Shown piece by piece: positions 1 through 51,929 of a stretch of 51,929 nt of DNA. Positions within the stretch are counted from its first letter, which is position 1; every line of letters begins with the position of its first letter. The DNA is from Burkholderiaceae bacterium. GTDB lineage: Bacteria > Pseudomonadota > Gammaproteobacteria > Burkholderiales > Burkholderiaceae_C. Position numbers and translations under genes: made by a program. The notes under the pieces are model-generated. The model had not been told where the DNA came from, searched no databases, and was given only the letters and a program-made list of their open reading frames with translations. The DNA lies in assembly GCA_016790175.1 (NCBI GenBank), contig JAEUPI010000061.1, forward strand, positions 1-51,929, in the 5' to 3' direction.

Positions 1-395
1 TTGGCGATGCCGGCCTCCTCGGCCACGAAGCCCCGTGTGCGCAGGATCGCGCCCACCAGGCCCGAACCCGAGCGCACGTGGCGGCCGACCATCACGTTCT
101 CGAGCGCCGTCATCTCGGGAAACAGGCGGATGTTCTGGAACGTGCGCGCGATGCCGGCCTTGGCCACCTCGTGCACCGCCGTCGGCTTGTAGGGTCTGCC
201 GCCGAGCATGAAGCTGCCCGAGTCGGGCGTGTACAGACCCGTGATGACGTTGAAGAACGTCGTCTTGCCGGCGCCGTTGGGACCGATCAGCCCGTACACC
301 TGCCCGGGCTGGATCGAGATGCCCACGTCGGACAGCGCCTGCACGCCGCCGAAGCGCTTGGACGCCCCCTTGACCTCGAGAACTGCGTCGGCCAT
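1..395 (-). CDS. livG: Branched-chain amino acid ABC transporter ATP-binding protein LivG (3' part outside window)
   Basis: Reading leftward from an ATG at 395, the frame gives MADAVLEVKGASKRFGG and then the Walker A loop GPNGAGKTT, followed by a Q-loop region ARTFQNIRLFPEM, which is the typical LivG pattern. Only about 131 of an expected roughly 255 codons are visible, so the signature motif, Walker B and H-loop lie beyond the left edge. LivG is one of the two cytoplasmic ATPases that drive the LivH/LivM permease for leucine, isoleucine, valine and related amino acids. It starts 18 nt after the livM stop, so the three genes form one leftward operon; livF probably follows outside the window. 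Confidence 0.93.
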   Translation of the reverse strand, partial: MADAVLEVKGASKRFGGVQALSDVGISIQPGQVYGLIGPNGAGKTTFFNVITGLYTPDSGSFMLGGRPYKPTAVHEVAKAGIARTFQNIRLFPEMTALENVMVGRHVRSGSGLVGAILRTRGFVAEEAGIA

Positions 396-413
396 GGTCC
401 GAGCCCTCCGTCC

Positions 414-1502
414 TCAGGCCGCCGCCGGCGCGGCCTTGCCGTGCTCGGGTTGGGGCCACAGGCCGCGCGGGCGGGCCAGCATGATCGCGATCATCGCCAG
501 CGCGATCAGCAGCTGGCGCAGGATGGCGGCGTCGAGCCGGCCGCCGGTGAGCATCTGCAGGTCGAGCTCGCCCGAGATCCAGCGCAGCACCTCCGGCAGC
601 CCGGCCAGCAGCAGCGCACCGAGGATCACGCCCGGGATGTGCCCGATGCCGCCGAGCACGACCATCGCCACCACCATGATCGATTCCTGCAGCGAGAACG
701 ACTCGGGCGAGATGAAGCTCTGGAAGGTGGCGAACAGCACGCCCGACACGCCGCCGAAGGTGGCGCCCATGCCGAACGCGAGCAGCTTGAGGTTGCGGGT
801 GTTGATGCCCATCGCCTTGGCGGCAACCTCGTCTTCGCGGATCGCCATCCACGCACGGCCGACGCGCGATCGCTCGAGCCGGTAGCAGATCACGACGCTG
901 ATCACGACGATGATCAGGAACAGGTAGTAGTACTTGGTGACCGACGAGATCTCGTAGCCGAACAGCGAGCCGGTCTTGCCGAAGTCCAGCCCGAGCAGCG
1001 GGATCTTGAAGCTGTCGATCTGCAGCAGACCCTTCGGGCCGTTGGTGATGTTCACCGGCGCGTCGAGGTTGTTCAGGAACACCCGGATGATCTCGCCGAA
1101 GCCGAGCGTCACGATCGCCAGATAGTCGCCGCGCAGCTTGAGCGTCGGCGCACCGAGCAACATGCCGGCCATGCCGGCGATTGCCGCGCCGAGCGGAATG
1201 ACAACCCAGATCGGCGTGTGCAGGCCGTTCGGGAACAGCGCCTTGATGGCCGGGAAGGTCTCGGCCAGGTGCGGCGACGCCAGCAGGCCGAACATGTAGG
1301 CGCCGACCGCGTAGAACGCGATGTAGCCCAGGTCCAGCAGGCCGGCGTAACCCACCACGATGTTCAGGCCCAGCGCCAGCAGCACGTACAGCAGCGCGAA
1401 GTCGATGATGCGCACCCAGAAGTTGCCGGCCGCCTGCGCCACCAGCGGCAGCACCAGCAGCGCGAGCGCGGCGAGCAGGAAGACGACGAGCTTGTTCTTC
1501 AT
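414..1502 (-). CDS. livM: Branched-chain amino acid ABC transporter permease LivM
   Basis: This 362-residue protein is an inner-membrane permease of the LivM type. It begins MKNKLVVFLLAALALLVLPL and has a series of strongly hydrophobic segments through its length. The conserved block NIVVGYAGLLDLGYIAFYAV near residues 48-67 and the cytoplasmic loop RGDYLAIVTLGFGEIIR near 130-145 are LivM hallmarks; GPKGLL follows. The length is normal for the family. It lies 19 nt downstream of livH and 18 nt upstream of livG, so co-transcription is near certain. It pairs with LivH to form the channel for branched-chain amino acids; the substrate range is inferred from the family only. Confidence 0.95.
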   Translation of the reverse strand: MKNKLVVFLLAALALLVLPLVAQAAGNFWVRIIDFALLYVLLALGLNIVVGYAGLLDLGYIAFYAVGAYMFGLLASPHLAETFPAIKALFPNGLHTPIWVVIPLGAAIAGMAGMLLGAPTLKLRGDYLAIVTLGFGEIIRVFLNNLDAPVNITNGPKGLLQIDSFKIPLLGLDFGKTGSLFGYEISSVTKYYYLFLIIVVISVVICYRLERSRVGRAWMAIREDEVAAKAMGINTRNLKLLAFGMGATFGGVSGVLFATFQSFISPESFSLQESIMVVAMVVLGGIGHIPGVILGALLLAGLPEVLRWISGELDLQMLTGGRLDAAILRQLLIALAMIAIMLARPRGLWPQPEHGKAAPAAA

Positions 1503-1521
1503 CCCGATGTCTCCCGCCGCC

Positions 1522-2445
1522 TCAGGCGCGATCGGCCACGCGCTCGCCGAGCAGGCCCTGCGGCCGCACCGTGAGCACGAGGATCAGCACGATGAACGCG
1601 AAGATGTCCTGGTAGTGACTGCCGAGCACGCCGCCGGTGAGCGCGCCGATGTACCCGGCCCCCAAGGCCTCGATCAGCCCGAGCAGCACGCCACCCACGA
1701 CCGCGCCGGCCAAGTTGCCGATACCGCCGAACACGGCGGCGGTAAACGCCTTCAGTCCCGGCAGGAAGCCCATCGTGTGCTGCACCGAGCCGTAGTTGGC
1801 TGCCCACATCACGCCGGCCAGCGCAGCAAGTGCCGCTCCGATGATGAAGGTGGCCGAGATCACCATGTCGGGCCGCACGCCCATCAGGGCTGCGACGCGC
1901 GGGTTCTCGGCGGTGGCGCGCATTGCGCGGCCGAGCTTGGTGCGGTTGACGAGCCACATCAGGCCCAGCAGCGTGACCACCGTGGCGCCGAGGATCAGGA
2001 TCTGCGTGACGTTGATGACCGCCCCCCCGATGTGGAACGGCTCCGACGGCAGCAGGATCGGGAACGGCTTGTAGTTGGGCTTCCAGATGATCATCGCCAG
2101 CGTCTGCAGCAGCAGGCTCATGCCCATGGCCGTGATCAGCGGCGCCAGGCGCGGCGCGTTGCGCAGCGGCCGGTAGGCGATCTTCTCGATCGAGAAATTC
2201 AGCGCCGCGCACACCACGATCGCGGCGATGAGCGAGATCAGCAGCAGCAGCCAGCCGGGCAGCCCAGCGCCGGCGAGCACGGTCACGACCGTCCAGCTGG
2301 TCAGCGCGCCCACCATCAGCACCTCGCCGTGAGCGAAGTTGATCAGGTTGATGATGCCGTAGACCATCGTGTAGCCCAGCGCGACCAGCGCGTACACGCT
2401 GCCCAGCACCAACCCGTTGATGATCTGCTGGGTAAGGATGTCCAT
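1522..2445 (-). CDS. livH: Branched-chain amino acid ABC transporter permease LivH
   Basis: The protein is 307 residues when started at the ATG at 2445, which gives MDILTQQIINGLVLGSVYAL, the classic LivH N-terminus. The open frame runs upstream to 2640, but the ATG at 2445 is preceded by AGGAG at good spacing and matches the family start. Motifs GYTMVYGIINLINFAHGE (near residue 25) and the C-terminal GLLGERVADRA block are typical. It is an inner-membrane permease that pairs with LivM. It is the first gene of the liv run. A perfect GC-rich inverted repeat sits about 30 nt upstream of it, between it and the alanine dehydrogenase gene. Confidence 0.95.
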   Translation of the reverse strand: MDILTQQIINGLVLGSVYALVALGYTMVYGIINLINFAHGEVLMVGALTSWTVVTVLAGAGLPGWLLLLISLIAAIVVCAALNFSIEKIAYRPLRNAPRLAPLITAMGMSLLLQTLAMIIWKPNYKPFPILLPSEPFHIGGAVINVTQILILGATVVTLLGLMWLVNRTKLGRAMRATAENPRVAALMGVRPDMVISATFIIGAALAALAGVMWAANYGSVQHTMGFLPGLKAFTAAVFGGIGNLAGAVVGGVLLGLIEALGAGYIGALTGGVLGSHYQDIFAFIVLILVLTVRPQGLLGERVADRA

Positions 2446-2475
2446 CGAGGCGATCTCCTGGGCCAGGGCAAGTGC

Positions 2476-2491
2476 GGCCGGCCTGCCGGCC
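2476..2491. repeat. Inverted repeat in the ald-livH gap
   Basis: Seven-base arms GGCCGGC and GCCGGCC are separated by 2 nt. The dyad lies about 30 nt upstream of livH in the 227-nt gap between ald and livH, both read leftward. It could be a protein-binding site or, with slightly reduced pairing, a leader hairpin. There is no T-run, so it is not an intrinsic terminator. Arms of this length occur by chance several times in a window this GC-rich. Confidence 0.3.
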
Positions 2492-2672
2492 CCGTGCCTT
2501 GTGTCTTCGCTTGACTTCGGCGTCGGGTTCTGGGTGCCCGAGCCAGCGGGACGGCGCTGTCCGGGCGCGAATTGTAGGCAGCCCCCCGCATCGGCAGAGG
2601 GCGGGCTTACACGGCTGGCGCGGCCGCCCGGTCCGTGCAACCACGCACCGGCGACAGCAGCGCCGATATCAA

Positions 2673-3788
2673 TCAGCCAAGCACGTCTCGTGCCGGCACC
2701 CAGGGCAGGCCGAGACTGCGCCCGACGGCCTCGTGCGTGAGCCGACCTTCGTGCACGCTCAATCCGTGGCTCAGGTGCGCATCGTCACGGCAGGCCTTGC
2801 GCCAACCCTTGGCGGCCAGTGCCAGCGTAAACGGCAGCGTCGCGTTGTTCAGCGCCCAGGTGGAGGTTCGGGGCACCGCACCGGGCATGTTGGCGACGCA
2901 GTAGTGCACCACGCCGTCGACCACATAGGTCGGATCGGCATGCGTGGTCGGCCGCGAGGTCTCGAAGCAGCCGCCCTGGTCGATCGCCACGTCGACGAGC
3001 ACGGCGCCCGGTTGCATGCGCGCGATCTGCGCATGCGTGAGCAGCCTCGGTGCCGCGGCGCCGGGCACCAGCACGGCCCCGATCACCAGGTCGGACTGCA
3101 GCGCGGCGCGCTCGACTTCGTGCGACGAGGCATAGAGCAGCCGCACGCGGCCGCCGAACAGATCGTCGAGTTCGCGCAGGCGAGCGAGCGACTTGTCGAG
3201 CACGGTGACCTCGGCGCCGATGCCCACGGCCATCTTCGCAGCATGGGTGCCGACCACGCCGCCGCCGAACACCGTCACATGCCCCGGCGCCACGCCCGGC
3301 ACTCCGCCGAGCAGCACTCCGCGCCCACCGGACGGTTTCTGCAGCGCCACCGCGCCCACCTGCACCGACATGCGGCCCGCCACCTCGCTCATCGGCGCCA
3401 GCAGCGGTAGGCGTCCATGCTCGTCGGTGATCGTCTCGTAGGCGATCGCGGTGCAGCCCGAGGCGAGCAGGCCCTCGGTCTGCGGCCGGTCGGGCGCCAG
3501 GTGGAGGTAGGTGAAGAGCACCTGGCCCCGACGCAGGCGCGCGATCTCCTGCGGCTGCGGCTCCTTGACCTTGACGATCAATTCACCCGTCTCGAACACG
3601 GCCGCCGCATCGGACAGCACCCGTGCGCCGGCGGCCTGGTACTCGGCATCGCTGCAGCCGATGCCGGCGCCCGTGCCGGCCTGGACGACGACCTCATGGC
3701 CGTGAGCCACCAGTTCATGCACCGCCGGCGGCGTGAGGCCGGCGCGGTTCTCCTGCGGCTTGATTTCCTTCGGGACGCCGATGCGCAT
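2673..3788 (-). CDS. ald: Alanine dehydrogenase
   Basis: The 371-residue protein begins [20 protein letters not shown], the signature of the alanine dehydrogenase / transhydrogenase alpha family. Visible elements are the pyruvate-binding lysine in VKVKEPQ (near residue 74), the histidine in TYLHLA (near 96), and the Rossmann loop [20 protein letters not shown] near 170-190. The length matches soluble Ald (about 370) rather than PntA. It interconverts L-alanine with pyruvate and ammonium using NAD in the cytoplasm. It is divergent from an Lrp/AsnC regulator, an arrangement common for ald genes, and lies upstream of livHMG on the same strand, which suggests a shared amino-acid utilisation role. 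Confidence 0.96.
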
Positions 3789-3890
3789 CGGAGTGCCTCC
3801 AGCGGATGGTGATCAGTGACGGAGGCAGATCTTGCGCGTCAAGCGCTCGAAGAAGTTGCGAGGATCGCACCCCGAAAACCCCCAGGCTGC

Positions 3891-3903
3891 GCAAGAATCT
3901 TGC
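3891..3903. promoter_or_regulatory. Perfect palindrome in the ald/Lrp divergent promoter (putative Lrp-type operator)
   Basis: The 13-bp sequence is a perfect dyad, GCAAGA and TCTTGC around a single A. It lies 35 nt upstream of the lrp-family start and about 100 nt upstream of ald, in the only intergenic region shared by the two divergent genes. Lrp/AsnC proteins bind AT-centred palindromes of about 15 bp, and regulators of this kind usually control the adjacent ald and themselves. Position and symmetry are seen; the binding protein is inferred. Confidence 0.45.
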
Positions 3904-3937
3904 TTGGACTGCTCCCGCATCGAAGGAGACTTGCACA

Positions 3938-4411
3938 ATGAACCCGTCAATCCCTCGACTGGACCGGATCGACCGCCGCCTGCTCGCACGCCTGCAGGCC
4001 GACGGCCGCATCAGCAACACCGATCTGGCGCAGGAGGTCGGGCTTTCGCAGTCGGCCTGCCTGCGCCGCGTGCAGAGTCTCCAGAAGGCCGGCGTGATCG
4101 AAGGCTACGGCGCCTTGTTGAATCCGGCGGCGCTCGGCAAGTCGGAGACGGTGTTCATCGAGATCACGCTCAGCAGCCAGAGCGAGCAGGCGCTCGATGC
4201 GTTCGAGCGCGCAGCCGCGGCCAGCCCGGACATTCTCGAATGCCACCTGATGGCCGGCGACTACGACTACCTGCTGCGTGTGGCGGTCGCCGACGCGGCC
4301 GACTACGAGCGGCTGCACCGCAAGCAGCTGGCTGCATTTCCCTTCGTGGCGCGCATCCGTTCGCACTTCGCCCTGCGCCAGGTGTCCCGTCGCAAGGGCG
4401 TCACGGTGTGA
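3938..4411 (+). CDS. Lrp/AsnC family transcriptional regulator, likely controller of ald
   Basis: Starting at the ATG at 3938, preceded by AAGGAGA, the protein has 157 residues, the normal Lrp size. The N-terminal winged helix-turn-helix is clear: LDRIDRRLLARLQADGRISN then LAQEVGLSQSACLRRVQSL at residues 6-45. The C-terminal RAM (ligand-sensing) domain includes the ECHLMAGDYDYLLRV block near 103-117, where amino-acid effectors bind at the dimer interface. It is divergent from ald. By analogy with other ald-linked Lrp proteins it probably activates ald in response to alanine; this is inference from position. Confidence 0.9.
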   Translation: MNPSIPRLDRIDRRLLARLQADGRISNTDLAQEVGLSQSACLRRVQSLQKAGVIEGYGALLNPAALGKSETVFIEITLSSQSEQALDAFERAAAASPDILECHLMAGDYDYLLRVAVADAADYERLHRKQLAAFPFVARIRSHFALRQVSRRKGVTV

Positions 4412-4446
4412 GGGTCTGACGGCCTGACGACCCGTGAGCCGGCAAT

Positions 4447-5796
4447 CTACTCGTTCGACCTGCCGCTGTCGCGCGCACGCGCATTGGCCGCACGCAGCTC
4501 GGCCAGGCGCTCGGCGATGCGGATCTCGAGACCTCGTGGCGCAGGCCGGTACCACTGCGGATCGTCGATGCCGTCGGGCAGATAGCGTTCGCCGGCCGCG
4601 AAGCCGCCCTCCTCGTCGTGCGCATAGCGATAGCCCTCGCCGTAGCCCAGCCCCTTCATCAGTCGCGTCGGCGCGTTGCGCAGGTGCATGGGCACCGCTC
4701 GCGTGCCGTCCTGCGCGATGAAGGCGCGCACGGTGCTCCACGCGACATAGGTCGCATTGGACTTCGGCGCGATGCTGAGATAGACCACTGCCTGCGCCAA
4801 TGCGAGTTCGCCTTCCGGGCTGCCGAGCCGCTCGTAGACCTCGGCAGCGTCGAGCGCCAGCCGCAGCCCGCGCGGATCGGCCAGCCCGATGTCCTCGCTG
4901 GCCATGCGCAGCACGCGCCGCGCCACGTAACGCGGATCGACTCCACCATCGAGCATGCGCGCGAGCCAGTAGAGCGCCGCGTCGGGATCCGAGCCGCGCA
5001 CCGCCTTGTGAAGCGCCGAGATCGTGTCGTAGAACTGCTCGCCGCTCTTGTCGTAGCGGCGCAGCATCTCGCCCAGCGCACGCTCGAGCGCGGGTTCGTC
5101 CAATTCGAAGGCCTCACCAGCGGTGTCGGCCAACGCTTCGTAGGCATTGAGCAGCCGCCGCGCATCGCCATCGGCATAGGCGATCAGGCGCTCGCGAGCC
5201 GGCGGCGTGAGCGGCGGCGTCGGCATCGCCCCACGCGCACGATCGAGCAGCAGCGAAAGCTCGGACTCGTCGAGCGGCTTGAGCACATGCACGGCCGCGC
5301 GCGACAGCAGTGCCGAGTTCACCTCGAACGACGGGTTCTCGGTGGTGGCGCCGATGAAGGTGAACAGCCCCGATTCGACGTGCGGCAGAAAGGCGTCCTG
5401 CTGCGCCTTGTTGAACCGGTGCACCTCGTCGACGAACACGATCGTCGCGCGCCCGGCTTTGCGCGCGGCGCGTGCGCGCTCGACGGCGTCGCGTATGTCC
5501 TTCACACCCGAGAGCACGGCCGAAAGCACGATGAACTGCGCGTCGAACGCACCCGCCACCAGGCGCGCCAGCGTCGTCTTGCCCACGCCGGGCGGACCCC
5601 ACAGGATCATCGAATGCAGCCGGCCCGATTCGAACGCCACGCGCAACGGACGGCCCGGATCGAGCAGATGGCGCTGGCCGATCACCTCGTCCAGCGTGCG
5701 CGGCCGAAGCCGTTCCGCGAGCGGCGCGTCGGCCGGCGGCGCAGCAGTGGGCGCGGGGTCGGCCTCGGACTCGAACAGCGATTCCTGCGGCTCCAT
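4447..5796 (-). CDS. rarA: Replication-associated recombination protein A (AAA+ ATPase RarA/MgsA)
   Basis: This is an AAA+ ATPase related to clamp loaders that acts at stalled replication forks. I start it at the ATG at 5796 (MEPQESLFESEADPAP), giving 449 residues, near the usual size; in-frame starts at 5805 and 5841 are also possible. Motifs seen are Walker A GPPGVGKTT, Walker B with FVDEVHRFNKAQQDAFLP, sensor 1 FIGATTENPSFEVN, and the C-terminal block DGGVDPRYVARRVLRMASED typical of the RarA tetramerisation domain. It follows lolA on the same strand with a short gap, the standard proteobacterial order ftsK-lolA-rarA. Confidence 0.95.
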   Translation of the reverse strand: MEPQESLFESEADPAPTAAPPADAPLAERLRPRTLDEVIGQRHLLDPGRPLRVAFESGRLHSMILWGPPGVGKTTLARLVAGAFDAQFIVLSAVLSGVKDIRDAVERARAARKAGRATIVFVDEVHRFNKAQQDAFLPHVESGLFTFIGATTENPSFEVNSALLSRAAVHVLKPLDESELSLLLDRARGAMPTPPLTPPARERLIAYADGDARRLLNAYEALADTAGEAFELDEPALERALGEMLRRYDKSGEQFYDTISALHKAVRGSDPDAALYWLARMLDGGVDPRYVARRVLRMASEDIGLADPRGLRLALDAAEVYERLGSPEGELALAQAVVYLSIAPKSNATYVAWSTVRAFIAQDGTRAVPMHLRNAPTRLMKGLGYGEGYRYAHDEEGGFAAGERYLPDGIDDPQWYRPAPRGLEIRIAERLAELRAANARARDSGRSNE

Positions 5797-5847
5797 GCGC
5801 GGCATTGTGGCAGCCGCCTGCCCGGCCACGCGTGGCGGCAATGAGGG

Positions 5848-6456
5848 CTACTGCTGGATCACGTCGGCGCCCTTCGGCGGCGAGAACCGAAACGCATCGT
5901 CGGCGAAGCGCACGTTCGATTCGACCGCAGTGAAGCGCAGCTGCGAGCGCTGGCCGAAGGTGTCGACGATCTCCAGCGCCGCCAGTTGCGCACCCGCGAA
6001 GCCGACGCGAATGGTCTGGATCGAGCCTTCCTTGCTGCGCGGCACCGCCTGCGCCCATTGCAGGCCGTCGCTGGCGGCCTGCGCCTTGAGGTCGAATTCC
6101 TTGTCGATCGCCGCGCCCGCGAGCAGCGCGGCGGGCGTGGTGCCGAGCGCGCCGGCCATCGGCCGCACGGTGACCTGATTCAGGTCCACGTCGTAGAGCC
6201 AGACCTTCTGCCCGTCGGCCACGATCTGCTGCTCGAACGGCTTGTCGTAGACGAATCGGAAGCGGTCGGGCCGAGCGAACTCGAAGCGGCCCGACGACTG
6301 CTTCTTGCGCACGCCGTCGGGCGAGGTGACCACCTGGGTGAATTGCGCCCTCGCCGATTGCACGTCGCGCGCGAAAGCGCGCAGCGCGTCCACGCCATCG
6401 GAGCGCGCCACGCCGGCGCCGAGCGTCAGCAGTCCGGCCGCCAGCAGTGTCTTCAT
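5848..6456 (-). CDS. lolA: Outer-membrane lipoprotein carrier protein LolA
   Basis: The 202-residue protein starts [20 protein letters not shown], a Sec signal peptide, followed by the LolA fold: [16 protein letters not shown] and [19 protein letters not shown], then [20 protein letters not shown]. LolA carries mature lipoproteins across the periplasm from the LolCDE transporter to LolB in the outer membrane. Its start overlaps the ftsK stop by 3-4 nt (ATGA), so translation is probably coupled. The partner transporter genes are in this window too, near 43-46 kb, far from lolA as in most Proteobacteria. Confidence 0.95.
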
Positions 6457-8777
6457 TCCTCGCGTTTCGGAACGAGGATGTCCCGGTTGCCGTTGCTCGC
6501 CATCGAGCTTACGAGTCCGGCATTCTCCATTTGTTCCAGCAGCCGTGCGGCGCGGTTGTAGCCGATGCGCAGGTGGCGCTGCACCAGCGAGATCGACGCC
6601 CGCCGATGCTGCAGCACGATGGAAACGGCCTGGTCATACATCGGGTCGGCTTCGGCGTCGGCCCCGCCCAGGCCGCCTTCGATCGCCGCCGCCGCATCGC
6701 CTTCGAGCGTGCCGCCCTCGAGAATGCCCTCGATGTAGTTCGGCTCGCCCTGCTGGCGCAGGTAGTCGACCACACGGTGCACCTCCTCGTCGGAGACGAA
6801 CGCACCGTGCACGCGCACCGGCAGTCCGGTGCCGGGCGGCAGGTACAGCATGTCGCCTTGGCCCAGCAGCGCCTCGGCGCCCATCTGGTCGAGGATGGTG
6901 CGGCTGTCGATCTTGCTCGACACCTGGAACGCGATGCGCGTGGGGATGTTGGCCTTGATGAGACCGGTGATCACGTCCACGCTCGGGCGCTGCGTCGCGA
7001 GGATCAGGTGGATGCCGGCCGCGCGCGCCTTCTGCGCCAGGCGGGCGATCAGTTCCTCGATCTTCTTGCCGACCACCATCATCAGGTCGGCCAGTTCGTC
7101 GATCACCACCACCAGATGCGGCAACCGCTCGAGCGGCTCGGGCGATTCCGGTGTCAGGCTGAACGGGTTGGGAATCAGCTCCTTGCGTTCGGCGGCCTCG
7201 GCGATCTTGCGGTTGTAGCCCGAGAGATTGCGCACGCCGAGCTTGCTCATCAGGCGGTAGCGCCGGTCCATCTCGCCGACGCACCAGGTCAGCGCGTTGG
7301 ACGCCTGCTTCATGTCGGTGACCACCGGGCACAGCAGGTGCGGAATGCCCTCGTAGACGCTCATCTCGAGCATCTTGGGGTCGATCAGGATCAGGCGCAC
7401 GTCGCGCGCCTCGGCCTTGTAGAGCAGGCTGAGGATCATCGCGTTGATGCCCACGCTCTTGCCCGAGCCGGTGGTGCCGGCCACCAGCAGGTGCGGCATC
7501 TTCGCGAGGTCGGCCACCACCGGGTTGCCGACGATGTCCTTGCCCAGTCCGAGCGTGATCTGCGAGGCCGCGTCGTTGTAGACCTCGGAGCCGAGGATCT
7601 CGGCCAGGCGGATCGTCTGGCGCTTGGCGTTGGGCAGCTCCAGCGCCATGAAGTTCTTGCCGGGGATGGTCTCGACCACGCGGATGCTCACCAGCGACAA
7701 CGAACGCGCCAGGTCCTTCGCGAGGTTGACCACCTGCGCGCCCTTGACGCCGATGGCGGGTTCGATCTCGTAGCGCGTGATCACCGGGCCGGGCGACGCG
7801 GCCACCACGCGCACGTCGACTCCGAAATCCTTGAGCTTCTTCTCGATCAGCCGGCTGGTCATCTCCAGCGACTCGGGCGTCACCGTCTCCAGGCGGCCTG
7901 GCGCGGCGTCGAGCAGGTCCACCTGCGGCAGCTTGGCATCGGCCAGCTCGCTGAACAGCGGCTTCTGCCGCTCCTTGGCCACGCGCTCGGACTTCGGAAT
8001 CTCGACGACGGGCTTTTCGATGTGCAACGGCAGGTGCTCGTCGACGTCGACCCGGTCGCCGGCCACGAGTGACTCGCGCTCGCGCTGCGCCTCGAGGCCG
8101 ATGCGAATGTCTTCGGCACGCTCCTGGGCTTCTTGGCGGCGCTCGCGCCAAGCATCGAACCACAGGCCGATGCGATCGGCAACGCCGAGCCACGAGAAAC
8201 GCAGCGCCAGCGATACGCCCAGCACCAGCGCGGCGATCCACGCCACGCCAGACCCCGCGAATCCCAGCCAGCGCATCGAGAACGGCCCGAGCAACGCTCC
8301 GACCACGCCGCCCGCCTGACCGCCCGGCAGCTGCGCGTCGAACCGGTACAGGCGTGTCCACTCGAGCGCGCAGCTCGCCGCCATCAGCATCACGAGTCCG
8401 AGCCAGAACGCCGCACGTGAACCTGCGACCGGCTGGGGAGGCGCGCCGTGCGCGCGCAACCACCGTGCCAGCGCCGACAACCACAGGCGCAGTCCCACCA
8501 GCGGCAGCCACCATGCCGAGTAGCCGAACAGGAACAGCGCGATGTCCGACACCCACGCGCCCAGCTGGCCGGCCTTGTTGCGCACGGAATCGCTGGCACC
8601 GGTGGTCGAGAACGCCGGATCCCCGGCCTGGTGCGTCACCAGCGCCAGGAAGAGCAGCAACCACAGCACGCCGCCACCCACGAGGGCCAGCTTGCTGCGC
8701 CATGCGGTGGCGCCCTGCCCGCCCAGCGAGCCGGCTGCGGCGCCGTCTGCGCCCAGAGATCCCAGCGGAAACGTCAT
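6453..8777 (-). CDS. ftsK: DNA translocase FtsK
   Basis: The 774-residue protein has a hydrophobic N-terminal quarter with about four membrane segments that anchors it at the septum. A short linker follows, then the motor domain: Walker [15 protein letters not shown], Walker [17 protein letters not shown], and the block [19 protein letters not shown]. The last 65 residues form the gamma winged-helix that reads KOPS, including [20 protein letters not shown]. FtsK moves the chromosome terminus through the closing septum and activates XerCD at dif. The linker is short compared with the 1,300-residue E. coli protein, as usual in betaproteobacteria. It is the first gene of ftsK-lolA-rarA. Confidence 0.97.
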
Positions 8778-8838
8778 GCGCCAGATTGTGGCCGAGGGTC
8801 CCGATCGGGCGGCCCGCCGCAGCGGGCAACGATCTGCA

Positions 8839-9507
8839 TCACTCGGTATGCAGGCGTTCCTTCAGGACCACGGAACCGTTCTCCTGCGTCTCGATGACGC
8901 CGCGTTCCTCGAGATCCTTCATCACGCGGCTGACCATCTCGCGCGATGCACCGACGACCTTGGCCATGTCCTGCCGCGAGACCTTGCTGCGGATGATCTT
9001 CACGCCGTCGACCTCCTCGGCCATCTCGAGCAGCGTGCGCGCCACGCGGCCGTACACGTCGAGCAGCGCCAGCGACTCGATCTGGCGGTCGGCATGACGC
9101 AAGCGGCGCACCAAGCCGCGCAGGATCGCGTACGACAGCGTCGAGTTCTCGGGCAGGCAGCGTGCGAAATCGGCACGACCGAGGATCAGCATGTCGGTCT
9201 GCACCTCGCAGCGCACGGTCGCGGAGTGCGCCTCGTTGTCGATCAGGCTCATCTCGCCCACGTAGTCGCCGGACTCCAGCACGGCGAGGATCACTTCGCG
9301 GCCGCGCGAATCCGATGTCAGCACGCGTGCCCGTCCGTTGAGCAGGATGTACAGCGCGTTGCTCTTGCGACCCTGCTCGACCACCAGCTCGCCGCGGCGG
9401 AAGCGGCGTTTGACCACGGCATCGGCCACGGCCTGGGCCTGTTCCACGGTGAGCATCGAAAACAACGGCACACGGCGGATCAGGTCGAGATTCGACAGCA
9501 TCGACAT
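8839..9507 (-). CDS. Crp/Fnr family transcriptional regulator
   Basis: From the ATG at 9507, which has an upstream GA-rich ribosome site (AGGGGA), the protein has 222 residues. The N-terminal cyclic-nucleotide-binding fold spans about residues 10-125 ([20 protein letters not shown] and [20 protein letters not shown]). The C-terminal helix-turn-helix is [20 protein letters not shown] near 170-190. There is no N-terminal cysteine cluster, so it is not an iron-sulphur Fnr; it resembles Crp/Vfr-type proteins. The ligand cannot be told from sequence alone. It is divergent from trxB across a 214-nt promoter region. Confidence 0.93.
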
Positions 9508-9634
9508 CTTGGAGTCCCCTTCCTCTTTCGAATGGCTGGTGTGTTTTCGGTCCAGGCGAGCCCGGCCCCGGAACGCCGCCTCGAGGCCAAAGGCCGTCCG
9601 CGGCACGCAACAACCCCTCTATTGTGCCGATTGA

Positions 9635-10672
<1,038 letters not shown>

Positions 10673-10698
10673 CCCGACGCCGACCGCGGGCATCTGGC

Positions 10699-10704
10699 TA
10701 TAAT
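10699..10704 (+). promoter_or_regulatory. Consensus -10 element for rpmB-rpmG
   Basis: A perfect TATAAT stands 50 nt upstream of the rpmB start in the short trxB-rpmB gap. No good -35 hexamer is visible at 16-18 nt. Ribosomal protein genes commonly have strong promoters, and this is the best -10 match I found in the window. Confidence 0.5.
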
Positions 10705-10753
10705 CCGCCCTTCGCCGCTTGCGGCGCCCCATTGCATTGAACGGAGCTGCGTC

Positions 10754-10987
10754 ATGGCACGCGTCTGCCAAGTCACGGGCAAGCGCCCGATGGTGGGAAA
10801 CAACGTCTCCCACGCCAACAACAAGACCAAGCGCCGCTGGCTGCCGAACCTGCAGTACCGCCGCTTCTGGCTCGAAAGCGAGAACCGCTGGGTGCGGCTG
10901 CGCGTCAGCAACGCGGCGCTGCGCCTGATCGACAAGGTCGGGATCGACCAGGTCGTGGCCGATTTGCGCCAGCGCGGCGAACTCTGA
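10754..10987 (+). CDS. rpmB: 50S ribosomal protein L28
   Basis: The 77-residue protein [20 protein letters not shown] continues with the conserved [20 protein letters not shown] block and is full length for L28 (77-78 residues). L28 is a small basic component of the large subunit. It heads the usual rpmB-rpmG pair, with rpmG 19 nt downstream. The ATG is preceded by a weak GGAGC ribosome site. Confidence 0.98.
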
Positions 10988-11006
10988 CCCGCAAGGAGCC
11001 TGCACC

Positions 11007-11174
11007 ATGGCCAAGAGCGCACGCGAGAAGATCAAGCTGGAATCCACCGCCGGTACCGGGCACTTCTACACCACCAACAAGAACAAGAAGACCACGCCCG
11101 ACAAGATCGAGCTGATGAAGTTCGACCCCAAGGCACGCAAGCACGTGCTCTACAAAGAGACGAAGTTGAAGTGA
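11007..11174 (+). CDS. rpmG: 50S ribosomal protein L33 (zinc-free type)
   Basis: This 55-residue protein, [20 protein letters not shown] at its start, is full-length L33. It contains no cysteine, so it is the zinc-independent C- form usual in Proteobacteria rather than the zinc-ribbon form. The ATG at 11007 follows an AAGGAG ribosome site. It is 19 nt downstream of rpmB and directly followed by two intrinsic terminators. Confidence 0.97.
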
Positions 11175-11189
11175 CGTAACCAGGAGAGA

Positions 11190-11215
11190 GGGCCCGCCTG
11201 CGGCGAGCCCTTTTT
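11190..11215 (+). terminator. Rho-independent terminator after rpmG
   Basis: The stem is GGGC + CGCC paired with GGCG + GCCC, interrupted by one C/A mismatch, with a 3-nt loop (TGC) and followed directly by TTTTT. It begins 16 nt after the rpmG stop. Confidence 0.85.
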
Positions 11216-11222
11216 CGGAGGA

Positions 11223-11245
11223 GGGCCGCCCTGCGCGGCCCTTTT
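11223..11245 (+). terminator. Second, tandem Rho-independent terminator
   Basis: A perfect 7-bp stem (GGGCCGC with GCGGCCC), 5-nt loop and TTTT tail follow the first terminator by 8 nt. It would catch read-through from the strong rpmBG transcript before the convergent desaturase gene. There is no A-run on its left, so it is not expected to work for the minus strand. Confidence 0.75.
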
Positions 11246-11297
11246 CACTGGCGGACTGGGCCCGCTGCGCGAGCCCCGTCTCCTTGTCCGCGCAGCG

Positions 11298-12530
11298 TCA
11301 GGCCTGCGCCGCCCTCAGGCGCAGAGCGAAATCCTGCAGCATCGCGATGCCGCTTTCCTCCGCCTTCTTGCACCAAGCCTGCAGTTCGGCCACCAGCTGC
11401 GGCGCCGACACGTTGGTGCGGGTCCACAGCAGCCGGAGCTCCTCGCGCATCGCCACCAGCTTGGCGAGCCTGGGGGCCTCGCACATCGCGCTGGCCAGCT
11501 TCGGCTTCACCTCGAGCGGGATCTTGTCGTCGTCACGATGCAGCCAGCGCCGCGCCAGACGCATGTTGGCCAGCCTGGCGCCGGTGGCTGCACCCTGCTC
11601 GCGCAGGTGTGCGAGCTCGGCGCCGCAGACTTGACGCAGCTGCTTGGCGTAGTGGGCCATGACCTCGTAGCGGTTGGCGATCAGCGCCTCCAGCGAGCGC
11701 GAATCGGCCTCGGCGCGAACATTGCCCAGTGCCAGTTTGGGCGGGGTCTTGCGCACCTTGGCCAGACCCAGGGTCTCCAGGGCGCGGATGTAGGCCCAGC
11801 CGATGTCGAACTCGTAGGGCTTGACCGACAGCTTGGCCGACGTCGGATAGGTGTGGTGGTTGTTGTGCAGTTCCTCGCCGCCGATGATCACGCCCCAGGG
11901 CGAGATGTTGGTCGAGGAATCGGGCGCCTCGAAATTACGGTAGCCCCAGTAGTGTCCGATGCCGTTGATGATGCCGGCCGCCGTGATCGGGATCCAAAGC
12001 ATCTGCACCGCCCAGACCGTGGCCCCGATCGCGCCGAACAGCATCACATCGACGATCAGCAGCAGGCCCACGCCCTGCCACGAGAAACGGCTGTAGAGCT
12101 GGCGCTCGAGCCAGTCGTCGGGCGTGTTGTGGCCGTACTTGGAAAGCGTCTCGGCATTCTTCGCCTCGGCGCGGTAGAGCTCGGAGCCCTTCCAGAACAC
12201 GGTCTCGATGCCCTTGGTGATCGGGCTGTGCGGATCGTCGACCGTTTCGCACTTGGCGTGGTGCTTGCGGTGGATCGCCACCCATTCCTTGGTGACCATG
12301 CCAGTGGTGAGCCACAGCCAGAAGCGGAAGAAGTGCGACGGGATCGCATGCAGCTCCAGCGCACGGTGGGCCTGTGCGCGGTGCAGGAAGATCGTCACCG
12401 ACGCGATCGTGATGTGCGTCGTGATCAGCGTGAACAGCAGAATCTGCCACCAGGCTGCTTCGGCCAACAGGCCATTGGCGAGCCAGTCGATCACGGTGCC
12501 GAACACCACGGAGAGTTCATTCATTGACAA
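11298..12530 (-). CDS. Membrane acyl-CoA/acyl-lipid desaturase (delta-9 type)
   Basis: The 410-residue protein has hydrophobic segments near residues 25-45, 65-80 and 155-195 and the three histidine boxes of membrane di-iron desaturases: HRAQAH (HxxxxH), HRKHH (HxxHH) and HNNHH (HxxHH). It fits the stearoyl-CoA 9-desaturase family that makes monounsaturated fatty acids in the inner membrane using oxygen. After the third box there is a cytoplasmic tail of about 170 residues rich in Ala, Arg and Leu, longer than in minimal desaturases. The start could be 12530 or the second Met at 12524. It is monocistronic and convergent with rpmG. Confidence 0.9.
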   Translation of the reverse strand: MSMNELSVVFGTVIDWLANGLLAEAAWWQILLFTLITTHITIASVTIFLHRAQAHRALELHAIPSHFFRFWLWLTTGMVTKEWVAIHRKHHAKCETVDDPHSPITKGIETVFWKGSELYRAEAKNAETLSKYGHNTPDDWLERQLYSRFSWQGVGLLLIVDVMLFGAIGATVWAVQMLWIPITAAGIINGIGHYWGYRNFEAPDSSTNISPWGVIIGGEELHNNHHTYPTSAKLSVKPYEFDIGWAYIRALETLGLAKVRKTPPKLALGNVRAEADSRSLEALIANRYEVMAHYAKQLRQVCGAELAHLREQGAATGARLANMRLARRWLHRDDDKIPLEVKPKLASAMCEAPRLAKLVAMREELRLLWTRTNVSAPQLVAELQAWCKKAEESGIAMLQDFALRLRAAQA

Positions 12531-12651
12531 GCCTTTGGGTCCCGGACGTCGGGGTCGCCGGATTCTAGGGGAGCGTTACAAGTTGGCCACTGCGGGCAAC
12601 GCGTAGGTTTCCCCGGGTTGATTCGCTTTATCGACTTGACTTAGAGCAGGA

Positions 12652-13911
12652 TCAAGCCCGGCGCTGCCAGATTGCCGCGAAGAAACCGTCGGTTGCATGT
12701 CGATGCGGCCAGAGCCGCAGCTTCCTATCGACCACAAGTCCCGACACGTCGGCGATGTGGCGATGCAACACCTCGGCAGCACCCACCGGGCGGAAATCCG
12801 GCTGCGATCGGTCGAACATGGCGGCGACCTCCTCGTTCTCAAGCCGCAACAGGCTGCAGGTCGCATAGACCAGCCGCCCACCGGGCTTCAGCAAGCGTGC
12901 GGCCGAGGCGAGGATCGCGTCTTGTTGCCGGCGCAGGGCGGCAACGGTGTCGGGTGTCTGACGCCACTTCAGGTCGGGGTTGCGGCGCAAGGTGCCGAGC
13001 CCTGAGCACGGTGCATCCACGAGGACCCGGTCGATCTTCCCGGCCAGACGTTTGACGCGCTCGTCGCGCTCGTGGGCAATCTGCACCGGATGCACGTTGG
13101 ACAGGCCGCTGCGCGACAGGCGCGGCTTCAATGCCTCGAGCCGGTGGCCGGAGGTGTCGAAGGCGTAGAGGCGGCCTGTGCTGCGCATCATCGCGCCGAG
13201 CGCCAGCGTCTTGCCGCCGGCGCCGGCGCAGAAATCCACCACCATCTCGCCGCGCCGGGGATCCACCAGCATCGCGAGCAACTGACTGCCCTCGTCCTGC
13301 ACTTCGAACATGCCCTCCTTGAACAGCGGCAACCGGTTCACGGCCGGGCGACCCGCGATGCGCAGGCCCCAGGGCGAGTACGGCGTCGGCGCGGCGGCGA
13401 TGCCCTCGCTCTGCAGCGCGATCCGCACGTCGTCGCGCCGGGCCTTCATCGTGTTCACGCGCAGGTCGAGCGGCGCCGATGACTGCAGCGATTCGGCCAG
13501 GGCCTGAAACTCCGGGTCACCGAGCTCGTGCCGCAGTGCCTCGGCCAGCCAGGTCGGCAGGTTGTGGCGCAGCTTGTCGGGCAGGCTGGCCAGGTCGACC
13601 GCCCGCACGGCCGCGAGCCACTCGCGCTCGTGCGGCTCGAGCGCCGACTGCAGTGAGCGCTCCTCGCCCTGCCAGCCCGCGATCGCCAGACGCCGCTCGA
13701 GCGGGCCGCTGCCGCTTTGTGCCAGATGCTGAAGTCGCAGGCGTTGACGCAGCACGGCGTACACGGTCTCGGCCAGCGCGTGCCGCTCGCGCGGCCCCAG
13801 CGCGCGCTGCTTCTGGAAGTAGGCGGAGACGATGCCGTCGGCGGGCGCGTCGAAGGTCAGCACCGCACGCAGCAGTTCGGTCGCGCGCTCGAGCAACGCG
13901 GCAGGCGGCAT
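12652..13911 (-). CDS. rsmB: 16S rRNA (cytosine-967 C5)-methyltransferase RsmB
   Basis: Started at the ATG at 13911 (MPPAALLERATELLRAVL), the protein has 419 residues, the normal RsmB size. The N-terminal third is the NusB-like RNA-binding domain; the rest is the SAM methyltransferase with FCAGAGGKTLALGAMM, the catalytic-cysteine motif DAPCSGLGTLRRNPDLKWR and the second-cysteine motif YATCSLL. These two cysteines define m5C methyltransferases. The frame stays open far upstream through purN, but the start 12 nt after the purN stop gives the right N-terminus. It forms a two-gene unit with purN. Confidence 0.94.
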   Translation of the reverse strand: MPPAALLERATELLRAVLTFDAPADGIVSAYFQKQRALGPRERHALAETVYAVLRQRLRLQHLAQSGSGPLERRLAIAGWQGEERSLQSALEPHEREWLAAVRAVDLASLPDKLRHNLPTWLAEALRHELGDPEFQALAESLQSSAPLDLRVNTMKARRDDVRIALQSEGIAAAPTPYSPWGLRIAGRPAVNRLPLFKEGMFEVQDEGSQLLAMLVDPRRGEMVVDFCAGAGGKTLALGAMMRSTGRLYAFDTSGHRLEALKPRLSRSGLSNVHPVQIAHERDERVKRLAGKIDRVLVDAPCSGLGTLRRNPDLKWRQTPDTVAALRRQQDAILASAARLLKPGGRLVYATCSLLRLENEEVAAMFDRSQPDFRPVGAAEVLHRHIADVSGLVVDRKLRLWPHRHATDGFFAAIWQRRA

Positions 13912-13925
13912 CGTGGACGTCGCCG

Positions 13926-14552
13926 CTACAGCAGCAGTTGCGGTTCGCCGTCGAGTTGATGCACGATCCGGCTCTCGATGCGCAGACGGTCGTTCACGAA
14001 CCAGCGCACCGCGCGGGGATAGATCCTGTGCTCGGTGGCGAGCACGCGGGCCGCGAGCGCAACTTCGTCGTCGTCGTGCCGCACCGGCACCACCGACTGC
14101 ATGACGATCGGGCCATGGTCGAGGTCGGCCGTCACGAAGTGCACCGTGGCCCCGCTCGCCTTGCAGCCGGCCTCCAGTGCACGGCGATGCGTGTGCAGCC
14201 CGGGAAACGCGGGCAGCAGCGACGGGTGGATGTTCATCATGCGGCCTTCGTAGCGGCGGACGAAGCCGGCGCCGAGAATGCGCATGAATCCGGCCAGCAC
14301 CACCAGATCCGCACCGTGATGATCGATGCGTGCGGCCAGTGCTTCGTCGAACGCTTCGCGATCGGCGAAGGCCTTGTGTTCGACGGCCTCGGTCGCGATG
14401 CCATGCGACGCGGCCCAGCGCAACCCCGCCGCCTTCACGGTGTTGGCGATCACGGCCACCACCTGTGCGGGCCAGGACTCGGCGCGGCAGGCATTGACGA
14501 TCGCCTCCATGTTGGAGCCGCGGCCCGAGATCAGGATGACGATGCGTTTCAT
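13926..14552 (-). CDS. purN: Phosphoribosylglycinamide formyltransferase PurN
   Basis: The 208-residue protein begins MKRIVILISGRGSNMEAIVN, where the GRGSN loop binds the GAR phosphate. The catalytic block is intact: NIHPSLLPAFPGLHTHRRAL with the Asn-His pair, and TADLDHGPIV with the catalytic Asp. It transfers a formyl group from 10-formyl-THF to GAR in purine synthesis. I chose the ATG at 14552, which matches the family N-terminus. It is divergent from trpS with only about 70 nt between the starts and is followed by rsmB. Confidence 0.96.
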   Translation of the reverse strand: MKRIVILISGRGSNMEAIVNACRAESWPAQVVAVIANTVKAAGLRWAASHGIATEAVEHKAFADREAFDEALAARIDHHGADLVVLAGFMRILGAGFVRRYEGRMMNIHPSLLPAFPGLHTHRRALEAGCKASGATVHFVTADLDHGPIVMQSVVPVRHDDDEVALAARVLATEHRIYPRAVRWFVNDRLRIESRIVHQLDGEPQLLL

Positions 14553-14623
14553 GGGCGTCGAACGAGGCGCGAGAGTGTACGTCTGCGAGAATCGCGGCCT
14601 TCGTCGACACACACCGACTCGCC

Positions 14624-15832
14624 ATGCGCTCCCGCGTCCTCTCCGGCATGCGCCCCACCGGGGCCATGCACCTCGGCCACTACCACGGCGCATTGAAGAA
14701 CTGGGTGCGCCTGCAGGACCAGCACGACTGCTTCTATTTCGTGGCCGACTGGCATGCGCTGACCACGCACTACGAGGACCGCGAAGTCATCGAGCAGAGC
14801 GTCTATGAGATGGTGATCGACTGGCTCGCCGCCGGCCTGGACCCCGAGAAGTGCACGATCTTCATCCAGAGCCGCCTGCCCGAACACGCCGAGCTGTTCA
14901 CGCTGCTGGCCATGGGCACGCCGCTGGGCTGGCTCGAGCGCGTGCCGACCTACAAGGACCAGATGGACAAGCTGAAGGACCGCGATCTCGCGACCTACGG
15001 CTTCCTCGGCTACCCGCTGCTGCAGGCCGCCGACATCCTGATCTACAAGGCCACCTATGTGCCGGTCGGCGAAGACCAGGCCTCGCATGTGGAGCTGACG
15101 CGCGAGGTCGCGCGGCGTTTCAACCACCTTTATGGCCGCATGGGCGATTTCGAGCAGAAGGTGGCGGCCGCACTCGCGCGCCTGCCCAAGGACGACCAGC
15201 GCTACTACGACAAGCAGCGCAAGGCCTTCGGTGAAACCGGTTCGGCCGAGGCCTGGAGCAAGGGCGAAGGCGTCGTGCGGCGCGCCGCCGCGGCCATCGA
15301 CGGCTGGACCAGCGACGAGACCGAACTGCTGCTCGGCCACCTGCGCGGCAGCGGCAAGACGATCCTGGTCGAGCCGCAGGCGCTGCACACCGAGGTGCTG
15401 CGCCTGCCAGGCCTGGACGGCAGCAAGATGAGCAAGAGCTACGGCAACGCGGTGCTGATGCGCGATGCGCCGGCCGAGGTGACCCGGAAGATCCGCGGCA
15501 TGACCACCGACCCCGCGCGCGTGCGGCGTACCGATCCCGGCGACCCCGAGAAGTGCCCGGTCTGGGACTTCCACAAGGTCTACAGCAACGACGCGACGAG
15601 AGATTGGGTCGTCAAGGGCTGCAAGAGCGCCGGCATCGGCTGCCTCGACTGCAAACAGCCGGTGATCGATGCGGTGCTCGCCGAGCAGAAGCCTTGGCAC
15701 GAGCGCGCCGCGGCGCTGACGGCCGACCCGAAGAAGGTGCACTGGATCGTCGAGATGGGCACCGAGCGCGCACGCACGGTGGCCAAGTCGACGATGAAGG
15801 ACGTGCGCGACGCCATGGGTCTTGCCTACTAG
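14624..15832 (+). CDS. trpS: Tryptophan-tRNA ligase
   Basis: The 402-residue class I synthetase has the HIGH-type motif HLGHYHG near residue 17 and the KMSKS loop SKMSKSYGN near residue 270. It is longer than E. coli TrpS (334), with an extra C-terminal region typical of the betaproteobacterial long form, including a CLDCKQ pair of cysteines near residue 344. It charges tRNA-Trp in the cytoplasm. The start at 14624 (MRSRVLSGMRPTGAMHLGHY) fits the family. Confidence 0.97.
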   Translation: MRSRVLSGMRPTGAMHLGHYHGALKNWVRLQDQHDCFYFVADWHALTTHYEDREVIEQSVYEMVIDWLAAGLDPEKCTIFIQSRLPEHAELFTLLAMGTPLGWLERVPTYKDQMDKLKDRDLATYGFLGYPLLQAADILIYKATYVPVGEDQASHVELTREVARRFNHLYGRMGDFEQKVAAALARLPKDDQRYYDKQRKAFGETGSAEAWSKGEGVVRRAAAAIDGWTSDETELLLGHLRGSGKTILVEPQALHTEVLRLPGLDGSKMSKSYGNAVLMRDAPAEVTRKIRGMTTDPARVRRTDPGDPEKCPVWDFHKVYSNDATRDWVVKGCKSAGIGCLDCKQPVIDAVLAEQKPWHERAAALTADPKKVHWIVEMGTERARTVAKSTMKDVRDAMGLAY

Positions 15833-15838
15833 GACATC

Positions 15839-16921
15839 TCACCCCCGCTTCGCACGGCTGCGCATCGTCCCTTCCTGCACGCGCAGCTTCCACTCGCGCC
15901 GCTGTTCGCGCTGCTCCAGCGCATTCATCGCGTCGCGCCGGGCCTCGCGCTGCAGCTTGTGGAAATTGCGCACGCGTTCAGCCGGCAGCGACTCGCGCAC
16001 CGCGCAGCCCGGTTCTTCGCGATGCCGGCAGTTGCGGAACCGGCAGCGCAGCGCGGCAGTGGCCACATCATCGAAGGCGACGTTGAGCACGTCGGCATCG
16101 TCGGCGTCCAGGCGCAACGCGCGCAGACCCGGCGTGTCGATCACGCAGGCGCCGGCCAGCGTGCGCCGCAGGGTGCGCGCCGTCGTCGTGTGCCGGCCCC
16201 GACCGTCGTCGGCGCGGCTCGCGCCGGTGCGCTGCTGTTCGTCGCCGCACAAGGTGTTGGTGAGCGTGCTCTTGCCGGCGCCGCTGGAGCCCAGCAGCAC
16301 CAGCGTCTGACCGCGCCCGAGCCAGGGTTGCAGCAGCTGCGCGGCAACGCCCTCGCGCGCGTCGAGCGCCAGCAGCGCAACGGCGGTACCGATCGCCTCG
16401 CGTGCCTGTTCGCTGCGCCGCGCCAAGGTGGCCTCGTCGACCGCGTCGGCCTTGGTCAGCACCACCACCGCCGTCACGCCCGCCAGCCTCGCCAGAGCGA
16501 GATATCGCTCCAGCCGGCGCAGGTTGAAGTCGTGGTCCAGCCCCATCACGAGCAGGCAGGTGTCGACGTTGGCCACCAGCACCTGACGCCGAGCCGCGCC
16601 CCGGCCGTCGTTGGTGCGGCGGGCGATCTGCGTGAGCGGTGTGATGCGTTCGCGCACGCGCCACTGGCCGGTTGCCGGCTCGTCGGCCAGCACCCAGTCG
16701 CCGACGGCGAGGTTGTCGTTGGTCAAACGCTCCACCAGCGCCGGCGGCACGCGTGCGAGCACTTCCCGCACGCCGTCGTGCAGGCACACGGCGTCGCGCT
16801 GGACTTCGGTCACACGCATCACCGCTTCGCCGGCGTAGCGCTCGCGTTGGGTGAGCTGTTGCAGCATCGGCACCGTCAGGCCGAGGCCGATCAGTGAATC
16901 AGTCGGGGAAAGGGATTGCAT
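15839..16921 (-). CDS. rsgA: Ribosome small-subunit-dependent GTPase RsgA (long form)
   Basis: The protein is 360 residues from the ATG at 16921 (MQSLSPTDSLIGLG); the open frame continues to 16972 and beyond. The circularly permuted GTPase motifs are in order G4 (LTKADAVD), G1 (GSSGAGKSTLTN) and G3 (DTPGLRAL), which defines the YjeQ/RsgA family. An N-terminal OB-like region precedes them. The C-terminal zinc finger is CRFRNCRHREEPGCAV, followed by a basic tail. RsgA helps late 30S maturation. Upstream lies a long leader with several hairpins and a short in-frame ORF. It converges on trpS with 6 nt between stops. Confidence 0.93.
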   Translation of the reverse strand: MQSLSPTDSLIGLGLTVPMLQQLTQRERYAGEAVMRVTEVQRDAVCLHDGVREVLARVPPALVERLTNDNLAVGDWVLADEPATGQWRVRERITPLTQIARRTNDGRGAARRQVLVANVDTCLLVMGLDHDFNLRRLERYLALARLAGVTAVVVLTKADAVDEATLARRSEQAREAIGTAVALLALDAREGVAAQLLQPWLGRGQTLVLLGSSGAGKSTLTNTLCGDEQQRTGASRADDGRGRHTTTARTLRRTLAGACVIDTPGLRALRLDADDADVLNVAFDDVATAALRCRFRNCRHREEPGCAVRESLPAERVRNFHKLQREARRDAMNALEQREQRREWKLRVQEGTMRSRAKRG

Positions 16922-16948
16922 CGTCGGTGAATCGCTCGAGGAACATCC

Positions 16949-17084
16949 GTGCCGGGCAAGAGCGTCCGGCACACGACACCGCAGCGCGCGTCTGTCGCGC
17001 GCGCGGAAGCTTGGGATCCAAGGTGTCGGCCCCGATGCACGGGGCGATGTCGAGCGAACCGGGGCGGCTCGGCGTGGAGCCGCC
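16949..17084 (-). other. Hairpin-rich leader region of rsgA (candidate structured RNA)
   Basis: Four consecutive perfect stem-loops occur in 136 nt: 16949-16972 (7 bp, GTGCCGG arms), 16984-17002 (7 bp, GCGCGCG arms, 5-nt loop), 17029-17045 (6 bp, 5-nt loop) and 17063-17084 (8 bp, GGCGGCTC arms, 6-nt loop). No long ORF on either strand has family features here. The region lies between a short ORF and the rsgA start and would be 5' untranslated RNA if the promoter at 17202-17230 is used. I know no Rfam family that matches. GC-rich DNA forms hairpins easily, so this is tentative. Confidence 0.35.
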
Positions 17085-17107
17085 GGAACCGAGGGCTCAG
17101 CGAGCGC

Positions 17108-17164
17108 TCAGCGAACGCCGATCGCGCAGGGGCCGAACGAACGGACAAGGTCACGTGCAGTCAT
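17108..17164 (-). CDS. Short leader ORF upstream of rsgA (18 codons)
   Basis: An ATG at 17164 has a perfect AGGAGG ribosome site 5 nt upstream and encodes MTARDLVRSFGPCAIGVR, then TGA. It is in the same reading frame as rsgA, and the frame stays open from this TGA all the way into rsgA. It may be a regulatory leader peptide or the relic of a longer N-terminus interrupted by a stop codon. The ribosome site is stronger than that of rsgA itself. I do not recognise the peptide. Confidence 0.4.
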   Translation of the reverse strand: MTARDLVRSFGPCAIGVR

Positions 17165-17201
17165 GTCGGCCTCCTAGGTGCGCGGGTTGAACGAGGCGCG
17201 C

Positions 17202-17230
17202 AGTGTGCGCGAGCGGGCGACCAGCGTCAA
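17202..17230 (-). promoter_or_regulatory. Putative sigma-70 promoter for the rsgA leader transcript
   Basis: On the minus strand, TTGACG (17230-17225) and CACACT (17207-17202) are separated by exactly 17 nt. The -35 matches 5 of 6 consensus bases, the -10 only 3 of 6. A start near 17195 would place the short ORF with its AGGAGG site first on the transcript, then the hairpin-rich leader and rsgA. Confidence 0.35.
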
Positions 17231-17284
17231 GCGCAACCCCGTTGCCGGCCCGAGGGGTTCGCGACCCGCACGAGACAATGCCGC

Positions 17285-17938
17285 ATGTGGCCCGAATCGG
17301 CATCCGCCGTGGGAACCGTGCCGATCAGCGTCGTGCATGTGGACGAGGCGTTCATCGTCATCGACAAGCCGCCGGGCCTGCTGGCCGTGCCGGGCCGGCA
17401 GGAGAGCGACTGCGTCTGGGCGCGCGTGGCCTGCGACTGGCCCGATGCACGAATCGTGCACCGTCTCGATCAGGCCACCTCGGGCCTGATGCTGTTCGCA
17501 CGCGGTGCCGACATGCAACGGCAATTGTCGATCGCGTTCGCGTCGCAGCGTGTGCAAAAGGCCTACGAAGCCGTGGTGCATGGCCTGGTCGACGGCTCGG
17601 ACGGCGTCATCGACGCCCCGCTCGCGGCCGATTGGCCGAACCGGCCGCGGCAGCGCATCGACGCCACCGGCGGCAAACCGGCGCGCACGAGCTGGCGCGT
17701 GGCAGCACGCGAAGCGGCAGCGAATCGCACACGCGTCTGGCTCGAGCCGACGACCGGGCGAACCCATCAGCTGCGCGTGCACCTGGCCTCGATCGGGCAT
17801 GCAATCGTCGGCGATACGCTGTACGGGCCCGCCACGTCGGCGCAGGAACCTCGCCTGCTGCTGCACGCGACCCAGCTGTCTTTCGCGCATCCCGTGCTCG
17901 GCGCGGCGCAGCAGTTCCGCAGCCCGGCACCGTTCTGA
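17285..17938 (+). CDS. RluA family RNA pseudouridine synthase
   Basis: From the ATG at 17285 the protein has 217 residues, the size of the compact, S4-less RluA subgroup. The catalytic motif HRLDQATSGLMLFA carries the essential Asp near residue 64. Family blocks VIDKPPGLLAVPGR near the N-terminus and TGRTHQLRVHLASIGHAI in the C-terminal half are present. It isomerises uridine to pseudouridine in rRNA or tRNA; the target base cannot be predicted. The frame is open further upstream, but the family alignment begins just after 17285. A -10-like GACAAT ends 5 nt before the ATG. Confidence 0.92.
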   Translation: MWPESASAVGTVPISVVHVDEAFIVIDKPPGLLAVPGRQESDCVWARVACDWPDARIVHRLDQATSGLMLFARGADMQRQLSIAFASQRVQKAYEAVVHGLVDGSDGVIDAPLAADWPNRPRQRIDATGGKPARTSWRVAAREAAANRTRVWLEPTTGRTHQLRVHLASIGHAIVGDTLYGPATSAQEPRLLLHATQLSFAHPVLGAAQQFRSPAPF

Positions 17939-18060
17939 TTGGCGCGGCGATCGCGTTCACCCCTGGTCACCCGGGGCCGGCCGGGCCGCAGTACGATCGC
18001 CGCCCCGGCATGCATCTGGGTGGGTGGGGGCCCGACCGCCGGAACGATCCGAGCCCACGC

Positions 18061-19176
18061 ATGACCGACGACGAACTGCATATCCTCGCCCAGCTGCTGG
18101 CCGGGTTCGGCATCACGATGAGCGTGACCGATGTCGAGGGCCGCCTGCTCATCGAGGGCCACCCCAAGCCACGCGACGCGCGCGGCGACGCCGTGCACAC
18201 GGTGTCGATGAACCTCGCCGACGGCCGGCGCCTGGTGCTGATGCCCGACACCGAGACCGAGGCACGCAACGTCGAGGCACGGCTGCGTTTCCGGCTGCTC
18301 GCCGAGCACGCGAGCGACCTGATCGTCGCCGTCGATGCCGACCTGGCGATCCGGTTCGCGTCGCAGGCCGCCGTCACCCTTCTCGGCGCGCCACCCGAAG
18401 AGCTGCACGGCCGCACGCTGGCCGAGCTGCTGGTGCCGGAGGATCGTGCCGGCTTCATCGCGCGGCACTTCATGCACGCGCACCGGCGCGGGCCGGGAGC
18501 TGGCGAGCTGTTCCGCCTGCAGCGATACGACGGCGGCACGCTGTGGATCGAGGCCCGCGTGGCCCACCTGCCGGCGGGCAACGGGCTCGGCGACTATCTC
18601 GTCACCTTGCGCGATGCCGAGCAGCGTCGCCGTGCCGAGGAGGCGCTGGGCCAGGCAAACGCGGAGCTGAGCGCGCTGGCCGCCACCGACGCCCTCACCG
18701 GACTGGCCAACCGCCGGCAGTTCGATGCCTCGCTGCGCAAGGAATGGTTCCGCGCGCTGCGCGACGGCACGCCGTTGGCCTTGCTGATGATCGACGTCGA
18801 CCACTTCAAGCCGCTGAACGACCGCTTCGGCCATCAGGTGGGCGACGCCTACCTGGCCGCCGTGGCCGGCGTGATCGAGCGCAACGTGCGCCGCGCCGGC
18901 GACCTTGCCGCACGCTACGGCGGCGAGGAGTTCGCCGTCGTGCTGCCGGGCACGGCGGCATCGGGTGCGCTCGACATCGCCGAAACGATCCGCCGCGCCG
19001 TGGCCGAGACGAGCCTGTCTCACCTCGGTGGCGGCATGAATGTCACCGTCTCGATCGGTGTGGGCTCCACGGTGCCGATGGCGGGTGCGGGCGCCGCCAC
19101 GCTGGTGCACGCCGCCGACGCGGCGCTCTACCATGCGAAGCGCAACGGACGCAACCGCGTCGAGCTGCTGAGCTGA
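18061..19176 (+). CDS. PAS domain-containing diguanylate cyclase
   Basis: The 371-residue protein (ATG 18061; an in-frame ATG at 18010 is an alternative) has no membrane segment. A PAS domain spans about residues 78-200 (LLAEHASDLIVAVDADLAIR). A short coiled linker (RRRAEEALGQANAELSALAA) leads to a GGDEF domain at about 212-371. The active-site loop is GGEEF at 287-291 and the inhibitory site RAGD at 278-281, five residues before it, so the enzyme should be active and product-inhibited. It makes c-di-GMP from two GTP in response to a PAS-sensed cue. A possible effector, YajQ, lies about 21 kb away. Confidence 0.93.
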   Translation: MTDDELHILAQLLAGFGITMSVTDVEGRLLIEGHPKPRDARGDAVHTVSMNLADGRRLVLMPDTETEARNVEARLRFRLLAEHASDLIVAVDADLAIRFASQAAVTLLGAPPEELHGRTLAELLVPEDRAGFIARHFMHAHRRGPGAGELFRLQRYDGGTLWIEARVAHLPAGNGLGDYLVTLRDAEQRRRAEEALGQANAELSALAATDALTGLANRRQFDASLRKEWFRALRDGTPLALLMIDVDHFKPLNDRFGHQVGDAYLAAVAGVIERNVRRAGDLAARYGGEEFAVVLPGTAASGALDIAETIRRAVAETSLSHLGGGMNVTVSIGVGSTVPMAGAGAATLVHAADAALYHAKRNGRNRVELLS

Positions 19177-19183
19177 GAACCCC

Positions 19184-19966
19184 ATGTCCGAACCCGTGCT
19201 GCACTGCGAAGTCGACGCCGACGGCATCGCCACCCTCACCTTGAATCGCCCGCAGTCGCTCAACGCGCTGTCGCGTGAGCTGATGGAACGACTGGCGGCG
19301 ACGATCGACGAGCTCGGCAACGACCGGCGCGTGCGCGTGCTGATCCTCACCGGCGCCGGCCGCGCGTTCTGCGCCGGGTTGGACCTGAAGGAGCTCGGTA
19401 CCGGCCGCGGCAGTCTGGGTGGCACCGACGGCGCCCGCGTCGCCGACCCGGCTTCGGCGCTCGAACGATTCGCCGCGCCGGTGATCGGCGCCATCAACGG
19501 CGCGGCCGTCACCGGGGGCTTCGAGCTCGCCCTTGCCTGCGACGTGCTGATCGCCAGCAGCGACGCGCGCTTCGCCGACACCCATGCCCGCGTCGGCCTG
19601 GCGCCGGGCTGGGGCCTGTCGCAACGGCTCAGCCGTGCGATCGGCATCTATCGGGCGCGCGAGATCTCGTTGTCGGCGCGCTGGGTTTCGGCCGAGCAGG
19701 CGGCCGACTGGGGGTTCGTGAATCGCGTCGTTGCGCCCGATCGCTTGATGGCCGAGGCGCGTGCGCTCGCCGGCGAAATGCTGCAGGCCCAGGGCGACAT
19801 GCTCACGCGCTACAAGGCGGTCATCAACGACGGCTTCGCCCTGCCCTTCGGCCAGGGCATGGCGCTGGAACGCGGCCGCAGCCGCGGCTTCAACCGCCAG
19901 GTGGGTGCGCAGGACATCGAACAGCGCCGCGAGGCCGTCCTGCGGAGCAATCGCGAGCGCGACTGA
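19184..19966 (+). CDS. Enoyl-CoA hydratase/isomerase family protein
   Basis: The 260-residue crotonase-fold protein starts at 19184, 7 nt after the cyclase stop. The oxyanion-hole segments FCAGLDLKEL and INGAAVTGGFELALACDVLI are present, with the first catalytic Glu in GGFEL. The position of the second catalytic Glu (PEI in classical hydratases) is His in FADTHARVGLAPG. Proteins with this DTHARVG pattern form a large group annotated as hydratases but may catalyse another crotonase reaction. It probably acts in beta-oxidation or a related acyl-CoA route; the substrate is unknown. Confidence 0.88.
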   Translation: MSEPVLHCEVDADGIATLTLNRPQSLNALSRELMERLAATIDELGNDRRVRVLILTGAGRAFCAGLDLKELGTGRGSLGGTDGARVADPASALERFAAPVIGAINGAAVTGGFELALACDVLIASSDARFADTHARVGLAPGWGLSQRLSRAIGIYRAREISLSARWVSAEQAADWGFVNRVVAPDRLMAEARALAGEMLQAQGDMLTRYKAVINDGFALPFGQGMALERGRSRGFNRQVGAQDIEQRREAVLRSNRERD

Positions 19967-20007
19967 GAGGCCAAAAGGCTTTCCAGCGTGCCAGCGCCTT
20001 GCGCCGC

Positions 20008-21075
20008 TCAAGCCTCCGTCGAGCCGAAGCCGACCCCGATGCCTGCGGCCGCCTGCATCAGCGCATGGTCGGCCGGCACGGCGCGCCAGCCGCCGGCCAC
20101 GTCGGCGAGCGGCACGGTCGCAACACTGCCGCATCGCAGTGCCACCATGCGGCCGAACTCGCCGCGCCGCACACAGCGCGCGGCCTCGTAGCCGAGCTGG
20201 GTGGCGAGCACGCGGTCGAACGGCGTGGGCCGGCCGCCGCGCTGCAGATGGCCGAGCACGGTGGCGCGCACCTCGCACGGCAGTCGCGGTGCCAGCTCCA
20301 GCTCCAGGCGATGGGCCAGGCCGCCGAGCCGCCGCGGCGAGTCCTCGGCGCCCGGCTGCCACACCTGGGAGCCGCCGGCCGGTGCCGAACCTTCGGCCAC
20401 GCACAGGATGGCATGGCCTTGCGCGGCCACGCGCTCGCGCAACTGGGCCGCAACCACATCGAGGTGGTACGGGCGTTCGGGCAGCAGGATCACGTCGGCC
20501 GCGCCGGCAAGTCCGCCTTCGAGCGCGATCCATCCGGCATGCCGGCCCATGGTCTCGGCGATCATCACGCGGGCGTGGCTGCGCGCCGTGGTGGCCAGGC
20601 GGTCGAGCGCGTCGGCCACCACGGCCACCGCGCTGTCGAAACCGAAGCATCGATCGTTGTGCAGCAGATCGTTGTCGATCGTCTTGGGCACACCGACGAC
20701 GTTCAGACCGAGCCCGGCGAAGCGGTGGGCGATCTCCATCGTGCCGTCGCCGCCGATCACCACCACCGCGTCGAGCCCGAGCGCACGTGCCGTGGCCATG
20801 GCCTGCGCCGAGTGGTCTTCACCCATCGCGCCGTCGCGGAACGGATTGCAGCGATTCTGCGTGCCGAGGATCGTGCCGCCCTCGTCGAGGATGTCCTGCA
20901 CGTCGCGTGCGGCCAGCGCTCGTGTGCGCTGCGTGAGCAGACCCTCGAAACCGCGCTCGATGCCGGTGACGCGCGCACCGCATTCGCGCACCAGCGCCAG
21001 CGTCACCGCGCGGATCACCGCGTTCAGCCCAGGGCAATCGCCGCCGCCGGTGAGCAGGCCGACATGCAACGGCAT
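20008..21075 (-). CDS. pfkA: 6-phosphofructokinase (group III type, predicted ATP-dependent)
   Basis: The protein is 355 residues from the ATG at 21075 (MPLHVGLLTGGGDCPGLNAV). Catalytic motifs are VVIGGDGTMEIA, PKTIDNDLLHND and MIAETMGRHAGWIAL. Glycine follows GGD, as in ATP-dependent enzymes (Asp marks PPi enzymes), while Lys in PKTIDND is shared with PPi-dependent and group III ATP enzymes. It phosphorylates fructose 6-phosphate in glycolysis. It starts 5 nt after the stop of the S10 peptidase gene, so it is the last gene of a three-gene run. Many Burkholderiales lack phosphofructokinase, which makes its presence notable. Confidence 0.92.
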   Translation of the reverse strand: MPLHVGLLTGGGDCPGLNAVIRAVTLALVRECGARVTGIERGFEGLLTQRTRALAARDVQDILDEGGTILGTQNRCNPFRDGAMGEDHSAQAMATARALGLDAVVVIGGDGTMEIAHRFAGLGLNVVGVPKTIDNDLLHNDRCFGFDSAVAVVADALDRLATTARSHARVMIAETMGRHAGWIALEGGLAGAADVILLPERPYHLDVVAAQLRERVAAQGHAILCVAEGSAPAGGSQVWQPGAEDSPRRLGGLAHRLELELAPRLPCEVRATVLGHLQRGGRPTPFDRVLATQLGYEAARCVRRGEFGRMVALRCGSVATVPLADVAGGWRAVPADHALMQAAAGIGVGFGSTEA

Positions 21076-21080
21076 GGCGA

Positions 21081-22568
21081 TCAAGCCTTCAGCCACTCTG
21101 CGAGATCGGCCTTCAGCCGCTGCAGGTCGGCGCTGCGCGTGTACATCATGTGGCCGGCGTCGTAGTAGCGATGCGTCACGCGCTCGAGCACAGCGGCCGG
21201 CGCATCGAGCTGCGCCAGCGACCAGTCGCTGGCGCTGTAGGGCGTGCCGAGGTCGTAGCGGCCGCTGGCCACCAGCACGCGCAGGTGCGGGTTGCGGCGC
21301 ATGGCGCGTGCCAGGTCGGTGCTGGTGGTGGCATAGGCGTTGCCCTTGGCCTCGCCACGATTCCAGTTCCAGCGTTTGTTGACATCGAAGTTGATGACCT
21401 CGTAGCGCGCCTCGTCGGCGATGCCGAGCTCGGCAAAGTACGACATCGCGGCCATCGTGTACGGTGCGTTGAGCGCCTCGCTGCCGGGGTCGAACTCCCA
21501 CTCGCGGGTGCGGCTGGCCGCCATCGGCCCGGTGACGCGCGACTCGAGCCGGCCGACGATCAGCCCGCGATCGCGCAGCAGTTCGAAGAAGAACGCCTCG
21601 TCGGCGATGCGCAGGTTCTTTTCCTGCACCCATGCGCGCGGCAGTCCGGTCAGCTCGGCCAGGCGCTTCTCGATGCGCGTGCGGGCCGCGCCCTCGAGCC
21701 GGGCACCGGCGTGCAACGCGGCGAGATAGTCGTCGGCGACGAAGGCCTCGGCCGCGCCACGGGCCGCCTCGCCGGAGGTGGCAAGCGCTCCCGCCAGCTT
21801 GCCGTGGAACTGCGCCGTGTTCGCAAACGCCGGCAGAAAAAGTGCATACGGCAGGTCGTTGCCCGGCGCGAACACCAGCGACTGCAGGTCCATCGCGCAC
21901 GACACCAGGATCAGGCCCGCCAGTCCCACGCCCATGGCCTGCAGCTTGTCGGCGATCGCTGCGCCGCGCGTGGTGCCGTAGCTCTCGCCTGCCAAATACA
22001 GCGGCGAACCGAAGCGTCCGTGGCGGGATAGCCAGACGCGAATCACCTCGGCCAGTGCCTCGGCGTCGCCGTCCACCGACAACAGCTTGTCGCGCGCCTC
22101 GTCGCTCACCGACAGCGAGTAGCCGGTGTGCGGCGGATCAACGAACACGAGATCGAAGTGTTCGAGCCAGGTCAGCGGGTTGTCCTGCACCGCATAGGGT
22201 GGCGGCGGCATCGTGCCGTCGTCGTGGATGGCCACCCGCTTGGGACCCAATGCGCCGAGATGCAACCACACCGACGCCGAACCCGGCCCGCCGTTGAAGG
22301 CGAAACACAGCGGTCGCGCCGACATGTCCTTGGCGCGATAGGCGATGCACATCACCGCCGCCCGCTGATCGCCGCGTTGGCCCTCGATGCCGCCCTGCGT
22401 GACCGGCACGAAAGCGGCATGCACCTCGTAGTCGAGCCGTCGGCCATCGGCAAGCGTGACCGCACCGGTCTTCATGACGGCCGGCTTGGCCAGCAGCTTG
22501 TCGACCGCTTCACGCTGGCGTTTGGCAGCCTCGGGATCGGTCTTCGACGTCGCGGGGGTGTCGCTCAT
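21081..22568 (-). CDS. S10 family serine carboxypeptidase-like protein
   Basis: Started at the ATG at 22568, preceded by GGAAAGG, the protein has 495 residues. The nucleophile motif is GESYGT with Ser196. The C-terminal catalytic Asp lies in VASGRYDLGTP and the His in DAGHMMY. The oxyanion block FNGGPGSASVWLHLGALGPK is typical of S10. No signal peptide is visible, so unlike eukaryotic vacuolar carboxypeptidases it should be cytoplasmic unless exported by another route. It would remove C-terminal residues from peptides; the substrate is unknown. It sits between an amino-acid dehydratase and pfkA in an apparent operon. Confidence 0.9.
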   Translation of the reverse strand: MSDTPATSKTDPEAAKRQREAVDKLLAKPAVMKTGAVTLADGRRLDYEVHAAFVPVTQGGIEGQRGDQRAAVMCIAYRAKDMSARPLCFAFNGGPGSASVWLHLGALGPKRVAIHDDGTMPPPPYAVQDNPLTWLEHFDLVFVDPPHTGYSLSVSDEARDKLLSVDGDAEALAEVIRVWLSRHGRFGSPLYLAGESYGTTRGAAIADKLQAMGVGLAGLILVSCAMDLQSLVFAPGNDLPYALFLPAFANTAQFHGKLAGALATSGEAARGAAEAFVADDYLAALHAGARLEGAARTRIEKRLAELTGLPRAWVQEKNLRIADEAFFFELLRDRGLIVGRLESRVTGPMAASRTREWEFDPGSEALNAPYTMAAMSYFAELGIADEARYEVINFDVNKRWNWNRGEAKGNAYATTSTDLARAMRRNPHLRVLVASGRYDLGTPYSASDWSLAQLDAPAAVLERVTHRYYDAGHMMYTRSADLQRLKADLAEWLKA

Positions 22569-22590
22569 GCGGGCCTTTCCAGCGGCGAAT

Positions 22591-23571
22591 TCATTCTGCC
22601 GCGATCCACTGCGCAAACGATTTCAGGTCGACGTTGCCGCCGCTCAGGACCACGCCGACGCGTTGCCCTCGCAGGTCGAGCGTGCCTTCGAGCACCGCGG
22701 CCGCGGCCAGACAGCCGGTGGGCTCGACCACGAGCTTCATGCGCCCGGCCATGAACCGCATCGTTCGCACCAATGCCGCATCGCTTGCGGTGACCACGCT
22801 CTTCACCAGCGAGCGGATGACAGGAAAGGTGAGCCGGCCGCTGGATTGCGTCTGCGCACCATCGGCAATCGTATTCGGCACGTCGATCGATACGATCTCG
22901 CCTCGAGCCAGACTCAGCTGCGTGTCGTTGCCCGCCTCGGGTTCGACGCCATGCACCGCGATAGCCGGCAGCAGATGGGTGGCGGCCACCGCGCAGCCCG
23001 AGATCAACCCGCCGCCGCCGACACACACCACCAGCGCGTCGAGCGGCCCGGCCTGCTCGATCAGCTCGAGCGCTGCCGTGCCCTGGCCGGCCATGACATG
23101 CGGATGGTCGTAGGGCGGAATCAGGGTCATGCCCCGTTCGTGGGCGATGCGACGTCCGATCGCCTCGCGGTCCTCACGGTAGCGGTCGTACAGCACCACC
23201 TCGCTGCCGCGCTGCCCCTCCTGGTAGTCGCGTGTGGCGGCGATCTTGATCGGCGGTGCGTCGCCAGGCATCACGATGACCGAGGGCATGCCGAGCAGAC
23301 GCGCCGACAGCGCGATCGCCTGGGCATGGTTGCCCGAGCTGAAGGCAATGACGCCGGCTCTGCGCTGCGCCTCGTCGAACTGCGCCAACGCGTTGTAGGC
23401 GCCGCGGAACTTGAACGCGCCCATGCGTTGCAGGTTCTCGCACTTGAAGAAGAGCCGCGCCCCGGTGAGCGCGTCGGCCGTGCGCGAGGTGAGTACGGGT
23501 GTCCTGTGTGCGACACCGGCAAGCCGTTGCGCGGCGGCCTGGATGTCCCCGAAATCGATCGCCAGAGTCAT
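22591..23571 (-). CDS. Threonine/serine dehydratase (PLP fold type II)
   Basis: The 326-residue protein starts at the ATG at 23571 (MTLAIDFGDIQAAAQRLAGV). The PLP-binding lysine is in GAFKFRGAYNAL near residue 51, the substrate-phosphate loop is SSGNHAQAIAL, and the glycine loop is CVGGGGLISG. There is no C-terminal ACT domain, so it is a catabolic-type dehydratase or a related enzyme such as hydroxyaspartate ammonia-lyase or serine racemase rather than biosynthetic IlvA. It deaminates threonine or serine to 2-oxoacids. It is the first gene of the dehydratase-peptidase-pfk run. Confidence 0.9.
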   Translation of the reverse strand: MTLAIDFGDIQAAAQRLAGVAHRTPVLTSRTADALTGARLFFKCENLQRMGAFKFRGAYNALAQFDEAQRRAGVIAFSSGNHAQAIALSARLLGMPSVIVMPGDAPPIKIAATRDYQEGQRGSEVVLYDRYREDREAIGRRIAHERGMTLIPPYDHPHVMAGQGTAALELIEQAGPLDALVVCVGGGGLISGCAVAATHLLPAIAVHGVEPEAGNDTQLSLARGEIVSIDVPNTIADGAQTQSSGRLTFPVIRSLVKSVVTASDAALVRTMRFMAGRMKLVVEPTGCLAAAAVLEGTLDLRGQRVGVVLSGGNVDLKSFAQWIAAE

Positions 23572-23618
23572 CCGCAAAGCATAGCCGGGCGTTGAAGCCG
23601 GGTGCCCGCGATGCGGCC

Positions 23619-23637
23619 CCTCGGGTAACCCCCGAGG
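23619..23637. repeat. Perfect 7-bp inverted repeat between divergent genes
   Basis: Arms CCTCGGG and CCCGAGG flank a 5-nt loop (TAACC). It lies 48 nt upstream of the dehydratase start (minus) and 57 nt upstream of the small hypothetical gene (plus). It could be an operator or a leader hairpin for either gene. There is no T-run. Confidence 0.4.
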
Positions 23638-23693
23638 CGGAGCACTACCACCGGGCGGGCTCAGGTGGTCTACCCGACCGCGGAGAGGGGTCA

Positions 23694-23912
23694 ATGGTGT
23701 TTGCGACGGTCGACGGCTTCCCCACGCTGACGGATCTGGTCGACTTCAAATGGCTGATGGCCGCCGAGGGCCATCCGGTGCACCTGGAGCGCCTGCAATC
23801 CGACGCAGCCTACGCGCGCCAGTGTCTGAGTCGCGCGGCGTCGGCGCGTTCAGCCCCGTTGCGCTGGAGCGCCGCGCGTCTGGATCGCGCGCTCACCGCC
23901 GCCGGGTACTGA
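23694..23912 (+). CDS. Small conserved-looking hypothetical protein
   Basis: This 72-residue protein starts at the ATG at 23694, after a purine-rich GGAGAGGGG. It reads MVFATVDGFPTLTDLVDFKW and continues with LMAAEGHPVHLERLQSDAAYAR, ending in the basic helix SAARLDRALTAAGY. Its amphipathic helical pattern looks like a real small cytoplasmic protein, and I recall similar short proteins with a DFKWLMA motif in Burkholderiales, but no function. It is divergent from the dehydratase and convergent with the dioxygenase gene, 6 nt from its stop. Confidence 0.65.
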   Translation: MVFATVDGFPTLTDLVDFKWLMAAEGHPVHLERLQSDAAYARQCLSRAASARSAPLRWSAARLDRALTAAGY

Positions 23913-23918
23913 GCCGAC

Positions 23919-24668
23919 TCACGATCCGGCAGGCCCCTGGAATCCGCGCGCGCGAAACGTCAGCACGAGCGTGTCGCGACAACCCGGCACGGCCGCGTCC
24001 AGCGGCTGGATCGGCGTGGTCTCGTGGATCACGCGCGCATCGTCGAGCAGCAGGGCCGAGAACGGTTCGGCCAGCGTGAAGCGCAGGCCCGCAGGACCTT
24101 GCGCGTCGAACACACGCGTTTCGCCTCCCTTGATGTCACGGCGCGCCACGAGCAGCACGGCCACCAGGTCGACGCCGTCGCGGTGGGCGCCTTCGGGCGT
24201 GGGCCGGCCGATGCCGCCGGTGGTGTCGATGCGAAATGGATGGGCTTCCACGTACCAGGGCTGCGCGCCGCGCAGCGCGCTGGCTCGCCGGGCGAGACCG
24301 ATGAGCAGGCGGCCCCATGCCGGATCGCCTACCCACTGCGGCGGCATCGGCTCGAAGTGGCGCTCGAAACCGCCATGCAGTGCGTTGTACTCCACCGGTT
24401 GCCAATGTGGCCGGTGCGGCACCTGCGCGACCGCAACGCCGTCGACGATGAAGCAGCTGTGCCGGCGCCGACGGTAGCGGCCACCATCGCGCAGATGGGT
24501 ATCGGGCGGCAGCGCGTCCCAATACGGCAACCAGTGTTCGAACGCGCCAGGCGGCACACCACACAGTTCGCGCAAGGCGGCCGCGGCCACCACCGCCTGG
24601 CCCGTGTCGCGCAGGCGGGCGTCGACCTGATCGGCCGGCGTGAGCAGCGGATTCAGTGCAGTTGTCAC
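23919..24668 (-). CDS. 2OG-Fe(II) dioxygenase family protein (PF10014-like), coupled to a core-MetE gene
   Basis: The protein is 249 residues from a GTG at 24668 that overlaps the TGA of the preceding methionine synthase gene (GTGA), which implies translational coupling. The iron ligands are His162-x-Asp164 in HRDGVD and His215 in VIHETTP; an Arg (TFRAR) near the C-terminus suits 2-oxoglutarate binding. The pattern fits the PF10014 family that includes L-isoleucine 4-hydroxylase of Bacillus thuringiensis. The substrate is unknown. Tight coupling to a methionine synthase suggests a link to methionine or one-carbon metabolism. No ATG start is available near this N-terminus. Confidence 0.82.
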   Translation of the reverse strand: MTTALNPLLTPADQVDARLRDTGQAVVAAAALRELCGVPPGAFEHWLPYWDALPPDTHLRDGGRYRRRRHSCFIVDGVAVAQVPHRPHWQPVEYNALHGGFERHFEPMPPQWVGDPAWGRLLIGLARRASALRGAQPWYVEAHPFRIDTTGGIGRPTPEGAHRDGVDLVAVLLVARRDIKGGETRVFDAQGPAGLRFTLAEPFSALLLDDARVIHETTPIQPLDAAVPGCRDTLVLTFRARGFQGPAGS

Positions 24669-25690
24669 CCGGCCGCCTGGCGTTGCCTGGCCAGCGCCGC
24701 GCCCTTGGCCAGCGCTTCGAGCTTGGCCTGTGCGACGGCACGGTCCATCGGCGCCATGCCGCAATTGGTGCAGGCGATCAGCTTGTCCTTCGGCACGAAT
24801 CGCAGCGCCGAGGTCAGCGTTTGCGCCACCTCCTCGGGCGTCTCGACCCGATCGCTGGCCACGTCGATCACGCCGACCATGACCTCCTTGCCCTTCAGCA
24901 GCGCCATCAGGTCGGGCGGCACGTGCGAATGGATGCACTCGAGCGATACCTGGTCGATGCGGCTGGCGGCCAGCGCCGGGAACACCTGCTCGTACTGGCG
25001 CCACTGGTCTCCGAGCGTCTTCTTCCACTCCACGTTGGCCGGAATGCCGTAGCCATAGCAGATGTGCACGGCGGTCTTGCACCGCAAGCCTTGCGCCGCG
25101 CGCTCGAGTGCGCGCACGCCCCAGGTGTTCACCTCGTCGGGATAGACATTGAACGCCGGTTCATCGAACTGCACGACATCCACGCCGTCGGCCTGCAGCG
25201 CGAGAGCCTCCTGGTTGAGCAGTTCGGCGAACGCGAAAGCCAGCTTCTCGCGGCTGCCGTAGAAACGGTCGGCCACGGTGTCGACGATCGTCATCGGACC
25301 GGGCAGCGTGAACTTGATCTTCTTCGTCGTGTGCGCACGCAGGAGCTGCGCCTCGGCCGCATGCACGCGGCCCTTGAGCCTCACCGCCGCCACCACCTGC
25401 GGCACCATGGCCTTGTAGCGGTCGGCGCGGATGCCCATCTCGACCTTGTGCTCGAAGTCGATGCCCTCGACCTGCTCGAGGAAACCATGCACGAAGTGCT
25501 GGCGGCTCTGCTCGCCGTCGCCGATCACGTCGAGCCCGGCGTCCTCCTGGGCCTTGATCCACAACAGCGTGGCATCGAGTTTGGCCTGTGCGAGTGCGTC
25601 GCCCTCCTCGCGCCAGCGCGGCCAGAGCTTGTGCGTCTCTGCGAGCCAGGCGGGTTTGGGCAGGCTGCCGGCGATGGCGGTGGGAAACAT
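24665..25690 (-). CDS. Core-MetE-type cobalamin-independent methionine synthase (MesD-like)
   Basis: The 341-residue protein (ATG 25690, MFPTAIAGSLPKPAWLAETH) contains only the C-terminal catalytic half of MetE. Zinc ligands are visible as His209-x-Cys211 (VHICYGYG) and Cys310 in CTNCGM (with Cys307 adjacent). The segment VVQFDEPAFNVYP is the conserved substrate-side Asp block. Lack of the N-terminal folate-binding half means it probably does not use methyl-THF directly. It resembles the MesD group of folate-independent methionine synthases described in aerobic bacteria, which need oxygen and a second protein, MesX (DUF1852). No DUF1852 gene is next to it; a 2OG dioxygenase is. Confidence 0.88.
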   Translation of the reverse strand: MFPTAIAGSLPKPAWLAETHKLWPRWREEGDALAQAKLDATLLWIKAQEDAGLDVIGDGEQSRQHFVHGFLEQVEGIDFEHKVEMGIRADRYKAMVPQVVAAVRLKGRVHAAEAQLLRAHTTKKIKFTLPGPMTIVDTVADRFYGSREKLAFAFAELLNQEALALQADGVDVVQFDEPAFNVYPDEVNTWGVRALERAAQGLRCKTAVHICYGYGIPANVEWKKTLGDQWRQYEQVFPALAASRIDQVSLECIHSHVPPDLMALLKGKEVMVGVIDVASDRVETPEEVAQTLTSALRFVPKDKLIACTNCGMAPMDRAVAQAKLEALAKGAALARQRQAAG

Positions 25691-25768
25691 CGTGGACCTC
25701 TCGTGCGATGACGAAGCGACTGCGGGGCGCAAGGGTAACCGTTGCGACGCGCCGTTGCAGGCGCATGC

Positions 25769-27595
25769 CTACCAGGTGTCGACGAACGGCCGGCGCGGCG
25801 GCAGCGCACGCGTGCGCGCGACCGCGAGCACGCGCTGCAGCCAGTCGCGCGTGTCGGCAGGGTCGACCACGTCGTCGATCTCGAGGTGGCTCGCCATGTT
25901 GAGTGCCTGTCCGCGCTCGCGTGCCTGGGCCAGCAGCTGCTCGAACAGCGCCTGCCGATCGGCCTCCGGCGCCGCCGCGAGCTCCTTGCGAAAACCCAGC
26001 CGCACCGCTCCGTCCAGACCCATGGCGCCGAACTCCGCCGCCGGCCAGGCCGCGGTGGCCACCGGGGCGTGGAAATGGCCCGCCGTCATGGCCATCGCGC
26101 CGAGGCCGAAGCCGCGTCGCAGCACCACCGAGACCACCGGCACCCGCAAAGACGCGGCAGTCACGAACAGCCTGCCGGCGTGTCGCATCATGCCCTGCGC
26201 CTCGACCGCCGGGCCGACCATGAAGCCCGGCGTGTCGACGAGCGTGATCAGCGGCCAGCCCGCGGCATCGACCCACTGCATGAAGCGCGCGAGCTTGTCG
26301 CAGCCGTCGACGTCGAGCGCGCCGCCCAGGTGGCGCGGATTCGTTGCGGCGAAAGCCACCGGATGCCCGCCCAGCCGCGCCAGCACGGTCACCACGCCGG
26401 CGCCGAACTCGGCGCGCAACTCGAGCAGGCTCTCGCGATCGGCGATCGTGCGCAGAACCGCGCGCGGGTCGAACAGCGCCTGCCGGCCGGGCGGAATTGC
26501 GTGACGCAGTGCGGCCTGGTCGTCGGCGCCGGTATCGGGCAGCGCGCCGTGGTGCCACGCCAGCAGCTGCCGCGCGGCGCGCACGGCCTGCACCTCGTCG
26601 TCGACCAGCAGGTCAATGGCGCCGGCCTTGGCCAGCACCGGCGCCGGCCCCACGTCGGCCGGTGCCACGACGCCAAGGCCGCCGCCCTCGATCATCGCCG
26701 GGCCGCCCATGCCGATGCTGGCACCGCGCGTGGCAATCACCAGGTCGCAGCTGCCGAGCAGGGCCGCATTGCCCGCGAAACAGTAGCCTTCGACGATGCC
26801 GATGCGCGGCACCACGCCCGACAGGGCCGCCAGACGGTGAAAGGTGGTGCAGTCCAGGCCCGCCACCACCGGCCAGTCGACGTCGCCCGGACGTCCGCCG
26901 CCACCCTCGGCGAACAGCACGAAGGGCAGCTGCCGGTCGGCCGCGACTTGCAGCAGGCGGTCGGACTTCATGTGGTTGAACGCGCCCTGCGTGCCGGCCA
27001 GGACCGAATAGTCGTACGCCATCGCGGCGCAGCGCGCACGCTCGGCGCCGAACGCCTCGGCATGCACCGTGCCGATGCCGGTGACGAGGCCGTCGGCCGG
27101 CGTGTTTTTCTGCAGGTCGTCCACGCTGCGGCGGCTGCGCTGCGCGGCAATGGCAAAGCCGCCGTATTCGACGAAACTGCCGTCGTCGAACAGCGCAGCG
27201 ATGTTCTCGCGCGCCGTGCGTCGACCCTGCGCATGGCGCTGCGCCACCATGTCGGGCCGCGCCGCGTCGTCGAGCAGCGCGCGCCGTCGGCGCCATGCGC
27301 CCAATGTCGGTGGCTCCTCGCCCGCCGCCGGCTGCGACGACTGCGTCGCCGGCGGCAGCGGCGCCGCGATCGACGCATCGAGCTCGACCAGCACGTCGCC
27401 GATGTCCACCGCGTCGCCAGGCACCACGTGCAGTCGCAGCACGGCGCCGTCGGCCTCGGCCTCGATCGGGAACTCCATCTTCATCGACTCCAGACGCAGC
27501 AGCACGTCGCCGCGCCGCACCGGGGAACCCGGCGTGCAGTCGATGGTGGTGACGGCGCCTTGCACGGTGGCCCGGTGCGAACGGATGCGGCTCAT
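25769..27595 (-). CDS. Biotin carrier-carboxyltransferase fusion of an acyl-CoA carboxylase
   Basis: From the ATG at 27595 the protein has 608 residues (a GTG at 27625 is an alternative). Residues 1-75 are a biotinyl/lipoyl domain with the biotinylation motif ESMKMEF (Lys39). A Pro/Ala-rich linker follows. Residues about 105-608 are a two-lobe carboxyltransferase of the PccB/AccD type, with RENIAALFDDGSFVEYGG, oxyanion loops near GGGRPGD and VDTPGFMVGPAVEAQG, and MAMTAGHFHAP. It transfers carboxyl from biotin to an acyl-CoA. The carrier domain usually sits on the biotin carboxylase subunit; here it is on the transferase. No biotin carboxylase gene is in the window. Confidence 0.88.
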   Translation of the reverse strand: MSRIRSHRATVQGAVTTIDCTPGSPVRRGDVLLRLESMKMEFPIEAEADGAVLRLHVVPGDAVDIGDVLVELDASIAAPLPPATQSSQPAAGEEPPTLGAWRRRRALLDDAARPDMVAQRHAQGRRTARENIAALFDDGSFVEYGGFAIAAQRSRRSVDDLQKNTPADGLVTGIGTVHAEAFGAERARCAAMAYDYSVLAGTQGAFNHMKSDRLLQVAADRQLPFVLFAEGGGGRPGDVDWPVVAGLDCTTFHRLAALSGVVPRIGIVEGYCFAGNAALLGSCDLVIATRGASIGMGGPAMIEGGGLGVVAPADVGPAPVLAKAGAIDLLVDDEVQAVRAARQLLAWHHGALPDTGADDQAALRHAIPPGRQALFDPRAVLRTIADRESLLELRAEFGAGVVTVLARLGGHPVAFAATNPRHLGGALDVDGCDKLARFMQWVDAAGWPLITLVDTPGFMVGPAVEAQGMMRHAGRLFVTAASLRVPVVSVVLRRGFGLGAMAMTAGHFHAPVATAAWPAAEFGAMGLDGAVRLGFRKELAAAPEADRQALFEQLLAQARERGQALNMASHLEIDDVVDPADTRDWLQRVLAVARTRALPPRRPFVDTW

Positions 27596-27739
27596 GGGTC
27601 TCGTGTAGGCGGGGTTGAAGGACACCGCGGATTGTGCGGTCGCCGCTGTCCGGCCGGCGGTGGCGGATCGAGACCGACGCCGAACCCGCTAGACTGGCCG
27701 CCGCCTCACAGCGCCGCCCGTCTCCCAGCGGCGCCCGAC

Positions 27740-30388
27740 ATGACCACCCAGACCGCTTCGCTCGATGCTGTTGCCGTGGCCCTTGCGGTGGCCGATGCGC
27801 AAGGCGTCGTGCACACGGTCAACGCGGCTTTCTCGGCATTGACCGGCTGGCAACTGCATACCCTGCCCGGACGCCGGCTCGACACGTTGTGCGGTCCGAC
27901 GGAATCGTCGGCTGTGCAACGGGCCATTGCCGACGGCACGGCAGTCGATGGCGTCGACCTCGCCTGGCGGCATGCCCGCGACGCCGACATGCTGCCCGTG
28001 AGAATTCACGTTCGCCTGATCGGCGCCCTGCGCTGCGTGACCGTGCTCGACCGGCGCATCGGGCACCACGCCGCCGAGGCCGACGCCGCGCAGGCCCAGT
28101 TGGCGCTGGCGCTCGAGCTCGGCGGCATCGTCGTCTGGCGGCAAGATCTTCGAAGCAACCGGCTGCACTACAACGAACCGGGCTACCGCATCCTCGGGCT
28201 GACGCCGCGGCCCGAAGGCCTCACGCTCGACGAGGTGCGTGCGCTGATTCATCCGGACGACCTGCCGCAGGTGCGTGCCGCGATGGAGCGCGCGTTGACC
28301 AGCACGGAGCCGGTCGACATGGAGGCGCGCTATCGGCGCGCCGACGGACAGTGGCTCGACATCGTGACGCGCCGTGTGACCCGGCGCGACGAGAGCGGCC
28401 AACCGATCGAATTCCTCGGTGTGGCGATCGACCTCACCGGCAGGCTGCGCGAGGAGCGCCGCACGGCCGAGCTGGCACAGCGGCTGGAGTTGGCGGCGGC
28501 GGCCGCCGGCGTGGGCGTCTGGTCGTACAACTTCGGTGATCGCCATGCACACTGGAACGCGCAGATGTTCGCGCTGCACGGTCTGCCCCATCGCGGCGAG
28601 CCGCCGGACTGGCCGACCTACGTGCAGACCCATGTGCATGCCGACGATCGCGCACAGGTGCTGGAGCGCATGCGAACGCTGGTCGACGGCGGCGACGACC
28701 GTGTGGCACAGACCTTCCTGCGCATCGTGCGCTCCGACGGTGCCGAACGCGAGCTCTCGGCTCGCGTTCGCGTGATCCGGGATCAGGGGCGCATGCAGAT
28801 GATCGGCGCGATGACCGACGTCACCGAGCAGCGTGCCGAGCGCCAGGCGCTGTTCGAGGCGCATGCCCGCGAGGCCCTGGCCGTGCGCTCGGTGGGCTTT
28901 GGCTTCTGGGAGCGCGACGAGATCACCACCGAGGCCACCTGGGACGAGCAGATGTGGCGCCTGCGCGGCCTCGAGCCGCAAGGCCCCGCCGCGCCGAGTT
29001 ACGAGGCGCATCTGGCGATGGTGCATCCGGACGACCGGCCCCGGCTCGATGCCGAGTACCACGCGGCGCGCGGCGAACGCCGGCCGTGGAGCGTCGAGTT
29101 CCGCGTGCGTTGGCCCGACGGCAGCTGGCGCTGGCTGGCGTCGAGATCGACGCCGCTGTTCGACGACGACGGGCGCGAGGTCCGCCGCATCGGCGTCAAC
29201 TGGGACATCACCGACGCCCGCAGCGCCGAGGCCGCCCGCCAGGAGCAGCTGGCGGCGCGCCGCGAGAGCCAGGCCAAGTCGGCCTTCCTGGCACGCATGA
29301 GCCATGAACTGCGCACGCCGCTGCATGCGGTGATCGGGTTTGCCCAGCTGCTCGCGAACGACTCCGCCATGGCCTGGAGCAACGACGCGCGCGAACGCCT
29401 GCAGCACATCCACGCCGCCGGCCAGCACCTGTTGGCGCTGGTCAACGACGTGCTCGACCTGTCCAGCCTCGACGCCGGCGACGTTCGGCTCGAAACCCGC
29501 CCCGTGCCGCTGCGCCAGGCCGTCGACGCGGTGCTGCCGATGGTGGCCGCGCAGGCCGAGGCGCTCGAGGTCACGATCGGCTGCGCCGCACTGGATCACA
29601 CGCTGCTGGTCGATCCGACGCGGCTGCGACAGGTCCTGCTGAACCTGCTGACCAATGCAGTGAAGTACAACCGCCGCGGCGGCCGGGTCGACATCGACGC
29701 CCACGCCGACGGCCAGATGGTGGTGCTGGAGATCCGCGACACCGGACGTGGCATGAACGCCCAGCAGCTGCCGCATGCGTTCGAGCCGTTCAACCGCCTG
29801 GGCATGGAGCGCGAGGCCATCGAAGGCACCGGCATCGGCCTGGCGATCGTGAAGATCTACGTCGAGCGAATGGGCGGAACGGTCAGCGTGAGCAGCACGC
29901 CCGGCGAGGGCAGCCGGTTCGACGTTCGGCTGCCGGCGCCGGTCGCGTTGCAGCCGGCGGTCGCCGCTGCGCCGGCGCCGGCACCGGTGTCCGTCTCCGC
30001 GAGCCCTGGCGGCCACGCACGCGTGCTCTACATCGAAGACAACCCGGTCAACGCGTTGATCGTGCGCGAGTTGATCGCGCAGCGTCATGACTTGAAGCTC
30101 GACGAAGCGGCCAACGGGCTCACCGGCATCGAGCGTGCTCGCCGATCGCCTCCGAACCTGATCCTGCTGGATATGCAACTGCCCGACATCGACGGCATGG
30201 AGGTGCTGCGCCGGCTGCGCGCCGACGCGTCGACGGCGTCGATCCCGTGCATCGCGCTGTCGGCCAACGCGATGCCCGACGACATCCAGAACGCCCTGGG
30301 AGCGGGCTTCGCCGACTACTGGACCAAGCCGCTTGATTTTCGCGTGTTCATGAACGCGCTCGACTCGCTGTTCGGCAAGGCGGTGTGA
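27740..30388 (+). CDS. Soluble multi-PAS hybrid sensor histidine kinase with C-terminal receiver
   Basis: Started at the ATG at 27740, the protein has 882 residues and no membrane segment. Four PAS-type repeats cover about residues 5-505 (for example GGIVVWRQDLRSNRLHYNEP and GFWERDEITTEATWDEQMW). The HisKA phospho-site is His522 in MSHELRTPLHAVIGF. The ATPase domain has LLNLLTNAVKYNRRGG (N box), RDTGRGMN (G1) and EGTGIGLAIVK (G2). The receiver (about 757-875) has VLYIEDNP, Asp811 in LLDMQLPD, and the Lys in YWTKPLD. It is an intact cytoplasmic hybrid kinase; its output partner is not in the window. It contrasts with the degenerate hybrid at 37.2 kb. Confidence 0.93.
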   Translation: MTTQTASLDAVAVALAVADAQGVVHTVNAAFSALTGWQLHTLPGRRLDTLCGPTESSAVQRAIADGTAVDGVDLAWRHARDADMLPVRIHVRLIGALRCVTVLDRRIGHHAAEADAAQAQLALALELGGIVVWRQDLRSNRLHYNEPGYRILGLTPRPEGLTLDEVRALIHPDDLPQVRAAMERALTSTEPVDMEARYRRADGQWLDIVTRRVTRRDESGQPIEFLGVAIDLTGRLREERRTAELAQRLELAAAAAGVGVWSYNFGDRHAHWNAQMFALHGLPHRGEPPDWPTYVQTHVHADDRAQVLERMRTLVDGGDDRVAQTFLRIVRSDGAERELSARVRVIRDQGRMQMIGAMTDVTEQRAERQALFEAHAREALAVRSVGFGFWERDEITTEATWDEQMWRLRGLEPQGPAAPSYEAHLAMVHPDDRPRLDAEYHAARGERRPWSVEFRVRWPDGSWRWLASRSTPLFDDDGREVRRIGVNWDITDARSAEAARQEQLAARRESQAKSAFLARMSHELRTPLHAVIGFAQLLANDSAMAWSNDARERLQHIHAAGQHLLALVNDVLDLSSLDAGDVRLETRPVPLRQAVDAVLPMVAAQAEALEVTIGCAALDHTLLVDPTRLRQVLLNLLTNAVKYNRRGGRVDIDAHADGQMVVLEIRDTGRGMNAQQLPHAFEPFNRLGMEREAIEGTGIGLAIVKIYVERMGGTVSVSSTPGEGSRFDVRLPAPVALQPAVAAAPAPAPVSVSASPGGHARVLYIEDNPVNALIVRELIAQRHDLKLDEAANGLTGIERARRSPPNLILLDMQLPDIDGMEVLRRLRADASTASIPCIALSANAMPDDIQNALGAGFADYWTKPLDFRVFMNALDSLFGKAV

Positions 30389-30398
30389 GCGCTGCAAC

Positions 30399-33053
30399 AT
30401 GGACTCCGTATCCCCCGACGACAACTACCTCTGGCTCGAAGATGTCGAAGGTGACGCGGCGCTCGGCTGGGTCCGCGAACAGAACGCCCGCTCGCGGCGG
30501 CAGCTCGAACAACATCGCGCCTTCGGCGCGATGCGCGACGAGATCCGCGACGTGCTCGACTCGCGCGACCGCATCCCGGCGGTCGTGCGTCGCGGTGCCT
30601 GGCTGTTCAATTTCTGGCAGGACGCCGCGAACCCGCGCGGCTTGTGGCGGCGCACCACGCTCGACGAGTTCCGCAAACCCGAACCGGCCTGGGAGGTGCT
30701 GCTCGACATCGATGCCCTCGGTCGCGTCGAGGACGTCAACTGGGTCTGGGCCGGCGCCAGCTGCCTGGGCCCCGCCTATTCGCGCTGCCTGGTCAACCTG
30801 TCGCGCGGCGGCGCCGATGCGAAGGTCGTGCGCGAGTTCGATCTCGACGAACGTCGCTTCGTCGACGGCGGCTTCACGCTGCCCGAGGCCAAGAGCCGCA
30901 TCGACTGGCTCGATGTCGACACCGTGCTCGTCGGCACCGACTTCGGCCCGGGCTCGCTGACCGATTCGGGCTACCCGCGTGAGGTCCGGTGCTGGCGCCG
31001 CGGCCAACCGCTCGCCGAGGCCGAGACGATCTTCGCAGCCGAGCGCAGCGATGTCTCCGCGCACTTCAGCATCGACCACACACCGGGCTTCGAGCGCGTG
31101 GTCGTCGAACGCGCCATCGACTTCTACAACACGAAGTCATGGTTGTGGCGCGACGGCCGCCTGCAGCCAATCGACAAGCCCGACGACGCCCAGCTCTACT
31201 TCTGGCGCGAACGAATGCTGATGATGCTGCGCAGCGACTGGCCGCTCGGCATGCGGCGTCACGCCAGCGGCAGCCTGCTGAGCGCGGACGCTGCTCGCTA
31301 CGAGGCCGGCGGGCGCGAGCTGCACGTGGTGTTCGAGCCGACGGCCACCTGCTCGCTGGCCGACTTCGCGGCCACTCGCAGCCGGCTCGTGCTGAACATC
31401 AGCGACAATGTCGCCAGCCGGCTCGAGGAATGGCAAGTCGACGGCACGCGCCGCGCCGTGGCCGCCGACTTCCCGGGCACGATCCAGATCAGTGCGCTGC
31501 ATGACCCATTGGTGGTCGACGACGCGCTCGCCGAGCACTATCTGCTCGGCTATTCCGACTTCCTGACGCCCGACACGCTCCATCTGGCACACACGGGCAG
31601 CGATGCCCATGAACGCCTGAAGTCGCGGCCTGCGTTCTTCGACGCGGCCGGCATGCGCGCCGAGCAGCGGTTCGCCGTCTCGCGCGACGGCACAAGGGTG
31701 CCCTACTTCGTGATCGGGCCCGCGGGCTCGAGCAGCAACGGCACCCGTCCCGTGCTGTTGTACGGCTACGGCGGCTTCGAAGTACCGTTGCAGCCCTGGT
31801 ACTCCGGCGCATTCGGTCGCGCCTGGCTCGCGCGCGGGGGTGTGTTCGTCGTGGCCAACATTCGCGGTGGCGGCGAGTTCGGTCCCGCCTGGCACCAGGC
31901 AGCGATCCTCGAGCGCAAGCAGAACAGCTACGACGATTTCGTGGCGGTGGCCGAGGACCTGATCGCGCGCGGCACCACCAGCGCCCGGCACCTCGGCATC
32001 GAGGGTGGCAGCAACGGCGGGCTGCTGGTCGGCGCCGTGATGCTGCAGCGGCCCGAACTGTTCGGCGCCGTGGTCTGCCAGGTGCCTCTGCTGGACATGC
32101 GGCGCTACCACCGACTGTTGGCCGGTGCCTCGTGGATGGCCGAGTACGGGGATCCCGACCAGGCGGCTCAATGGGCCTGGATCTCGCGCTACAGCCCGTA
32201 CCAGAACGTGCGCGCCGGCATGAAGCTGCCGCCCGTGCTGTTCATCACCAGCACGCGCGACGACCGCGTGCATCCAGGCCATGCACGCAAGATGGCCGCG
32301 CGCATGCTCGAGCAGCACCACGACACGCTGTACTACGAAAACATCGAAGGCGGCCACGGTGCCGCGGCCGACAATGCGCAGAAGGCCGACATGATGGCGC
32401 TCGAGTTCGCCTTCCTCTGGCAACGGCTCGGCCCTCGCACGCAAGAGCAGGCTCAGCCCGGGAGACACGCACTGAACCACGACGCGCAGCAGGTGCTCGA
32501 CTTCTGGTTCGGCCGGCCCGGCGACGCCGAGTACCACCGGCCGCGCGAGTCATGGTTCCGCAAGGACCATACCTTCGACGCGCAGATCCGCGATCGCTTC
32601 GGTGCGCTGATCGAACGGGCGCTGGCCGGCGAGCTGGCGTCCTGGGCGGCGCATCCGGCCACCGCGGTGGCGCAGATCCTGGTGCTGGATCAGTTCACCC
32701 GCAACGTCTTTCGCGGCACGGCCCGTGCGTTCGCGGGCGATGCGCTCGCACTCGCCGCGGCCCAGGCGCTGGTGGTTGGCGGCGCCGACCGCTCGATGCC
32801 CGGTGTGCGTCGGCAGTTCGTGTACCTGCCCTTCGAACACAGCGAGGATCTCGCGATGCAGGAGGAATCGATGCGCCTGTTCGCGCAGCTGGCCCGCGAC
32901 GAACCGACGCTGGCCGATGCGGCGACCTGGGCCGACAAGCACCGCGTGATCATCGCGCGCTTCGGGCGCTTTCCGCATCGCAATGCCGCGCTCGGCCGGG
33001 CGTCGACGGCCGAGGAGGTCGAGTTCCTGAAGCAGCCCGGCTCAGGCTTTTGA
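30399..33053 (+). CDS. Prolyl oligopeptidase (S9) fused in frame to a DUF924 domain
   Basis: A single 884-codon frame starts at 30399 (MDSVSPDDNYLWLEDVEGDA). Residues 1 to about 682 form a complete S9A oligopeptidase: beta-propeller region, then the hydrolase with Ser538 in EGGSNGGLLVG, Asp621/622 in TRDDRVHPGH and His653 in EGGHGAAAD. Residues 692-884 are a complete DUF924 domain (VLDFWFGRPG, LDQFTRNVFRGTARAFA, FGRFPHRNAALGRAS). No stop separates them, and no ATG exists near the junction, only a CTG at 32472 with GGGAG upstream. There is no signal peptide. The S9 half should cut short peptides; DUF924 has no known activity. Its last 12 nt overlap the convergent ligase gene. Confidence 0.88.
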   Translation: MDSVSPDDNYLWLEDVEGDAALGWVREQNARSRRQLEQHRAFGAMRDEIRDVLDSRDRIPAVVRRGAWLFNFWQDAANPRGLWRRTTLDEFRKPEPAWEVLLDIDALGRVEDVNWVWAGASCLGPAYSRCLVNLSRGGADAKVVREFDLDERRFVDGGFTLPEAKSRIDWLDVDTVLVGTDFGPGSLTDSGYPREVRCWRRGQPLAEAETIFAAERSDVSAHFSIDHTPGFERVVVERAIDFYNTKSWLWRDGRLQPIDKPDDAQLYFWRERMLMMLRSDWPLGMRRHASGSLLSADAARYEAGGRELHVVFEPTATCSLADFAATRSRLVLNISDNVASRLEEWQVDGTRRAVAADFPGTIQISALHDPLVVDDALAEHYLLGYSDFLTPDTLHLAHTGSDAHERLKSRPAFFDAAGMRAEQRFAVSRDGTRVPYFVIGPAGSSSNGTRPVLLYGYGGFEVPLQPWYSGAFGRAWLARGGVFVVANIRGGGEFGPAWHQAAILERKQNSYDDFVAVAEDLIARGTTSARHLGIEGGSNGGLLVGAVMLQRPELFGAVVCQVPLLDMRRYHRLLAGASWMAEYGDPDQAAQWAWISRYSPYQNVRAGMKLPPVLFITSTRDDRVHPGHARKMAARMLEQHHDTLYYENIEGGHGAAADNAQKADMMALEFAFLWQRLGPRTQEQAQPGRHALNHDAQQVLDFWFGRPGDAEYHRPRESWFRKDHTFDAQIRDRFGALIERALAGELASWAAHPATAVAQILVLDQFTRNVFRGTARAFAGDALALAAAQALVVGGADRSMPGVRRQFVYLPFEHSEDLAMQEESMRLFAQLARDEPTLADAATWADKHRVIIARFGRFPHRNAALGRASTAEEVEFLKQPGSGF

Positions 33054-34760
33054 CGCAGCGGCCAACGACGCCGACTCCTGCTCCTGCAGCAGCCGCCACA
33101 TCACCTTGCCCGAGCCGCTCTTGGGCAGCGCGTCGACGAACTGCACCTGGCGCGGCACCTTGTATGCCGCCATGTGCTCGCGCGACCAGTCGATGATCTG
33201 CTGCGCGCTGGTGTGGCCGCGCGCCGCCTCGCGCAGCACGACCACGGCCTTGACCGTCTCGCCGCGGTAGTCGTCGTGCGCCGCGATGATGCAGGCCTCC
33301 TGCACTGCCGGATGCTTGTACAGCAGCGCCTCCACCTCGGCCGGCCAGACCTTGAAACCACTGGCGTTGATCATTCGCTTCAGGCGGTCGGTGATGAAGA
33401 AGTAGCCTTCGTCGTCCATGCGACCGAGATCGCCGGTGCGGAAGAAGGGCTTGCCGTCGATCTCGATGAAGGCGGCCTTCGTCGCCTCGGGGTGACCCCA
33501 GTAACCCTTGAAGATCATCGGGCCGTGGCTGACGATCTCGCCGGTCTCGCCGATCGGGAGCTCCCGCAGCGTCTCGGGGTCGATGATGCGTGCATCGGCA
33601 CCGATGATCGGGATGCCCAGGCATTGCAGCTTGGCGCGTTCCGGCGGATTGGCATGCGTCGGCGCTGCGGTCTCGGTGAGGCCGTAGCCCTCGGCGAACG
33701 TGATGCCGAATTCGCGCTGCAGACGCTCGGCCACGGCCTGCGGCATCGCCGCGCCGCCGCCGGATACGTAGCGCAGGCTCGACAGATCGAAGCTCGCATA
33801 GTTGGGGCTGCCGAACAGATCGATGATCATCGTCGGGATGCAGGTCCAGTGCGTCACGCGATGCCGCGAGATCAGCCGGCCGACGAGCTCGCGGTCCCAG
33901 CGCGGCACGATCACCGCAGTCGATCCGACTGCCACGCCGGACAGCACCGAATATACGAAGCCGGTGATGTGGAACATCGGCACCACCGCGAGCGTGACCG
34001 CCTCGGCCGAGCCATGCCCCCACAACGCGCCGCCGACCACGTTGTGCATCAGCGTGGCATGGGTGTGAATGCAGCCTTTGGGCAAGCCGGTGGTGCCCGA
34101 GGTGTAGGGCAGCAGCGCCATGTCGTCGGGGCCACTCGCATGGGGCCGGGGCACGCAGCCGGCCGCGAGCGCCTCGCGCCAGCGCGTGGCGCCGGCGGGC
34201 AACGCATGTTCGGTCGTGAGCCACTGCCACACGGCAGGCGACGGCATTTCGGCGGCCTCGGGCTGGCCCGGCGGCAAGGCGTCGGCGAACGCGGAGACCA
34301 GCCGATGCGCGAGGCGCTGGCCCTCAGGCAGCGCGGCGTCTGCCTGCGTGACGATCGCTGCCAGATCGGCGGTGGTGATCACGATGCGGGCGCCTGAATC
34401 GGCGATGTAGTGGCCGAACTCGTCGGCCTTGTTCATCGGATTCACCGGCACCACGACCGCGTCGGCGCGCAGGATGCCCTGCACCGCGATCACGAATTGC
34501 GGGCAGTTCTGCATGAACACGATCACCCGGTCGCCGCGTTCGACGCCATGCGCCTGCAGCCATCCGGCCAACGCCTCGGCCTGCCGGCGCAGATCGGCGA
34601 AGCTCAGTTCGCGGCCGAAGAAGCGGTAGGCGCTCTTGTCGGGGTAGCGTGTCGCACTGACCTCGAGGTTGAACCACAGCGATGTCTGCGGAAGCACCAA
34701 TGAACGCGGCAGTCGCGCAGGCCAGATCTTGTGATGGGGCCGGTCGGCGGAAGGACTCAT
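33042..34760 (-). CDS. AMP-dependent acyl-CoA synthetase (fatty-acid CoA ligase type)
   Basis: The protein is 572 residues from the ATG at 34760 (MSPSADRPHHKIWPARLPRS). Adenylate-forming motifs are in order: YTSGTTGLPKGCIHTH, YGLTETAAPTH, TGDLGRMDDEGYFFITDRLK and the catalytic-lysine loop PKSGSGKVMWRLL at the C-terminus. It activates a carboxylic acid, probably a medium- or long-chain fatty acid, to its CoA thioester through an acyl-AMP. No good ribosome site is visible; instead a perfect inverted repeat lies 5 nt upstream of the ATG. The frame is open further upstream into the kinase gene, but the family N-terminus starts here. Confidence 0.92.
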   Translation of the reverse strand: MSPSADRPHHKIWPARLPRSLVLPQTSLWFNLEVSATRYPDKSAYRFFGRELSFADLRRQAEALAGWLQAHGVERGDRVIVFMQNCPQFVIAVQGILRADAVVVPVNPMNKADEFGHYIADSGARIVITTADLAAIVTQADAALPEGQRLAHRLVSAFADALPPGQPEAAEMPSPAVWQWLTTEHALPAGATRWREALAAGCVPRPHASGPDDMALLPYTSGTTGLPKGCIHTHATLMHNVVGGALWGHGSAEAVTLAVVPMFHITGFVYSVLSGVAVGSTAVIVPRWDRELVGRLISRHRVTHWTCIPTMIIDLFGSPNYASFDLSSLRYVSGGGAAMPQAVAERLQREFGITFAEGYGLTETAAPTHANPPERAKLQCLGIPIIGADARIIDPETLRELPIGETGEIVSHGPMIFKGYWGHPEATKAAFIEIDGKPFFRTGDLGRMDDEGYFFITDRLKRMINASGFKVWPAEVEALLYKHPAVQEACIIAAHDDYRGETVKAVVVLREAARGHTSAQQIIDWSREHMAAYKVPRQVQFVDALPKSGSGKVMWRLLQEQESASLAAASKA

Positions 34761-34765
34761 GTGGA

Positions 34766-34785
34766 TGTCGCACGTGGTTGCGACA
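34766..34785. promoter_or_regulatory. 20-bp inverted repeat just upstream of the acyl-CoA ligase gene (putative operator)
   Basis: Half-sites TGTCGCA and TGCGACA are perfect inverted copies separated by 6 bp. The site ends 5 nt before the ligase ATG, so it overlaps the place where a ribosome site or promoter should be. The form fits a TetR- or GntR-type operator or a small RNA hairpin. No regulator gene is adjacent. Confidence 0.45.
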
Positions 34786-34878
34786 CACGGTGTACCGCAT
34801 GCACCGCCGGCGCCATATCGTGTGGAACCCGTGGTGTCGCCACGGCGACTCTGCCATGCCCGCCATGGGCGGGATCGA

Positions 34879-36507
34879 TCAGTCGCCTCTGGCTGCTCGT
34901 CGCGCCCGGTCTTCCACCGCACGCACCTTGACGCACTGCGGATGGCTCTGGAATACCGGTTTCTCGCATTCGCGCACGAGGCAGCGATGCAAGGCGATCA
35001 GGTGGCGTCCGGCGCAGTTGTCGCGCGGCGCGCCGGGCTCGAGGCGCGCTGGCGGCGGTGTCTCGGCCGCTGCCGCCGGTGGCGGCGGCAGCGCGGCGTC
35101 GGCTCCTGCATCGCCGCCGGTTGCGGTCGCTGCAGCAACGGGCCGACGCACCGGCGCACGAACCCGCGGTGGCATCGGCGCAGGACTCGAAGCGAGTGAC
35201 CTGGCATCAGGCAAGCCCGTTGTCGATTCAGCCGCGGACACGACGTCCGCCCGCTCGGGGACCGCAGGCGCAGCACCAGCCGGCGTGACCGCTGCCGTCG
35301 CCGCCGGCGCCACCGCATGGCCAGCGTTCCCGACCTCGGCAGATGTCGGGTCGGCGGGTGCCGGCCCGCGGACCACCGAGGCCAGCGGAGGCGGGTCCTG
35401 TTCGTCGATGGCCCACCAGAGCCCGGCCGCAGCGGCCGTCGATGCCACTGCGAGCGCGAGCACGATCGGCCAGACACCGGTGCGCCGCCGCGGCGCTGCA
35501 GGCAGTGGCACGTCGAAGTCGACGGCGACGTCGGGCGCGGCCTGCGTGACGGTGTTCTGCCACGCCGTATCGGGCACCGGCGGGCTCGACCGCTCGCGCC
35601 GCGGCACCGGCATCGTCGCAGCCAGCGCCGCACGCACCTCGGCGGCGTTCTGCGGGCGATCCGAAGGGCGCGGAGCGATCATCCAGTCGCACACCTGCAG
35701 CAGCACGTCGGACAGACTACCCTGCCCCGTACCTGCCAGCGGCGGCTGGTCGTCGTGCAGGGCCCGCGCGGTGGCCGCCATCGGCGGGCGTCCGGTGATC
35801 AGGAAGTGCAAGGTCGCGCCGAGCGCATAAAAGTCGGTCCATGGCCCCTGGCGCATGCCGGTCGATTCGGCGTACTGCTCCAGCGGTGCATAACTCGGCT
35901 TCAGGATGGCGGTCAGGGTCTGGCTGCGGTCGCTGATCACCCGACGCGCGGCGCCGAAGTCGAGCAGCACGGGCGCCCCATCGTCGCCGACCAGGATGTT
36001 GTCGGGCGCGATGTCGCGGTGGTACACCGCTTCGCGGTGCATCACCTCCAGCGCGCCGAGCAGGCGATCCAGCACCTTGCGCAGCCAGGCCTCGTCGGGC
36101 GCACCCTGCAGCGCCTGCCGCCACTGGCGCAGCGTGCGTCCGCGGTACAGCGGCATCGCCATGTAGGCGGTGCCGTTGTCCTCCCAGAACCGGTGCACCT
36201 TGAGCAGCGACGGATGATCGAAGCGCGCCAGCAGCCGGGCCTCGTTGACGAACGAGGCGAGTCCGATCGCAAACGTCTCGGCGTGCGATTGCGACAGCAG
36301 CGACACCTGCTGGCGACTGGTGCGCCCCGCCAGCGTCGACGGCATGTACTCCTTGATCGCGACCGCGCGCTGCAGCGAGTGGTCGAAGGCCCGGTACACG
36401 ATACCGAAGCCGCCGATCCCGATCACGCCCTGGAGCTCGAACTCGTGCAGCCGGTGACCGACCGGCAATGCGTTGATGCTGTCCAGGCTCGCGACCGCGG
36501 TGTTCAT
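34879..36507 (-). CDS. Membrane-anchored serine/threonine protein kinase
   Basis: From the ATG at 36507 the protein has 542 residues. Residues about 20-285 are a Hanks-type kinase: glycine loop GIGGFGIVY, ATP-lysine Lys52 in VAIKEYMP, catalytic HRDIAPDNIL and LLDFGAAR. After a linker comes one membrane helix (TGVWPIVLALAVASTAAAAG) and a periplasmic Pro/Ala-rich stretch. The last about 45 residues have four cysteines spaced C-x10-C-x4-C-x10-C (NCAGRHLIALHRC... ECEKPVFQSHPQC), suggesting a disulphide-bonded helical hairpin. It should phosphorylate cytoplasmic Ser/Thr targets in response to a periplasmic signal. No phosphatase gene is adjacent. Confidence 0.92.
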   Translation of the reverse strand: MNTAVASLDSINALPVGHRLHEFELQGVIGIGGFGIVYRAFDHSLQRAVAIKEYMPSTLAGRTSRQQVSLLSQSHAETFAIGLASFVNEARLLARFDHPSLLKVHRFWEDNGTAYMAMPLYRGRTLRQWRQALQGAPDEAWLRKVLDRLLGALEVMHREAVYHRDIAPDNILVGDDGAPVLLDFGAARRVISDRSQTLTAILKPSYAPLEQYAESTGMRQGPWTDFYALGATLHFLITGRPPMAATARALHDDQPPLAGTGQGSLSDVLLQVCDWMIAPRPSDRPQNAAEVRAALAATMPVPRRERSSPPVPDTAWQNTVTQAAPDVAVDFDVPLPAAPRRRTGVWPIVLALAVASTAAAAGLWWAIDEQDPPPLASVVRGPAPADPTSAEVGNAGHAVAPAATAAVTPAGAAPAVPERADVVSAAESTTGLPDARSLASSPAPMPPRVRAPVRRPVAAATATGGDAGADAALPPPPAAAAETPPPARLEPGAPRDNCAGRHLIALHRCLVRECEKPVFQSHPQCVKVRAVEDRARRAARGD

Positions 36508-36658
36508 GATCCGATCGAGCTTACGCGAAGGCCCTGCGCGCCACGGGCCCGGTCGGCGCACGCTTTCGTGACCGGCTTCTCGCCACACCTGCCTGCGGCA
36601 GCCTCACCCGACCTGCTGCCTAGAATGCTCATTTGTCGCTCGCCGCGGATGTGACCAC

Positions 36659-37210
36659 GTGTTGCCGTTGATCGACCCACCGGCCGGACCCCCGCGACGG
36701 CATGGACTGTCGCGTCGCCGCTGGCTGGGCCTGGCACTGAGCATGACGACGTTCGACGCCTTGCGGGCGCAGGAGCTGCCGGAACCCGATGGACAGGTGG
36801 TGCTCACGCTGTCGGGCAAGATCCGGCGCACCAATCGCGGGGCGAACGCGGTGTTCGACATGGCGATGCTGGCGGCCTTGCCCCAGCATCACATCACGAC
36901 TCGGACACCCTGGTACGTCCAGCCGCGCAAGTTCACCGGGCCGCTTCTGCGTGATGTGCTCGCACTGGCTCTCGCCCAGGCGCAGACGCTGCGGGTCACG
37001 GCGCTCAACGACTACCGCATCGACATCCCTTTCGACGACGTCCAGCGCTACGACGTGGTGCTCGCACGACTGCTCGACGACATGCCGATGACGGTGCGCG
37101 AGAAAGGCCCGCTGTTCATGATCTACCCGTTCGACAGCGTGCCCACGCTGCGCAACGCCCGCTACTACAGCCGCTCCGTATGGCAGCTGATCTCGATCGA
37201 ATTGCTGTGA
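36659..37210 (+). CDS. Secreted SUOX-like (molybdopterin-domain-related) small protein without cysteine, COG3915-like
   Basis: This 183-residue protein uses a GTG at 36659, downstream of a TAGAAT at 36621-36626. The N-terminus has a twin-arginine-like SRRRWLGLAL and then a short hydrophobic stretch, suggesting export. The mature part (VVLTLSGKIRRTNRG, TALNDYRIDIPFDD, EKGPLFMIYPFDS) resembles a piece of the sulphite-oxidase molybdopterin domain. It has no cysteine at all, so it cannot supply the Mo-ligating thiol and is unlikely to be a molybdoenzyme. It overlaps the following hybrid-kinase gene by 4 or 31 nt depending on the start, so the two are probably co-translated and may work as binding protein and sensor. 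Confidence 0.75.
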   Translation: MLPLIDPPAGPPRRHGLSRRRWLGLALSMTTFDALRAQELPEPDGQVVLTLSGKIRRTNRGANAVFDMAMLAALPQHHITTRTPWYVQPRKFTGPLLRDVLALALAQAQTLRVTALNDYRIDIPFDDVQRYDVVLARLLDDMPMTVREKGPLFMIYPFDSVPTLRNARYYSRSVWQLISIELL

Positions 37211-39405
37211 ACGGCGCACCGGCGCGCTCGCCCTGGTTCGGCATCGCCGGCGCGGTGCTGCTGATCACGCTGCTGGCCGCGATCGCGGTGCAGGTGCGCC
37301 AGGTGCTGGTGCTCGACGAAACCACGCGGCACCAGAACGACTACCTGGTCGTCAATCTCCACCAGTCGGAGATCGACTACCTGCGCCTGCGCGAGGCATG
37401 GTCGTCGGCCATGGTCGATCCTGCCACCGCACGCGACAGGCTGCAGACGCGCTACGACATCTTCGTCAGCCGCACCAGCCTGTTGCGCACCGAGGCATCG
37501 GACCGGCTGTTCGGCCAGCGGGCCGGGCACAGCGCGCTGCTGCGACAACTCGACGGCTTCGTGCAGCGGGCCGATCTGTATTTCGCGCAATCGCCGCGTG
37601 CCGAGTTCAGCACGGCGTCGCTGCAGGCGCTGTTGGCCGAGCTGCAGGCGCTGGATGCGCCGTTGCACCAGCTGCTGCTCGACGCGTCGCACCAGGTGGC
37701 AGAGGATCTGACCGAGCGCAATGCGTCGGTGCGCGTGCACAACCGCATCGGCCTGGCGCTGACCGCCGCGCTGCTCGTGCTGTTGCTGGTGTTCGGTCAG
37801 CTCGCGATGCGCCGCTTGCGGCAAGTGCAGGAGTCCCGCGCCACGGCCGAGGCGCTCGCCTCGCGCCTGCAGGACGCTCGTGCCGAGCTGCTGCGGGCCG
37901 GCCAGGCGCGCAGCGAGTTCCTGGCGCAGATGAGCCAGGCCATCCGCACGCCATTCCACGGCCTGATCGGCACGCTCTCGCTGTTGCAGGAATCGCGGCT
38001 CGACGCGCGACAGCAGGAGCTGCTGCACCAGGCCGACGATGCCGCGTCGCAACTGCTGGCGCTGATCAACGACATCCTCGACCTCGCGCGACTCGATGCC
38101 GGCGCCCTTCGGCTGTTGCCGCAGCCGGTGGACCCACGCGCGCTCGTCCAGGCCGTCGAGCATCCGGCCCGCGCACAGGCCAGTGCCAAGGGCCTCGCCC
38201 TGCGCATGCATGTCGATGCGCAACTGCCGAGTCGTGTGCTGCTCGATGGCGCGCGTGTGCGACAGATCCTGCACAACCTGCTCGGCCAGGCGATCCGCGA
38301 CACGGCGATCGGCAGCATCGACCTGCGCGTCGGGCTGGACCCTCAGACCCCGGTGCTCGTGTTCGAGATCGCCGATACCGGCGCCGCGATCGATGCCGCC
38401 GAGCTGCAGAGCCTGTTCGACCCCGCCGGCCCAGCCGGCGCGACGCGCTCGCGCCGGCTGGCCGGGCCTGCATTGGAGATCGCGCGCAAACTCGCCCGCC
38501 TGATGGGCGGCGACCTGGAGGCCCGCAGCACGCCGGGCGAAGGCAACACCTATATGCTCAGGCTGCCCTTCGCGAGCGCGATCGAAGTGCCACCGACGGC
38601 CGAGGGTGCGGCCGAGGCTTCGCGCGCCGCGCCACGCGCGCTGCAGATCCTGGTGGCCGAAGACCACCCCGTCAACCGCCGCTACTTCGCCTCGCTGCTC
38701 GAGCTGCTCGGCCATCGAGCCATCTTCGTCGACGACGGCTGGCAGGCCGTGGAGGCGGTGCAGGCGCGGAGCTTCGACCTCGTGCTGATGGACGTGCACA
38801 TGCCGGTGATGGACGGCATCGTCGCCACGCGCACGATCCGCGCCCTCGAGGGGCACGACGCAAGCCTGCCGATCGTGGCGCTCACCGCCGACGACCAGGC
38901 TGAAACGCGCGAGCGCTGTCTTGTCGCGGGCATGCAGGAGGTGCTCACCAAGCCGGTGAGTCTGGTGGACCTGAAGGCCCTGCTGGTCCGGCACTTCGGT
39001 TCGGCGGCCGGCCTGTCGGCTGCCGCGCCGGCGACGGATGGCAGCGCGCAGGCCAAGCCGCTGATGGACCCCGCGGCGCTCGCGCGCCTGCTCGAGCTGA
39101 TGCCGCGCAAGGAGAGCGCTGCGCTGTTCGTCACGCTCCTGTCGCAGGCCGCCGAGGCCTCGACACGCATGCGGCGCGCGTTGCGCGAGGCCGATGCTGC
39201 CGAGCTGGAGCACGCGTCGCAGGGCGTGAAAGGTGCGGCGCTGAACCTCGGGTTGCGTGCCCTGGCCGAAGCGGCAGAAGAAATCCGCGTGCACGCCGCC
39301 ACGCTGAACGCGACGGCGCTGGCCCTCGCGCTGCAGCGATACGACGAGACGCTGGAGGCCACGCGCGAGCTGTGCCGGGCCGAATCGCTGCTCGACGGAA
39401 CCTGA
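37180..39405 (+). CDS. Degenerate membrane hybrid histidine kinase with intact receiver (His to Gln in both HisKA and HPt)
   Basis: The protein has 741 residues from the ATG at 37180; a GTG at 37207 in a GTGA overlap is an alternative. Two membrane helices (about 20-40 and 190-207) enclose a periplasmic helical sensor. The dimerisation segment reads MSQAIRTPFHGLIG, with Gln253 where the phospho-His should be. The N box is LLGQAIRDT (Asn to Gln370) and the G2 loop lacks GTGLGL. The receiver (about 488-610) is intact: AEDHPVN, Asp538 in LMDVHMPVMDG, ALTAD, LTKPVS. A C-terminal HPt-like domain has Gln681 in QGVKGAALNLG in place of its His. It cannot act as a normal phosphorelay kinase; the receiver may take phosphate from another kinase. 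Confidence 0.88.
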   Translation: MAADLDRIAVNGAPARSPWFGIAGAVLLITLLAAIAVQVRQVLVLDETTRHQNDYLVVNLHQSEIDYLRLREAWSSAMVDPATARDRLQTRYDIFVSRTSLLRTEASDRLFGQRAGHSALLRQLDGFVQRADLYFAQSPRAEFSTASLQALLAELQALDAPLHQLLLDASHQVAEDLTERNASVRVHNRIGLALTAALLVLLLVFGQLAMRRLRQVQESRATAEALASRLQDARAELLRAGQARSEFLAQMSQAIRTPFHGLIGTLSLLQESRLDARQQELLHQADDAASQLLALINDILDLARLDAGALRLLPQPVDPRALVQAVEHPARAQASAKGLALRMHVDAQLPSRVLLDGARVRQILHNLLGQAIRDTAIGSIDLRVGLDPQTPVLVFEIADTGAAIDAAELQSLFDPAGPAGATRSRRLAGPALEIARKLARLMGGDLEARSTPGEGNTYMLRLPFASAIEVPPTAEGAAEASRAAPRALQILVAEDHPVNRRYFASLLELLGHRAIFVDDGWQAVEAVQARSFDLVLMDVHMPVMDGIVATRTIRALEGHDASLPIVALTADDQAETRERCLVAGMQEVLTKPVSLVDLKALLVRHFGSAAGLSAAAPATDGSAQAKPLMDPAALARLLELMPRKESAALFVTLLSQAAEASTRMRRALREADAAELEHASQGVKGAALNLGLRALAEAAEEIRVHAATLNATALALALQRYDETLEATRELCRAESLLDGT

Positions 39406-39421
39406 GGCGGCAACCCGAGCG

Positions 39422-40471
39422 CTACACCACGACCGGCTCGGGCTCCAGCCGGATGCCGAAGCGGCCGTAGACGCTCTCCTGGATCGCGCGGGCGAGCATC
39501 AACACCTCGGCGCCGCTGGCGCCGCCACGGTTGACCAGCACCAGGGCCTGCTTGTCGTAGACGCCGGCGCGTCCCATCGATTTGCCTTTCCAGCCGCAGG
39601 CGTCGATCAGCCAGCCCGCCGCCAGCTTGAAGCGGCCATCGGCCAGCGCGTAGTGCACGATGTGCGGGTCGCGCGCGATGATGTCGCGGCATTGTTCGGC
39701 CGTGACCACCGGGTTCTTGAAGAAGCTGCCCACGTTGCCCACGTCGCGTGGATCGGGCAGCTTGGCGCGGCGAATCGCGCACACCCACTCGAAGATCGTG
39801 CGCGCATCCGGGCTGGCGTTGCCCGTCTCGGCGATCTTGCGCTCGAGGTCGAGATAACCCAGCACCGGTTGCCATGGCCGCGGCAACCTCAGCCGCAGCC
39901 GGGTGATCACGCTCTTGCCGGCCAGGCCACCGAAACCCGACTGCTTGAAGACGCTGTCGCGATAGCCGAAGCGACAGGTGGCTGAATCGAGCGTCACGCT
40001 GCGGCCGGTGACCAGGTCCACCGCATCGAGCGATTCGAACCGGTCTTTCAGCTCCAGCCCGTAGGCCCCGATGTTCTGCACCGGCGCGGCACCCACGGTG
40101 CCCGGAATCAGCGCCAGGTTTTCCAGGCCGGGCCAGCCTTGATCCAAGGTCCAGGCGACGATGTCGTGCCAGGTCTCTCCGGCACCGGCCTCGACGATGA
40201 ACACGTCGTCGCGCGCCTCGACCAGGCGCCGGCCCATCACCTCCACGCGCACCACCACCGCCTCGGGATCGCGCGACAGGATCAGGTTGCTACCCGCACC
40301 CAGCACCAGCTTCGGTGCGCGACCGAGCGTCGGATGGTCCAGCAACCGGCGCACGTCGGCATCGCTGGTCACGCGCACGAGCGTGTGCGCGGTGGCAGGC
40401 AGTCCGAACGTGTTGTATGCACGAAGGGACACGCCGCGTTCGACCTTCAGTGCGCCGTTCGAGGTGGCCAT
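39422..40471 (-). CDS. murB: UDP-N-acetylenolpyruvoylglucosamine reductase MurB
   Basis: From the ATG at 40471 (MATSNGALKVERGVSLRAYN) the protein has 349 residues, the size of type I MurB. FAD-binding blocks LGAGSNLILS and IPGTVGAAPVQNIGAYG are present, then FGYRDSVFK and the catalytic-serine segment GNVGSFFKNP; the C-terminal EPEPVV supplies the catalytic Glu. It reduces UDP-GlcNAc-enolpyruvate to UDP-MurNAc with NADPH, the second step of peptidoglycan synthesis. It is divergent from yajQ, 49 nt apart, a common betaproteobacterial pair, and converges on the degenerate hybrid kinase. Confidence 0.96.
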   Translation of the reverse strand: MATSNGALKVERGVSLRAYNTFGLPATAHTLVRVTSDADVRRLLDHPTLGRAPKLVLGAGSNLILSRDPEAVVVRVEVMGRRLVEARDDVFIVEAGAGETWHDIVAWTLDQGWPGLENLALIPGTVGAAPVQNIGAYGLELKDRFESLDAVDLVTGRSVTLDSATCRFGYRDSVFKQSGFGGLAGKSVITRLRLRLPRPWQPVLGYLDLERKIAETGNASPDARTIFEWVCAIRRAKLPDPRDVGNVGSFFKNPVVTAEQCRDIIARDPHIVHYALADGRFKLAAGWLIDACGWKGKSMGRAGVYDKQALVLVNRGGASGAEVLMLARAIQESVYGRFGIRLEPEPVVV

Positions 40472-40520
40472 GGCAGAATTTTCTCCGATCCGCCGAAACC
40501 CGAACACCGAGCACCCACGC

Positions 40521-41009
40521 ATGCCGAGCTTCGATGCCGTCGTCGAACCGAACCGGGTCGAGCTGCGAAACGCCGTCGACCAGTGCCAGCGCGAGATCGG
40601 CACGCGCTTCGACTTCAAGGGCACGGCGGCGGCGATCGAGATCGCCGAGGACGCGATCACGCTGCATGCCGACAGCGAGTTCCAGATCGGCCAGGTACGC
40701 GACATCCTGCTCGCCAAGCTGGCCAAGCGCAGCGTCGACGCCCGCTTCGTGGAGCTCGACGGCGACGTCGAGCCCGTGGGCGGCGACAAGGTCAAGCTGG
40801 TGGCGCCGATCAAGGCCGGCATCGGCAGCGACGATGCCAGGCGCCTGCAGCAGTTGATCAAGCAGAGCAAGCTCAAGGTGCAGGCCGCGATACAAGGCGA
40901 CGTCGTGCGCGTCAGCGGCGGCAAGAAGGACGATCTGCAGTCCGCGATCGCGCTGCTGCGCCGCGAAATCGCCGACCTGCCGCTGACCTACAAGAATTTC
41001 CGCGACTGA
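40521..41009 (+). CDS. yajQ: YajQ family cyclic-di-GMP-binding protein
   Basis: The 162-residue protein MPSFDAVVEPNRVELRNAVD continues with REIGTRFDFKG, the YajQ signature, and ends LPLTYKNFRD. YajQ has two ferredoxin-like RNA/ligand-binding folds. Homologues in Xanthomonas and Pseudomonas bind c-di-GMP and act as transcriptional cofactors; that role is inferred here. The full family length is present. It is divergent from murB and followed by the retropepsin-like gene. Confidence 0.95.
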   Translation: MPSFDAVVEPNRVELRNAVDQCQREIGTRFDFKGTAAAIEIAEDAITLHADSEFQIGQVRDILLAKLAKRSVDARFVELDGDVEPVGGDKVKLVAPIKAGIGSDDARRLQQLIKQSKLKVQAAIQGDVVRVSGGKKDDLQSAIALLRREIADLPLTYKNFRD

Positions 41010-41038
41010 GTGGGTCGCATCACCCGGGAGGCCACGCC

Positions 41039-41680
41039 ATGCGCCGCACCTTGATCCTGCTGATGTTCGTGTTGGGCAGCGCGGCTGCATCGGCCCAGAG
41101 TGTGTCGCTGGCCGGCAGCATCGGCGATACCAAGGCCCTGCTGATGATCGACGGCTCGCCGCACACGGTCGCGGTCGGTGCCACGGTGAAAGGCGTGACG
41201 CTCAAGCGCGTGATGCCCAATGCCGCCGAGGTCGAGATCGGGGGCAAGCTGCTGGCCGTGACGATGGGCGGCTCGCCGGCGAGCGTGGGCGGCGGTGGGG
41301 GCGGCGGCGCCAGCGGTCGCGAGATCCTGATCGCGGCCGGCCCCGGCGGCCACTTCGTGGCCAACGGGCAGATCAACGGCAAGCCGGCACAGTTTCTCGT
41401 CGACACCGGGGCCACCGCGATCGCGATGAGCAAGAGCGAAGCCGAACGCCTCGGCGTCGACTGGAAGCGCGGCCAGCGCAGCCTCGTGCAGACCGCCAAC
41501 GGCGTGGTGCCCACCTACCAGGTGTCGCTCACCTCGGTGCGCATCGGCGACGTCGAGATCTTCAACGTCGCGGCGGCCGTGGTGCAGGCCGAAATGCCGG
41601 TGATCCTGCTCGGCAACAGCTTTCTCAGCCGGTTCTCGATGCGCCGCGACGCCGACGTGCTGAAGCTCGAGAAACGCTGA
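41039..41680 (+). CDS. Secreted retropepsin-like aspartic protease (TIGR02281/clan AA family)
   Basis: The 213-residue protein starts at the ATG at 41039 after GGGAGG. Residues 1-19 (MRRTLILLMFVLGSAAASA) are a Sec signal peptide. A small N-terminal beta region leads to a poly-glycine linker (GGGGGGG near 85-91), then a single aspartic-protease lobe with FLVDTGATAIAMS, carrying the catalytic Asp in DTG, and ILLGNSFLSRF near the C-terminus. Such proteins work as dimers, like retroviral proteases, probably in the periplasm. The substrate is unknown. It follows yajQ by 29 nt and precedes a secreted TPR/Sel1 protein by 22 nt, perhaps as one transcript. Confidence 0.88.
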   Translation: MRRTLILLMFVLGSAAASAQSVSLAGSIGDTKALLMIDGSPHTVAVGATVKGVTLKRVMPNAAEVEIGGKLLAVTMGGSPASVGGGGGGGASGREILIAAGPGGHFVANGQINGKPAQFLVDTGATAIAMSKSEAERLGVDWKRGQRSLVQTANGVVPTYQVSLTSVRIGDVEIFNVAAAVVQAEMPVILLGNSFLSRFSMRRDADVLKLEKR

Positions 41681-41702
41681 GCGCGGTTGCGGCCCGATCG
41701 TG

Positions 41703-43238
41703 ATGCCACGGTTCCGACCCTGGCTCTTGCGCATCGGTGCGTCGGGGGCCGCCCTCGCGCTGCAGCTCGGCGCCGCGTTCGCACAGCTGGCGCCACCCGC
41801 GCCGAACGCGCCCGGTTCGCGCGAGCTGGCCGCCCAGGCCACCGCACCGAGCGGACTGTACGCCTATCGGCACAAGCTGGCGCAGTACGTCAAGGCCAAG
41901 CGGCACGACGTGCTGCAAGCCCACTTCGAGGAGCGCCTGGCGGCGCTGGGCCGTGGCGAGACCACCGACGTGGCCGTCAACCGCATGTTCGTGCTGGTCG
42001 GCCGCGCCGACGAGGCCGACGCCGGATTCTTCGATCAATGGGTCGACGCGTATCCGGGCTCCTTCGTCGGTGCGTTGGCCCGCGGGCAGTTCCACCTTCA
42101 CCGCGCCTGGCAGGGCCGCGGCAACAAGTTTGCCAGCGAGACCAGGGACCACCAGTTTGCCGAGATGAACCGCTGGCTGCCGCTGGCGCGACGCGACGCG
42201 CAGCTGGCGCTGCAGCGCGAGCCGCGCTGCGCGATGTGTCTTGCGCTGCTGATCCGGCTCTCGATGCCGATGAACCTCCACAACGAGGCGCGCGACTGGG
42301 TCAACCAGGCCCTTGCGATCGATGCACGTGGGGTCGTCGCGCCCTTGGCCTACTACGAATCCCTCGATCGGCGATGGGGTGGCTCGCGCGATGCACAGTC
42401 GTCGTTCGTGCGCATGCTCGAGCTCGCCGGCCACGCGCCGGCGGGTACCCGCTTGCGGGCCGAGCTCGAGACCGACGCCATCGACCATCGCCGCTGGGCC
42501 GGCGCCGCCGGGGCGGGTACCGGACTCGAGGCTGCGCGGCGTGCGTTGGCCATCGCCGACACCTACAACGGCCGCTACATCGAGGCCTATGCGCTGATGA
42601 GCCTGGATCGGCACGACGAGGCGGTGGAGGCGTTCGGCCGCATCGTGGAGCAGTTCGACAGCCCGGCCGAGGTCTTCACGAACCGCGCCCACTCGTACGC
42701 GCAACTGAAGCGTTGGCCCGAAGCCGTGCGCGACCTGCGCATCGCCTACGAGGACTTCCGTTCGCCCTGGGCCTTCGAGATGCTCGTGCGCCTGGCCGCG
42801 GGCAACAGCGGCTGGGCATTGCGGACCCGCGACGGCGAAGCCGGCGAACTGTGCCGCGAGGCGGCCCTCAAGGGCCTGGCCAAGGCAATGACCTGCCTGG
42901 GCGGCATGCATTTCTTCGGCACCCAGGGCGTCGCGCGCGACCTCGCGCAAGCTCGGCAATGGTTCGCCCGCGCGGCCGAAGCCGGCGATGCGCAGGGCAT
43001 GATGGATCTGGCCCAGATGTGCGCCACCGGGCAAGGCGGACCGGCCGATCGCGACGAGGCGATCCGCTGGTGGCTGGCGGCCGCCGAGGCCGGCCATCCG
43101 CAGGCGCAGGCCAGGATCGACGGCGAGATGAGCGCGTGGGAGAAGTGGCGCCACGTCCACTGGCCCGAGTGGGTCGAGCGCTCACGCGGTTGGTTCGGCG
43201 TGGTGTTGAAGGTGCTCAGCTTCCTGTGGGGCCGATAG
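41703..43238 (+). CDS. Secreted TPR/Sel1-repeat protein (DUF4034-like)
   Basis: The 511-residue protein (ATG 41703; GTG at 41700 adjacent) begins with a signal peptide ending near GAAFAQ. An N-terminal helical region of about 270 residues (VNRMFVLVGRADEADAGFFD, AYPGSFVGALARGQFHLHRA) resembles DUF4034. TPR-like repeats follow (RYIEAYALMSLDRHDEAVEA), then Sel1 repeats near 395-475: AMTCLGGMHFFGTQG and GMMDLAQMCATGQGG. The last 30 residues are amphipathic to hydrophobic (GWFGVVLKVLSFLWGR) and might touch the membrane. It is probably a periplasmic scaffold; the function is unknown. Confidence 0.8.
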   Translation: MPRFRPWLLRIGASGAALALQLGAAFAQLAPPAPNAPGSRELAAQATAPSGLYAYRHKLAQYVKAKRHDVLQAHFEERLAALGRGETTDVAVNRMFVLVGRADEADAGFFDQWVDAYPGSFVGALARGQFHLHRAWQGRGNKFASETRDHQFAEMNRWLPLARRDAQLALQREPRCAMCLALLIRLSMPMNLHNEARDWVNQALAIDARGVVAPLAYYESLDRRWGGSRDAQSSFVRMLELAGHAPAGTRLRAELETDAIDHRRWAGAAGAGTGLEAARRALAIADTYNGRYIEAYALMSLDRHDEAVEAFGRIVEQFDSPAEVFTNRAHSYAQLKRWPEAVRDLRIAYEDFRSPWAFEMLVRLAAGNSGWALRTRDGEAGELCREAALKGLAKAMTCLGGMHFFGTQGVARDLAQARQWFARAAEAGDAQGMMDLAQMCATGQGGPADRDEAIRWWLAAAEAGHPQAQARIDGEMSAWEKWRHVHWPEWVERSRGWFGVVLKVLSFLWGR

Positions 43239-43247
43239 GTTCGTCCG

Positions 43248-43925
43248 TCACGACTCCAACCGCCCGTGCGCCAGCCGCGACCGCCGCCCGCAGCGCGACG
43301 CGAGCTCGGTGTCGTGGGTGACCACCACGAATGCCGTGCCGCCTTCGCGAGCCAGCTTGAGCATCAGCTCGAACACCGCCGCAGCGGTGTCGCGGTCGAG
43401 GTTGCCGGTGGGCTCGTCGGCCAGCACGCAGGCCGGATGGGTGACCAGCGCCCGCGCGATCGCGACCCGCTGGCGCTCGCCGCCGGAGAGCTCAGCCGGC
43501 CGGTGCGACAGGCGCTCGCCCAGGCCCACCGCAGCGAGCATCGCGTGCGCCGCGTCGCGCGAGGCGGCCACGCTCTCGCGCCGGATGCGCAGCGGCATCG
43601 CCACGTTGTCGAGCGCGGTCAGCTCCGGCAGCAGGTGGTGGAACTGATAGACGAAACCCAGATGTCGGTTGCGCCACGCACCCTGCTCCGCCGCCGACAT
43701 CGAGGCGAAGTCGCGGCCCATCAGCGTGACCTGCCCGCTCGTGGGTGCTTCGAGCCCTCCCAGCAGGTGCAACAACGTGCTCTTGCCCGAGCCCGAGGCG
43801 CCGACGATGGCCAGCGTCTCACCGGGCTGAAGCGACAGATCCACGCCCTGCAGAACGCCGACATCGAGCCCGCCTTCGGTGAAGCGCTTGGTGACGCCGC
43901 GTGCGACCAGCACCGCCTCACTCAT
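43248..43925 (-). CDS. lolD: Lipoprotein-releasing ABC transporter ATP-binding subunit LolD
   Basis: The protein is 225 residues from the ATG at 43925, which overlaps the end of the upstream permease gene by 8 nt. It has Walker [10 protein letters not shown], the signature [15 protein letters not shown], Walker [13 protein letters not shown] and the H-loop VVTHD. Size and motifs match LolD/MacB-type ATPases. It powers release of lipoproteins from the inner membrane to LolA, encoded at 5.8-6.5 kb. It is the last gene after two tandem LolC/E permeases. Confidence 0.94.
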
Positions 43926-45174
43926 AACGCAGCGCCTCGGCCGGATTCGTGCGCGACGCGCGCCAGCTCGGATACAGCGTCGCCACAAAGGCCAGCAGCA
44001 GCGACACGATTGCGATCGGCACCACGTCGGCGGCGCGCGGATCGCTCGGCATGCGGCTGATCACGTAGATGCTGCCCGGCAGGAACGCGATGCCGAGCGC
44101 ACGCTCGATGGCGGGCACCAGGGTGTCGATGTGTGTCGCCACCAGCAGACCGAGCCCCACGCCGGCCGCGGTGCCGGCCACGCCGGCCGTCGCACCCTGG
44201 ACCACGAAGATGCCCATGATCGAGCGCGGGCTCGCACCCAGCGTGCGCAGGATGGCGATGTCGGCGCGTTTGTCGGTCACCGTCATCACCAGCGTCGACA
44301 CCAGGTTGAACGCAGCCACCGCAACGATCAGCAGCAGGATGATCGCCATCAGCCGCTTCTCGATCTGCACGGCGTCGAACCAGTGGCGGTTGGCGCGCGT
44401 CCAGTCGCGCACCGTGATGCCGGGCCCGAGCGCCAAGGCCAGCTGCTCGCCGGCTCGGCGCGCCATGCCCGGATCGGCCAGCCGCAGCTGCACGCCGGTA
44501 GGCCCCTCGAGCCGGTACAGACGCTGGGCGTCCTCGAGATGGATCCAGGCCATCGCGCTGTCGTATTCGTAGTGCCCGGCGTCGAAGGTGCCGGCCACGG
44601 TGAAACTCTTCAGCCGTGGCATCACGCCCGCCGGCGTGAACTGGCCATTGGGTGCGATCACCGTCACGCTGTCGCCGACGCGCGCACCCAGCACGCGTGC
44701 CAGCTCGCCGCCGAGCACGATGCGCCAGGCACCGGGGCGCAGCGCCGCGAGCGCACCGTCGCGCAGGCGCGCAGCCATCTCGGTGATGCGGGCCTCCTGC
44801 TCGGGCACGATGCCGCGCACGATCGCGCCGCGCATCTCGTCGCCGTGCGCGATCAGCGACTGGCTGGCCACGAACGGCGCCGCAGCAACCACGCCGGGGT
44901 TGCCCTCGGCCACTGCGGCCGTGGCACGCCAATCCGCCAACGCGACGCCCCCGGCGTCGAGCAGCTCCACATGCGCGATCACGCTGAGCATGCGGCCGGT
45001 CACCTCCTTCTGAAAGCCGTTCATCACCGACAGCACGATGATCAGCGCGGCCACGCCGAGCGCGATGCCCGCCATCGACACGCCGGAGATGAAGGAGATG
45101 AAGCCGTTGCGCCGGCCCCGCCGCCCGCTGCGCGTGTAGCGCCAGCCGAGTTGCCATTCGTAGGGCCAGCTCAT
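43918..45174 (-). CDS. lolC: Lipoprotein-releasing ABC transporter permease LolC/E, copy 2
   Basis: The 418-residue protein starts [20 protein letters not shown]. One N-terminal helix ([20 protein letters not shown]) is followed by a large periplasmic MacB-like domain and three C-terminal helices with the FtsX-like block ([19 protein letters not shown]), the LolC/E layout. With LolD it extracts lipoproteins from the inner membrane. It is closely similar along its length to the gene directly upstream, which suggests a tandem duplication. Its stop overlaps the lolD start. Confidence 0.93.
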
Positions 45175-45205
45175 GGGTCACGCATGCTAGCAGTCACCGC
45201 ATTCG

Positions 45206-46459
45206 TCATTCGTTGCGCAACGCCATCGCCGGCTCGAGGCGGCTTGCCCGCCAACTCGGGTAAAGCGTGGCCGCGAAGCTCAGGGCCAGCGAGGCCAACA
45301 CGATCGGCACGATGTCGCCCGCTCGCGGATCGGCCGGCAGGTGGTCGATCAGGTAGATGTCGCTCGGCACCAGCCGGGTGCCCAGCAGCTGCTCGAGCGC
45401 CGGCACCAGCGTGTCGAGGTTCCAGGCCAGCGCGAGCCCGAGCACCAGGCCGATCAAGGTGCCGGCGATGCCGTTGACGAGACCGTGCACGACGAACACC
45501 GCCATCACCGAGCGCGGCGATGCGCCCAGCGTGCGCAGGATCGCGATCTCGCCGCGTTTGTCGACCACGGTCATCACCAGCGTCGACACGAGGTTGAACG
45601 CGGCCACCGCGACGATCAGCGTCAGGATCACGCCGATCATGCGCTTCTGCGACTGGACGGCCTCGAACCACACGCGGTTGGTGCGTGTCCAGTCGCGCAG
45701 CTGCCAGGGCGGCGGCAATTCGACGGACAGGCGCGCGGCCACTGCGGGTGCGACCTGCGGATCGGCCAGCCGCAGCGCGATGCCGGAAACTGCACTCGCA
45801 CCGAGCAGCTGCAGCGCGTCGCTGCGATGCATCCATGCCATCGCGCTGTCGTACTCGTGATGGCCGACGTCGATCACGCCCGCGACTTCGAAACGCGTCA
45901 GCGACGGCAGGCGCGACGTCGAGCCCGGCGCCGGCGCCGCGGCCATCAGCACCGAATCGCCGGCCTTCAGCTGCAGCACGCGCGCAAGCTCGGCACCGAT
46001 CACCAGACGCCGGCTGCCGGCCTCGAGCCGCGACAGCGCCGGACCCAGGAATCGCTCGGCCACGCTGCTCACCTGCGCTTCGGCCGCGGGCTCGATGCCG
46101 CGCACCACCACCGAGCGCACCTCGTCACCGCGCACGATCAACGCCGGCGCGGAGGCGAAGGGCGTCCATGCACGCACGGCCGCTTCGGCACGCAGGCGCG
46201 GCAGCACCTCGTCGATCACCGTCGGGTCGGCCCCTTGCGGATGCAGCGCCTGCACATGCGGCACGACGCCCAGCATGCGATCGCGCACCTCGCGCTGAAA
46301 GCCGTTGATCACCGAGAGCACGACGATCAGCGCCGCCACGCCGAGCGCGATGCCCGCCATCGACGCGCCGGCGATGAACGAGATGAAGGCGTTGCGCCGG
46401 CCGCCACGGCCGGCACGCGTGTAGCGCCAGCCGAGCTGCCACTCATACGGCAGGTTCAT
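45206..46459 (-). CDS. lolE: Lipoprotein-releasing ABC transporter permease LolC/E, copy 1
   Basis: The 417-residue protein starts [20 protein letters not shown] and has the same plan as the downstream copy: N-terminal helix ([20 protein letters not shown]), periplasmic domain with more divergent sequence, and the block [19 protein letters not shown] with two further helices. The copies are nearly identical at both ends and differ mostly in the periplasmic domain, as expected if they bind LolA or lipoprotein differently. I call it lolE only to separate it from copy 2; true correspondence to E. coli LolE is not shown. Gap to copy 2 is 31 nt. Confidence 0.9.
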   Translation of the reverse strand: MNLPYEWQLGWRYTRAGRGGRRNAFISFIAGASMAGIALGVAALIVVLSVINGFQREVRDRMLGVVPHVQALHPQGADPTVIDEVLPRLRAEAAVRAWTPFASAPALIVRGDEVRSVVVRGIEPAAEAQVSSVAERFLGPALSRLEAGSRRLVIGAELARVLQLKAGDSVLMAAAPAPGSTSRLPSLTRFEVAGVIDVGHHEYDSAMAWMHRSDALQLLGASAVSGIALRLADPQVAPAVAARLSVELPPPWQLRDWTRTNRVWFEAVQSQKRMIGVILTLIVAVAAFNLVSTLVMTVVDKRGEIAILRTLGASPRSVMAVFVVHGLVNGIAGTLIGLVLGLALAWNLDTLVPALEQLLGTRLVPSDIYLIDHLPADPRAGDIVPIVLASLALSFAATLYPSWRASRLEPAMALRNE

Positions 46460-46479
46460 TGGGCGCGCATGCTAACCGG

Positions 46480-46485
46480 GATAAT
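46480..46485 (+). promoter_or_regulatory. -10-like element directly before a GTG start
   Basis: GATAAT lies 8 nt upstream of the GTG at 46494. If used, transcription would begin at or within a base or two of the start codon, giving a leaderless or nearly leaderless mRNA. No good -35 is visible at 17 nt (best match TTCATT at 19 nt). Confidence 0.3.
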
Positions 46486-46493
46486 TCCGGCCC

Positions 46494-47405
46494 GTGACGC
46501 ATCTGATCGTTCCGTTTGCCGCCGGTGCCTCCGAGGCGGCGCGCGCAGCCGCACTCACGCTGGCGCTTCCGCAGCTGGAGAAGCTGCTCGCATCGTGCGA
46601 GGCGTCGTCGCCGGTGGGCAGCGACGAGCGCTCGCTGTCGGCACCGCACGAGATCGCACTGGCCGGTGCACTCGGCTGGCCGATAGACGACGGCGCCGGG
46701 CCCTGGGCGGCACGGCTCGCGGCACGGGACGGCATCGCGGTCGGCGCTCAGGCCTGGGGCCTGCTGACACCGGTGCATCTGCATCTGGGCACCGAACAGG
46801 TGTCGCTCACCGATCCCGAGTCGCTGCAGCTCGACGAGCCCAGCTCGCGCGAACTGTTCGCCGCGCTGAAGATGCTGTTCGACGAGGACGGCATCGCATT
46901 GCACTGGGCTGCACCGCTGCGTTGGTATGCGGCGCATGCGAGCCTGGCCGGATGGCCCTCGGCCTCGCTCGACCGCGTGATCGGCCGCCATATCGATGCC
47001 TGGCTGCCCGACGCACCGGCGGCGCGCCTGGTGCGGCGGCTGCAGAGCGAGGCGCAGATGCTGTGGCATGCTCATCCGGTGAACCAGCGGCGCGAGGCGG
47101 TGCAGTTGCCGGCGGTGAATTCGTTCTGGATCAACGGCTGCGGCGTCGCACGCCCCGTGCCCGATGTCGAACCGGCGGTGGACGAGCGCCTGCGTCGCGC
47201 GGCGCTCGCCGAAGACTGGAGCGCCTGGTGCGAGGCCTGGCGCGCGCTCGACGCCGGCCCGATCGCTCAGCTGTGCGACGCGGCTGCGGGCAGCCGGCTG
47301 ACGCTGGCCGGCGAACGCCGCGCCGTCACCTACACCAAGACCACGCCACCGTGGTGGCGCCGGTGGCGGCGCGCCTCGCCATCGGCCGTGCTGGAGGCCC
47401 TTTGA
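46494..47405 (+). CDS. Conserved hypothetical protein upstream of recJ
   Basis: The 303-residue protein starts at a GTG at 46494 (MTHLIVPFAAGASEAARAAA). I recognise it as a betaproteobacterial conserved protein often found before recJ and sometimes labelled a phosphoglycerate-mutase-like regulatory protein, but I see no mutase active-site motif. Notable blocks are VHLHLGTEQVSLTDP, LHWAAPLRWYAAH, LQSEAQMLWHAHPVNQRRE and VNSFWINGCGVA, rich in Trp and His. No signal peptide or membrane helix. It ends 58 nt before the probable recJ start and may be co-transcribed. The role is unknown. Confidence 0.78.
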   Translation: MTHLIVPFAAGASEAARAAALTLALPQLEKLLASCEASSPVGSDERSLSAPHEIALAGALGWPIDDGAGPWAARLAARDGIAVGAQAWGLLTPVHLHLGTEQVSLTDPESLQLDEPSSRELFAALKMLFDEDGIALHWAAPLRWYAAHASLAGWPSASLDRVIGRHIDAWLPDAPAARLVRRLQSEAQMLWHAHPVNQRREAVQLPAVNSFWINGCGVARPVPDVEPAVDERLRRAALAEDWSAWCEAWRALDAGPIAQLCDAAAGSRLTLAGERRAVTYTKTTPPWWRRWRRASPSAVLEAL

Positions 47406-47463
47406 GCCCGTCGTTCCGCCGGACCCGAACATGCGCGCAACGAACCGAACGGAGGAACGTCCG

Positions 47464-49191
47464 GTGAGCGCTTCCGTGACCTTGGTCCCGCGTGATGCGC
47501 CGCCGCGTGTGTGTTTCGCGCTCGAGGCGGCCGGCGTGCACCCGCTGCTCGCCCGCCTGGTGGCCGGCCGTGGCGTGCGCTCGGCCGACGAACTCGCCGA
47601 CGACGCGGCACGGCTGCTGCCGCCGGCCAAGCTCAAGGGCGCCGACGATGCGGCGCGGCTGCTCGCCGACACCATCGAGGCCGACAAGCGAATCTGCATC
47701 GTTGCCGACTACGACTGCGACGGTGCCACCGCCTGCGCGGTGGCGATCCGCGGCCTCGCGCTGCTGGGCGCCCGGCGCGAGGCGCTGCGCTTCGTGGTGC
47801 CCGATCGCCGCGTGCACGGCTACGGCCTCACGCCGGGCGTCGTGGAACTCGCACTGGCCCATGCGCCGGCGCTGCTCGTCACGGTGGACAACGGCATCGC
47901 CAGCTTCGAGGGCGCGGCCTTCGCCCGCGCGCAGGGCCTCAACGTGCTGGTGACCGACCATCACCTGCCGGCCCAGACCGACGGCGTGATCGGGCTGCCC
48001 GACGCCAATGTGATCGTCAACCCCAACCAACCGGGCTGCAGCTTCGAGAGCAAATCGCTCGCCGGCGTCGGCGTGATGTTCTACGTGCTGCTGGCGCTGC
48101 GCGCCGAGCTGCGCCGGCGCGGCCGCTTCGCCGAAGCCAACCAACCCCGGCTCGACGCGCTGCTCGATCTGGTGGCCCTGGGCACCGTGGCCGACGTGGT
48201 GAAGCTCGACGCCAACAACCGGCGCCTGGTCGCGCTCGGCCTCAAGCGCATACGCGCCGGCCGCATGCAGCCCGGGCTCTCCGCGCTGCTGGCCGCAGCC
48301 GGCCGTGAGGCCGCACGCTGCAGCGCGTTCGACTTCGGTTTCGCACTGGGCCCGCGCATCAACGCCGCCGGCCGGCTGGCCGACATGACGCTCGGCATCG
48401 AATGCCTGCTCACCGACGATGCCGCGCGTGCGCAGGAACTCGCCACCATGCTCGACACCATCAACCGCGAGCGGCGCGAGATCGAGGCCGGCATGAACGA
48501 ACGCTCGCATGCGCTGCTCGACCGACTGCCCAGCGACGTCGACGCGCCGCCCGCGGTGGTGCTCTACGACGCCGGTTTCCACGAGGGCGTGGTCGGCATC
48601 GTGGCGGGCCGCGTGAAGGATCGTTTGCACCGGCCGACCTTCGTGTTCGCTCGTGCCAGCGACGGCTCGCTCAAGGGTTCGGGCCGCTCGATCGCCGGGT
48701 TTCACCTGCGCGACGCGCTCGATCTGGTGAGCAAGCGCCATCCGCAGCTGTTGCAGCGTTTCGGCGGCCACGCCATGGCGGCCGGCTGCACGCTGGCCGC
48801 CGATGGGATCGACACCTTCGAGCGGGCGCTGCGCGACGTGGCGGCCGAATGGCTCGACGCCGCCGCGCTGCAACGCCGCGTGGCCAGCGACGGTCCGCTC
48901 GAAGCCCAGTGGTTCAACCCGGAGACGATCGCCGCACTCGACGCGCAGGTCTGGGGCCAGGGCTTCGAGGCGCCGCTGTTCAGCGACGAGGTCGACGTGG
49001 TGCAGCAGCGGCTCGTCGGCGAGAAACATCTGAAGCTGCGGCTGCGCGTGGCCGGGGCGCTGCGCGACGCGATCTGGTTCGGCCGCACCGAGCCCTTGCC
49101 CGAGCGCGCGCGACTCGCGTATCGCCTGAGCCTCGACCGCTTCCAGGGTCTCGAGCGCGTGCAACTGGTGGTGCAGGCCATCGCGCGCTGA
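47464..49191 (+). CDS. recJ: Single-stranded-DNA-specific exonuclease RecJ
   Basis: The protein has 575 residues from the GTG at 47464, which follows a GGAGG 8 nt upstream; an ATG at 47431 is in frame but lacks a ribosome site. DHH-family motifs are in order: IVADYDCDGATA (motif I), VDNGIASFEG, VTDHHLP (DHH), VALGTVADVVKL, and GGHAMAAG in the DHHA1 domain. The C-terminal OB fold ends QLVVQAIAR. RecJ degrades single-stranded DNA 5' to 3' in recombination and mismatch repair. Size is normal. Confidence 0.96.
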   Translation: MSASVTLVPRDAPPRVCFALEAAGVHPLLARLVAGRGVRSADELADDAARLLPPAKLKGADDAARLLADTIEADKRICIVADYDCDGATACAVAIRGLALLGARREALRFVVPDRRVHGYGLTPGVVELALAHAPALLVTVDNGIASFEGAAFARAQGLNVLVTDHHLPAQTDGVIGLPDANVIVNPNQPGCSFESKSLAGVGVMFYVLLALRAELRRRGRFAEANQPRLDALLDLVALGTVADVVKLDANNRRLVALGLKRIRAGRMQPGLSALLAAAGREAARCSAFDFGFALGPRINAAGRLADMTLGIECLLTDDAARAQELATMLDTINRERREIEAGMNERSHALLDRLPSDVDAPPAVVLYDAGFHEGVVGIVAGRVKDRLHRPTFVFARASDGSLKGSGRSIAGFHLRDALDLVSKRHPQLLQRFGGHAMAAGCTLAADGIDTFERALRDVAAEWLDAAALQRRVASDGPLEAQWFNPETIAALDAQVWGQGFEAPLFSDEVDVVQQRLVGEKHLKLRLRVAGALRDAIWFGRTEPLPERARLAYRLSLDRFQGLERVQLVVQAIAR

Positions 49192-49247
49192 ATCGTGCCC
49201 GCGATGGCCGCGCAATTGACCCCGGGCACCGCTCGGAGTTGCCTCCG

Positions 49248-50426
49248 ATGCGAGCATGCGCCATGACCATGAATCGCCTGTCTGCACCCGCCGGTGCCCG
49301 GGTCGCCGCAGTGTTTGCCGTCGGGTGCCTGGCGTCGGCCATGACCTGGGCCCAGGCCTCGCCACCGAAGGCCGTGCCCTTTGCCACCGGCCTCGAACGC
49401 CCCTGGGGCATGACCTTCCTGCCCGACGGGCAGATCCTCGTCACCGAACGCGGCGGCACGATGCGGCGCGTCAGCGCCGACGGCAAGCAGGTGTCCGCAC
49501 CGCTCGCCGGGCTGCCGGCCGTGCGCACCGGCGGCCAGGGCGGCCTGCTCGACGTGACGATCGACCCCGATTTCGCGAGCACGCCCTGGGTCTACTGGAG
49601 CTACAGCGAAGCCGGCGACGGCGGTGCCGGCACCGCGGTGGCGCGCGGCAGGCTGACCGGCGACGCGCTCACCGACGTGCAGGTCATCCTGCGCCAGCAG
49701 CCCAAGGTCGGCGGCGGCAACCACTGGGGTTCGCGGTTCGTGTGGGCGACCGACAAGACACTCTACGTCACGCTCGGCGACCGTCAGGTCGACAGCCCAT
49801 CGCGCCCCGATGTCGAGGGGGCACAGCACCTGGGCAAGCTGCTCGGCAAGGTGGTGCGCATTGCGCGCGACGGCTCGGTGCCGGCCGACAACCCCTTCGT
49901 CGGCCGGACAGGCGTGCGGCCCGAGATCGTCAGCTTCGGTCATCGCAACCCACAAGCCGCGGCCCGCCATCCGACCACCGGCGAGCTGTGGGTGGTGGAG
50001 CATGGCCCGCAGGGCGGTGACGAGGTCAACCGCGTGAAGCCCGGTGCCAACTACGGTTGGCCGCTCGTGAGCTACGGCTGCCCCTACGGCTCCACGGTCG
50101 GCGAGGCCTGCCGCGTGCGCGGCGGCACGCATGCACCACGCTTCGAGGAGCCGCTGACGATCTGGGTGCCGACTTCCATTGCGCCGAGCGGCATGGCCTT
50201 CTACACCGGTGACCGCTTTCCGGAATGGAAAGGCAACCTCTTCGTCGGTGCGCTCGGCGGCCAGGCGCTGTGGCGGCTCACGCTCGACGGCAACCAGGTG
50301 ACTGCGCGCGAGGCCCTGTTCACCGAACTGCGAGAGCGCATTCGCGACGTGCGCCAGGGCCCGGACGGCTGGATCTATCTGCTGACGGACAATGGCAACG
50401 GGCGCATCCTGCGCATCCAGCGCTGA
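49248..50426 (+). CDS. PQQ-dependent aldose sugar dehydrogenase, periplasmic copy
   Basis: The protein is 392 residues from the ATG at 49248, which has GGAG at 9 nt; the ATG at 49263 is an alternative. A signal peptide ends near MTWAQA. The six-bladed propeller of the soluble glucose/aldose dehydrogenase family (YliI/Asd) follows: LERPWGMTFLPDGQILVTER, GNHWGSRFVW with the active-site His, FGHRNPQA, and EHGPQGGDEVNRVKPGANYG. It should oxidise aldoses in the periplasm with PQQ; no PQQ synthesis genes are in the window. A close paralogue follows directly. Confidence 0.9.
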   Translation: MRACAMTMNRLSAPAGARVAAVFAVGCLASAMTWAQASPPKAVPFATGLERPWGMTFLPDGQILVTERGGTMRRVSADGKQVSAPLAGLPAVRTGGQGGLLDVTIDPDFASTPWVYWSYSEAGDGGAGTAVARGRLTGDALTDVQVILRQQPKVGGGNHWGSRFVWATDKTLYVTLGDRQVDSPSRPDVEGAQHLGKLLGKVVRIARDGSVPADNPFVGRTGVRPEIVSFGHRNPQAAARHPTTGELWVVEHGPQGGDEVNRVKPGANYGWPLVSYGCPYGSTVGEACRVRGGTHAPRFEEPLTIWVPTSIAPSGMAFYTGDRFPEWKGNLFVGALGGQALWRLTLDGNQVTAREALFTELRERIRDVRQGPDGWIYLLTDNGNGRILRIQR

Positions 50427-50497
50427 CGCCGCCCTCGAGCATCACCGTTACGCCTTGTTGTCGACGCCCGCCGGGCGATCTGCGACGCTCCCAGTCC

Positions 50498-51709
50498 ATG
50501 GAACCCATCGATCTCGACCGCAGGCGCCTCGCCCTGCTCTTCGCGTTGACCGGCGTGGTCGCCGGCTGCGGCGGCAGCGGCAGCAGCGGCAACAACACCC
50601 CGTCCAACTTCACACCCGGTCCGCCTCCGCCCGGCGCCGCGCCGGCGACGGCCGTGACCTTCCGCGACGGGTTGGAGAACCCCTGGGGCATGGCCTGGCT
50701 GCCCGACGGCCGCATCCTGGTCACCGAACGCCCGGGGCGCATGCGCATCGTCAGTGCCGACGGCAGCACCCTGTCAAGTCCACTTGGCGGGGTGCCGGCG
50801 GTGCATGCGGTCGACCAGGGCGGTCTGCTCGATGTGGCTGTCGCTCCGGATTTCGCCACTGCACCGTGGGTGTATTTCTCGTTCTCCGAAGAGGACGGAA
50901 ACGGCGACTCGGGCACCGCGGTGGCCCGCGGGCAACTCTCCGGCAATGCGCTCACGAATGTCAGCGTCATCTTCAGCCAGACGCCCAAGCTCGGCGGCAG
51001 CGGCCACTATGGCGGTCGCCTGGTCTTTGCCGACGACGGCACGCTCCTCGTCACGCTCGGCGAACGGCAGACCGACGACCCCTCCAACCCCGGAACCGGC
51101 AACGCACAGAACCTGGCCAATCACCTCGGCAAGGTCGTACGCATCCACCGTGACGGCTCGACGCCATCGAACAACCCGTTCGCGGGCACCGCGGGGGCGC
51201 TGGCACAGATTTACAGCCGCGGCCATCGCAATCCGCAGGGTGCGGCGCTGCATCCGGTGAGCCGCGAGTTGTGGCTCAACGAACACGGTCCGCAGGGCGG
51301 CGACGAAATCAATCGCGTGCTGCCGGGCCGAAACTACGGTTGGCCCTTGCGCAGCTACGGATGCCCCTATGGGGCAACGCCCGGACCGGCTTGCCAGGTC
51401 AATGGCGGCACGCACGCGCCGAACTACGAAGAGCCGCAGGCTTATTGGGTCCCGACCTCCACCGCGCCGAGCGGGATGATGTTCTACACGGGAGACCGCT
51501 TCCCCGAATGGCGTGGGAGCCTCTTTGTCGGCGCGCTGTCGGGCAAGAGTCTCTGGCGCTTCCCGGTCGACGGCAACACGCTCGGCACGCGTCAACAGCA
51601 CTTCACGGGCCTGAACGAACGCATCCGCGACGTGCGCCAGGGCCCCGACGGCTGGATCTATCTGCTGACCGACAGCGCCAGCGGGCGCATCGTGCGCATC
51701 CAACGCTGA
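50498..51709 (+). CDS. PQQ-dependent aldose sugar dehydrogenase, lipoprotein copy
   Basis: The 403-residue protein (ATG 50498) carries a lipoprotein signal peptide: LALLFALTGVVAGCGG, with the lipobox Cys near residue 22, followed by a Gly/Ser/Pro-rich tether (about 23-50). The propeller (LENPWGMAWLPDGRILVTER, GSGHYGGRLVFADDG, GHRNPQGAALHP, EHGPQGGDEINR) is closely similar to the upstream gene. Gly after the lipid Cys means no inner-membrane retention signal, so outer-membrane sorting by Lol is expected. The pair looks like a tandem duplication with one soluble and one membrane-tethered enzyme. Confidence 0.9.
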   Translation: MEPIDLDRRRLALLFALTGVVAGCGGSGSSGNNTPSNFTPGPPPPGAAPATAVTFRDGLENPWGMAWLPDGRILVTERPGRMRIVSADGSTLSSPLGGVPAVHAVDQGGLLDVAVAPDFATAPWVYFSFSEEDGNGDSGTAVARGQLSGNALTNVSVIFSQTPKLGGSGHYGGRLVFADDGTLLVTLGERQTDDPSNPGTGNAQNLANHLGKVVRIHRDGSTPSNNPFAGTAGALAQIYSRGHRNPQGAALHPVSRELWLNEHGPQGGDEINRVLPGRNYGWPLRSYGCPYGATPGPACQVNGGTHAPNYEEPQAYWVPTSTAPSGMMFYTGDRFPEWRGSLFVGALSGKSLWRFPVDGNTLGTRQQHFTGLNERIRDVRQGPDGWIYLLTDSASGRIVRIQR

Positions 51710-51763
51710 ATGCGTTCGGCACCTCTCTCATAGCCACCTCGATTTGAACGGGCATCACCCCCT

Positions 51764-51778
51764 CCTTCGCGGCGAAGG
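51764..51778. promoter_or_regulatory. 15-bp perfect palindrome upstream of the PHP gene (putative operator)
   Basis: Arms CCTTCGC and GCGAAGG surround a single G. A 1-nt loop cannot form an RNA hairpin, so it would act as a protein-binding dyad. It covers the -35 position of the TAGAAT element at 51797-51802. Confidence 0.35.
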
Positions 51779-51796
51779 CACCGGTCTCCGCCTCTC

Positions 51797-51802
51797 TAGA
51801 AT
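51797..51802 (+). promoter_or_regulatory. -10 element TAGAAT directly before the PHP gene start
   Basis: TAGAAT (5 of 6 consensus) ends 6 nt before the GTG at 51809, so the transcript could begin at the start codon itself. No ribosome site is visible between them. The -35 region is occupied by a palindrome. Confidence 0.35.
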
Positions 51803-51808
51803 CACCGG

Positions 51809-51929
51809 GTGAACGCCCTCAACGCCGACCTGCACTGCCATTCGACTGTCTCCGACGGCACGCTGAGCCCTGAAGACCTCGCCGCGCGCGCCGGCGCGCA
51901 GGGTGTGCAGCTGTGGTCGCTGACCGATC
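51809..51929 (+). CDS. PHP-domain phosphoesterase (RNase AM / TrpH-like), 5' part
   Basis: Only about 40 codons are present before the right edge, from a GTG at 51809. They read MNALNADLHCHSTVSDGTLS (initiator shown as Met) and continue PEDLAARAGAQGVQLWSLTD. The HCHSxxSDG motif with metal-binding His residues and the final LTD strand are the start of the PHP domain. Homologues are the 5'-to-3' exonuclease RNase AM (YciV/Rnm) and related nucleotide phosphatases. The rest lies outside the window. Confidence 0.85.
   Translation, partial: MNALNADLHCHSTVSDGTLSPEDLAARAGAQGVQLWSLTD

Follow-up and report, generated by a model that had tools for sequence, protein, structure and literature searches.

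A probable hybrid sensor pseudokinase encoded beside a predicted PruR-type pterin-binding protein in an uncultured relative of Ideonella

Results

Organization of the locus

The window, by which we mean the whole analysed stretch of 51,929 nucleotides (contig JAEUPI010000061.1 of assembly GCA_016790175.1), belongs to a MAG of 3.93 Mb and 82% completeness, the sole genome of its species, from an uncultured bacterium related to Ideonella. On the forward strand, an ORF of 183 aa (36659–37210), predicted to encode a PruR-type periplasmic pterin-binding protein with a SUOX fold, lies directly upstream of a gene for a probable hybrid sensor pseudokinase of 741 aa (37180–39405), which its 3′ end overlaps by 31 bp. 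The 741-codon frame of the kinase gene is open, with no internal stop or frameshift, as the preliminary description of this DNA had stated, and its composition by codon position is normal (GC3 88%). A Ser/Thr protein kinase gene (34879–36588, reverse strand) adjoins the pair and lies on the same side in many relatives; at many loci this gene stands upstream of the pair and MurB and YajQ genes stand downstream. Elsewhere in the window, a single frame of 884 aa (30399–33053, forward strand) fuses a prolyl oligopeptidase and a DUF924 domain.

In the kinase gene, an N-terminal membrane and periplasmic sensor region with a linker (residues 1–239; 37180–37896), helical in the AlphaFold secondary structure, is followed on the same forward strand by a HisKA/DHp domain (residues 243–308; 37906–38103; Pfam E = 6e-17), a HATPase_c/CA domain (residues 356–465; 38245–38574; Pfam E = 2.4e-15), a receiver domain (residues 490–601; 38647–38982; Pfam E = 8.7e-26) with Asp538 at 38791–38793, and an HPt domain (residues 651–724; 39130–39351). 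The last was matched by Pfam Hpt at E = 0.0025, under the curated cut-off, and also in a search of its own genome (39130–39357; 22.6 bits, under the cut-off). The AlphaFold model of the kinase has a histidine kinase-like DHp–CA fold with ShkA (6qrj), DivL (4q20) and RetS as top fold matches; because active orthologues are present in the alignment behind this model, retention of the fold is partly assumed in it, and the lid (residues 415–427) is modelled at a confidence below 50.

The upstream gene

The PruR-type gene was not part of the preliminary description. Its product has only a sub-threshold match to Pfam Oxidored_molyb, and its assignment comes from structure and profile comparison. Among structures searched with Foldseek, its AlphaFold model (pLDDT 88) matched the PruR structure 7rkb best (E = 7.1e-19, TMt 0.97, 44% identity), and the profile of its family matched 7rkb at E = 2.4e-53 and found the same PruR entries as the fold search. 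The protein has no Cys after residue 30. Its Tyr119 and Trp175, invariant in the alignment of its family, fall opposite LNDY and SAWQ in 7kos, the correspondence being by alignment and not by crystal numbering. It thus combines the features of PruR, namely a SUOX-type pterin-binding fold of about 170 aa, absence of the molybdenum-ligating Cys and presence of the pterin-site Trp and Tyr. A role as a molybdenum enzyme was considered and is ruled out by the missing Cys and the PruR fold.

A PruR homologue was found at 39 of the 44 homologous loci. Locus L026 holds a second PruR–kinase pair across MurB (5402–8283 and 12153–14233), a tandem or nearby paralogous pair in which the PruR proteins are 52% and the kinases 38% identical. 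In the PruR-DTB branch of these systems, PruR is paired with sensor kinases, and the DTB regulators contain HisKA and HATPase domains and in some cases a receiver, as the available text of the source has it (PMC13259868). The cytoplasmic part of the window kinase is of this kind by Pfam (HisKA, HATPase_c, receiver), though it appears catalytically dead. The window kinase lacks the WX7E motif reported for the periplasmic domain of the PruR partner and has V58 and D66 at the corresponding positions; WX7E occurs at that column in 13 of the 44 homologues. Because WX7E is missing, we call the pair PruR-DTB-like and not a full member of PruR-DTB.

Loss of catalytic and relay residues

Forty-four homologues, drawn from the genus, the family and GTDB species, were aligned with the window kinase. 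Duplicates of L009, L021 and L026 (L019, L100 and L103, respectively) were removed before counting, and residues 1–193 of L010 were excluded because they are non-homologous. A wider alignment used 29 of 80 loci (L019–L047), of which the 44-homologue alignment took L020–L036. Active orthologues are common: at E ≤ 1e-100, 63 of 399 family genomes gave a match, and of these 63 only genomes with a locus entered the alignment. In a 19-row tree, the window kinase and L010 form a sister pair with a support of 100.

The preliminary description had reported Gln at both phospho-His sites, and the alignment bears this out. Gln253 (CAG, 37936–37938) stands where all 44 homologues have the phospho-His of the H box, and Gln681 (CAG, 39220–39222) where His is found in all 34 homologues holding the HPt column; the H-box His is likewise present in 36 of 36 rows of the wider alignment other than the window. 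The claimed erosion of the ATP-binding site is also apparent. Gln370 (CAG, 38287–38289) replaces the N-box Asn of 43 of 44 homologues; only the sister L010 differs, having His (CAC). The G2 loop is reduced to a remnant, LAGPA (residues 427–431; 38458–38472), two residues shorter than in L010 and with L430P and G431A. That exactly the two relay histidines were lost, as had been proposed, holds only in so far as both are gone, for the second Gly of the G1 box is replaced as well (Gly403Ala, DTGVG to DTGAA; 38386–38388), and a third His, present in 13 of 13 other members of the core set, has become Gln at position 291 (CAA, 38050–38052). Ala254 takes the place of the acidic residue that follows the H-box position. 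Since Ala254 also occurs in L009 and L011, both of which still have His in the H box, this change is older. The receiver is intact, as described before, and keeps E494/D495, D538, T569 and K591.

Judged from the aligned sequences, the losses of His253, His681 and N370 are a derived state, chance being excluded by the counts of 44/44, 34/34 and 43/44. Absence of the HisKA phospho-His together with degraded ATP-binding motifs is what characterizes a pseudo-histidine kinase, and the 741-aa protein is very probably a pseudokinase that would have no autokinase activity, in agreement with the earlier proposal. Codon 370 reads AAC in relatives, CAC in L010 and CAG in the window. Because the N box is also lost in L010, this series suggests a stepwise path in which damage to the ATP site preceded the loss of the relay histidines.

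The double Gln (253 and 681) was found in this MAG only, and the check whether Gln at both sites is conserved across genera came out negative, every aligned homologue having His. Among 150 family genomes, a Gln H-box pattern gave 5 matches in 5 genomes, of which 2 were in histidine-kinase frames by translation (the window and L142), and the His pattern gave 1066 matches in 130 genomes. L142 (G057:C113), from a different genus, has the Gln H box MSQELRTP, although its N, G1 and G2 motifs seem intact, and represents a separate H-box loss.

A relay might still work if other histidines had taken over, the candidates being His260 of the DHp helix and, in the HPt domain, His678 (39211–39213). His260 lies seven residues further along the same helix as position 253, and His678 lies three residues, one helical turn, before Gln681, with the sister L010 showing the arrangement Gln678/His681; a shifted His has been proposed for Caulobacter CCNA_03265 in the available text (PMC11481889). 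This is improbable, however, as the ATP site is degraded too, in the N box, G1 and G2. Moreover, His260 is an old residue that only some homologues share (His in 27, Asn in 9 and Gln in 8 of 44), and His678 is without counterpart in L010 (Gln), L009 and L011 (both Arg).

Errors of assembly or base calling were also weighed, since the sequence comes from a single draft MAG, a change from CAC to CAG takes one base, and the G005 contig carrying the sister gene looks chimeric. Against this, the changes, at least five separate ones and all in frame, fall only on catalytic features of a single gene, the codon-position composition is normal and the neighbours are conserved, so that we consider such errors a highly unlikely source of the pattern. 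As the G005 contig may be chimeric, it is uncertain whether pruR is truly missing from it. At locus L137 on this contig (G005:C257, 2523–5487), the N-terminus of the sister kinase is swapped in frame for a membrane stretch that by eye is YeeE/YedE-like, and an adjoining ABC-ATPase frame continues into an apparent kinase tail.

Distribution of changes among domains

Scoring used the sites at which all 13 core-set members other than the window are identical, and a change was counted where the window differs. Changed invariant sites in the window numbered 6/24 in DHp, 8/36 in CA, 1/39 in the receiver, 1/28 in HPt and 9/47 in the sensor region, so that the kinase core (DHp and CA) has 14 of 60 changed, and the sole changed site of HPt is its phospho-His. 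The corresponding counts for DHp, CA, receiver and HPt were 3/21, 2/30, 2/40 and 3/30 in the sister L010, 0/18, 1/29, 3/41 and 3/30 in L009, and 1/19, 0/28, 0/38 and 1/28 in L011. In the upstream PruR-type partner, 1/44 sites were changed in the window, 5/48 in L009 and 3/46 in L011. With p values taken as guides only, because related sequences are not independent, Fisher's test separated the core from receiver plus HPt (p = 0.0008), from receiver, HPt and PruR together (p = 4e-5), and in a stricter 28-row set (12/49 in the core versus 1/33, p = 0.012).

Rates of change gave a weaker contrast. Terminal branches of the window versus L010 were 0.45 versus 0.18 for DHp, 0.66 versus 0.39 for CA and 0.26 versus 0.30 for the receiver; the HPt branch was likewise longer in the window (0.34 versus 0.215). 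Relative-rate tests of the window against L010 showed significant acceleration in no domain. When the core was compared with receiver plus HPt, the rate difference had p < 0.05 with two of six outgroup choices (L021, 0.013; consensus, 0.043; L099, 0.077; L102, 0.26; L011, 0.54; L009, 0.66). Since these results are mostly non-significant, rates by themselves do not establish retention. Our reading of the alignments is that the bulk rate is barely raised, that the losses appear aimed at conserved kinase positions, and that the receiver and the partner still seem to be constrained.

The main rival is that the gene is on its way out, with a fairly recent inactivation of the kinase and loss of the entire pair under way, as in two congeners. 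The pair, a point that the preliminary description also did not cover, is missing from its syntenic place in 2 of 5 congeners: in G001 (85% complete), about 190 bp separate MurB from the Ser/Thr kinase gene and the pair is not between them, and in G003 (68% complete), an unrelated 605-aa ORF occupies its place. Both genomes are incomplete, but both retain the syntenic place, and the pair is therefore dispensable in the genus. Confinement of the two Gln to this MAG and the weak relative-rate asymmetry, as a recent event would give, point the same way, and a gene in the course of being lost is a possibility we take seriously while thinking it the less probable course of events. Decay should strike all domains alike; at the core rate of 14/60, receiver, HPt and PruR, which have 111 invariant sites between them, would be expected to show about 26 changes, and they show 3. 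The kinase frame, moreover, is open across 741 codons. Whole-gene decay is thus disfavoured by the concentration of changes in the kinase core and the constraint on receiver, HPt and PruR.

The preliminary description had argued for selection rather than decay, and it had held that orthologues with His at both sites would make this a single decaying allele. Such orthologues were found, but decay does not follow from them, because the pattern of constraint contradicts simple decay. The argument for selection stands in that the losses gather in the kinase core and fit whole-gene decay poorly; it is weakened by the relative-rate tests and by decay as its main rival.

Discussion

We propose that the locus encodes a PruR-DTB-like pterin-sensing pair whose kinase turned pseudokinase in one lineage and has been kept for a non-kinase job, a reading that we hold at about even probability. 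Retention for such a job is favoured by losses at five separate catalytic features within one open frame. Counting against it are the single MAG, the His of all homologues, the weak relative-rate tests, the longer HPt branch, the 9/47 changes in the sensor region, the dispensability of the pair in the genus and a partner that was not found.

Given the PruR-type partner, the input of the kinase is likely to be a pterin. By analogy with PruR–DcpA of Agrobacterium, PruR would bind a reduced pterin in the periplasm, contact the sensor region and shift the helical bundle. The ancestral pair was probably an ordinary phosphorelay. With ATP site, H-box His and HPt His gone, phosphate would be neither made nor passed on, and the protein would act by binding. 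Its receiver, the sole intact phospho-site, may be charged in trans or may compete for the phosphate of another relay, and its availability could be set by pterin-bound PruR. More tentatively, and with a probability we put clearly below even, the protein may be a pterin-gated pseudokinase that gave up its transmitter, so that the PruR–pterin signal would be read out only through a trans-phosphorylated receiver, which would form a ligand-controlled receiver or phosphate trap in another phosphorelay. Alternatively, it might form mixed dimers with an active kinase. Scaffolding of another kinase, and a receiver serving as regulated output or phosphate sink, were suggested in the preliminary description and would be candidate roles. 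The genome holds 10 other HPt matches, 9 of them above the cut-off, which could be phosphate donors. No close paralogue that might serve as a partner was found in the genome (82% complete), the best being 37% identical. A large PAS-containing hybrid kinase (HisKA, HATPase_c, receiver; 25742–30388, forward strand), about 7 kb upstream, is a candidate partner by proximity only.

As far as the available texts of the sources go, several known systems resemble parts of this one. In Agrobacterium, PruR serves DcpA as its periplasmic pterin-binding partner. PruR–DcpA and PruR-DTB share with our locus a two-gene arrangement in which a SUOX-fold PruR devoid of Cys precedes a membrane regulator; DcpA differs in its c-di-GMP output, and PruR-DTB differs in that here the kinase appears inactivated, an HPt without His follows and WX7E is missing (PMC13259868). 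DivL of Caulobacter, which our model matches in fold, also has its phospho-His replaced, by Tyr, shows no autokinase activity and works by binding; it differs from the window protein in that its N, G1, F and G2 boxes can still be recognised, it carries neither a receiver nor an HPt, and its Tyr, in contrast to the Gln described here, is shared by its homologues (PMC4211667). The Caulobacter hybrid kinase CCNA_03265/CC3162 is reported to lack the conserved His and to keep the receiver Asp, and trans-phosphorylation by an HPt or heterodimerisation has been proposed for it; the available text mentions no ATP-site loss, dead HPt or PruR link (PMC11481889). RcsD is kept without a phospho-His in its kinase domain but has a working HPt, the mirror image of the window protein (PMC3762810), and the plant pseudo-HPt AHP6, with Asn for His, acts as an inhibitor but is free-standing (PMC6518804). 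RetS of Pseudomonas, among the best fold and sequence matches of the window protein, is a hybrid kinase that heterodimerises with another kinase, although the available text does not describe it as lacking the phospho-His (PMC12189002). Together, DivL, CCNA_03265, RetS, RcsD and AHP6 show that such parts can work by binding. Absence of the phospho-His is uncommon, affecting 722 of 76,471 HisKA and 90 of 10,312 Hpt domains in the survey, as far as its available text reports (PMC12632262).

Pairs of the PruR-DTB type are already known, and what appears to be new here is a lineage in which the kinase has been inactivated; a literature search of partial coverage found no described PruR-DTB with a dead kinase. 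Both phospho-His and the ATP site have been lost, with the receiver constrained, in a locus for which active orthologues are common across the family. A natural before-and-after series from kinase to pseudokinase is thereby at hand, made up of intact relatives, the sister in which the N box alone has changed, the window protein and congeners without the pair. The finding would also link pseudokinases to pterin signalling, the kinase-type branch of which is described, in the literature we found and as far as its available text goes, by bioinformatics only.
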